Virus record (IMG/VR): IMGVR_UViG_3300020198_000066
Span: 1 to 30,813 of that record
Origin: a virus
Reading direction: 5' to 3' (one strand)
DNA: 30,813 nucleotides
How positions within the stretch are numbered: position 1 is the first letter of the stretch; each line of letters begins with the position of its first letter. The notes below the pieces were generated by a model that saw only the letters and a list, made by a program, of their open reading frames with translations, made no database searches and was not told the origin of the DNA. The translations under genes and the position numbers were made by a program. Below are positions 1-30,813 of the stretch, one piece after another.

Positions 1-2202
1 TAATTTCGGCCCGCCCTCGGCCTGCATCTCCAGCAGCCGGACCCGCACCTGGTGGAGCTGCTCCGCCAGCGCCTGATTCTGCTCGCGCATCGCGGCCGCC
101 AGTGCCAGTTGATTGGCCTGCGCCGTCTGCGCCGCACGGTCCCGCGTCTGGCTGATCTTCTGTTCCAGGGCGAAGATAGCCTCCCGCCCCTGCACATATT
201 CCAGCGTCCCTTGCGCGCGCGTGGTTTGCGCCGCGCGTTCCACCTCGATCTGACGGGTCAGTTCGGCGGTTTCGCGTTCGGTCGCCGCCTGTTGCAGTTG
301 ATCGAGTTGGGCGTAATAGTCCCGGGCGGACAGCTCCCGGTTCTGGTAGGCCGCCTCCAGCCGCGCCGTCGTCAGCGCGTCGGCCCGCGCCGAGGCCTCC
401 ACCGAGGCTTCGCGTTGGGTCGTCTCGAAGCGGGTGGTCTCCTCCGCCAGCCGCTCGCGCTCTTGCGCGGCCTCCCGCTGCCGCTCGAACTGGTCCCGCA
501 GCCCCACGTTGTCGCCGTACTGCTCCAGCTTGCCCAGGACTCCGGGCACGTAGGCCTGAGTCTCTTTCGGGGCCCTCGCGAGCCAGTTGTCACCGTGCCG
601 CATCACCAGGCCGGTCACGCCGTTGGCCTTGCGTTCGCTGCCTTCGCCCATGTTGTAGGCGGCAATGGCTTTTTGCAGATCGCCCTTGAACAAGGCTAGC
701 AGGGTGCGGAAGTATTGGCCGGCGGCCTGGATCGACGCCTCCGCGTTGAACGGATCGCGCAGCCCGAAGCGTGCCGCCGTGCCCGGCATGAACTGCATCA
801 ACCCCTTCGCCCCCGCCGGGCTGATCGCGCGCGGATTGAAGCTGCTTTCGACATCCGCCACCGCCTTCAGCAGGCCGGGCGGCAGGCGGTATTGAGTCTC
901 GGCGGCGGTGAACGTGGCGTCGTAGGGCGTGTCATGACCGCGCCCGGACCGGCCGGAACCCGCCGCGCCCGGAGGCGTCGCCGGAGCGCCCCGACGCTGA
1001 CCGTCGAAATAGGGCTGTTGGGGTGGTTGCGATTGTCGGCGCGCGGCCAGCTCCTCCGGCGTGACCGCCTGATTGACCCCATACCGATCCATGTAGGCCT
1101 GCCGTTCGGCCAGTTGGGTGCTGGTACCGGCATTGGCTTGCAGGCTGAACAGTTCCCGGATGGCGGCGCCCGTCTTGGTGATGATATCCAGCAACAGCCC
1201 CCACCCCTGCAGCATCTTCCCCGGCAGGTACATGAGGGTCTCCATGTTCCTGGATATCAGCACGATGCCTTCGGCCAGGTCCCTGGATTTTCCGGTGGCT
1301 TGATCCGCCTCGCCAATATAGCGGGTCCATGCATTTGTAAGCTGCTGGATGGCTCCGCCGACGGTCGTCGGCAGCATGGCCGCTTCGCGTTTTAGCGTGT
1401 CCTGCTGGCTCAGGATCGCCCGAACCACCTTTTCAGACGTAAGCTCCTGAGCGTCCGCCATAGCCTTGAGCTCACCGACCGTCTTCCCCATCCCTTCGGC
1501 CAGCGCCCGCGCCAAGCGGGGAGCGCTTTCCATCACGGAGACAAACTCGTCGCCATTCAGCACGCCCTTGCCCAATGCCTGCCCGAATTGCTGCAAGGCC
1601 GAGGCGGACTCGCTCGCGCTGGCGCCCGATATCCGCAAGGCTTTGGCTACGCTATCGGTCAGGTTCAGGGCGTCCTGCTGGCTGCGCCCCAAGTCCCTCA
1701 TGGACGTGGCCAAACGGGCATAGGTCTGCGCGGTTTCGGCCAGTGGGGTCATATTGCGCTGACTGATCGCGAAAAGCTCAGTCTGTGCGCGCATCAACTC
1801 CTGCGCCGTGCCCGACACCAGTTTCAACCGGGCATTCAGATTGGCGTAGGCGTCAGCGGTCTGCGCTAACTGGCTGAGTCGTGTCCAGGCCTGCTGCACG
1901 GCGAAGATACCCGCGGCCATCCTGGCCCATAGGCCAATGGTATCCGCCAGCCCGCGCGCCTGCTTTTGGGTCGCCTGGGTGGCGCCATCCAGCGACTGCG
2001 TCAGGCGTTGCGCCCCGGTACTGGCCTGGGCCAACTTATCGGTCCAGGCTTTGGCGGCCGTCTGCTGAGCGAACTGACTGTTGAGCTTCGCCCATCCCGC
2101 ATGCAACTCGCCCAGGCTTTGCTTGAGCCGCTGCATGGACTCCACCGTCTGGCGGGAGTTGGTGGTAATCTCAATGCCGAGTTTTTGCGTCGTGTTCGCC
2201 AT
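1..2202 (-). CDS. Tape measure protein with lytic transglycosylase domain (3' end outside window)
   Basis: This frame is open for 734 codons from an ATG at 2202 to the window edge, so the C-terminus is missing. The N-terminal ~250 residues have the helical, Gln/Ala-rich look of the tape-measure N-terminal domain (LAQTADAYANLNARLKLV; ALNLTDSVAKALRISG). Residues ~433-545 form a goose-type/SLT transglycosylase: the putative catalytic Glu is E452 in DVESSFNP, followed by GLMQFMPGTA and AYNMGEG. After this comes coiled coil rich in Glu/Arg/Gln. The protein should set tail length and locally cut peptidoglycan during DNA entry. It follows the tail-assembly chaperone, the normal siphophage order. The domain calls rest on clear motifs; the rest is family knowledge. 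Confidence 0.93.
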   Translation of the reverse strand, partial: MANTTQKLGIEITTNSRQTVESMQRLKQSLGELHAGWAKLNSQFAQQTAAKAWTDKLAQASTGAQRLTQSLDGATQATQKQARGLADTIGLWARMAAGIFAVQQAWTRLSQLAQTADAYANLNARLKLVSGTAQELMRAQTELFAISQRNMTPLAETAQTYARLATSMRDLGRSQQDALNLTDSVAKALRISGASASESASALQQFGQALGKGVLNGDEFVSVMESAPRLARALAEGMGKTVGELKAMADAQELTSEKVVRAILSQQDTLKREAAMLPTTVGGAIQQLTNAWTRYIGEADQATGKSRDLAEGIVLISRNMETLMYLPGKMLQGWGLLLDIITKTGAAIRELFSLQANAGTSTQLAERQAYMDRYGVNQAVTPEELAARRQSQPPQQPYFDGQRRGAPATPPGAAGSGRSGRGHDTPYDATFTAAETQYRLPPGLLKAVADVESSFNPRAISPAGAKGLMQFMPGTAARFGLRDPFNAEASIQAAGQYFRTLLALFKGDLQKAIAAYNMGEGSERKANGVTGLVMRHGDNWLARAPKETQAYVPGVLGKLEQYGDNVGLRDQFERQREAAQERERLAEETTRFETTQREASVEASARADALTTARLEAAYQNRELSARDYYAQLDQLQQAATERETAELTRQIEVERAAQTTRAQGTLEYVQGREAIFALEQKISQTRDRAAQTAQANQLALAAAMREQNQALAEQLHQVRVRLLEMQAEGGPKL

Positions 2203-2222
2203 GTGTGTGCCTGATGTGATCG

Positions 2223-2243
2223 TTCCCACGCTTCGCGTGGGAA
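2223..2243. repeat. Short hairpin repeat (TTCCCACGC stem)
   Basis: A perfect 9-bp stem, TTCCCACGC/GCGTGGGAA, has a 3-nt loop, followed by a GACGCTCCCGCGTC tail. It resembles the host-type REP hairpins common between genes of gammaproteobacteria. It lies directly upstream of the tape measure gene on the transcribed strand, so it could act on mRNA stability or partial termination, but that is inference. Confidence 0.7.
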
Positions 2244-2334
2244 TGCGTACCCTGACGCTCCCGCGTCACCCGATGTTGCGTTTAGGAGCGGGGGCGTTCG
2301 CGGTGAGTGGAGTCGAACCGTCCCCATCGGGCCC

Positions 2335-2446
2335 TTCGACTCCGCTCAGGGCACGCCCTTCGACTCCCCCTTCGACTCCGCTCAGGGCACGCCATTCGAC
2401 TCCGCTCAGGGCACGCCCTTCGACTCCCCCTTCGATCCCGCTCAGG
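2335..2446. repeat. Tandem cluster of CCCTTCGACTCCGCTCAGGG repeats
   Basis: Several head-to-tail copies of the imperfect palindrome CTTCGACTCCGCTCAGGG fill the gap between the tail chaperone and the tape measure gene. The same unit recurs singly or in clusters at about 13110, 13335, 16350, 19240, 19570, 20355, 21590, 22045, 23800, 24395, 24690, 28430-28510 and 29980-30030, often inside genes. It looks like a multicopy REP-type element. Confidence 0.85.
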
Positions 2447-2483
2447 GCAGGACTCGGGACGGGCCGGGACGGCCCGGCGCCCA

Positions 2484-2741
2484 TTACTCGGTGACGGCAT
2501 CCCAGACGGCCTGGAAGCCCTGCATGTCCGCCTGGCTGGCCCGCAGCAACAGCAGCGTGATGCGCTGGTGTTGCCGTTCCGCGCGGGCTTCGGCGGCCAG
2601 GTAGGCGGTCATCTGCGCCAGGGTATAGTCGCCTACGTTCCGGTGGCCGGCGCGGATGAGCCGGTGACAGGCCTCGGCCCAGGCGTCCCCGGCAGGTACT
2701 GGGCCAGGGTCGTCTCCGTCAGTGGCATCATCCGCTGCACG
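2484..2741 (-). CDS. Tail assembly chaperone, -1 frame extension (gpGT-like)
   Basis: This is an open frame without its own start, ending at TAA 2484-2486. It is entered by a -1 ribosomal slip from the upstream frame at 2741-2747. The translated extension (about 85 residues, with AWAEACHRLIRAGHRNVGDY, MTAYLAAEARAERQHQ and a C-terminal VWDAVTE) has the appearance of the T part of lambda-type G/GT chaperones. The fusion product would be about 243 residues against 193 for the unshifted product. Its role would be to bring tail-tube subunits to the tape measure. The frame has no stop across the whole overlap with the upstream frame. Confidence 0.8.
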   Translation of the reverse strand, partial: RAADDATDGDDPGPVPAGDAWAEACHRLIRAGHRNVGDYTLAQMTAYLAAEARAERQHQRITLLLLRASQADMQGFQAVWDAVTE

Positions 2742-3214
2742 AAAAAATCGGCGTTCACCCGGAACACCACCACCGCCAGCCGCGTCAGGTCATCCAGGAA
2801 CAACTCACCCACCCAGGCCGCGGGCCGGTCCAGGGCCACGGCCAGCGCCGGGATCAGCGCCGGCGCGTAGTCGCGGACCAGGCCCGCCCACCAGGCGGGT
2901 TCCGGCTCCTCGGGCAGCGCCCGGCGGACGTGCTCATAGGCCTCCAGCACCGGGGCCATGGCCGCCGCGAAGGGCGCCAACTGGCGCACCCGCAAGGGCC
3001 ACACTTCCACCGTTTCGCCGGCCACGTCGAGCCGCTCCGGCTCCGGGAATAGAGTGGATAGTGATGAGTGGCTAGTGGCTAGTGAAGCAGGGTTTTGCTG
3101 GCCCCTAATCACTAACCCCTCTCCACTGCCCTGCTGGCCACTATCCACTATTCCCTGTCCACTGCCCGGCTGACCACTATCCACTAGCCCCTGTTCACTA
3201 TTCCCGCCCATCAT
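2633..3214 (-). CDS. Tail assembly chaperone, G-like (0-frame product)
   Basis: A 193-residue frame sits between the tail-tube and tape measure genes, the usual place for the G protein. The ATG at 3214 overlaps the stop of the tail-tube gene (ATGA), suggesting translational coupling. Residues ~1-55 are Ser/Gly/Gln-rich and are simply a translation of a heptad repeat array. The convincing protein begins near PEPERLDVAGETVEVWPLR and continues with a helical core. There is no second ATG after the array, so either the array is translated or a non-ATG start inside it is used. The frame contains a T TTT TTC slippery site at 2741-2747. Confidence 0.82.
   Translation of the reverse strand: MMGGNSEQGLVDSGQPGSGQGIVDSGQQGSGEGLVIRGQQNPASLATSHSSLSTLFPEPERLDVAGETVEVWPLRVRQLAPFAAAMAPVLEAYEHVRRALPEEPEPAWWAGLVRDYAPALIPALAVALDRPAAWVGELFLDDLTRLAVVVFRVNADFFVQRMMPLTETTLAQYLPGTPGPRPVTGSSAPATGT
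2741..2747 (-). other. Programmed -1 frameshift site (T TTT TTC)
   Basis: On the minus strand the codons GAT TTT TTC contain the heptamer T_TTT_TTC in the X_XXY_YYZ register needed for tandem -1 slippage. Slipping here joins the 0-frame chaperone to an open -1 frame that reaches 2484. Siphophages commonly make the long tail chaperone this way. Confidence 0.78.
3057..3200. repeat. Heptad-repeat hairpin element 1 (inside chaperone ORF)
   Basis: TAGTGG-type units lie on the left, a core GAAGCAGGGTTTTGCTGG sits near 3083-3100, and CCACTA-type units lie on the right. The arms are inverted relative to each other and can pair. It is read in frame as the N-terminus of the chaperone. Confidence 0.8.
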
Positions 3215-3999
3215 GCCGCCACCGCCCGGCCGTCGATGTAGACCGCCGCCAGTTCACCGGAGGCCTGGAAGCGGCACTTGAAGCCGAACTCCTGCACCTT
3301 GCCGTCCTGCTGGCCGCGCTTGATCTGCACCGAACCATCGGCCCGCAGCACCACCTTGGGCGCGTACAGGTCGCGGTTCACGCCGCTGGTGTTGGCCGCG
3401 ATCATCCGCAGCGCCCCGGTCAGCCGCGCCGCCAGGTCCGGCGTCGCCGTGTGCTGGGTACGGGTGCGCAGGGTCGTGGCGTAGTCCACCCGCAGGTTGG
3501 TCCCCGCCGTGATGGCCCCGCCCGGCACGATGTAGAGCCGGCCCAGTTCCAGATCGACGGTGTAGTCGTCGGTCACGTCGAAGGTCACGGGCATCGGCGA
3601 CGCGTCGTCGGTCACCACCACGGTGGTGATATCGCGCACGCCGGTCGGGTTCGGCGCGCTCACGCCGAGCTGGTAATAGACGCCTTGCGCCACGTCATCG
3701 AAGGCCTCGTTGGTGACCGAGCCCGCCGTTTGCGACAGGGTCGCCGGATCGGCGCCGAAGAACCAATCGACGACCGCGTCGCTGGGGTTGATGCACTTGA
3801 ACGACACTTCGCGCGCCATGCCGAACGGGATCTCGTCGATCAGTTCGGACACCGGCGCGTCCGAGCCGTAGACCTCGACCGACTTGATATCGACGCTCAG
3901 CTCCGCGCCGGGGGTTTCGCCGAAATACTGCTCGGCGACGCCGGGGGCCTGCGCGAAAAACAGCTTACCGGCGGGGATGATGAATACGTTGTTGGCCAT
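3211..3999 (-). CDS. Major tail tube protein
   Basis: This is a 262-residue beta-rich protein with a good ribosome site (AGGAGCCCCTC before the ATG). It starts MANNVFIIPAGKLFFAQAPG. Its whole length is closely repeated in the C-terminal ~255 residues of the protein encoded at 4569-6221: both contain GETPGAELS, VEVYGSDAPVSELIDE, FKC(I/V)NPSD and end in YIDGRAVA. Its position just before the tail chaperones and tape measure, together with its size, points to the tube subunit of a non-contractile tail. Assignment as tube rather than another tail protein is by context and similarity to tail proteins of B3/D3112-type transposable siphophages. Confidence 0.78.
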   Translation of the reverse strand: MANNVFIIPAGKLFFAQAPGVAEQYFGETPGAELSVDIKSVEVYGSDAPVSELIDEIPFGMAREVSFKCINPSDAVVDWFFGADPATLSQTAGSVTNEAFDDVAQGVYYQLGVSAPNPTGVRDITTVVVTDDASPMPVTFDVTDDYTVDLELGRLYIVPGGAITAGTNLRVDYATTLRTRTQHTATPDLAARLTGALRMIAANTSGVNRDLYAPKVVLRADGSVQIKRGQQDGKVQEFGFKCRFQASGELAAVYIDGRAVAA

Positions 4000-4010
4000 G
4001 AGGGGCTCCT

Positions 4011-4046
4011 GGTTAGTGGTTAGTGGTTAGTGGTTAGTGGTTAGTA
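4011..4046. repeat. Tandem heptamer GGTTAGT array
   Basis: About five uninterrupted GGTTAGT units separate the tail tube gene from the upstream small gene. No inverted partner arm or core is present here. Confidence 0.85.
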
Positions 4047-4253
4047 GGCGGTTGGGATCGGTTCAGGTTCCGGCGCAGGCTCCGGCGCGGCCTGAAGGCC
4101 GCTCCTACGGGCGGACTTGGGTCGCTCCACGAGCTTGGCCACGCCCAGTTCCTGGAGCCAAGCGACCTGGCGGTCGGTGACCGTGAGGCGCTGCCCAGGC
4201 TCGCAGGCCTGACCGGCGTGGGTGTGGGGTTGTAACAGTTCGATCTCGGGCAT
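4041..4253 (-). CDS. Small conserved phage protein (DUF7210-like)
   Basis: A 70-residue protein starts MPEIELLQPHTHAGQACEPG and continues with VTDRQVAWLQELGVAKL. This matches the short phage family that reads as a single small beta/alpha module (HTHAG, then a helix ending in LG/QGVA). GGAGGTTCTC precedes the ATG. The last ~25 residues (SARRSGLQAAPEPAPEPEP) come from a REP-type sequence, a palindromic GGCCTGAAGGCC hairpin at about 4089-4105, so the natural protein may have been shorter. Function is unknown; homologues sit among head and tail genes. Confidence 0.7.
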   Translation of the reverse strand: MPEIELLQPHTHAGQACEPGQRLTVTDRQVAWLQELGVAKLVERPKSARRSGLQAAPEPAPEPEPIPTAY

Positions 4254-4287
4254 GAGAACCTCCGAAGTAGTGGATAGTGAATAGTGG

Positions 4288-4572
4288 CTAGTGATTAGCT
4301 GCTTTTGCCTGCCGATGCATTAAACATCCCTCCATCTCGCGCCGCGCAATCGCCCCGTGCAAAACCTCGAACCGATCCATCTCCTCCATCATCCGCGTCG
4401 CCGGCAGGCGCCCGAGGTACTCCGCCGCGCGCCGAAACCGCTCCCGAGCCGCCGCCCGCTCCACCGCCCAGCGCGCTTCCCGCGCCTGAAAATCCGCATC
4501 GTCCACGTGGCCCCAGAAGGAGCCGGGCCGTCCCGGCCCGATGGGGGCGGGACGCCCCCGCTCCATCCTCAT
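4288..4572 (-). CDS. Hypothetical helical protein with REP-encoded N-terminus
   Basis: A 94-residue frame has its ATG overlapping the stop of the LamG-tail-tube gene (ATGA). Residues ~4-18 (ERGRPAPIGPGRPGS) are a literal translation of the GC-rich hairpin repeat at 4519-4564. The remainder is a charged helix (DADFQAREARWAVERAAARE; RMMEEMDRFEVLHGAIARRE). Its place between two tail-tube genes suggests a small tail-related protein, but no family is recognised. The coupling and the amphipathic helix argue that it is translated. Confidence 0.55.
   Translation of the reverse strand: MRMERGRPAPIGPGRPGSFWGHVDDADFQAREARWAVERAAARERFRRAAEYLGRLPATRMMEEMDRFEVLHGAIARREMEGCLMHRQAKAANH
4519..4564. repeat. 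GC-rich double hairpin repeat (GGGACGCCCCCGCTCC family)
   Basis: Two adjacent palindromes, GCCGGGCCGTCCCGGC and GGGGGCGGGACGCCCCC, form a 46-bp unit. Near copies occur at 7758-7802, 19545-19613, 21069-21116 and, partially, 25784-25804. Here it is read in frame in the small gene at 4288-4572. Confidence 0.85.
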
Positions 4573-6221
4573 GCCACCGCCCTCCCGTCGATATACAGCG
4601 CGGCCCGGTCGTCCAGCCGCTGGAAGCGGGCCTTGAAGCCTAGCTCCAGGAGCTGGCCATCCTGATACGCGCGCTTCAGCCGCACCGCGCCATCCGCCCG
4701 CAGCACCACGCGGGGCACGAAGATGTCCCGATTCGTCCCGCTGGTGTTGTGGGCGATAAAGCGCAGGGAACCACTCAGGCGCGGCAGCAGCCAGTTGGCG
4801 CCCTGGTGGCGGGTACGGGTGGCCGCCGCGCGGGTGTAATCGACCAACAGGGTCGTCCCGTCGGCGATGGTCCCGCCCGGCGCGACGTACAGCCGGCCCA
4901 GGGTCGGGTCCACCGTGTAATCCCGGCCCGCCACGAAGACCGTGGGCGTGGGCTCGGCGTCGTCGGTCACCGTCACGGCGGAGACCAGGCGCACCCCGGT
5001 AGGATTGCTGGCCGTCCGGCCCAGTTGATACCAGCGGCCGGGCTCCACGGCGGCGAGGCTCTCGCCCGTCACCGCGCCCGCCGTCTGCGTGATCAGACCC
5101 CGATCGGCGCCGAAGAACGCGCTCACCACCTCATCGGACGGGTTGACGCACTTGAACGCCAGCTCGCGCGAAACCCCGAACGGGACCTCGTCGATCAATT
5201 CCGACACCGGCGCGTCCGATCCGTACACCTCCACGGTGCGCAGATCGATACTCAACTCCGCCCCCGGCGTCTCGCCCAGGTAGCGCTCACCGGCGCCCTG
5301 ATCGAAAAACAACCGGCCGGCGGGGATGACGCAGCGAAGGGGCGCCGGCACGACGCCTATGGCGGGGGCGCTCCACAGCGCGCAGGAACTGAGGACCGAG
5401 ACCGTCAACCGCGCCGCCCGCGCCTCGGCCGGCGCCCAGCCGCGCCAGCGCAAATGGCCCGTGGTCGGCGCGGCGGTGCGCGGGGTCAGCGCGGGACTGA
5501 GGACCGAGACCGCCAACTTGACGGCCCGCGCCTCGGCCGGCGGGCCGGTATCCGGGAACGGTGCGGTGGGCGGGGTGAAGGCGGCGGTATAACGGGCGAT
5601 GCCTTGGGTGATGCGCAGGTCGTCGATGTAGCCACTAACGGTCTGCCCGCCTGCGGCGCTACCCGCCATGATGGAAAACTGCCCGGTGATGCCGATAGCA
5701 TTGGTTCCCACCGTCGCCGGTGTCCCCGCCACGCCATTCTTGTATAGGGTCAGCGTCGTCCCGGATCGCACCAGCGCCAGGTGTTGCCAAACATTCATCG
5801 ACAGCGACAACCCGGTTACATGCCCCACAATAGCCCACCCATTGGCGGCCGCATTGGCGATGTAAAGTTGTAAATCCCCATTCGCGTTGGCGGATACCAG
5901 GAGTGGGCCGCCAAAGGCGCTCATGGAACTCCGATGCGCCCAGAGCGTGACATACCCCGCGGGCACGGACCCGGCCGGACAGTAGACCCATGCCTCAATC
6001 GTAAAATCGTTCGCGCCAAAGCCGCCGATGGGCGCGGTCAGCCAGTCAGCCCCGGAAAAATACCCGCTCGCCCCAAACTTCGCCTGCGCCGTCGAAATCT
6101 TGGCATTGCCATTGGCCGTCACCGCATGCGCGTACTGGCTGGTGTCGGTAAACGTGGTGCTGCCGTTGCTCCCGTCGCAGTGCAGGAGCAGACTGACATT
6201 ACCGTAGTGCGGGTCGGACAT
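4569..6221 (-). CDS. LamG/concanavalin-like domain fused to a second tail tube domain
   Basis: This 550-residue protein has two parts. Residues ~5-225 form a LamG-type jelly roll (SLLLHCDGSNGSTTFTD, DFTIEAWVYCP, WQHLALVRSG, GYIDDLRITQGIARYTAAF). Residues ~295-550 repeat the whole tail tube protein of 3211-3999. The linker carries a direct repeat (PAEARAVKLAVSVLS / PAEARAARLTVSVLS). A plausible role is a decorated tail tube subunit or tail-tip protein exposing a sugar-binding domain, like tube proteins of other siphophages that carry Ig-like decorations. The domain boundaries are seen in sequence; the decoration role is inferred. Confidence 0.85.
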   Translation of the reverse strand: MSDPHYGNVSLLLHCDGSNGSTTFTDTSQYAHAVTANGNAKISTAQAKFGASGYFSGADWLTAPIGGFGANDFTIEAWVYCPAGSVPAGYVTLWAHRSSMSAFGGPLLVSANANGDLQLYIANAAANGWAIVGHVTGLSLSMNVWQHLALVRSGTTLTLYKNGVAGTPATVGTNAIGITGQFSIMAGSAAGGQTVSGYIDDLRITQGIARYTAAFTPPTAPFPDTGPPAEARAVKLAVSVLSPALTPRTAAPTTGHLRWRGWAPAEARAARLTVSVLSSCALWSAPAIGVVPAPLRCVIPAGRLFFDQGAGERYLGETPGAELSIDLRTVEVYGSDAPVSELIDEVPFGVSRELAFKCVNPSDEVVSAFFGADRGLITQTAGAVTGESLAAVEPGRWYQLGRTASNPTGVRLVSAVTVTDDAEPTPTVFVAGRDYTVDPTLGRLYVAPGGTIADGTTLLVDYTRAAATRTRHQGANWLLPRLSGSLRFIAHNTSGTNRDIFVPRVVLRADGAVRLKRAYQDGQLLELGFKARFQRLDDRAALYIDGRAVA

Positions 6222-6222
6222 A

Positions 6223-7248
6223 TCAGAGTTTGACCCTGAAACCCGCCCGCAGGGCGTTGACCGCGCTCAACGTCCAGGCCGCGCTGGTGGCCGGATCGGT
6301 TTGCCGGATCTGCGTCAGCGCGGCATTCGTTTGCGCCAGCGTCAACGGGCTGGATTCCGCCTCGGCGTCACCCCGTTTCAGCACCGCCGCCACCGCCCGG
6401 GCGCCGGCGCTGTCCTTCACCAGGACCGAACGCGCGCAGACGCCGTGAATGGTGTCCGGTTCATGCGCCAGCGGGGCCGCGGTAAACAGCGCGGTCGCCT
6501 CGTCCACGCTGGAGGCGATATAGCCATCCCCCGCATTTAGCCTTTCCCAGGCATTGCCGCTGCTGGGCGTCCAGTCCTGCGGCGTGGCGTCGGCGGTCAG
6601 CGGCAGACGGTCCACCCGCGAATCCCCCAACCAGACCAATTCATCCCCATAATTCACATAGAGATCATCGACGTAGATTTGATGCTGCACGCCGCCGCCG
6701 CCGAGGCCGACGATGTGAATGGCATCCACGGCGGGCGTGGCGCCGGTCTGGGTGTCGCCGGTATTGGCGGGCACGTAGCCCTGGCTGGACCCGTTCACGC
6801 GCAACTCATAACTGCCGCCGGCATTCGCCACGAACAGGCCCAGCTCCAGGAAAATCCAGGCGTCGCGAGGCAGGGTCTGCGTGCTTTGCGCCACTTGAGC
6901 GCCGCCGGCATACAGCGTCATGACCTGGGATTCCTGCAAGGCCACCTGCGCATGAACTTGACCGCCCCCCAGCAACCGCACCACCATCGGGCCGGAGAAA
7001 AACCCCGTCTGATTCATGCGCAGGGCCACGCCCAGCACCACATGACTGGAGGCGGCAATGCTGAACTTGAGGCCCCCGTCATAGGCCGTGGCGATCTTGA
7101 CGCACTTGCCGCCGCGCCGGCCGCCGGTCGCCAAGACCGAGACCAACTGATCGCCCCAGCTATCCGCCGTTGGGGAATACCCATACAGGTTCAGGTCCGC
7201 ATAGCTGGCGCAATCTTCAAACCCGTCAAAAAACAGTTGGTGGGCCAT
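6223..7248 (-). CDS. Lectin-like phage structural protein
   Basis: This is a 341-residue protein. I choose the start at MAHQLFFDGFED because GAGG precedes it and the upstream in-frame sequence is only the antisense of the neighbouring gene. Residues ~1-210 look like a concanavalin-type jelly roll (FDGFEDCASYADLNLYGYSP; GKCVKIATAYDGGLKFSI; IYVDDLYVNYGDE). The C-terminal ~130 residues (DATPQDWTPSSGNAWERLN, MARS-type helical tail) match the style of phage tail proteins placed near fibres. It abuts the LamG-tail-tube gene with 1 nt between them and may be its partner on the virion. No enzymatic motif is seen. Confidence 0.7.
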   Translation of the reverse strand: MAHQLFFDGFEDCASYADLNLYGYSPTADSWGDQLVSVLATGGRRGGKCVKIATAYDGGLKFSIAASSHVVLGVALRMNQTGFFSGPMVVRLLGGGQVHAQVALQESQVMTLYAGGAQVAQSTQTLPRDAWIFLELGLFVANAGGSYELRVNGSSQGYVPANTGDTQTGATPAVDAIHIVGLGGGGVQHQIYVDDLYVNYGDELVWLGDSRVDRLPLTADATPQDWTPSSGNAWERLNAGDGYIASSVDEATALFTAAPLAHEPDTIHGVCARSVLVKDSAGARAVAAVLKRGDAEAESSPLTLAQTNAALTQIRQTDPATSAAWTLSAVNALRAGFRVKL

Positions 7249-7256
7249 GGGTCGCC

Positions 7257-7715
7257 TCAGGTCACGTCGAACCAGCCATCGGCCGGGCAGTGCGCGGACA
7301 GGGTATTGCCCGCGGTGGTGGCCGGCTTGTCGGCCGGCGTGGCATCGGCCAGGAAGCAGCCGAGTAGCGGACTGGCATAGCCCCACAGACTGCCGGCCAC
7401 ATAGAGCACCCCATAGCGCCAGGCCGGGATTGGCCCGCCCGTCGCGGTCCACACCACGCTGTCGCTGGCCAGCTTGAAGCCGCCCTCGATCGCCGTCTTG
7501 GCGACCGCCGCCAAGGTCGCGCCGCCCGCCGTGTAGCCATTGCCGGCGGCGATCTCATGCGTCGAGATATCCGCCCAGACCGCGTCGCCGTCCGTGGCGG
7601 TGTCCGGGACATAGGCGGACGACAGCAGGGCCAGCTTCAGGGTGGCGCCCAGCAGCGCGTTGATGTTCAAATCCTCCTTATGGGCGGAATACAGGATGAC
7701 GGCGCCAGCGGGCAT
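7257..7715 (-). CDS. Conserved phage structural protein, unknown role
   Basis: A 152-residue, beta-rich, low-charge protein with small residues throughout (ALLSSAYVPDTATDGDAVWA; EIAAGNGYTAGGATLAAVAK). GAGGATATCCC precedes the ATG. Proteins of this type, with the GYTxGG signature, occur in structural modules of many siphophages. It is encoded just before the lectin-like protein and overlaps nothing. It may be a minor virion or fibre-associated protein; evidence is context plus general resemblance. Confidence 0.6.
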   Translation of the reverse strand: MPAGAVILYSAHKEDLNINALLGATLKLALLSSAYVPDTATDGDAVWADISTHEIAAGNGYTAGGATLAAVAKTAIEGGFKLASDSVVWTATGGPIPAWRYGVLYVAGSLWGYASPLLGCFLADATPADKPATTAGNTLSAHCPADGWFDVT

Positions 7716-7757
7716 GGGATATCCTCAAAAGGTTAGGGGTAGTGGGTAGTGGTTAGT

Positions 7758-7802
7758 GGAGCGGGGGCGTCCCGCCCCCACGGGCCGGGACGGCCCGGCT
7801 CC
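7758..7802. repeat. GC-rich double hairpin repeat
   Basis: Second copy of the GGAGCGGGGGCGTCCCGCCC... unit in inverse orientation to the copy at 4519-4564. Short TAGTGGT units lie next to it at 7737-7757. It fills the gap between the genes at 7257-7715 and 7802-8188. Confidence 0.85.
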
Positions 7803-8188
7803 TAGCCTAAACACAACACGCCCTTCAGCGCGAAGCGCAGCGAGGCCACGCACAGCGCCTGGTCGGGCGTCACGCCCTCGTTCAATTCGATCAACAGCGC
7901 CCGGCCCGACCACGGCGCCGGCAGCGTCAGGGGTTGCCGCAGCAAGTCCAGCAGCAAGGGCTCCACGGCCAGCGCGTGGGGCGTCTTCGCGTACAACTCC
8001 GCCACCGCCTCGCCGTCCAGCACCACCGGCGGCGGGGGCGACTCCCAGCTATCCGTTTGCGGCAGCGGGAACGGCAGCCGGGTCAGGAACACCGGCACCC
8101 GCTCGCCGTCCCAGATATCACCCACCAGGCTCGGCACCGTGGCCAGCGCCCGGGCCGTCAACTGCTCCGACAGCGACTGTTGCAACAT
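7802..8188 (-). CDS. Hypothetical phage protein, possible tail completion protein
   Basis: A 128-residue protein starting MLQQSLSEQLTARALATVPS. AGGAGAATAACC precedes the ATG, and that ribosome site lies in the last codons of the holin gene, so the two are probably coupled. The sequence alternates helices and short strands (WSGRALLIELNEGVTPDQAL). No family is recognised with certainty. Size and position between head connector-type genes and tail genes fit a neck or tail-completion protein. Confidence 0.5.
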   Translation of the reverse strand: MLQQSLSEQLTARALATVPSLVGDIWDGERVPVFLTRLPFPLPQTDSWESPPPPVVLDGEAVAELYAKTPHALAVEPLLLDLLRQPLTLPAPWSGRALLIELNEGVTPDQALCVASLRFALKGVLCLG

Positions 8189-8190
8189 GG

Positions 8191-8514
8191 TTATTCTCCT
8201 GGCTCGAAGCGCTTCAGTCGGGCTTCTATGTAGGTTTCAACCTTGAACAGCAGTCTGGAGCCCATATGCCCGGACACGGCGACGAGGGCGGCCGTGGTCA
8301 CCTGGTGGATATGCGCCGACTCCGCCATCCAGAACGTAATCAGCCCGACCAAAATGGACGTGGCGATCTCCCCCACGAATTCGACGATATTGAAGCAGCG
8401 CGTGTGACCCTCTCGACATTTGCGCCAGAAGCTCACCACCCCCCCCCAGATCGATAAAATCAGGACCCATGCATAGGTCATGATCGGGTATTGTTCAGGA
8501 CCGGCGTCATGCAT
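8191..8514 (-). CDS. Holin, LydA-like (holin superfamily III type)
   Basis: This is a 107-residue membrane protein. After a short N-terminus come three hydrophobic stretches: WVLILSIWGGVVSF, GEIATSILVGLITFWMAESA and TTAALVAVSGHMGSRLLF. The pattern IWGG-VSF-R, FNIVEFVGEIATS and GHMGSR is that of LydA-like phage holins. It should permeabilise the inner membrane at lysis. The likely partner endolysin (M15 peptidase) is encoded 7 kb away on the other strand, so the lysis genes are split. An alternative start is the Met at 8481. Confidence 0.82.
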   Translation of the reverse strand: MHDAGPEQYPIMTYAWVLILSIWGGVVSFWRKCREGHTRCFNIVEFVGEIATSILVGLITFWMAESAHIHQVTTAALVAVSGHMGSRLLFKVETYIEARLKRFEPGE

Positions 8515-8578
8515 TTCAGTTTTCAGTTTTCAGTTTTCAGTTTTGGGTTTTCACTAAAAACCAAAAACCCAAAACACA
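8510..8578. repeat. Heptamer TTTTCAG tandem array
   Basis: Four to five perfect TTTTCAG units are followed by TTTTGGGTTTTCACTAAAAACCAAAAACCCAAAA, whose halves are complementary. This is a sequence variant of the 7-nt arrays seen elsewhere and fills the gap upstream of the holin. Confidence 0.8.
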
Positions 8579-8582
8579 TTCT

Positions 8583-9020
8583 TCACAGGCCCACCCAGGT
8601 AAACCGCCCGCCATGCGCCACGCTGGGGGCGTCCGTGGCGTCTGGCGTCAAGGCGTCCACCAGCCGCCGGTAGCGCTCATCCTGGCGCTCGGCCAGCGTC
8701 AGCGCCTCGGCCGCCGTCAGAAACTCAAAGTCCGCGTTACCCACCAGCCGCCCCACCCGCGCCGCCCCGTCCACCGTGAAGCTGTGCAGGAACGGCAGCG
8801 CCAGGGCATAGGCCCGCGCCAGCCGCGCCTCGGCCCACGCGGCGGTCTGCCCTTCTGGCGCGGCGGTCAGCCCGGTATCCCGTTGCAGATCCCGCAGCGC
8901 CGCCGCCAGATGCACGGCCAGGAAGTCCTCCGGCACCTCCGTCGTCCACCGCGCGTAGGCCCGCAGCGCGACGACGTCGGGATTCGGTACGGGCGCGATG
9001 GGGTTGACAGGCTCACTCAT
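8583..9020 (-). CDS. Head-tail connector-type protein, putative
   Basis: A 145-residue, strongly helical protein (AVHLAAALRDLQRDTGL; AAWAEARLARAYALALPFLH; EALTLAERQDERYRRLVDAL). Such all-helical proteins of ~140 residues downstream of the capsid gene are usually gp6-like connector subunits; that is the basis of the call. It lies two genes downstream of the major capsid gene. No clear Shine-Dalgarno sequence is seen before the ATG, which is directly preceded by repeat sequence. Confidence 0.5.
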   Translation of the reverse strand: MSEPVNPIAPVPNPDVVALRAYARWTTEVPEDFLAVHLAAALRDLQRDTGLTAAPEGQTAAWAEARLARAYALALPFLHSFTVDGAARVGRLVGNADFEFLTAAEALTLAERQDERYRRLVDALTPDATDAPSVAHGGRFTWVGL

Positions 9021-9026
9021 GGGCTA

Positions 9027-9108
9027 AAACAAAGTGGCTAGTGACGAGTGGCTAGTGGCTAGTAAAGAAGGGTTTCGCTATCCACTAATCACTAACCACT
9101 ATTCACTG
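9027..9108. repeat. Heptad-repeat hairpin element 2
   Basis: TAGTGGC units, core AAAGAAGGGTTTCGCT near 9063-9078, then ATCCACTA/ACCACTA units in inverse orientation. It occupies the whole gap between two structural genes. Confidence 0.85.
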
Positions 9109-9110
9109 CT

Positions 9111-9491
9111 CTACGCCGGCCACGCCGTCAGTTCCAGGCTCAACGCCGTCTGCGCCGTGGCGCCATTGGTGAACAGCACCCGCACCCAGCGCGCCGTCGG
9201 CCGCGCCGACAGCACCATCGCCGTGCCGCTCGCCGGGCTCTCCGCCAGCGCGCCGCCGGCCGCCGCCGGGCAGGTCACCCAGGTCGGGGTCTCGGCCTCG
9301 CCATTGTGGGCCTGCTGAATCAGCAGCGTTTCGCCCACACTCGCCGCGCCGCGCTTCACCGCGGTCAGTTCGCGGAAGCTGTGCTCCCGCCCCAAATCCA
9401 TCACCAACGCGCTGTTCGCGCCCGAGATGGCCAAGGCGCCCACCGCCAGGCGCCGGTGCGCCGTCATGTTAGAAAGGGCATTACGTTTCAT
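9111..9491 (-). CDS. Small beta-rich phage protein, unknown
   Basis: A 126-residue protein starting MKRNALSNMTAHRRLAVGAL and ending ALSLELTAWPA. Alternating polar/hydrophobic residues suggest an all-beta fold. It is encoded immediately downstream of the major capsid gene, the place where head decoration or capsid-fibre proteins often sit, but no family is recognised. Heptad repeat elements border it on both sides. Confidence 0.5.
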   Translation of the reverse strand: MKRNALSNMTAHRRLAVGALAISGANSALVMDLGREHSFRELTAVKRGAASVGETLLIQQAHNGEAETPTWVTCPAAAGGALAESPASGTAMVLSARPTARWVRVLFTNGATAQTALSLELTAWPA

Positions 9492-9493
9492 AA

Positions 9494-9645
9494 ATAGTGA
9501 TTAGTGGTTAGTGATTAGTGGATAGAACAGTGATGAGTGGCTAGTAGGTAGTGGGGAGTAGTGGCTAGTGGATAGAAAAACAGGATTTACTGTTCACTAT
9601 TCACTAGTCCCTATCCACTGCCCTGCTATCCACTATCCACGCGGG
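9494..9645. repeat. Heptad-repeat hairpin element 3
   Basis: A long array with TAGTGG-type left arm, core GAAAAACAGGATTTACTG near 9572-9590 and a CCACTA-type right arm. From about 9530 to 9640 it is almost identical to element 13 at 23145-23245, which points to a recent copying event. Confidence 0.88.
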
Positions 9646-9655
9646 CTAAAGCCCG

Positions 9656-10618
9656 CTACGCCACGCGGCCCAGGACCACGGCGTTCTTCTGGGCGATCTC
9701 GAAATCCACCCACATTTGCCAGGTAAACTGGAAGCAGGACAGCCGCGGCTTATCCTCGACCGAGCGGCGGATATCCATGGCGATGCCATAGACCAGGTTA
9801 CGGGGATCGGTCATCAACACCGTTTGCTCCGGGAACACCGACTGATCCAGGATCGGATAGGTCACCAGCGCGCTGGCCCGCTCGTTGGCGATGGCCGAGA
9901 CGCCCGTCACATGCTGGCCGATCTCGATCGCGTACTTGTCGCGGTCCACCGTGTTGCAGATGAACTGCGCGTTGCGGCGATGGCGCGCGCTCATCGGCTC
10001 CAGCACCTTATCCAGGGTATCGATCCAGCCATCATTGGTCGGGTCGATGGTCACCTTCTGTACCAGGAGGGAATCGGCGGCCAGCGCCAGCCAGCCATCG
10101 TTCAGCACCAGGAAGTCATGATCGCCGCCGGCCGCCGCGCCCTCGTCGCCGTTGAAGGCCAGGTCGGTCAAATCCTCCTGGATCTCCGACACGAAGGCCG
10201 CCTCCAGCTCGGTGCGCAGGTTCGGGTTATCCTGGTTATCGACGAAGAAGCTATACCCGATATCCACCGGCAGCTTCACCGGCTTCGCCGTCAGCTTGTA
10301 GTTGGCGTTGGTCACCCCGGCCGTGCTCGCCGGCTCGGATCCCTCGGCCCACGTCTGCAACCGACGCTTGCCCCGCCCCAGCACCCCGCCCTCGGCGGTG
10401 GTCCGCGCCATGCGGCGGGTCGTCACCCGTTGCAGGAACGGGTCGGCGAAAATATCCGTGATGAAGGCGTTTGCCGTCTCCGGAATCAGCGTCCCGCCGA
10501 AGCGGATATCGCTCGGCCCCACCAGCCCCTTGGCGCACGCGACCAAGGTCGCCAGCCCTTCTGACTTGTGGATATTCACCAACCGCTGCATTTCATCGTG
10601 AGTATTCAAGTGTTTCAT
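9656..10618 (-). CDS. Major capsid protein, P2 gpN-like HK97 fold
   Basis: A 320-residue protein with the P2-family capsid layout: a leader helix, then FADPFLQRVTTRRM, KLPVDIGYSFFVDN, a central TIDPTNDGWIDTLDKVLEPM segment, YPILDQSVFPEQTVLMTDPR and a C-terminal MWVDFEIAQKNAVVLG strand. It would form the icosahedral shell. The order protease/scaffold, then capsid, is standard. The capsid is P2-type although the replication module is Mu-type. The start is preceded by unusual palindromes rather than a clear ribosome site. Confidence 0.85.
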   Translation of the reverse strand: MKHLNTHDEMQRLVNIHKSEGLATLVACAKGLVGPSDIRFGGTLIPETANAFITDIFADPFLQRVTTRRMARTTAEGGVLGRGKRRLQTWAEGSEPASTAGVTNANYKLTAKPVKLPVDIGYSFFVDNQDNPNLRTELEAAFVSEIQEDLTDLAFNGDEGAAAGGDHDFLVLNDGWLALAADSLLVQKVTIDPTNDGWIDTLDKVLEPMSARHRRNAQFICNTVDRDKYAIEIGQHVTGVSAIANERASALVTYPILDQSVFPEQTVLMTDPRNLVYGIAMDIRRSVEDKPRLSCFQFTWQMWVDFEIAQKNAVVLGRVA

Positions 10619-10693
10619 GCTTATGGACCCGTTTAGCGCCGTTTAGCGGCGACGATTTACATTAGAGTGACCCTACCCTACCGGGTAGGCTGT
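10619..10693. promoter_or_regulatory. Palindrome cluster upstream of capsid gene
   Basis: Two compact inverted repeats occur: CGCCGTTTAGCGGCG (5-bp stem) near 10636-10650, and CCTACCGGGTAGG, a perfect 6-bp palindrome around one base, near 10677-10690. They could be a transcript hairpin or operator. Nothing in the sequence decides between these. Confidence 0.35.
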
Positions 10694-10771
10694 AAAAGTG
10701 GATAGTGGGCAGTGGCTAGTGAAGAAAGGATTTTGCTATCCACTATTCACTAACCCCTATCCACTACCCGG
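10694..10771. repeat. Heptad-repeat hairpin element 4
   Basis: GTGGATAGTGG-type left arm, core GAAGAAAGGATTTTGCT near 10719-10737, CCACTA-type right arm. It fills the gap between the capsid and the protease/scaffold gene. Confidence 0.85.
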
Positions 10772-11635
10772 CTAATCGAACAACGACGCCTTGACCAGCG
10801 TCTCGCCGCCGCCCGCGCCGGACTCATCGCTCCCCTTGTGCAGCGCCTCGTTGACTTGCCGGGTCAAGTCCGCCACCGCCTTTTTCAGGTCGGCCAACTC
10901 CTGGGCCTTCGCCGCTTGCTCGGCGTCCGCCGCCTCGGCGCTCTTTTGCGCCGCCAGCGTGGCCGCCACCAGGGCGGGAATCTCGCTCTTCAACAAGGTT
11001 GTTATATCGTCTTCGTTCATCGGGGTCTCCTGAGAAGTGGATAGTGGATAGTGGTCAGGGGTCGGGGGCCGCGCGGCCTTGCCCAGCCAGCGCATGAACC
11101 AAGTGGGTAGTGGAGAGTGGCTAGTGTCTAGCGAAGAAAGGTTTTTCTGGCCACTAGCCACTATCTCCTGTCCACTATTCTCATAGCGGGCCATGCCCGC
11201 CAAACTCAGCCCGGTCAGCTCGCCCGCTTCCAGGCGCGCCCACAGTTCCGGGTCGTAAATCTGAATACCCACCGCCCAGGCGCCGTCCGGCTCCTCGGGA
11301 AACAGCGGGTCGCCCGAGCGCACCAGCCAGCTTTCCGCCACGCCGGCCAGCTCCGTGCTGAAGCTGTGCTCCACATCCACGTTGCTCTGGTTGTACTCAC
11401 GCAGGAAGCGCGTCGCCGCCCGGCGGATCACCGCCGCGTCGGCCGTGTCGCCCTGGCTGTCCACCTCGCCCGGCGCGTAGACGATGCCGTACACCCGCTG
11501 CAAGGCCGCGTCCATCTTGCGCACCGCGAAGCACGTCGCCCGCTGGCCTTCAGCCCGCAGAATGACCGACTTGCCGGTCGCCGGCCGCTTGACCAGGGAA
11601 ATGAACGTCACGTGTAGATCGGTAATCAGGCCCAT
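10772..11635 (-). CDS. XkdF-like prohead protease with scaffold-like C-terminus
   Basis: A 287-residue protein. Residues ~45-150 match the XkdF-type phage protease (VYGIVYAPGEVDSQGDTADA, NVDVEHSF, GVAESWLV, GAWAVGIQIYDPELW, GELTGLSLAG). Residues ~205-287 are a coiled-coil, Ala/Lys/Glu-rich tail typical of scaffolds (AAKAQELADLKKAVADLTRQ) ending in SLFD. Between them, residues ~155-200 are encoded by a heptad repeat element. An internal ATG at about 11020 (MNEDDITTLLK) could give a separate scaffold, as nested starts do in other phages. It would direct capsid assembly and then cleave. Confidence 0.83.
   Translation of the reverse strand: MGLITDLHVTFISLVKRPATGKSVILRAEGQRATCFAVRKMDAALQRVYGIVYAPGEVDSQGDTADAAVIRRAATRFLREYNQSNVDVEHSFSTELAGVAESWLVRSGDPLFPEEPDGAWAVGIQIYDPELWARLEAGELTGLSLAGMARYENSGQEIVASGQKNLSSLDTSHSPLPTWFMRWLGKAARPPTPDHYPLSTSQETPMNEDDITTLLKSEIPALVAATLAAQKSAEAADAEQAAKAQELADLKKAVADLTRQVNEALHKGSDESGAGGGETLVKASLFD
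11100..11180. repeat. Heptad-repeat hairpin element 5 (inside protease/scaffold gene)
   Basis: TAGTGG units, core GAAGAAAGGTTTTTCTGG near 11132-11150, CCACTA units. The reading frame stays open through it, adding a linker (SGQKNLSSLDTSHSPLP) between the protease and scaffold parts. Confidence 0.8.
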
Positions 11636-11644
11636 AGCGAGGAA

Positions 11645-11763
11645 GTGATTAGTGATTAGTGATTAGTGGTTAGTGGTTAGTGGTTAGTGGTTAGTGGTTA
11701 GTGGTTAGTGGTTAGTGGTTAGTAAGAAGGTTTTTGCTAGTCACTAGCCACTAGCCACTGCCC
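11645..11763. repeat. Heptad-repeat hairpin element 6 (long GGTTAGT array)
   Basis: Roughly ten TTAGTGG/TTAGTGA units in tandem, core AAGAAGGTTTTTGCT near 11725-11740, and a shorter CTAGCCACTAGCCACTG right arm. It lies in the divergent gap between the protease gene (-) and the portal gene (+). Confidence 0.9.
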
Positions 11764-11765
11764 TT

Positions 11766-11862
11766 GCATTACAGCACGATTCCCACCCCTAATGGGCCGC
11801 TCAATACTACATCTTGTGTTTAATACTTACCTTTACCACAATATATAGATATCCTGACCACC
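11766..11862 (+). promoter_or_regulatory. AT-rich region upstream of the plus-strand packaging operon
   Basis: This stretch has much lower GC than its surroundings and contains TTTAAT and, 17 nt later, TATATA (11842-11847), a weak sigma70-like pair. The predicted transcript start would lie only a few bases before the portal ATG, and no ribosome site precedes that ATG. The pair is therefore uncertain; a phage activator-dependent late promoter is equally possible. Confidence 0.35.
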
Positions 11863-13068
11863 ATGGAACCCAATGTCAAAGTCCTCAAGTCCTTCCTCCC
11901 GGCGCCGGCCGGGCTGGGCCAGCTCTGGCGGCCGTATGGCGCCACCGTCGACGGCGCCATCGCCTGGCCGCGCGACCCCTACGCGCTGCTGACCTTCTAC
12001 ACCGCCAGCGCCGAACACGCCCGCGCCATCCACGTCCGCGCCAGCGCCGCCTTCGGCAATGGCGTGACCGGCGACCAGGCCGAGCGGCTCGAAGCCCTCT
12101 GCCCCACCGGCGCCGCCGACCTCTTCATGAGCCTGGCGATCGACTACGGGGCCTTTGGCAATGCCTTCCTCTACGCCGGTCCCTTGGGGCTGGAGCGGCG
12201 CCCGGCCCTGACCATGAGCCGTCACGCCAGCGGCGGTTATATCCAGACGCTGTACGATCCCCAGGGCAATCACCAGACCGTCTTCTACAAGGAGGCGGAG
12301 ATCATCCACATCAAAGCCCCCTGTCCGGCCGGGCACTGGTACAGCCTGCCGGAATGGGCCGGCGGTTGGGGCATGCTGGAACTGATCCAGGCCGCCACCG
12401 ACTACAACCGCGAATTCTTCCGCAATCACGGCCTGCCCCAGTACGCCATCGTCACCTATGGCGCCAAGCTCAGCCCGGACGAGGAAACGGCCGTGCAGAA
12501 CTTCTTCTCCAGCACCTACAAGGGCCCCGGCAACCAGCACAAGACGCTTTACCTGCACTGTGACGACCCCCAGCACGGCAAGGTGGAATTCCAGAAGCTG
12601 ACCGACACGAAGGACGGCGACTTCCTCAAGCTGCTCGACGCCGCGCGGGATCGCATCGCCATCGCCCACGGCGTCCCGCCCCGGCTGCTCGGCATCGTCA
12701 GCGCCGGCAGCCTCGGCGGGGGCGGGGAAGCCACGGCCCAGATCCACATCTTCGAAGAAGTCGTCAACAAGCCCATGCGCACCCGCTTCATGGGCGCCCT
12801 ACGGCCGCTGTTGCAGCGCCTGGGGCTGGACTGGCGCGCCCTGAACTTCGCCGGCATGGACCTAACTCCGCCCGAAGGTGACCGCGCCAACAGCGACCAC
12901 CTGACCGAATGGCTCACCGCCGGCCTCATCGATCTCGACGAAGCCCGCGCCATGCTCCAGCTCCCGACGCGCCCGGCGCCAGCGCGCAAGAGCGCCGACC
13001 GTTCGGCTCCGCTCACGGCAAGCCGCGAGCCACTCCAGGGCCTGCTCGCCGCACTGGAACGGCTGTAG
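11863..13068 (+). CDS. Portal protein, P2 gpQ / PBSX family
   Basis: A 401-residue protein with the features of P2-type portals: DPYALLTFYTASAEHARAIH near the N-terminus, YGAFGNAFLY, FYKEAEIIHIKAP, the YGLPEW-like SLPEWAGGW motif, DYNREFFRNHGLPQYAI, RDRIAIAHGVPPRLLGIV, and a C-terminal helix before a repeat-derived tail (RKSADRSAPLTAS). It forms the dodecameric DNA gate of the head and works with the terminase encoded next. It is the first gene of a plus-strand block inside an otherwise minus-strand phage. Mu itself uses an unrelated DUF935 portal. Confidence 0.9.
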   Translation: MEPNVKVLKSFLPAPAGLGQLWRPYGATVDGAIAWPRDPYALLTFYTASAEHARAIHVRASAAFGNGVTGDQAERLEALCPTGAADLFMSLAIDYGAFGNAFLYAGPLGLERRPALTMSRHASGGYIQTLYDPQGNHQTVFYKEAEIIHIKAPCPAGHWYSLPEWAGGWGMLELIQAATDYNREFFRNHGLPQYAIVTYGAKLSPDEETAVQNFFSSTYKGPGNQHKTLYLHCDDPQHGKVEFQKLTDTKDGDFLKLLDAARDRIAIAHGVPPRLLGIVSAGSLGGGGEATAQIHIFEEVVNKPMRTRFMGALRPLLQRLGLDWRALNFAGMDLTPPEGDRANSDHLTEWLTAGLIDLDEARAMLQLPTRPAPARKSADRSAPLTASREPLQGLLAALERL

Positions 13069-13089
13069 ATCGGGGAGAGTGGCTAGAGG

Positions 13090-13235
13090 CGTAGGCCGGA
13101 ATAAGCCTGTCCTGAGCGGAGCCGAAGGGCGCGCATGGCACGATGTGGGAGCCGCGCCCTCGCGGCGACCGAGCGCGCGTTTCCGGCGGCGATGCGGGTT
13201 CGCCGGAAACGGCTAGCGCCTTATTCCGGCCTACG
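13090..13235. repeat. 146-bp REP/MITE-like element with 16-bp terminal inverted repeats
   Basis: Perfect 16-bp inverted ends, CGTAGGCCGGAATAAG (13090-13105) and CTTATTCCGGCCTACG (13220-13235), enclose a CTGAGCGGAGCCGAAGGG unit, a GTGGGAGCCGCGCCCTCGCGGCGAC hairpin and a GTTTCCGGCG...CGCCGGAAAC palindrome. One-ended or rearranged copies occur at 16325-16375, 19215-19315 and 21232-21325. It fills the gap between portal and terminase genes. Confidence 0.85.
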
Positions 13236-13269
13236 ACTACCCACCAATCACTACTCCGGACAACATTAA

Positions 13270-14955
13270 ATGCGAAAAAAAGCCCCGCCGGCCGCCCCGC
13301 CCAAGGCCACCGCGCCCAGCCCGGGGCCCGTTCACCCTGAGCGGAGTCGAACGGGGCGCAAACCCCACTACAAACCCACGCGCGAACAAGCCGAGGCCGA
13401 CCAGGCGCGCGCGCGCGAGCGCTACTTGAATGGGGATCGTCCGGAAGATATCGCGCTGGAGATCGGCTGCACCGCCAAGACCATCCGCAACTGGTGCCAT
13501 GCCGAGGGCTGGATCGGCGATCTGCAACACCGCCGCCTGCGCCCCGAACAACTGGAGCATGAAATCGACCAGCTCATGCGCCAACCGAGTTCGCACAGCC
13601 GCGACCATCGCCTGGCCATGCTCACCCGCAGCCTGGAGCGCATGCGCCGCCTGACGCCCGCGCCCAAGCCCCGGCCCCAGGTCGCCGCCGCCGTCAACCA
13701 GGAACTGCTGGCCAAGGTGCTGGCCCCGGAATACGGCCTCTATGCCTACCAGCGTGATTTCATCCAGAGCGAAGACCGCTATGAATGCATCCTCAAGGCC
13801 CGCCAGATCGGCTTCTCCTATATATTAGGTCTGCGCGCCGTGCTGGGCGCCTGGGCCGGGCGGCATCAGCTCATCGTCTCCGCCTCCCAGGATCAGTCCG
13901 ATATCGTGCTGGGCCATGCCGAGGGCCATCTGCAACGCCTGGAACTGCCCTACACCCGCAAGGACACCGTGCTGACCACCGGCGGCGCCGAGATTCGCGC
14001 GCTGCCCGCCAACTTCCGCACCATCCAGGGCCGCGCCGGCGATCTGCTGCTGGACGAATTCGCCTGGCACCTCAAGCCGGACCGCATCTGGTCGGCCATC
14101 CTGCCCTCCATCACCCAGGTTGGCGGCCGCGTCACCGTCTGCTCCACGCCCTTCGTGCCGGGTAACCTGTTCTGGCGCATCGCCGAGAATCACCAGGGCC
14201 GCTTCAACCACTTCGCCCGCCAACGCATCACCATTCACGACGCTTTGGAACAAGGCATGCCGCTGCCTGGCGGCCTGGACGAACTGCGCCTGAATTTCGA
14301 TCTCGACAGTTGGAAGATGTTTTTCGAGTGCGAATGGGCGGAGGATGGCTCCGCGCTGCTCTCGTGGGCGCTACTGCAGAAGCTGGCCGTGCCCGACGTG
14401 CGCGTGCATGCCGTCGGCCGCTTGCGGGCCGGGGTGGACGTGGGCCGCATCAACGACTTCTTCTCCCTGGCCCTGGCGGGTCAGCGGCAGGACCCGGTCA
14501 CCCGCGCCTGGTGTGAGGAGCATGTGTTGTGGCACTGGGACGAACGGAAGAACACGCCCTTCGCCGAACAGCGCCAGATCATCAGCGAGGTTGACAGCCG
14601 CTATGCCATCGAGCGCTGGCAGATCGACCGCACCGGCCTGGGCGCCGATCTGGCCGAACACTTCGCCAACCTATGGCCGGAACGCTGCGCCGGCCGCTGG
14701 TTCTCCGCCCCCTACAAGGAACGCCTGGCGCTCAATATCCTGCGCCTGGCCGAAGCCGGTCACCTGATCCTGCCCAACGCCCCGGAGGTACTCGCCAAGC
14801 TCCACGCCGTCAAGCGCCACGTGGCCGGCAACGCCATCCGCTACGACGCCGATCGCGACGACCTCGGCCATGGCGACTTGTTCTGGGCGCTCGGCCTCGC
14901 CCTCGACGGCGCCGCCAAGGGCGGCCACGGCCGCGGCATGGTCAAGATTTTGTAG
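13270..14955 (+). CDS. Terminase large subunit, P2 gpP-like
   Basis: A 561-residue terminase. Residues ~50-85 are a helix-turn-helix (NGDRPEDIALEIGCTAKTIR) characteristic of gpP-type terminases. The ATPase has a Walker A-like KARQIGFSY (176-184), a Walker B DLLLDEFA (258-265) and a coupling segment VTVCSTPFVPG. The C-terminal RNase H-like nuclease begins near RAGVDVGRIN with acidic residues. It cuts and pumps DNA into the head through the portal encoded upstream. The first ~35 residues contain VHPERSRTG from a REP unit. No Shine-Dalgarno sequence is visible; the ATG lies in a 17-mer also found at 19179. Confidence 0.92.
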   Translation: MRKKAPPAAPPKATAPSPGPVHPERSRTGRKPHYKPTREQAEADQARARERYLNGDRPEDIALEIGCTAKTIRNWCHAEGWIGDLQHRRLRPEQLEHEIDQLMRQPSSHSRDHRLAMLTRSLERMRRLTPAPKPRPQVAAAVNQELLAKVLAPEYGLYAYQRDFIQSEDRYECILKARQIGFSYILGLRAVLGAWAGRHQLIVSASQDQSDIVLGHAEGHLQRLELPYTRKDTVLTTGGAEIRALPANFRTIQGRAGDLLLDEFAWHLKPDRIWSAILPSITQVGGRVTVCSTPFVPGNLFWRIAENHQGRFNHFARQRITIHDALEQGMPLPGGLDELRLNFDLDSWKMFFECEWAEDGSALLSWALLQKLAVPDVRVHAVGRLRAGVDVGRINDFFSLALAGQRQDPVTRAWCEEHVLWHWDERKNTPFAEQRQIISEVDSRYAIERWQIDRTGLGADLAEHFANLWPERCAGRWFSAPYKERLALNILRLAEAGHLILPNAPEVLAKLHAVKRHVAGNAIRYDADRDDLGHGDLFWALGLALDGAAKGGHGRGMVKIL

Positions 14956-14956
14956 C

Positions 14957-15047
14957 AGTGACTAGTGACTAGTGGCTAGTGACTAGTAAAACCCTTCTCC
15001 ACTATCCACTACCCACTATCCACTACCCACTAACCACTACCCACTAC
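14957..15047. repeat. Heptad-repeat hairpin element 7
   Basis: TAGTGAC/TAGTGGC units, core AGTAAAACCCTTCTCC (14984-14999; the reverse orientation of the core in elements 1-6), then CCACTAC/CCACTAT units. It lies between the terminase and endolysin genes. Confidence 0.85.
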
Positions 15048-15060
15048 CCCGGAGGACCCC

Positions 15061-15444
15061 ATGCCCCATACCCTATCCGACGCATCCCGACGCCGACTGC
15101 AAGGCGTCCATCCCGACCTCGTCAAGGTAGTCGAGCTCGCCATCACCCTGACCACGCAAGACTTCCGCGTCATCGAAGGCCTTAGAACCCTCGACCGGCA
15201 ACGCATCCTGGTCCAGAAAGGCGCCAGCAGGACCATGAAGTCTCGCCACCTCACCGGCCACGCGGTGGACCTGGCCCCGCTCGTCGACGGTCAAATCTCC
15301 TGGGACTGGCAATACTTCCACCCCATCGCCGCCGCCATGAAGGACGCCGCCAAGCGCCTGGGCCTGCGCGTCGAATGGGGCGGCGACTGGCGGAAATTCA
15401 AGGATGGGCCGCATTGGCAACTCCCCTGGGAAACCTATCCCTGA
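15061..15444 (+). CDS. Endolysin, M15 family L-alanyl-D-glutamate peptidase type
   Basis: A 127-residue peptidase, the usual length for single-domain phage M15 enzymes. Zinc-binding residues are visible: SRHLTGHAVD gives H63 and D70, and DGPHWQL gives H118; WGGDW with D109 precedes the last ligand. The N-terminal half has the HPDLVKVVELAI and FRVIEGLRTLDRQ signatures of the family. It should cut the cell-wall peptide once the holin opens the membrane. There is no signal peptide. The CGGAGGACCCC ribosome site is strong, unlike its neighbours. Confidence 0.92.
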   Translation: MPHTLSDASRRRLQGVHPDLVKVVELAITLTTQDFRVIEGLRTLDRQRILVQKGASRTMKSRHLTGHAVDLAPLVDGQISWDWQYFHPIAAAMKDAAKRLGLRVEWGGDWRKFKDGPHWQLPWETYP

Positions 15445-15446
15445 AT

Positions 15447-15528
15447 AGTTGTCAGTGATTAGTGGTTAGTGGACAGCAAAACCATTCTCCGCTAGCCACT
15501 AACCACTAACCCCTATCCACTAACCACC
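15447..15528. repeat. Heptad-repeat hairpin element 8
   Basis: TTAGTGGTTAGTGG left arm, core CAGCAAAACCATTCTCCGC near 15474-15492, ACCACTA-type right arm ending just before the next ATG. The element takes the place where a ribosome-binding site would be expected. Confidence 0.85.
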
Positions 15529-15532
15529 CCCC

Positions 15533-16030
15533 ATGCTCAACCCGCAACAAATCTCTCTCCAGATCGCCGAGAAAGTACGCGAACTGGCCACGCGCCAAAG
15601 TGTGGTTCCGTTTTTGACCGGTGATTTGAGGAAGTCCCTGATCGTGCGCCCGCTGGGCACGGCCGGCGCCGTGCTCGGCTCCAACCTGCCCTATGCCCGC
15701 GCCGTCCACGACGGCCGGCCCGCGCTCACCATCCGCGCCAAGAAGGGCAAGGCCCTGGTGTTCTGGGCCGATGGCCGCCTGGGCAAGAGCGGCCGCCCCG
15801 CCCCCTTCCCCAAGGACAAGAAGGCCTTCCGCGCCGCCGTCGCCAGCGGCGACCTCATCGTCGCCAGCGTGGTCCACCAACCCGCCCGGCAAGGCCGGCC
15901 CTTCCTCACCGACGCGGTCGCCACCCTGCGCCGCGAAGGCCTGGGCTGGCTCGCCCCCAAAATCGGCGCCGAACTGGCGAAGGACCTGGAAGCGGCCCTC
16001 CGCGCCAATAGCATGATCACGCGACGCTAG
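15533..16030 (+). CDS. HK97 gp10-like neck/tail completion protein
   Basis: A 165-residue protein with the gp10 pattern: an N-terminal helix, FLTGDLRKSLIVRPLG, then SNLPYARAVHDG, a basic middle part and a C-terminal amphipathic helix (KIGAELAKDLEAALRAN). Members of this family sit at the head-tail junction. It is encoded downstream of the portal, terminase and endolysin genes on the same strand. No ribosome site is seen; the preceding bases are a heptad array and a C-run. Confidence 0.78.
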   Translation: MLNPQQISLQIAEKVRELATRQSVVPFLTGDLRKSLIVRPLGTAGAVLGSNLPYARAVHDGRPALTIRAKKGKALVFWADGRLGKSGRPAPFPKDKKAFRAAVASGDLIVASVVHQPARQGRPFLTDAVATLRREGLGWLAPKIGAELAKDLEAALRANSMITRR

Positions 16031-16075
16031 GCGGGGGTTATCATGCGCGCTCAACCCACCCCTCACGGAGGCTTT

Positions 16076-16330
16076 ATGTTGGAGAAACGCTGCAAGGTCG
16101 ATTTGGCGAGAGGCGAATTCCTGATTGTGGTCTGTCAGGACTGCCGGGGCGAAATACACATCAACCAGGGCCAGGAGCGGACCTATGGCGTACCCGGTCA
16201 ATGCCCGATCTGCCGGGCCACCCTGAACGAGCAGGTCGTGCGCTGGGGGAATCAGCTCTTGAACGCCATGGCCGACCTGCGCAAGACGGCCGGCGCCGGC
16301 CATGTCTTCCTGGCGGTCACCGAGCCGTAG
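16076..16330 (+). CDS. Small zinc-ribbon protein
   Basis: An 84-residue protein with two CxxC pairs (CQDC and CPIC, about 25 residues apart) that should bind one zinc, followed by a helix (VRWGNQLLNAMADLRK). I place the start at the ATG at 16076 because GGAGG precedes it; an upstream in-frame ATG at 16043 adds 11 residues. It ends the plus-strand packaging operon. Such ribbons often bind nucleic acid or a protein partner; no specific family is recognised. Confidence 0.65.
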   Translation: MLEKRCKVDLARGEFLIVVCQDCRGEIHINQGQERTYGVPGQCPICRATLNEQVVRWGNQLLNAMADLRKTAGAGHVFLAVTEP

Positions 16331-16421
16331 ACCGGAATAAGCCTGTCTTGAGCGGAGCCGAAGGGCGCGCAAAGCTGTAGGCTACCCACTAACCACTAGT
16401 CACTACCCACTGCTCCAGCCA

Positions 16422-16859
16422 CTACTCCTCCCCCGCCAACCAGGCCCGTTGCCGCTCCAGCCGGGCTTGCACGGCCGGCCAGTCTGGTTCATTGCAGGGG
16501 GGCGGGCGCGGTCGATCGTCAACCAGCAGCTTCGCCAGCAGCTCATCCAGTTGCGCGCGCACCTCCGGCGGCATCGGCCGGGTCGGACGCGCCAGGCGCG
16601 GCGGCTCCGGGCGCGGCGGCAGCCGGTCCAGCACTTGGCTGGGGGTGGGCCAGCGCTCGGCATGGGCGGCCACGGTGACGAACGCCGCCCGCACCCGCTC
16701 CCCATCGCCATCCCTCCAGTCAATCGCCCGCCCGCGCCGGAACGCGAGAATCCACACATCGCAAACCTTCTCGATCGTATCCTCCGCCGGCGCCCCGCTC
16801 AGGCGCAGCGTCAGCAGCAATTGCAAGCCGTCGATCACGGCGTTTTCCAGGTCATGCAT
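16422..16859 (-). CDS. Conserved transposable-phage protein, unknown
   Basis: A 145-residue protein starting MHDLENAVIDGLQLLLTLRL. In-frame codons upstream of this Met are only heptad repeats, so I exclude them. It contains WPTPSQVLDRLPPRPEPPRL, a motif resembling the end of helicase-loader-like phage proteins (compare QFPTPADLLRCANTI in the 25814-26083 product), and ends in a helical ARLERQRAWLAGEE. It forms a pair with the gene at 16919-17413. A replication or regulatory role is possible but not shown. Confidence 0.6.
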   Translation of the reverse strand: MHDLENAVIDGLQLLLTLRLSGAPAEDTIEKVCDVWILAFRRGRAIDWRDGDGERVRAAFVTVAAHAERWPTPSQVLDRLPPRPEPPRLARPTRPMPPEVRAQLDELLAKLLVDDRPRPPPCNEPDWPAVQARLERQRAWLAGEE

Positions 16860-16933
16860 AGTGGCTAGTGATGAGTGGATAGTGGCTAGAGAGGAAGGGT
16901 TTTGCTGTTCACTAGCCACTAGCCACTATTCAC
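16859..16933. repeat. Heptad-repeat hairpin element 9
   Basis: TAGTGGC/TAGTGAT units, core GAGGAAGGGTTTTGCTG near 16890-16906, then CACTAGC/CACTATT units. It runs into the 3' end of the gene at 16919-17413. Confidence 0.82.
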
Positions 16934-17413
16934 TTTTCTCGCCTGCAGCTTGTCAATGGCCCGCGCCGTGGCGGACGCGGGGGTTTTGGGCTGTCCACTG
17001 GACACTGACCCCTGTCTGTTTTCCTGCTGATCACTGACCACTAGCCACTGGCCACTACCCCCCTGCCGCCCCGCCACCGTCTTCAGCACCCGCTTCAAAT
17101 ACTGGTGATCGCTCAAGGGCTCGGCCAGGCCCTTCTTCCTGAGCGCGTCCACCGTCTCGTTCAGCGCCGTCGCCAGCACGTCCGGCGGCTCCCCGGCGCC
17201 CAACTCCAGCGCCCCGCGCGCCAGGCGCAAGGCCCGGTCATTGCGCAGGTCCTGATGGGCCGGCCGGAACAGGCTCAGGTACAGCACCAGGGCGCGGCCG
17301 GTCTCCGTATCCAACCCGGCCAACACGCCGAGCAACTCCCGCCCGGCCTCGTCCTGCACCAGGGCGTCCAGATGCAAGCGGCTATGACACACGGGACAAC
17401 GACCTAGCTTCAT
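16919..17413 (-). CDS. Conserved phage protein with N-terminal CxxC
   Basis: A 164-residue protein starting MKLGRCPVCHSRLHLDALVQ; C6xxC9 and two His could bind a metal. A helical body follows (AGRELLGVLAGLDTETGRALVLYL; DRALRLARGALEL; ATALNETVDALRKKGL; LSDHQYLKRVLKTV). Residues ~118-145 (SGQWLVVSDQQENRQGSVSS) are translated heptad repeat, and the final helix DKLQARKV follows. The conserved body resembles proteins found beside replication genes of transposable phages. Function is unknown. Confidence 0.6.
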   Translation of the reverse strand: MKLGRCPVCHSRLHLDALVQDEAGRELLGVLAGLDTETGRALVLYLSLFRPAHQDLRNDRALRLARGALELGAGEPPDVLATALNETVDALRKKGLAEPLSDHQYLKRVLKTVAGRQGGSGQWLVVSDQQENRQGSVSSGQPKTPASATARAIDKLQARKVNSG

Positions 17414-17528
17414 GGGTAGTGGATAGTGAATAGTGGATAGTTGATAGTTGATAGTTGATAGTTGATAGTGGTTAGTGATCAGTAAAACCCTTCTTGGCTA
17501 GCCACTATCCACTAGCCACTGACCACTT
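17413..17528. repeat. Heptad-repeat hairpin element 10 with TTGATAG variant units
   Basis: TAGTGGA units shift to four TTGATAG units, then core CAGTAAAACCCTTCTTGGC near 17480-17498, then CCACTATCCACTAGCCACTG. It shows that the 7-nt period is conserved while the unit sequence changes. Confidence 0.88.
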
Positions 17529-17540
17529 TTTTCAGCACGG

Positions 17541-17572
17541 TGTGGGAGCCGCGCCCTCGCGGCGACCGAGCT
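17541..17572. repeat. GTGGGAGCCGCGCCCTCGCGGCGAC hairpin repeat
   Basis: A palindromic CGCGCCCTCGCGGCG unit, also present at 13144, 19270 and 21280, with variants at 24643 and 26431. It directly abuts the 3' end of the putative immunity gene. Confidence 0.85.
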
Positions 17573-17852
17573 ACAGCCATTCTGGATACCACCACCAATG
17601 ATCATCCGGATACTCCGCCCGGATACCACGGATGCGCCGCATCAGCTCCGCATCCTCCAGGATCGGCGACCCACGCAACACGGCCCCAAGGCGCTGAACG
17701 TCGGCCTCGGTGATGGCGTCGGCATAGTCCGACAAGTTCATCAACGCGGAAAGTGGCGCGCCATAGTCGGGCCATTCCCTGGCGCTCAGGACGCCGATCC
17801 AGCTACGGACGTGATCTCGGTCTGATACTTTTGCAGACTGTTCTTCAAACAT
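17571..17852 (-). CDS. Putative immunity protein for the MuF C-terminal toxin
   Basis: A 93-residue acidic protein (about 17 Asp/Glu against 10 Lys/Arg) ending in a Trp/Tyr-rich DDHWWWYPEWL. I choose the ATG at 17852 because AGGAGG lies 9 nt upstream. The gene overlaps the 3' end of the MuF gene by 67 nt in another frame, so the two are translationally linked. Small, acidic and directly downstream of a toxin-tipped protein is the standard immunity-gene layout. No immunity family was recognised by eye, so the role rests on context. It would protect the lysogen and sibling virions' host during assembly. Confidence 0.6.
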   Translation of the reverse strand: MFEEQSAKVSDRDHVRSWIGVLSAREWPDYGAPLSALMNLSDYADAITEADVQRLGAVLRGSPILEDAELMRRIRGIRAEYPDDHWWWYPEWL

Positions 17853-19171
17853 TGATCCATGCCTCCTGGCTTGCGATGACCAAAACACCCCCGGATTTCC
17901 CCTGAGCGGTCGACCACCACATAGCCTTTTTCTTGCCGATTCCAGAAGCTGTATTGCAAGCCCTGGTCCTTGTAGGGTTCCACGAACACGCGCTGGGCGC
18001 CGGCCACGATGGCGCGTGCCTTGGCCAGATAATCTTCGGGCGTGTTCAAGCCGAATTCGCTCTGCGCATGCTTGCGTAGCCTGACCCGGGACCGTTTGCG
18101 CACGTCTTGCGCAAAATCCTCCTCCCGATACTTCAGCTTCTCCGCCTGCGCCCGCGTGTCATTGACGAAGTTCCGATGCTCTTCCGCCGTCAGGGCCTCG
18201 ACCTCGCGCCGCGCGGCCGCGCCGATCTCCGGGCCATGCTCCAGCCGCGCCGGTTCGGCGGGCGCGACCCACATCACCGTGATGGTCCGGCAGCGGAAGT
18301 GATACGGCGGCCCGGCGGTGCCGGCGGGTAACTGGTCGGTGGGGATCGTGGCGAAGGCCCGGGCGTCGCCGTGCATCGTCCAGGCCCGTTTCGCCGCTTC
18401 CGTGTCCTTCCGTTCCGCCGCCGCCAGGTACTCGGCCCGCTGCGCGGACAGCCGATTGACGGCGATGACCCGGCCATGCAGATGGCGGCATATCTCGGTG
18501 GTGCGCTCGTCCAGCCGCGCCCGCACCTGCACGTACTCCACGGCCGCCCGTTCGTAGCCCGTCACCCGCCCCATTTCGCGGGTGCGCGTGGCGGTGTGGT
18601 CGGCCAGCAGCTCGTAATAGACGATGCCCCGGTCGGACAGTCCGGCGAAGTCGGTGGCGAAGCGCTCGGTCAACTGCGCCCGGGTCATCCCCTCGCGAAA
18701 ATAATCCTGGAGCGCGCCCCGGAACAGCCCTTCGACATAGGTATTCCAGGAATTGCCGATCCAATACAGGTTGGACCGGCCGACGATATCCAGGGTATCC
18801 AGATCGGGCCGGCCAAAGGCGATATCCACCCCCGCCGCCACGCCCACTTCGCGCGCGCCGATGCGGAACAGCACCTCCGACAGGTTCAGCACCGGCCCGC
18901 GCAACACCGCTTGCAGCGCCTCGGGGCCGAGCTCCCGCTCCAGCGCCGCCATGATGGCGGTCTCGTCCGCCGCGCCGAAGTCAGCCGCCGGTAAATTCCG
19001 GATGCGCTCCAGCGCCGCCGCCAACGCCGCCCGCGACCGCTCGTCGAAGGCGCGGGTATAAGCGTCCCGCAACTGGTCATAGGTAGCCTGAAAGGCCTTG
19101 TCATCCTTCACCACCCGCGCCAGCAACCGACGGCGGATCAGGGTCTTGAGCACTACAGCGGAGACATTCAT
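17786..19171 (-). CDS. MuF-type head protein with C-terminal nuclease-toxin-like domain
   Basis: This 461-residue protein begins MNVSAVVLKTLIRR. Earlier in-frame codons are repeat sequence and are excluded. Residues ~60-310 are phage Mu gpF-like, with the family's end motif RTTEICRHLHGRVIAV and PPYHFRCRTITVMW. Residues ~335-461 are an extra domain: NTPEDYLAKARAIV, LQYSFWNRQEKGYVVVDRSG, EIRGCFGH. That order (YLxxA helix, Y-x-FW strand, VVD-x-x-G-x-IR) resembles the BECR/barnase-EndoU-RelE-like nuclease domains found on phage MuF proteins. The MuF part acts in head assembly, and the tip may be injected with the DNA. The toxin fold is inferred. Confidence 0.82.
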   Translation of the reverse strand: MNVSAVVLKTLIRRRLLARVVKDDKAFQATYDQLRDAYTRAFDERSRAALAAALERIRNLPAADFGAADETAIMAALERELGPEALQAVLRGPVLNLSEVLFRIGAREVGVAAGVDIAFGRPDLDTLDIVGRSNLYWIGNSWNTYVEGLFRGALQDYFREGMTRAQLTERFATDFAGLSDRGIVYYELLADHTATRTREMGRVTGYERAAVEYVQVRARLDERTTEICRHLHGRVIAVNRLSAQRAEYLAAAERKDTEAAKRAWTMHGDARAFATIPTDQLPAGTAGPPYHFRCRTITVMWVAPAEPARLEHGPEIGAAARREVEALTAEEHRNFVNDTRAQAEKLKYREEDFAQDVRKRSRVRLRKHAQSEFGLNTPEDYLAKARAIVAGAQRVFVEPYKDQGLQYSFWNRQEKGYVVVDRSGEIRGCFGHRKPGGMDQCLKNSLQKYQTEITSVAGSAS

Positions 19172-19178
19172 AAAACTA

Positions 19179-19315
19179 CCGGACAACATTAAATGAGAAA
19201 AACAGCGACTAGGGGTGTAGGCCGGAATAAGCCTGTCCTGAGCGGAGCCGAAGGGCGCGCACGGCACGGTGTGGGAGCCGCGCCCTCGCGGCGACCGAGC
19301 GCGCGTTTCCGGCGA
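19179..19315. repeat. Composite REP region (17-mer, TAGGCCGGAATAAGCC half-element, GTGGGAGCC hairpin)
   Basis: The 17-mer CCGGACAACATTAAATG at 19179-19195 is identical to 13256-13272, where it contains the terminase start codon. It is followed by a copy of the left half of the 146-bp element (GTAGGCCGGAATAAGCC, CTGAGCGGAGCCGAAGGG, GTGGGAGCCGCGCCC, GTTTCCGGCG) but lacks the right inverted end. Confidence 0.8.
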
Positions 19316-19320
19316 ACGAT

Positions 19321-19518
19321 CTACCCCCCATCATCGGGAAACAACTCCGTCTGCGTCCGGTGCGCGCGTCGGGGCCGCGCCGTGACCGGCCGCAAATACT
19401 CCTCGCAGGTGCGGAAGCGGTAACCGCAGCCCTGGCACGCCCGCAGCCGGAAGCGCAAGGCCCCCGCCTCCCGCGTCTCGTACACGCGGCTCTCGCCGCC
19501 GCACCGCGGGCAGCGCAT
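19321..19518 (-). CDS. NrdR/Ogr-like zinc-ribbon protein
   Basis: A 65-residue protein starting MRCPRCGGESRVYETREAGA. Cys pairs CPRCGG and CQGCGYRFRTCEEYL match the zinc ribbon of NrdR and of Ogr/Com-like phage regulators. The start codon shares one base with the stop of the GemA gene (TGATG), so translation is coupled. A DNA-binding or transcript-regulating role is likely, perhaps in late-gene control, since the MuF gene follows. There is no ATP-cone domain, so it is not a true NrdR. Confidence 0.7.
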   Translation of the reverse strand: MRCPRCGGESRVYETREAGALRFRLRACQGCGYRFRTCEEYLRPVTARPRRAHRTQTELFPDDGG

Positions 19519-20042
19519 CAGCCTGGCGCGTCCGCCGCCGGTTGGGAGCCGGGCCGTCCCGGCCCGTCCTGAGCGGAGCCGAAGGGCCCGAGGGGGCGGG
19601 ACGCCCCCGCTCCACTGTTCTTCTGCCCCAACCACGTCTCCAACCCGGTAATCACCCGCGAGGCCTGCGCCCGGGTCAGGAACCGGCTATGGGACACTTT
19701 CGCCGTGCGCTTGACGAAGCCTTGCAGCGCCGGGCTCTCCAGGCCCTCCCAGCCCATCGCCCGCGCCAGCGCGCCCAGCTTGGCCCATTGCGCCGGCGTC
19801 GGCCGGTCGGCCGCGCGCTGGCCGCCCCGCGCCGGACCATCCAGCGCCCCGGCCCGGCGCAGCTCCAGCGCCACGGCCCGCAACTGCGGGACCGTCAGCG
19901 CCGCGCACGACCGCTCCCCGGTGTGCGTGTGCAAATACTCTTCATACGTCTCGCGGTCATCGCCAAACAACCGCTTGCCCCCCAAATGCACCTGGGCCAG
20001 CAGCCGGCGGCGTTCCACTATCGCTGTGTTGTCGTGAGTCAT
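19518..20042 (-). CDS. gemA: GemA/gp16-like regulatory protein
   Basis: A 174-residue member of the Mu gp16 (DUF1018) family: RRLLAQVHLGGKRLFGDDRE, TYEEYLHTHTGERSCAALTV, PQLRAVALELRRAGAL and a C-terminal RFLTRAQASRVITGLETWLG. GGAGAAATCACG precedes the ATG. In Mu the homologue modulates early host and phage gene expression. The last ~35 residues (GAGASRPLGPFGSAQDGPGR) are translated from a composite of two REP families at 19545-19613, so the native C-terminus is probably just after WLGQKN. Confidence 0.85.
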   Translation of the reverse strand: MTHDNTAIVERRRLLAQVHLGGKRLFGDDRETYEEYLHTHTGERSCAALTVPQLRAVALELRRAGALDGPARGGQRAADRPTPAQWAKLGALARAMGWEGLESPALQGFVKRTAKVSHSRFLTRAQASRVITGLETWLGQKNSGAGASRPLGPFGSAQDGPGRPGSQPAADAPG

Positions 20043-20070
20043 CGTGATTTCTCCATCATTGCTTGGAGTG

Positions 20071-20183
20071 GACAGTGACTAGTGACTAGTGGTCAGCAGG
20101 GCAGTGGATAGGGACTAGTGAATAGTGGTCAGCAAAACCCTTCTTTACTAGCCACTAGCCACTATCCACTAACCACTGCTCTA
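20071..20183. repeat. Heptad-repeat hairpin element 11
   Basis: TAGTGACTAGTGG-type left arm, core CAGCAAAACCCTTCTTTAC near 20130-20148, TAGCCACTATCCACTAACCACTG right arm. It separates the GemA gene from the small membrane gene. Confidence 0.87.
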
Positions 20184-20187
20184 GCCC

Positions 20188-20325
20188 CTAAAACCCGCCC
20201 AGGCTCCAGCGATCCAGCAGCCGGGCCAGCAGGCGCCAGGCGCCCATGGCCAGCCAGAACACCAGAAACAGGCTGAGCAGCACCATGAACAAAGGCCAGA
20301 GCAACAGCCGGTCAAACATCGTCAT
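20188..20325 (-). CDS. Tiny membrane protein (45 aa)
   Basis: A 45-codon frame starting MTMFDRLLLWPLFMVLLSLF. A single long hydrophobic helix (LLLWPLFMVLLSLFLVFWLAM) is followed by a basic tail (RLLARLLDRW) and GGF-stop. A G-run precedes the first ATG; a second in-frame ATG lies at 20319. It overlaps the 3' end of the next upstream small membrane gene. The sequence is too regular to be chance, but function is unknown; a role in membrane takeover or lysis accessory function is possible. Confidence 0.6.
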   Translation of the reverse strand: MTMFDRLLLWPLFMVLLSLFLVFWLAMGAWRLLARLLDRWSLGGF

Positions 20326-20494
20326 CCCCCCGGCTCAGGCCCGCTTTGACGGCTTGCCGTGAGCGGAGTCGAACGGCTTTCAGGCCCTCGCCCGCCAGCG
20401 CCAGCAGCGCCGCGGCGGCATACAGCCCGAGCAAGCCCAGCCACAACAGGGCGCACAGCCAGCGCTGCGCGCGGTGGATCACAGCGCGGCTCAT
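20312..20494 (-). CDS. Small membrane protein (60 aa)
   Basis: A 60-codon frame whose ATG overlaps the stop of the Gam-like gene (ATGA). After a basic N-terminus (SRAVIHRAQRW) comes one hydrophobic segment (LCALLWLGLLGLYAAAALLA). The tail VRLRSRQAVKAGL is encoded by a REP unit (GAGCGGAGTCGAACGG), so the original protein may have been shorter. It is translationally coupled both to gam and, through an overlap, to the next tiny membrane gene. Confidence 0.62.
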   Translation of the reverse strand: MSRAVIHRAQRWLCALLWLGLLGLYAAAALLALAGEGLKAVRLRSRQAVKAGLSRGDDDV

Positions 20495-21021
20495 GCGGCC
20501 TCCTGCTCGAACGGCGTGACCACGAAGTCTTCCACCCCGCTGACCACGGTGATGCCGGGCACGCCATACACCGCGTCCGGTTCGTTGAGGATCGCTTCCT
20601 TGTTCACTTCCTCCTTCACGCGCACGAAGCGGTCCAGCTTGCGCTCGTACAGCAACTGAATGACCGCCGCGATGCCGGTCACCCGGCAGGAGGGCGGCCG
20701 CTGCCGCCATTGCACCGCGCCGGTGATCAGGTTGGCGGTTTTGGTCTTGCCGTTTTCGGTCAACTCCTCCCTGTTCGCCTCGCACCAGGCCTGAATGCCG
20801 GCCTGGGTGTCCATGATTTTGGCCTTGCGCGCTTCCAGCGCCGCGTGCCACCTTTCAGTGATGGCGGCCAGCTCGTCGTTCATCGCCGCCTCCTCCCGGA
20901 TCAGGGCGCGCTGTTCATCGCCCAGGGTCTTGATCCACGCCGCGCACTCCGCGCGGTGCTGCGGGGCCGGCGCCAGCAACGCCGGGGCCTTGATACGGGT
21001 TTTCTTGGGTGTGGTCGCCAT
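20491..21021 (-). CDS. gam: Gam-like host-nuclease inhibitor
   Basis: A 176-residue member of the Mu Gam family, which binds DNA ends and blocks RecBCD-type exonucleases. It shows the typical N-terminal coiled coil (LGDEQRALIREEAAMNDELAAI), then a central basic strand region (ENGKTKTANLITGAVQWRQRPP), and a second helix with KLDRFVRVKEEVNKEAILNEPD. The C-terminus GITVVSGVEDFVVTPFEQEA is also typical. It lies in the semi-early region after MuB, as in Mu and related phages. Length matches the family. Confidence 0.9.
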   Translation of the reverse strand: MATTPKKTRIKAPALLAPAPQHRAECAAWIKTLGDEQRALIREEAAMNDELAAITERWHAALEARKAKIMDTQAGIQAWCEANREELTENGKTKTANLITGAVQWRQRPPSCRVTGIAAVIQLLYERKLDRFVRVKEEVNKEAILNEPDAVYGVPGITVVSGVEDFVVTPFEQEAA

Positions 21022-21063
21022 GTGGGTCTCCAGTGGTAGTGGATAGTGGATAGTGGATAGTGG

Positions 21064-21216
21064 TTAGCGGGGAGCCGGGCCGTCTCGGCCCGGAGGGGAC
21101 GGGACGCCCCCGCTCCTACGGGCGATGTTCCAGGCCAGCCAGGCGATGAGGCCGGGAATCAACATCAACGCGACGGGGCGAACAATCGGGCCGGAAGCGA
21201 GAAACAGATCAAGCAT
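21064..21216 (-). CDS. Tiny membrane protein (50 aa)
   Basis: A 50-codon frame beginning MLDLFLASGPIVRPVALMLI. One hydrophobic helix (PVALMLIPGLIAWLAW) is followed by ARR and a tail (SGGVPSPPGRDGPAPR) encoded by the GC-rich hairpin repeat at 21069-21116, which also supplies the stop region. TAGGAGACGACC gives a strong ribosome site before the ATG at 21216. Function is unknown. With the two genes downstream of gam it makes three tiny membrane genes in 1.1 kb. Confidence 0.6.
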   Translation of the reverse strand: MLDLFLASGPIVRPVALMLIPGLIAWLAWNIARRSGGVPSPPGRDGPAPR

Positions 21217-21231
21217 GGTCGTCTCCTATAG

Positions 21232-21325
21232 GGTGTAGGCCGGAATAAGCCAGTCCTGAGCGGGGCCGAAGGGCGCGGTGTGGGAGCCGCGCCCTCGCGG
21301 CGACCGAGCGCGTTTCCGGCGGCGA
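21232..21325. repeat. Half copy of the GTAGGCCGGAATAAGCC element
   Basis: GTAGGCCGGAATAAGCC, CTGAGCGGGGCCGAAGGG, GTGGGAGCCGCGCCCTCGCGGCGAC and GTTTCCGGCG appear in the same order as in the complete element at 13090-13235. The right inverted end is missing. Confidence 0.8.
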
Positions 21326-21327
21326 CG

Positions 21328-21561
21328 CTACTCATCGATCAACTCCGCCACCCGGCACCCGCTGCAATCCTGCCGGGGGCAGGACAGACACAGGGCATTC
21401 GGATCGGGCTTGGCGTCCCGCTCCGTAAGCTCCAGGAGGCGGCGGTAGCGGTCCGGCAGCCGGCTATTGCCGGCCACCGTCCCATATTTGCCGTTCCGCA
21501 ACAGACTGGCGGTGGGTTTGGCCACGTCCAGAATCAGCGCGATATCGGCCAGGTCGAGCAT
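21328..21561 (-). CDS. Small HTH DNA-binding protein
   Basis: A 77-residue protein starting MLDLADIALILDVAKPTASL. Residues ~3-28 look like a helix-turn-helix (ADIALILDVAKPTASLLRNGKY), and residues ~34-48 a recognition-supporting helix (RLPDRYRRLLELTERD). The C-terminus carries CLSCPRQDCSGC, a possible zinc knuckle. The start codon overlaps the stop of the preceding gene (TGATG). It resembles the small DNA-binding proteins encoded after MuB in B3-like phages. A regulatory role is likely. Confidence 0.65.
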   Translation of the reverse strand: MLDLADIALILDVAKPTASLLRNGKYGTVAGNSRLPDRYRRLLELTERDAKPDPNALCLSCPRQDCSGCRVAELIDE

Positions 21562-22154
21562 CAGCCGGCCCGTTCCGCCGTGGACCGTGCCCTGAGCGGA
21601 GTCGAAGGGGGAGTCGCGCGGAGGTTGTACAACAGGCTCTGCCGCCGCTGTAGCGTCAGCCCCGCCCGCAGCGCCCGGCCAAGCCCGCTGTTACCATCGG
21701 CGGCCAGCTCCGCCAGGGCCGGGTCGGGCCGATAGACCAGTTCAGTCTTGACCAGCCGCCCGAACCCGAAGCCCAACGCCCGCCGCACGGCCTCGATATC
21801 GGTGAAGTGAATGGCCGCCGTCTCCAGCGAGAACACCGTCCCCGCCGCCGTCACCACCCGCTCGCCATCATTCAAGGCCTCCTTCAGCGCGGCCTCCACC
21901 TGCGCTAGGGCCGCGTGCAAGGTATGTATCTGGCGTTTCAACGCCAGCGCCTGCAAGGCCAAATCCTCCAGCCAGTGTTCCCGTTCAACGTGATCCGCGC
22001 CCCGGCCCGCGCCCTGAGCCGTGCCCTGAGCCGTGCCCTGAGCCCTGCCCTGAGCGGAGTCGAAGGGGGAGTCGAAGGGGGAGTCGAATCGGTCCAAAGT
22101 CAGCCCCCGCGCGGCGATCGTGGCGGCCGTCTCGATAGGCGTTGCATCGTTCAT
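21561..22154 (-). CDS. Conserved transposable-phage protein with REP-expanded linker
   Basis: A 197-residue frame starting MNDATPIETAATIAARGLTL; GGAGACACTT precedes this Met. Residues ~22-50 (DSPFDSPFDSAQGRAQGTAQ and on) are translated from a cluster of CTTCGACTCCGCTCAGGG units. A helical coiled-coil region (LALKRQIHTLHAALAQVEAA) and a compact domain (TDIEAVRRALGFGFGRLVKT) follow. The C-terminus is again repeat-derived (TPPSTPLRARST). It lies directly after MuB. Function is unknown; in context it may be a recombination or DNA-binding accessory. Confidence 0.6.
   Translation of the reverse strand: MNDATPIETAATIAARGLTLDRFDSPFDSPFDSAQGRAQGTAQGTAQGAGRGADHVEREHWLEDLALQALALKRQIHTLHAALAQVEAALKEALNDGERVVTAAGTVFSLETAAIHFTDIEAVRRALGFGFGRLVKTELVYRPDPALAELAADGNSGLGRALRAGLTLQRRQSLLYNLRATPPSTPLRARSTAERAG
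22010..22085. repeat. Cluster of CCTGAGC / CTGAGCGGAGTCGAAGGG units
   Basis: GTGCCCTGAGCC is repeated several times, followed by one full GCGGAGTCGAAGGGGGAGTCG unit with a duplicated end. It is read in frame in the gene at 21561-22154, encoding repeated AQGT and DSPF. Confidence 0.85.
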
Positions 22155-22270
22155 AAGTGTCTCCATCAAAAGGTGGGTAGGAGCGGCCTTCAGGCCGCGA
22201 CGTCGCCCGCCAGGCGTCCCCGGCGGTGAAGGACCTCCGGAATGGCCCCAGCCATTCCGCAAACCCCTCT

Positions 22271-22366
22271 GGCAGTGGACAGGGGTTAGTGAATAGGGAA
22301 TAGGGAATAGAACAACCCTTCTTCGCTATCCACTCGCCACTGTCCACTAACCACTACCCCTGCCCC
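22271..22366. repeat. Heptad-repeat hairpin element 12
   Basis: AGTGGACAGGGGTTAGTGAATAGGG left arm, core GAACAACCCTTCTTCGC near 22308-22324, then TATCCACTCGCCACTGTCCACTAACCACTA. It lies between MuB and the next early gene. A GGAGCGGCCTTCAGGCCGCGA hairpin at about 22180-22201 is close by. Confidence 0.83.
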
Positions 22367-23086
22367 CTATTCCTCCGCCACCGGCGCCCGACCCGTGGCC
22401 GCCAGTGCTGAATTGAGCACCTGCGCGTCCAGCGTGCTCAGGCCATTGGCGTCCAGCACCCGCTTGCAGGTCTCCGCCAGTTCGATGGCGGGCCCCCAAT
22501 AGCCCTTGCGACTCGCCTGCCAGAAGGCCGTCGCTACCTTCAGATCCACCTCGCCGAAGCGCGGGCGCAATACATGCACCAGGGTCTCGGCCCGATCCAT
22601 CGGCGCCATGACCACGCGCTTGCCGCCAATGCGGTCATTCAGTTGTTGCAGCAATGGCGCGGTACGGGCGTCGACGAACTGCCGGCTATACAACTCGGTG
22701 CCGATCAGCAGCACGGCATAGCCGCATTCGTCGGCGAGGTAACGCAGCGCCTCCAGGGTCGCCCAGTTGGCCTTGTTGCATTCGTCCACCACCAGCAGCG
22801 GCCGACCCTCGCCGGGCACGCTGGCCGGGTAGTCCTCCACCAGGCCATCGTGACCGGCCAGGGCCAGGGTCTGCTTCAGGGTTTTGGCCAGCTTGAAGGG
22901 GCTGATGCCCTGATAACCGCAGATCCGCACCGTGCGCGGCTGCGCGGCCAAAAACTTCCCGGCCGCCGTCTTGCCGATCCGCGTCGGCCCGGTCAGCTCG
23001 CCAATCGCCGCGTCCTCGGCCTGCCGCAACAACAGCGACAAGGCCAGGGCTTTCTTCACGGACGGGGTTTGCGCGTACTCTTTCAT
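22367..23086 (-). CDS. MuB-like AAA+ transposition ATPase
   Basis: A 239-residue ATPase: Walker A GPTRIGKT (33-40), Walker B LLVVDE (97-102), then NKANWATLEALRYLADECGY and a sensor-like LLIGTELYS. The C-terminal helical part (WGPAIELAETCKRVLDAN) matches short MuB/TniB-type proteins, which lack Mu's N-terminal HTH extension. It would bind target DNA, stimulate the transposase and give target immunity. AGGAGACACCCG precedes the ATG. It is unusual in being separated from the transposase gene by ~3.5 kb of small genes. Confidence 0.9.
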   Translation of the reverse strand: MKEYAQTPSVKKALALSLLLRQAEDAAIGELTGPTRIGKTAAGKFLAAQPRTVRICGYQGISPFKLAKTLKQTLALAGHDGLVEDYPASVPGEGRPLLVVDECNKANWATLEALRYLADECGYAVLLIGTELYSRQFVDARTAPLLQQLNDRIGGKRVVMAPMDRAETLVHVLRPRFGEVDLKVATAFWQASRKGYWGPAIELAETCKRVLDANGLSTLDAQVLNSALAATGRAPVAEE

Positions 23087-23107
23087 CGGGTGTCTCCTGT
23101 GGATGTA

Positions 23108-23264
23108 ATAAGTGACTGAGTAGTGGTTAGTAAACAGTGGCTAGTGGCTAGAACAGTGCATAGTGATGAGTGGCTAGTGGATAGAAAAACAGGATTTTGC
23201 TGTTCACTATTCACTAGTCCCTATCCACTGCCCTGCTGTCCACTAACCACTTGCCACTAATCAC
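23108..23264. repeat. Heptad-repeat hairpin element 13
   Basis: Long TAGTGG-type left arm, core GAAAAACAGGATTTTGCTG near 23183-23201 and a CCACTA-type right arm ending TTGCCACTAATCACT. Almost identical over ~100 bp to element 3 at about 9530-9640. Confidence 0.88.
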
Positions 23265-23269
23265 TTTCT

Positions 23270-23530
23270 TCAGCGCTCCAGCCGCAACCCATGCCGCGCG
23301 GCGAAGTCGCTCAGCGCCTGGGCCCCATTCAGCCGCCGCGCCTGTTCCAGCGCATCCGCGTTCAACAGGTTGACGATATGCTCGGCAAACTCCCGGCAGT
23401 GCTGCTCGCGGCCCGTGCGGAGCGGGACGCGGGCTTCGCAGCCGGCGGAGGTCGGCGCGCCCTGGATGAAAATATCCAGGAAATTGCCGGTGGCGTTCGC
23501 GGTGGCGCGAAGTTCATAACGGGTAGTCAT
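23270..23530 (-). CDS. Small early protein, paralogue of the 23838-24092 product
   Basis: An 86-residue protein starting MTTRYELRATANATGNFLDI. Its core FLDIFIQGAPTSAGCEARVP followed by LRTG and a helix AEHIVNLLNADAL aligns by eye with YIDIVHVNASAGSGCIARIP, IRSG and ARLITNFLNEYQ in the product at 23838-24092. GAGGACCCACTG precedes the ATG, which overlaps the preceding stop (TGATG). Predicted fold: two or three strands then helices. Function unknown; it sits in a run of small, coupled early genes and may act against host functions. Confidence 0.62.
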   Translation of the reverse strand: MTTRYELRATANATGNFLDIFIQGAPTSAGCEARVPLRTGREQHCREFAEHIVNLLNADALEQARRLNGAQALSDFAARHGLRLER

Positions 23531-23841
23531 CAGTGGGTCCTCGGGGTGAGTGATATATATTTCTGACGGAGGCGCGCCGCGTAAGCCTGGATATCGTCAA
23601 GATCGCAGTCCTCGGCGATGGCGAGCATGCGGCCCAAATCGCGGGCAAACCCCGAACTGGCCCGCTCCAGCGCGGCCTGCCGCACGGCGGCATCGAGCAG
23701 TTGCTGGTTCGCTCGGTCCAGCGCGTCGCGAGCCTCCTCCAGGGTCCGCACGCGATCGGGTGGGGTGACGTCGGGCAGCTTGAACGTGCCGAGAGTCGTG
23801 CCCTGAGCGAAGTCGAAGGGGGAGTCGGACGAGTTGTTCAC
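23530..23841 (-). CDS. Small coiled-coil early protein
   Basis: A 103-residue protein with a GTG start at 23841 (GGAGG just upstream) that overlaps the previous stop (GTGA). Residues ~5-18 (SDSPFDFAQGTTLG) come from a CTTCGACTTCGCTCAGGG unit. The rest is one long helix (RTLEEARDALDRANQQLLDA; ARDLGRMLAIAEDCDLDDIQ). No family is recognised. The strict start/stop overlaps on both sides argue for a translated gene in the early operon. Confidence 0.58.
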   Translation of the reverse strand: MNNSSDSPFDFAQGTTLGTFKLPDVTPPDRVRTLEEARDALDRANQQLLDAAVRQAALERASSGFARDLGRMLAIAEDCDLDDIQAYAARLRQKYISLTPRTH

Positions 23842-24092
23842 ATGCCCTCCTTCAAGTTCAGGCAGCGTTGATATTCGTTCAGGAAATTCGTGATGAGCCT
23901 GGCCCTCTCCAAAGCCTCTTTGTCAAAACCACTCCTGATCGGAATGCGGGCGATGCAGCCCGATCCGGCACTGGCGTTGACATGTACGATGTCGATGTAT
24001 TGGCCGTTTTTATTGACCCGGGTCGTGTAAGTGTTCACGCGTCCTTCCAGTCCGTCTCGGCCAGCCAGGACAGGGATCCCGTATGTAGTCAC
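23838..24092 (-). CDS. Small early protein, paralogue of the 23270-23530 product
   Basis: An 84-residue protein with a GTG start at 24092 after GGAGGGGGC; start and preceding stop overlap (GTGA). The part from NTYTTRVNKNGQYIDI through GCIARIPIRSG to ITNFLNEYQ matches the 23270-23530 product in strand-strand-helix order and in key residues (DI, SAGxGC, ARxPxRxG, LN). The pair probably arose by duplication. No database family is recalled. Codon use is less GC-rich than the surroundings. Confidence 0.62.
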   Translation of the reverse strand: MTTYGIPVLAGRDGLEGRVNTYTTRVNKNGQYIDIVHVNASAGSGCIARIPIRSGFDKEALERARLITNFLNEYQRCLNLKEGM

Positions 24093-24418
24093 GCCCCCTC
24101 CCGGTCGATCGGATGACCCATCCAGCTCGCCAGCACCGCCATGGCCAAGCTCGCGGCCGCCCGGGGCTCCGGGTGCCTGTGGATATGCCCGATGAAATCC
24201 TTCAGATGTTCCAAAAATTCATCCGGCGCCGGGTTCGCTACAATTTCGCTAGCAGGCTCAATCGCGCCCGCCAGCGGAATCAGCGCATAGGGGCCTTTCA
24301 CGAAGCGACCCCGCTCCTTGAAGCTAAACACCGCTTCCATGGCGATGAAGTCGACCATCACCAGATCCACGGTCTGCACGTTGACGGGCCTGTCCTGAGC
24401 GGAGTCGAAGGGCTTCAC
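24089..24418 (-). CDS. Small early protein with REP-encoded start region
   Basis: A 109-residue frame from a GTG at 24418 that overlaps the preceding stop (GTGA). Its first ~12 residues (MKPFDSAQDRPVN) are a literal reading of a CCTTCGACTCCGCTCAGG unit, so the element has replaced or displaced the native N-terminus. The remainder (VDLVMVDFIAMEAVFSFKER; KGPYALIPLAGAI; DEFLEHLKDFIGHIHRH) looks like a compact alpha/beta protein. An internal ATG within VMVDFIAMEAV is a possible alternative start. Function unknown. Confidence 0.55.
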   Translation of the reverse strand: MKPFDSAQDRPVNVQTVDLVMVDFIAMEAVFSFKERGRFVKGPYALIPLAGAIEPASEIVANPAPDEFLEHLKDFIGHIHRHPEPRAAASLAMAVLASWMGHPIDREGA

Positions 24419-24618
24419 GCGGTCCTCCAGCCCGTCACGGGGGCAGTGTCCACGTGGCGCAGCGCCTGCGCCTTCAGCTCGCGCTCGATCTGGTGCGCGC
24501 GGTCCAGCGCATGGGCATGCGTGCCCGTCAACAGCACCTCAACGGCGCGTTCGTTCCAGCCGATCTCCATATACCAGCCATCGGGGCCCAATCGCGGGCA
24601 GTGTTGAATTCTGATCAT
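24415..24618 (-). CDS. Small early protein (67 aa)
   Basis: A 67-residue protein starting MIRIQHCPRLGPDGWYMEIG, with GGAGATCGCAA before the ATG and a start overlapping the preceding stop (ATGA). A beta hairpin (GWYMEIGWNERAVEVLLTG) is followed by a helix (AHALDRAHQIERELKAQAL). The shape, hairpin then helix, is the same as in the neighbouring small early products, but residue identity is low. Function unknown. Confidence 0.58.
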   Translation of the reverse strand: MIRIQHCPRLGPDGWYMEIGWNERAVEVLLTGTHAHALDRAHQIERELKAQALRHVDTAPVTGWRTA

Positions 24619-24884
24619 TTGCGATCTCCAGTAATGTGGGTATGTGGGAGCCGAGCCATCTCGGCGACTCCGGGGGCAAGCCCTGTCCTGAGCGGAGCCG
24701 AAGGGCCGGCGGGAACGGGCTCCAGTCGTCGCCCCGAGGGCGGGGCTCCCACGGTCGCGGCCCGGGCGCTCCCGTGGGCCGCCAGCACCGCATCGTCATA
24801 ATCACGGTTCGAGGCCCAGGCATAGGCCAGCACGACCGTGATCCAGGCGATCGCGGCCAGGGTGGGGGTTTTGTCGGGGATCAT
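24615..24884 (-). CDS. Small single-pass membrane protein with repeat-encoded tail
   Basis: An 89-residue frame starting MIPDKTPTLAAIAWITVVLA; one hydrophobic segment (TLAAIAWITVVLAYAWA) is followed by SNRDYDDAVLAAHGSARAA. From about residue 45 on, the product is translated from REP units (VGAPPSGRRLEP; PSAPLRTGLAPG). GGAGGCGCTGCA precedes the ATG, which overlaps the preceding stop (ATGA). The true protein probably ended near residue 45 before repeat insertion. Function unknown. Confidence 0.55.
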   Translation of the reverse strand: MIPDKTPTLAAIAWITVVLAYAWASNRDYDDAVLAAHGSARAATVGAPPSGRRLEPVPAGPSAPLRTGLAPGVAEMARLPHTHITGDRK

Positions 24885-25090
24885 TGCAGCGCCTCCCCGA
24901 GTGTGGCCATGGCGTCCAGCGCCCGCGCCAGAGCGCGCGCATGGTCGATCGGCAGGCCCACATGCGCACGCTCCATGAAGGCGGCATGCAGGTGAGTGGT
25001 AGCCGCGCCGTCCTTGTAGCGCATCTCAAACACGGCGATGTCCTCACCGCATGAGTCGAGCCGCAGCGTGATGGTGGTGGAAAAACTCAT
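24881..25090 (-). CDS. Small early protein (69 aa)
   Basis: A 69-residue protein starting MSFSTTITLRLDSCGEDIAV. The ATG at 25090 overlaps the stop of the DNA-binding gene upstream (ATGA) after a GGGGGGG run; longer upstream frames are only that gene's antisense or other-frame reading. Strands (TTITLRLDSC, IAVFEMRYKDG) precede a helix (IDHARALARALDAMATL), a layout shared with its neighbours. Function unknown. Confidence 0.58.
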   Translation of the reverse strand: MSFSTTITLRLDSCGEDIAVFEMRYKDGAATTHLHAAFMERAHVGLPIDHARALARALDAMATLGEALQ

Positions 25091-25824
25091 GCATACCCCC
25101 CCAGCACGAAGCTGCCATTGGCGACCGTCTCGTCTTCTCCCGCCATGCCGACTGTGTCGGCCTGGCCGGGGCTTTTCATGCCATGCCGGGGGCAAAGGAG
25201 ATCAATGAACTGATACTTGTCGACCTTCTCCAGCCGTACGTAAGCGGTGTGATGGATAACGAAGTCCCGCAGAGCGGCGGCCGTGATATGCCACGCATAC
25301 CTTTGCCCGTCGCCGACCTTCTTCGCCGGCAGCCAGCCGCGCTGTATGAACGCGCCCACCTGCACATCGGAGCAGCCCAGCAGGAGCGCCGCTTCCTGGG
25401 CGGTATACACGCCCGCGTCGGCGCGGGCCTGCCGGTAGTGAAAGCCCAGTTCCAGCCGCCGCCGGATGATGGCTGACACCGAGCGGTGGTAGCCTTTCCG
25501 CTCCAGGCGCTTGCTCAGCGCCGGGGGCTTGAGATGCGCCCAGCGCTCGACCAGGGCGTCTTCCTCAGCCGTCCAGGGTTTGCGGTTGGGGACTAGCGCG
25601 TACAGACAGCCGAGTTGGGCGGCGCGACAGTAACACTGCACGGCCGTGCGGCCCTTGATCTGGGTCAGCATGATCTTGATGCGGTCCTGCCGCTCGCCCA
25701 TCGTGCGCGATCCGTAGGTCCAGCGGATCAACTCATCCTGCTCCGGGGTCCAGTCCAGGGCGCGCACGTAGCGCTTGGCCGCGGGGCGGGACGCCCCCGC
25801 TCCACTGTAGTGTTCATTCAGCAT
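25087..25824 (-). CDS. DNA-binding protein with two Myb/SANT-like repeats and a MerR-like HTH
   Basis: This 245-residue protein has three DNA-binding-type modules. Residues ~24-75 (LDWTPEQDELIRWTYG, then IKGRTAVQCYCRAAQLG) and ~80-130 (KPWTAEEDALVERWAHLK, then HRSVSAIIRRRLELG) are Myb/SANT-like. Residues ~138-190 (VYTAQEAALLLGCSDVQVGA, FIQRGWLPAKKVGDG) are an excisionase/MerR-like HTH. The N-terminal GAGASRPAAK is read from a partial GC-rich hairpin repeat. It starts 11 nt inside the previous gene. Likely an early transcription or replication regulator of the phage. Confidence 0.72.
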   Translation of the reverse strand: MLNEHYSGAGASRPAAKRYVRALDWTPEQDELIRWTYGSRTMGERQDRIKIMLTQIKGRTAVQCYCRAAQLGCLYALVPNRKPWTAEEDALVERWAHLKPPALSKRLERKGYHRSVSAIIRRRLELGFHYRQARADAGVYTAQEAALLLGCSDVQVGAFIQRGWLPAKKVGDGQRYAWHITAAALRDFVIHHTAYVRLEKVDKYQFIDLLCPRHGMKSPGQADTVGMAGEDETVANGSFVLGGYA

Positions 25825-26083
25825 GGCGCGCCTCCGCGAGTACCGCCTTGACGGCCCGGATGGTGTTGGCGCACCGCAGCAGGTCGGCGGGGGTGGGGAA
25901 TTGCACGCCGATCTTGATATACAGGTTCGCGGCGTCGCGGGCTTGTTGGTCAGTCAGGCCCGCCAGGGCCTGGCGCCATACCTCGATCATGCGCTCGGGG
26001 GAGTCGGCGATAGGCCTCACCGGGACGTAGAGCCGGTAAAATCGTTCCAGCATTTCAACAAGAGTCTCTTCGGTCATGTTCAT
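25814..26083 (-). CDS. Helicase-loader-like early protein
   Basis: An 89-residue helical protein starting MNMTEETLVEMLERFYRLYV. GGAGAGCACAAC precedes the ATG; the longer upstream frame is only an overlap with the neighbouring gene. The pattern ERFYRLYVPVRP, MIEVWRQALAGLTDQQARDA and FPTPADLLRCANTI resembles short phage replication/loader proteins that begin with an RxY-type helix and carry a FPTPAEL-like motif. It overlaps the DNA-binding gene by 11 nt. Role inferred. Confidence 0.6.
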   Translation of the reverse strand: MNMTEETLVEMLERFYRLYVPVRPIADSPERMIEVWRQALAGLTDQQARDAANLYIKIGVQFPTPADLLRCANTIRAVKAVLAEARHAE

Positions 26084-26096
26084 GTTGTGCTCTCCA

Positions 26097-26306
26097 CTAT
26101 TCACTTGCGTGCTCCCGTTCCGCCGCCAGCTTGTCCAGCTCGGCCGCCTGGGCGTACAGCGCCTGGGCGCGGCGTTGCTCGTCGTAATACGCCCCGCCAT
26201 CGGCGTACTGGGCGTCGGCATAGGTCCGGTCGCCCGCCTCGCGCAGCTGCTTGGCATGCGCGCGCAATTGCGCCGGGGTTTCCAGTGTTTCGGGTGTTGT
26301 CTTCAT
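26097..26306 (-). CDS. Small early helical protein (69 aa)
   Basis: A 69-residue, fully helical protein starting MKTTPETLETPAQLRAHAKQ. AGGAGCTTGAG gives a good ribosome site for the ATG at 26306. Charged and Ala-rich repeats of 10-11 residues (ADAQYADGGAYYDEQRRAQA; YAQAAELDKLAAEREH) suggest a coiled coil. Function unknown. It is followed by the helicase-loader-like gene after a short gap holding one heptad unit. Confidence 0.6.
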   Translation of the reverse strand: MKTTPETLETPAQLRAHAKQLREAGDRTYADAQYADGGAYYDEQRRAQALYAQAAELDKLAAEREHASE

Positions 26307-26307
26307 C

Positions 26308-26511
26308 TCAAGCTCCTGTGGTGAAAAACTCGGTCCGGACCGCATTCGCCCCGCCCGGATAACATTCGGTAAGAATCTCGGCCGCCGCCAGGGTCCCGGC
26401 CATGGCGGCGGCATACTCGGCCAGCGACCGTGGGAGCCCCGCCCTCGGGGCGACGGAACGCTCCGGCGTTCCGTCACGTAACCTGGTTAATTCTTCTTCA
26501 CTTATACTCAC
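26308..26511 (-). CDS. Small early protein with repeat-encoded middle
   Basis: A 67-residue frame starting at GTG 26511, with GGGAGG a few bases upstream. Residues MSISEEELTRLRDG are protein-like; GTPERSVAPRAGLPRSL is read from a GTGGGAGCCCCGCCCTCGGGGCGAC hairpin (about 26431-26455); LAEYAAAMAGTLAAAEILTE returns to a helix. It is the first gene downstream of the transposase. Function unknown, and the REP insertion may have altered it. Confidence 0.5.
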   Translation of the reverse strand: MSISEEELTRLRDGTPERSVAPRAGLPRSLAEYAAAMAGTLAAAEILTECYPGGANAVRTEFFTTGA

Positions 26512-26550
26512 GACATACCTCCCTCACGCGTTTGCTAAAACCTGTTCAAT

Positions 26551-26578
26551 ACCTTTTTCCCGGAGTCGGTAAAAAGGT
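26551..26578. terminator. A/T-rich inverted repeat after the transposase gene
   Basis: ACCTTTTT and AAAAAGGT form a perfect 8-bp stem with a 12-nt loop in the ~90-bp gap between the transposase stop and the next early gene. It might be a partial terminator or processing site, though the stem is A-U rich and not a classical terminator. Three CTAACCC heptamers follow at about 26584-26605. Confidence 0.4.
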
Positions 26579-26604
26579 CTTTTCTAACCCCTAACCCCTA
26601 ACCC

Positions 26605-28737
26605 CTATCCACTAATCCCCCTCAGCGCCGCGACCTCCGGGTTCTCCTCGATGCGAAATTGGCTCAGCAGCGGAGCGGCCTTGCGCGTGGCCTGCTCGAC
26701 CAAGGCTTGCGCCTGCCGCTCGACCGCCGCCTTCATCGCTTCGGATTCAGCCGACAAGCGCACCACCAGCGGATCGCTGAAGTTAGGCTCTTGCCGGGTG
26801 GCGTCCAGGAACTTCTTGTGTTCGGCCACCACGTTCAGCGGGTACACCGCCCGCCGGTCCTCGGTCAGCACCTCGCGGTAAGCCTTCAGCCGCCGGCCGC
26901 GCTCCTCGGCGCCGGTCTGTTCGAGGAAGCCATACGTCGGCTCCAGCGCGGCGGCGCAGAGCAGCCGGCCGCCATCGGGGCGCTCGAACACGAAGGCCAG
27001 GCGCGGATCGTGCTCGGCCACTTTCACCAGGCGCGGCCCGGCGATGCCGAGTAGCGCGTCGTCGTAATAATTCAGTCCGTTCCAGGTCAGCCGCCCGCCC
27101 TTGATGCGCCGCGCGTCGGCGTCGGCGAAGCTCAGCATCAGCGCCGCCGCGTCGGCCTGCGCCGGCCGCCAGCCGGCTTCGTGCGCGGCGTTGATGCACT
27201 CGATCGGCGAGCGCCCGCCCAGCGCTTTCTGGGCCCGGTTGTGGTAGCGGTCCAGTAGGGTGTCCACGTCCAGCGACAGCGCCAGCCAATCGCCGCCCGG
27301 GTAGCCGGTCGGGTCCTTGCCCAGGTTCTGGGTCTTCTTGGTGATGCGGTTGCCGCCCACCCAGCCCGGGATCTGGCAGAGGTAGTGCTGCTCGAACACG
27401 CTGAAGAAGCTCTCCATCGGGCTGCTTTTGCTGTTGTAGGGAAGCTTTCGGATGACCGGCTGCCCGTCCTTGCCCTGGTGGCGGAGCGGCGCCGGCGCGC
27501 CGCTCAGTTCGGTGCGCGCCAGCCCGGTCAACTGGGTCAGCGCGGCGAACCCGCCAATCATCTCCGCCCACTTGTATTCACTGCCGTTATCCAGCCCCAG
27601 CACGGGGGGGATGCACCGCGTGGCGCACAGATGGGCGAAGCTTTGCGCCACGTGTACCCGCCGGACCGACTCGCCCTTGTCAGGGAGGATCAAGTGCGCG
27701 GTGACATAGCCGGTGGCGACGCACATCCAGGCGATCAGCTTGGGATAGACCAGCCCGCGGCCTTCGATCAGCACCGGAATATCCAGCGGATGCACGTCGC
27801 CGTAGACGATCTCGAACGGCTTCAAGTCCTTCCGATGACGCCGGATCGAGGGGAGATACTCGTCATACTCGCTCTTGGCGTCAGCGGCGTTCACCGCCAG
27901 CACCTGGTAGTCTCGCCCCGCCTCGACCACGTGGCGCGGTACGGCGCACTCGGACAAGGAGGGGTGCCAGCCCCGTGCCTGACAGAGCTCCTGGAGGGTC
28001 AGGCCGGCATGCTCGCGAATCTGCCGCCAGCCTTTCATGCCGGCCGCCCACGCGCTTCTTATATAAGCGTCCAGTTCCTCGCGAATCGCGGCCAGCTCGC
28101 CCGCCGGCAGCGGACAACTCTTGTCAAAGGCCAGGCTGATGAGCGCCCGCCGCTGGCCGATGTCGGCCCGGGGCGCCCGCGCCAGGGCCATCAATCCGCC
28201 CTGGGCATAGGCTTTCTTCTGCCGGTAAACGGTGCTGACGGCGACGCCCAGCGCCTCGGCCCGCGCCTGCACCACCGCCCCGCGCGTCGCCTTCGGCGCG
28301 CTCAGCACCGGCGCCAACGCCTCCACCGCCGTCAACGCCTGCCGCGTCCGCGCCGCCGCCCGGGGGTCATGCCGCACCGTGGGCGCGGGGGTGGGCGCGG
28401 CCGTGGGAGCGGCCTCAAGAGCCGTGCCCTGAGCGGCTTTCCCTGAGCGGCTTGCCCTGAGCGGAGTCGAAGGGAGCCGAAGGGAGTCGACGGCCGTGCC
28501 CCGAGCGGAGTCGAGGGGCGCGGCGCCCAGCGCCTGAGCGAATAACGCCTTCCGCACCGACTTCGGTAATGAAGTCACCGCGTACTCCAACCCGCCCCCC
28601 CGGCCCGTGCGCGGACGGGCGGTCCAGGCCTCGCGGGTGGCGCGATCGATGACCCGCTGTTTGGTGCCGGGACAATCCATCACCCCGGCTGCCTGCGCGG
28701 CGGCGGCGATTTCCTGGGCGCTGTACCATTGCCGCAT
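26605..28737 (-). CDS. MuA-type DDE transposase
   Basis: A 710-residue transposase. Residues ~1-66 are the Mu-type end-binding domain (WYSAQEIAAAAQAAGVMDCP, TKQRVIDRATREAWTARPRT). Residues ~150-178 are an HTH (RAEALGVAVSTVYRQKK). The catalytic triad is visible as D314 (VYGDVHPLD), D383 (LGLDNGSEYKW) and E442 (SPMESFFSVFEQ), spaced much as in MuA. A beta-barrel and a C-terminal MuB-interaction-type helix follow. Residues ~73-110 are translated REP units in the linker after the first domain. It integrates and replicates the phage by transposition with the MuB ATPase. The start has a weak GAG ribosome site. Confidence 0.95.
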   Translation of the reverse strand: MRQWYSAQEIAAAAQAAGVMDCPGTKQRVIDRATREAWTARPRTGRGGGLEYAVTSLPKSVRKALFAQALGAAPLDSARGTAVDSLRLPSTPLRASRSGKAAQGTALEAAPTAAPTPAPTVRHDPRAAARTRQALTAVEALAPVLSAPKATRGAVVQARAEALGVAVSTVYRQKKAYAQGGLMALARAPRADIGQRRALISLAFDKSCPLPAGELAAIREELDAYIRSAWAAGMKGWRQIREHAGLTLQELCQARGWHPSLSECAVPRHVVEAGRDYQVLAVNAADAKSEYDEYLPSIRRHRKDLKPFEIVYGDVHPLDIPVLIEGRGLVYPKLIAWMCVATGYVTAHLILPDKGESVRRVHVAQSFAHLCATRCIPPVLGLDNGSEYKWAEMIGGFAALTQLTGLARTELSGAPAPLRHQGKDGQPVIRKLPYNSKSSPMESFFSVFEQHYLCQIPGWVGGNRITKKTQNLGKDPTGYPGGDWLALSLDVDTLLDRYHNRAQKALGGRSPIECINAAHEAGWRPAQADAAALMLSFADADARRIKGGRLTWNGLNYYDDALLGIAGPRLVKVAEHDPRLAFVFERPDGGRLLCAAALEPTYGFLEQTGAEERGRRLKAYREVLTEDRRAVYPLNVVAEHKKFLDATRQEPNFSDPLVVRLSAESEAMKAAVERQAQALVEQATRKAAPLLSQFRIEENPEVAALRGISG
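28425..28515. repeat. CTGAGCGG / GAGTCGAAGGG repeat cluster inside the transposase gene
   Basis: Several copies and part-copies of CCTGAGCGG(CTTGCC)...GGAGTCGAAGGG occur in tandem. The reading frame passes through all of them without a stop, adding ~35 residues (DSLRLPSTPLRASRSG and neighbours) to the transposase linker. Confidence 0.85.
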
Positions 28738-28757
28738 GGCTACATCTCGAAAAAGGC

Positions 28758-28818
28758 GGAGAGCCGCCCCGTGCTAGGCTTGCGGGTGCCTAATCCACAA
28801 CCCGCCAGGGGGCTCTCC
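28758..28818 (+). promoter_or_regulatory. Structured mRNA leader enclosing the ribosome site of the moron gene
   Basis: GGAGAGCC (28758-28765) and GGCTCTCC (28811-28818) make a perfect 8-bp stem that ends directly at the ATG. Inside it, GCGGGT (28782-28787) and ACCCGC (28800-28805) make a second stem. The Shine-Dalgarno-like AGGGGG lies between the two stems and partly in the outer one, so folding would hide it. I recall similar leaders before small ORFs in other proteobacteria but cannot name an RNA family. Confidence 0.6.
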
Positions 28819-29226
28819 ATGAACTCGAATACTGAATCCTTCACCGTGTCCGCCGAGCGCCTATACACCATGGTATGGATGGCCGTGGAACGAGTATTTC
28901 TGGCACACATTGATGAACGCCCAGATGTCATGGCTGAGTTGGAATGGCTGGACGACTACGCGCCCGATTCTCTTGAACAACTATCTGATAGCGTTGATAG
29001 GCTGATAATCGATGCATGCGCGGATTGCGGTAATCCGACCCCGCGTCTGGCATGGACGGAGGCGGAGCCGAAATTGCTGGCATTAGTGCTGGATCGGATA
29101 ACCCTGCTTGGCCAGGAGCTTCGAGCACTGCACGGATTGTCGACGGTACGTCTTTCAATAAGGCCTGAAGTGCTCGTTCTGCATCTGCTATTGCGGCGGC
29201 CGTTGTCATCGTTCTTACTCTCTTGA
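28819..29226 (+). CDS. Putative moron protein on the opposite strand, unknown
   Basis: A 135-residue frame starting MNSNTESFTVSAERLYTMVW; the ATG follows AGGGGGCTCTCC in a hairpin leader. It is acidic and helical (DERPDVMAELEWLDDYAPDS; LEQLSDSVDRLIIDACADCG; AEPKLLALVLDRITLLGQEL) until about residue 112. The last ~23 residues (RLSIRPEVLVLHLLLRRPLS) look less protein-like, so a downstream frameshift is possible. Base composition is lower in GC than the neighbours, suggesting separate acquisition. It lies between the Ner-like gene and the transposase but is transcribed against them. Confidence 0.6.
   Translation: MNSNTESFTVSAERLYTMVWMAVERVFLAHIDERPDVMAELEWLDDYAPDSLEQLSDSVDRLIIDACADCGNPTPRLAWTEAEPKLLALVLDRITLLGQELRALHGLSTVRLSIRPEVLVLHLLLRRPLSSFLLS
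28928..29209 (-). CDS. Possible early protein antisense to the moron gene (uncertain)
   Basis: A 93-codon frame starting MTTAAAIADAERALQALLKD on the strand of the early operon. Its first ~35 residues (to VLEAPGQAGL) look like a real helical protein, and AAGAGAGTAAGAACG offers a weak ribosome site. The rest (PPPSMPDAGSDYRNPRMHRL) does not. It overlaps the better supported plus-strand frame. Either one gene is false, or two genes meet tail to tail with a frameshift in the overlap. Confidence 0.3.
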   Translation of the reverse strand: MTTAAAIADAERALQALLKDVPSTIRAVLEAPGQAGLSDPALMPAISAPPPSMPDAGSDYRNPRMHRLSAYQRYQIVVQENRARSRPAIPTQP

Positions 29227-29238
29227 TTCGGGTTCTCG

Positions 29239-29484
29239 TTAGCCGGTCCGGCCTACCCGCCGCGCCGTCCGCGCCACCGGCGGCGCGTCGGCGGGATCGG
29301 GCGCCGGCTTCAGGCCCAGCGCGATGGCGGCCGTGTGCGCGTCGCCCCGGTCGCCCTTGGTGCGCCCCTGCAACAGATCGACGACAACGTGCTTAGGCAC
29401 GCCGATGGACTTGGCGAATTCTTTTTGCTGAATGCCGTGGGCCTTCAGCCAGGCCCGGGCTTGGAGAGGGGTTCTGGTTTTCAT
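29239..29484 (-). CDS. BcepMu gp16-like / Ner-type early regulator
   Basis: An 81-residue DNA-binding protein starting MKTRTPLQARAWLKAHGIQQ. The HTH is seen in AWLKAHGIQQKEFAKSIGV-PKHVVVDLLQGR, followed by KGDRGDAHTAAIALGLK, the signature end of the BcepMu gp16 family. It should repress or tune early transcription, as Ner does in Mu. It is the first gene of the leftward early operon and faces the repressor gene. The C-terminus is a basic, Pro/Arg-rich tail. The start is the ATG at 29484; the upstream in-frame extension lies in promoter DNA. Confidence 0.82.
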   Translation of the reverse strand: MKTRTPLQARAWLKAHGIQQKEFAKSIGVPKHVVVDLLQGRTKGDRGDAHTAAIALGLKPAPDPADAPPVARTARRVGRTG

Positions 29485-29573
29485 GGTAATAAACAGTTCT
29501 AATCGGTGAAAAACTGAACGAGTGGAGAGTATGAGACCGTTTGGACACACATGCAAGAATTATTTGTGACTAT
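29485..29573. promoter_or_regulatory. Divergent early/lysogeny control region
   Basis: An AT-richer 89-bp gap lies between the leftward early operon and the rightward repressor. On the minus strand TTGCAT (29551-29556) and CATACT (29528-29533) are separated by 17 bp, a fair sigma70 promoter for the early operon with a ~37-nt leader. CAGTT (29494-29498) and AACTG (29512-29516) form an inverted pair suited to a repressor or Ner-like operator. Operator identity is inferred. Confidence 0.5.
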
Positions 29574-29927
29574 ATGGACACTATTGGAGGCAGGCTGAAG
29601 GCTGAGCGGCTGCGCCTGGAGAAGACGCAGGAGGAGTTTGCTGTGATCGGGAAGATTCAGCGGAGGGGGCAGATTCGTTACGAATCAAATGAAAGGTGCC
29701 CAGATGGTCACTATCTGGCCGCAATTGCTGCGGCCGGCGCCGATGTCAACTACATCCTGACCGGCGTGCGCGCGAGCGCTCATTCAGCGGGTCCGGCGTC
29801 TCCGCTTACTCCGCGTGAGGCCGCGCTTTTGGACAACTACCGCCACAGCTCGGACGCCGCTCGGGACGCCCTCGACAAGACGAGCGCTGCGTTCGCGCAA
29901 CCGGCCACGCAAGTAAAGGATGGGTAA
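29574..29927 (+). CDS. CI-like phage repressor (XRE family)
   Basis: A 117-residue protein starting MDTIGGRLKAERLRLEKTQE. Residues ~5-60 are a Cro/CI-type HTH (RLKAERLRLEKTQEEFAVIG; IQRRGQIRYESNERCPDGHY; LAAIAAAGADVNYILTGVR, the usual XRE ending). The C-terminal half is a linker and helix (TPREAALLDNYRHSSDAARD), with no LexA-type protease, so it resembles short phage repressors. It is divergent from the early operon and should maintain lysogeny by blocking it. No strong ribosome site is visible; an upstream TTG at 29541 is in frame. Confidence 0.8.
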   Translation: MDTIGGRLKAERLRLEKTQEEFAVIGKIQRRGQIRYESNERCPDGHYLAAIAAAGADVNYILTGVRASAHSAGPASPLTPREAALLDNYRHSSDAARDALDKTSAAFAQPATQVKDG

Positions 29928-29952
29928 TGGAGCGTCGGCAGGCGCCCGTGGG

Positions 29953-30031
29953 AGCGGCCGCTCGCCGTGAGCGGCTTGCCCTGAGCGGCTTGCCCTGAGC
30001 GGAGTCGAAGGGAGTCGAAGGGAGTCGAACG
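29953..30031. repeat. CTGAGCGG / GAGTCGAAGGG cluster next to the phage end
   Basis: GAGCGGCTTGCC is repeated, followed by GGAGTCGAAGGGAGTCGAAGGG with a duplicated 11-nt end. It is the same family as at 28425-28515, here between the repressor gene and the presumed transposase-binding sites. Confidence 0.85.
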
Positions 30032-30089
30032 GTCAGGCCTGTCCGCGCCCGCCAGATCCCGAGCCAGGGCGCGCGGTGGCGTCCCAGTT

Positions 30090-30111
30090 ACGACACAGTT
30101 ACGACACAGTT
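30090..30111 (+). repeat. Two tandem ACGACACAGTT sites (putative transposase-binding sites)
   Basis: Two perfect direct copies of the 11-mer ACGACACAGTT lie head to tail (30090-30100 and 30101-30111). A further copy in reverse orientation (AACTGTGTCGC, one mismatch) is at 30184-30194. The position outside the repressor gene is where the left attachment end of a Mu-type phage should carry its transposase sites. Confidence 0.7.
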
Positions 30112-30213
30112 TGTCCCCGAAACCGCCCGCCTGCACGGGCCGACGGCCACGCCAAAACCGCCGTCATATCAACGGCTTGCGCGAACTGTGTCGCAAAATC
30201 ACGGAATTTTAAC

Positions 30214-30247
30214 GAACGACACAGTTTCGACGTTAACTGTGTCGTTC
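30214..30247. repeat. 13-bp inverted pair of the ACGACACAGTT site (putative phage terminus)
   Basis: GAACGACACAGTT (30214-30226) and AACTGTGTCGTTC (30235-30247) are perfect inverted repeats with an 8-nt spacer. Together with 30090-30111 and 30184 there are five sites in ~160 bp. The next bases end in CCA (30247-30249), giving the CA-3' expected at a Mu-type terminus, but the exact end cannot be fixed from this window. Confidence 0.65.
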
Positions 30248-30249
30248 CA

Positions 30250-30813
30250 AACGGCGGTGGGCGGGGCCTGTGCCAGCGCGCCATCGCGCCTCGCCCCACC
30301 CCCCACGGACCCCTTGCGGACCCGCCAATCACCGCCGGCATTTCATAATAAAGACAATATCATCAACCACTTAGCGCCCAACCCCGGACGCCTAGGACAG
30401 TGCCGCACCCCCCACCACCACCCCGCCCCGGCCTCTTCGCTGCGCCCCGCCCGCCTTTCCAGAACCGCCCTCAGAAGCCCTGACAACATTTGCAAATAAT
30501 GTTATCCACCCCGCCCCCTAACTTTTCCGAATTTTCGGCAAAATCAAAGCCAAATCAACAACATGCCAGATCCCACCATTCTCATTTATTGTTATCCGTA
30601 TTTTCATTTATTTCTATCCACCCTACCGGTGATGAGTTCCACCAGGAAACCAAGGGTCAGGCTTCGGCCTTGACGGTGGTGCCCCGGGTGATCCGGTCAG
30701 CAGGCCGGGAGGGCTTCACCTTGCCCTTGATGCCAGCCAGCCGCCGGGCGTCATGCCTTGCCCTCGAAGCTCAGCCGATGGCCTTGCCGGTGCGATCCGG
30801 GAGGGCCTTGCCG
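30250..30813. other. Non-coding flank, possibly host DNA beyond the phage end
   Basis: No convincing gene is seen. 30250-30480 is C-rich; 30480-30620 is AT-rich with AACATTTGCAAATAATGTT (inverted), two GTTATCC motifs and a CCGAATTTTCGG hairpin. 30620-30813 is GC-rich; on the minus strand it reads as a short C-terminal tail (DARRLAGIKGKVKPSRPADR, ending KAEA-stop) preceded by a stop, perhaps the decayed end of a host gene. The phage-host boundary probably lies in this stretch. Confidence 0.4.

Follow-up and report, generated by a model that had tools for sequence, protein, structure and literature searches.

A duplicated tail tube gene in a Mu-like siphovirus lineage, with one copy fused to an N-terminal LamG-like domain

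Background

Decorated tube subunits are already known in other phages, in which they are made by frameshifting. In SPP1, one gene gives gp17.1 and gp17.1* by a frameshift mechanism at a ratio of roughly 3:1, and gp17.1* carries a C-terminal FN3 domain which is optional for infection. In the lactococcal 936 phages, TpeX is made by a programmed frameshift, which gives a fraction of the major tail proteins a C-terminal, BppA-type carbohydrate-binding module as a tail decoration with host-cell binding activity (PMC6669499).

The Chi/YSD1 major tail protein YSD1_22 (PDB 6XGR, phrog_807) is encoded by one gene, and each of its subunits carries an Ig-like domain at the C-terminus. In the YSD1 tube, the inter-ring hairpin makes 93% of the ring-ring contact, the N-terminal arm (N-arm) points headward and reaches domain 2 of a neighbouring subunit, and ring formation is lost when residues 1–8 are deleted (PMC7385642). 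JBD30 (Casadabanvirus), a transposable siphophage, has a tail described as built from one major tail protein, gp44, which carries an internal Ig-like domain as decoration (PMC11445458).

Results

The window analysed here is the whole 30,813-nt stretch of DNA of a metagenomic virus (IMG/VR record IMGVR_UViG_3300020198_000066, positions 1–30,813). Judged by its gene content, the carrier is a Mu-like transposable siphovirus of bacteria: matches to the transposase phrog_310 (2.9e-51) and to phrog_296 (4e-11) account for the transposase and MuB-like ATPase, a Gam-like protein matches phrog_491 (3.9e-56), and these genes are accompanied by siphovirus tail genes (tube and chaperone). A host search by tandem repeat motif matched 0 of 369 gammaproteobacterial genomes.

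An earlier note on this DNA had proposed a duplicated tube gene with one copy fused to a LamG domain, and both ORFs are present on the minus strand: P1, a tail tube (major tail) protein of 262 aa (3211..3999), and P2, a LamG-linker-tube fusion of 550 aa (4569..6221). P2 lies upstream of P1 and is separated from it by two small ORFs. P1 is in a tail-tube neighbourhood, followed by a tail assembly chaperone gene directly downstream (phrog_1442, 1.7e-28; 2633..3214, minus strand) and by the tape measure. Directly upstream of P2 is P0003, a phrog_2448 protein (6223..7248, minus strand), whose own upstream neighbour is a phrog_644 protein (7257..7715, minus strand; 1.4e-10).

The region common to P1 and P2 has the Chi/YSD1 major-tail-protein fold, on which profile, AlphaFold/Foldseek and tree agree, and the possibility raised earlier that it might not be a tube fold can be set aside. 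P1 matches phrog_807 (3.5e-29) and PDB 6xgr/8vhx (4e-25), its AF2 model has a pLDDT of 91.7, and its best Foldseek match is 6XGR (TM 0.77). A profile of the tube alignment covers both domains of 6XGR (residues 4–275, E 1.4e-91), so the homology to YSD1_22 takes in the inserted domain 2 and the long inter-ring hairpin, which can be aligned in both proteins. The tube domain of P2 (residues 294–550; 4572..5342, minus strand) matches phrog_807 (3e-33) and 6xgr (7e-18); its model, built on a shallow alignment, has the same top Foldseek matches as that of P1. JBD30 gp44 shares the fold more distantly (8rk3, TM 0.58; profile E 0.0053).

The N-terminal part of P2 (residues 1–226; 5544..6221, minus strand) is predicted as a LamG/ConA-like jelly roll with AF2 pLDDT mostly above 80. 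Laminin_G_3 (PF13385) matches residues 56–204 (E 1.2e-15; 58.4 bits vs a gathering cutoff of 27.6), while P1 has no Pfam match to LamG, as the earlier note had said. Foldseek matches of this part are jelly rolls (e.g. 5hon_A). Its closest relatives outside the carrier virus are phage LamG proteins at about 41%, and phage LamG genes elsewhere are located in tail-tip/fibre clusters.

Between the two domains is a linker (residues 227–293; 5343..5543, minus strand) that is predicted to be disordered, with AF2 pLDDT 26–36 in residues 231–290. In the model, LamG and tube are separate domains joined by a disordered tether. Two 15-residue units in the linker, PAEARAVKLAVSVLS (5496..5540, minus strand) and PAEARAARLTVSVLS (5388..5432, minus strand), are identical at 12 of 15 positions, which was equalled in 0 of 1000 shuffles, and 47 nt are repeated at 87%. 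At the sequence level, this repeat records a minor tandem duplication within the P2 linker. It had been taken as a trace of how the fusion grew; the duplication in the linker is there, but the joining of LamG to the tube is not revealed by the repeat itself.

P2 was said to repeat the whole of P1, and this holds for P1 residues 7–261, which align with P2 residues 298–550 at 61% identity (E 8e-101, 255 codons), whereas the first 6 or so residues of P1 (the N-arm) are unmatched. In the tree, P1 and P2 are sisters with support 100/100 and equal end branches of 0.36. Among 32 nearly invariant family positions, 7 are changed in both copies, 1 in P2 alone and 2 in P1 alone. On these comparisons, the pair is a duplication within the carrier virus lineage. 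The inter-ring beta-hairpin, mapped from YSD1 residues 45–69, lies at P2 residues 326–350 (5172..5246, minus strand) and at 3817-3891 (minus strand) in P1, and the two are 80% identical and 100% similar. They are alike despite a strong departure from the family, as expected if they interlock with the same partner.

It is improbable that the duplication left P2 as a by-product that is decaying or absent from virions and has no function in the particle. Its Shine-Dalgarno sequence is weaker than that of P1 (-3.3 vs -6.6 kcal/mol), its N-arm is altered, and it is seen in two near-identical viruses only. However, all 550 codons are open, dN is below dS for P1 vs P2 (0.32 and 0.64), the end branch of P2 is not longer than that of P1, and the inter-ring hairpin is kept. 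The start of P2 also adjoins the upstream stop, with the TGA of P0003, one T and the ATG of P2 forming TGATATG. Start-site strength is a weak guide to subunit ratio, and the weak site of P2 need not mean low expression, given a Shine-Dalgarno of only -3.2 kcal/mol at the major capsid gene.

The retained surface and the altered ones lie on opposite sides of the ring. In P2, the N-arm keeps 1 of 4 aligned conserved positions, against a mean of 0.74 for similarly diverged pairs, and the headward loop region 183–195 keeps 5 of 13 against a mean of 0.62, with 4% of comparison pairs equally low; this test uses few columns, non-independent pairs and a loop mapping borrowed from JBD30. With a diverged N-arm and headward loop and a tipward hairpin still like that of P1, the sequence fits a single specialised ring as well as it fits subunits decorating the length of the tail. 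P2 might form one head-proximal ring, a neck ring or LamG collar that may take the terminator's place, and not be scattered, which we consider possible but somewhat unlikely. The P2 gene is upstream of P1, which is the terminator's place in Chi-like phages, and in the YSD1 orientation its N-terminus would face the head. None of the tested genes of the P1/P2 region matched a terminator family, and JBD30, also transposable, has no separate terminator (PMC11445458). However, an unrecognised terminator is not an absent one, as genes 7802-8188 and 8583-9020 belong to no known family, and gene order says little about position. A dedicated head-end collar, with lectin-like arms on headward N-termini and perhaps replacing the terminator, is rather doubtful.

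A second tube paralogue was also found in Rhizobium phage RHph_X2_30, which like the carrier virus has two phrog_807 tube proteins in one genome. This protein (QXV73584.1, annotated hypothetical; 27302-28039) is unfused, LamG was not found in it, and its gene neighbours encode an endolysin and a 663-aa protein without known function. It differs from P2 in having a C-terminal extension of about 45 aa and in lying after the tail assembly genes. That position, together with the P0003 homologues that Brevundimonas and Caulobacter phages carry in their tail-tip/fibre clusters, would suit a P2 ring at the tail tip, in which the tube paralogue serves as an adaptor anchoring receptor-binding domains or fibres near the baseplate. 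P2, however, is upstream of both P1 and the tape measure gene, and the tip genes lie beyond the edge of the window, so there is only a small chance that P2 is such a ring.

In order to find other LamG-tube fusions, as the earlier note had suggested, further records were searched, and only one was found. IMGVR_UViG_3300020221_000330 (L005) contains both P1 and P2, each 100% identical, and is 99.9% identical to the carrier virus over 9,091 bp (9 mismatches) with a different tape measure. By this comparison, it is a distinct virus carrying the same fusion. An assembly or sequencing artefact might be suspected because the fusion was read from a single metagenomic record and the two records disagree in the tape-measure region, but the identical fusion in a different virus means that P2 is not an assembly error, and such an origin is extremely unlikely.

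The LamG-tube architecture is therefore known from just two viruses, which are almost identical. There is no other LamG fusion among 111 distinct tube sequences, and no alignment over 80% of P2 in 50,697 phage records. Searches with capsid or P0003 for viruses related to the carrier as a whole returned L005 alone. Matches in BFVD were LamG proteins and tube proteins, in an output without query ranges, in which fusions are indistinguishable. Several candidates were rejected. Tube ORFs in loci L100–L102 are N-terminally extended, and in L100 the extension is reading frame ahead of the normal start. A Loktanella match into the linker is a tube frame read through upstream stops, with no homology. 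A shared cassette of phrog_644 and LamG near the L045 tube was dismissed because the L045 neighbours come from other families (phrog_240 etc.), and the CrLKS3 cassette between connector and terminator is analogous in position but different in families.

Discussion

We favour, with moderate confidence, the reading that P2 is a tube paralogue which co-assembles with P1 and carries LamG outside as an accessory adhesin. P1 would have been duplicated inside the carrier lineage, giving the P2 tube domain, and a LamG of the phage tail-fibre-protein kind would have been joined to its N-terminal arm through the flexible tether of about 67 residues. The P2 tube domain appears to retain its ring- and stack-forming surfaces, and on that ground P2 would be present in virions, mixed with P1 in the tail. 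Because the P2 N-arm is stripped of conserved residues and the YSD1 1–8 deletion abolishes rings, P2 may not assemble alone. In the YSD1 tube the N-arm is headward and outward-reaching, which would place LamG on the outside, where it could act on host surface glycans. Not all LamG domains bind sugars, and the fold alone is no proof of carbohydrate binding; the fusion nevertheless probably lets some tail subunits stick to host surface sugars.

Compared with YSD1, the P1/P2 system has two genes, lacks the Ig domain and has LamG at the N-terminus of just one of the copies. In principle P2 resembles SPP1 gp17.1* and TpeX as a decorated tube subunit. The pair falls outside this frameshift-made class, being encoded by separate genes with the extension at the N-terminus. 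What appears new, from the sequences compared here, is the combination of tube duplication and an N-terminal lectin-like domain, found in one virus lineage only.

The same end seems to have been reached by duplication and N-terminal fusion instead of frameshifting, and the pair is caught at a stage where the copies have diverged to 61% identity with the inter-ring interface still common to both. If P2 does form a head-end collar, a polymer subunit would have become a cap that also carries the adhesin. Co-assembly of P2 with P1 would mean that an N-terminal extension of about 290 residues on some subunits can be tolerated by a closed helical polymer, and P1 and P2 would offer a simple two-gene system for the sorting of tube paralogues into a tail.

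A tail tube gene in two copies

The undecorated tail tube protein (P1, 262 aa) is encoded at 3211-3999 on the minus strand, and the fusion of LamG, linker and tube (P2, 550 aa) at 4569-6221 on the same strand, upstream of P1 by direction of transcription. Two small ORFs separate them (4288-4572, and another with its start near 4253). For P1, the matches are to phrog_807 ‘major tail protein with Ig-like domain’ (3.5e-29) and to the tail tube structures of phages YSD1 and Chi (4e-25); no LamG match was found in it. In P2, residues 56-204 match Pfam Laminin_G_3 (1.2e-15), while residues 307-521 match phrog_807 (3e-33) and the YSD1/Chi tube structures (7e-18); this tube domain is 61% identical to P1 across 253-255 residues. 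The ORFs, family matches and identity thus bear out the earlier note, which described a duplicated tube gene with LamG on one copy.

The region common to both proteins was proposed to be a tube fold, and profile, AlphaFold2 and Foldseek results show that it is one. A 47-sequence profile covers residues 4-275 of the YSD1 tube structure 6XGR (E 1.4e-91) and also matches, weakly, the JBD30 major tail protein. The P1 model has a mean pLDDT of 91.7, with 6XGR as top Foldseek hit (TM 0.77), followed by Chi tail chains and JBD30. In the P2 model, LamG is mostly of high confidence, linker residues 231-290 have pLDDT 26-36, and the tube domain opens with a short N-terminal arm strand at 295-299; as the full-length pTM is low (0.48), the relative placement of the domains carries no meaning. 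Acidic lumen-lining residues of YSD1 are absent in both copies by alignment (3211-3999, 4569-5342; E47 to K/R, D243 to S/A), and the tail lumen may be less negatively charged than that of YSD1.

A second virus with the same fusion

The record IMGVR_UViG_3300020221_000330 (12,287 bp) matches window 2487-11577 at 99.9% identity (9 mismatches), and both P1 and P2 are encoded there without change. It comes from another virus, since its tape measure has a different N-terminal sequence, and the two records become identical again at window 925. An identical fusion in a distinct virus makes an artefact very unlikely.

Despite 99.9% identity across 9.1 kb, the tape-measure N-terminal parts are wholly different (window 926-2486 versus 9092-11589 in the twin). 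About 430 aa lie ahead of the common transglycosylase part in the window and about 715 aa in the twin, a pattern resembling a block swap, by which tail length would change.

Origin of the pair and of the linker

A maximum-likelihood tree built from 47 tubes groups P1 with the tube domain of P2 at 100/100 support, and the end branch of each is 0.36 long. Nearest to them are the tubes of two collected loci, L043 and L045; L121, a near relative of the latter, sits in a Sulfuriferula genome. Of 32 family positions that are nearly invariant, 22 carry the family residue in both copies and 7 depart from it in both; 2 are changed in P1 only and 1 in P2 only. The common departures indicate that the duplication came after the lineage had gained its own changes in the inter-ring beta-hairpin and body. 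With dN 0.32 and dS 0.64, neither copy looks to be running down. Tree, common departures and dN/dS values support the duplication; the tube-fold reading is supported likewise, and the fusion as described is right.

The earlier note also took a repeat in the linker as a trace of how the fusion grew. The repeat is real (12 of 15 residues identical, period 36 residues, 87% across 47 nt; 0 of 1000 shuffles as good), and by its sequence it arose from a duplication within the linker DNA, but it does not reveal how LamG and tube met. No relatives of the linker outside P2 were found among the collected loci.

Expression signals and genome surroundings

The Shine-Dalgarno is good for P1 (-6.6 kcal/mol) and weak for P2 (-3.3 kcal/mol), and P2 starts 1 nt past the upstream stop (TGATATG), which would be compatible with less P2 than P1 being made. 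However, the capsid gene is equally weak (-3.2 kcal/mol), so no P1:P2 ratio can be read from start-site strengths.

The virus is Mu-like, with transposase, MuB-like and Gam-like proteins alongside siphovirus tail genes. Genes of phrog_644 and phrog_2448 precede P2. Relatives of phrog_2448 lie in a cluster of tail genes in a Brevundimonas phage, where a ‘lectin-like domain protein’ is encoded one gene away, and in phiCbK between tail genes and endolysin. Vibrio phage V-YDF132, which has a distantly related capsid protein, carries a LamG gene a few genes past the tape measure. LamG is therefore a usual part of phage tail modules; what is unusual is to find it joined to a tube subunit.

Tandem TAACCAC heptamer arrays and related CACTA repeats (for example, 4014-4041 and 11664-11720), as well as GC-rich elements of about 46 bp (around 4518-4565, 7757-7803 and 21071-21116), occupy many intergenic sites, frequently close ahead of gene starts. 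A 28-base stretch of the TAACCAC motif is absent from 369 gammaproteobacterial genomes. The start of the tail assembly chaperone ORF (3060-3214, minus) reads through such an array (MMGGNSEQGLVDSGQPGSGQGIVDSGQQGS...), giving about 40 extra residues outside the family profile. A holin gene (phrog_785, 1.1e-19; 8191-8514, minus) lies within the head-tail connector region. Portal and large terminase genes are on the plus strand (11863-13068 and 13270-14955), and head-morphogenesis, protease, capsid and tail genes on the minus; this may reflect an inversion, or a fault of assembly, somewhere from about 11.8 to 17 kb.

Possible placement in the tail

The N-terminal arm of the YSD1 tube protein points towards the head, extends to domain 2 of a neighbour and is required for ring assembly, and the tipward hairpin makes 93% of the ring-ring contact (PMC7385642). 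With this arm geometry, the N-terminal LamG of P2 could hang outside the tube on its flexible 67-residue tether. JBD30 has a loop into which the next ring inserts its hairpin (PMC11445458); we mapped the surroundings of this loop by strand order to P1 residues 183-195. Over few columns and related pairs, the P1 and P2 hairpins share 80% identity and 100% similarity, which equals or exceeds what other pairs of the same divergence show (mean 0.68). In the arm, 1 of 4 aligned positions is kept, against a comparison mean of 0.74, and 1% of pairs score that low; for residues 183-195 the count is 5 of 13, against a mean of 0.62, with 4% of pairs scoring that low and loop flanks weighing more in the comparison pairs. 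These values hint that P2 may be seated by its tipward face on P1 rings, and that its headward face may meet another partner or merely accommodate the tether. A conserved tipward and a diverged headward face suggest two placements: P2 could be scattered among the subunits of the tube or could form a single ring near the head. None of the genes was recognised as a terminator, but two suitably placed ones are without known family. The mixed decorated tail proposed earlier, of P1 and putative P2 subunits, is plausible.

Distribution and comparison with decorated tubes

Among 111 distinct tube sequences from profile scans of IMG/VR (best 80 of 129-146 matches in each), one scan of GTDB species contigs and other loci, only the window virus and its twin show LamG on the tube or, within the locus retrieved, a second tube copy. 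No match covering 80% of P2 exists in 50,697 phage records. The tube is present in 7 of 369 gammaproteobacterial genomes, where the open frames that hold it have 264-327 aa, not enough for the fusion. Unfused tube paralogues exist elsewhere: Rhizobium phage RHph_X2_30 has its usual tube at 39834-40604 and a second at 27302-28039 (MW980061.1 27143-28054; 7977-8888 in our locus L036), which is unfused, annotated hypothetical, carries a C-terminal extension and adjoins endolysin and tail assembly genes. In the parts of papers returned by a literature search, no LamG-bearing tube protein or duplicated tube gene was found, which is not proof of absence.

In lactococcal 936 phages, a portion of the tube subunits (TpeX) bears a carbohydrate-binding module with affinity for host cells (PMC6669499). 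P2 would functionally resemble TpeX, and the pair may likewise resemble the two tube proteins of SPP1 (cited in PMC8718954). Proteins of the TpeX/SPP1 kind are frameshift-made, whereas P1 and P2 come from two genes and the extension is N-terminal, so the pair is not a member of that kind. Decorated tubes themselves are already known, from TpeX and SPP1; what appears new here is LamG joined to a tube subunit, by way of two genes and an N-terminal extension.
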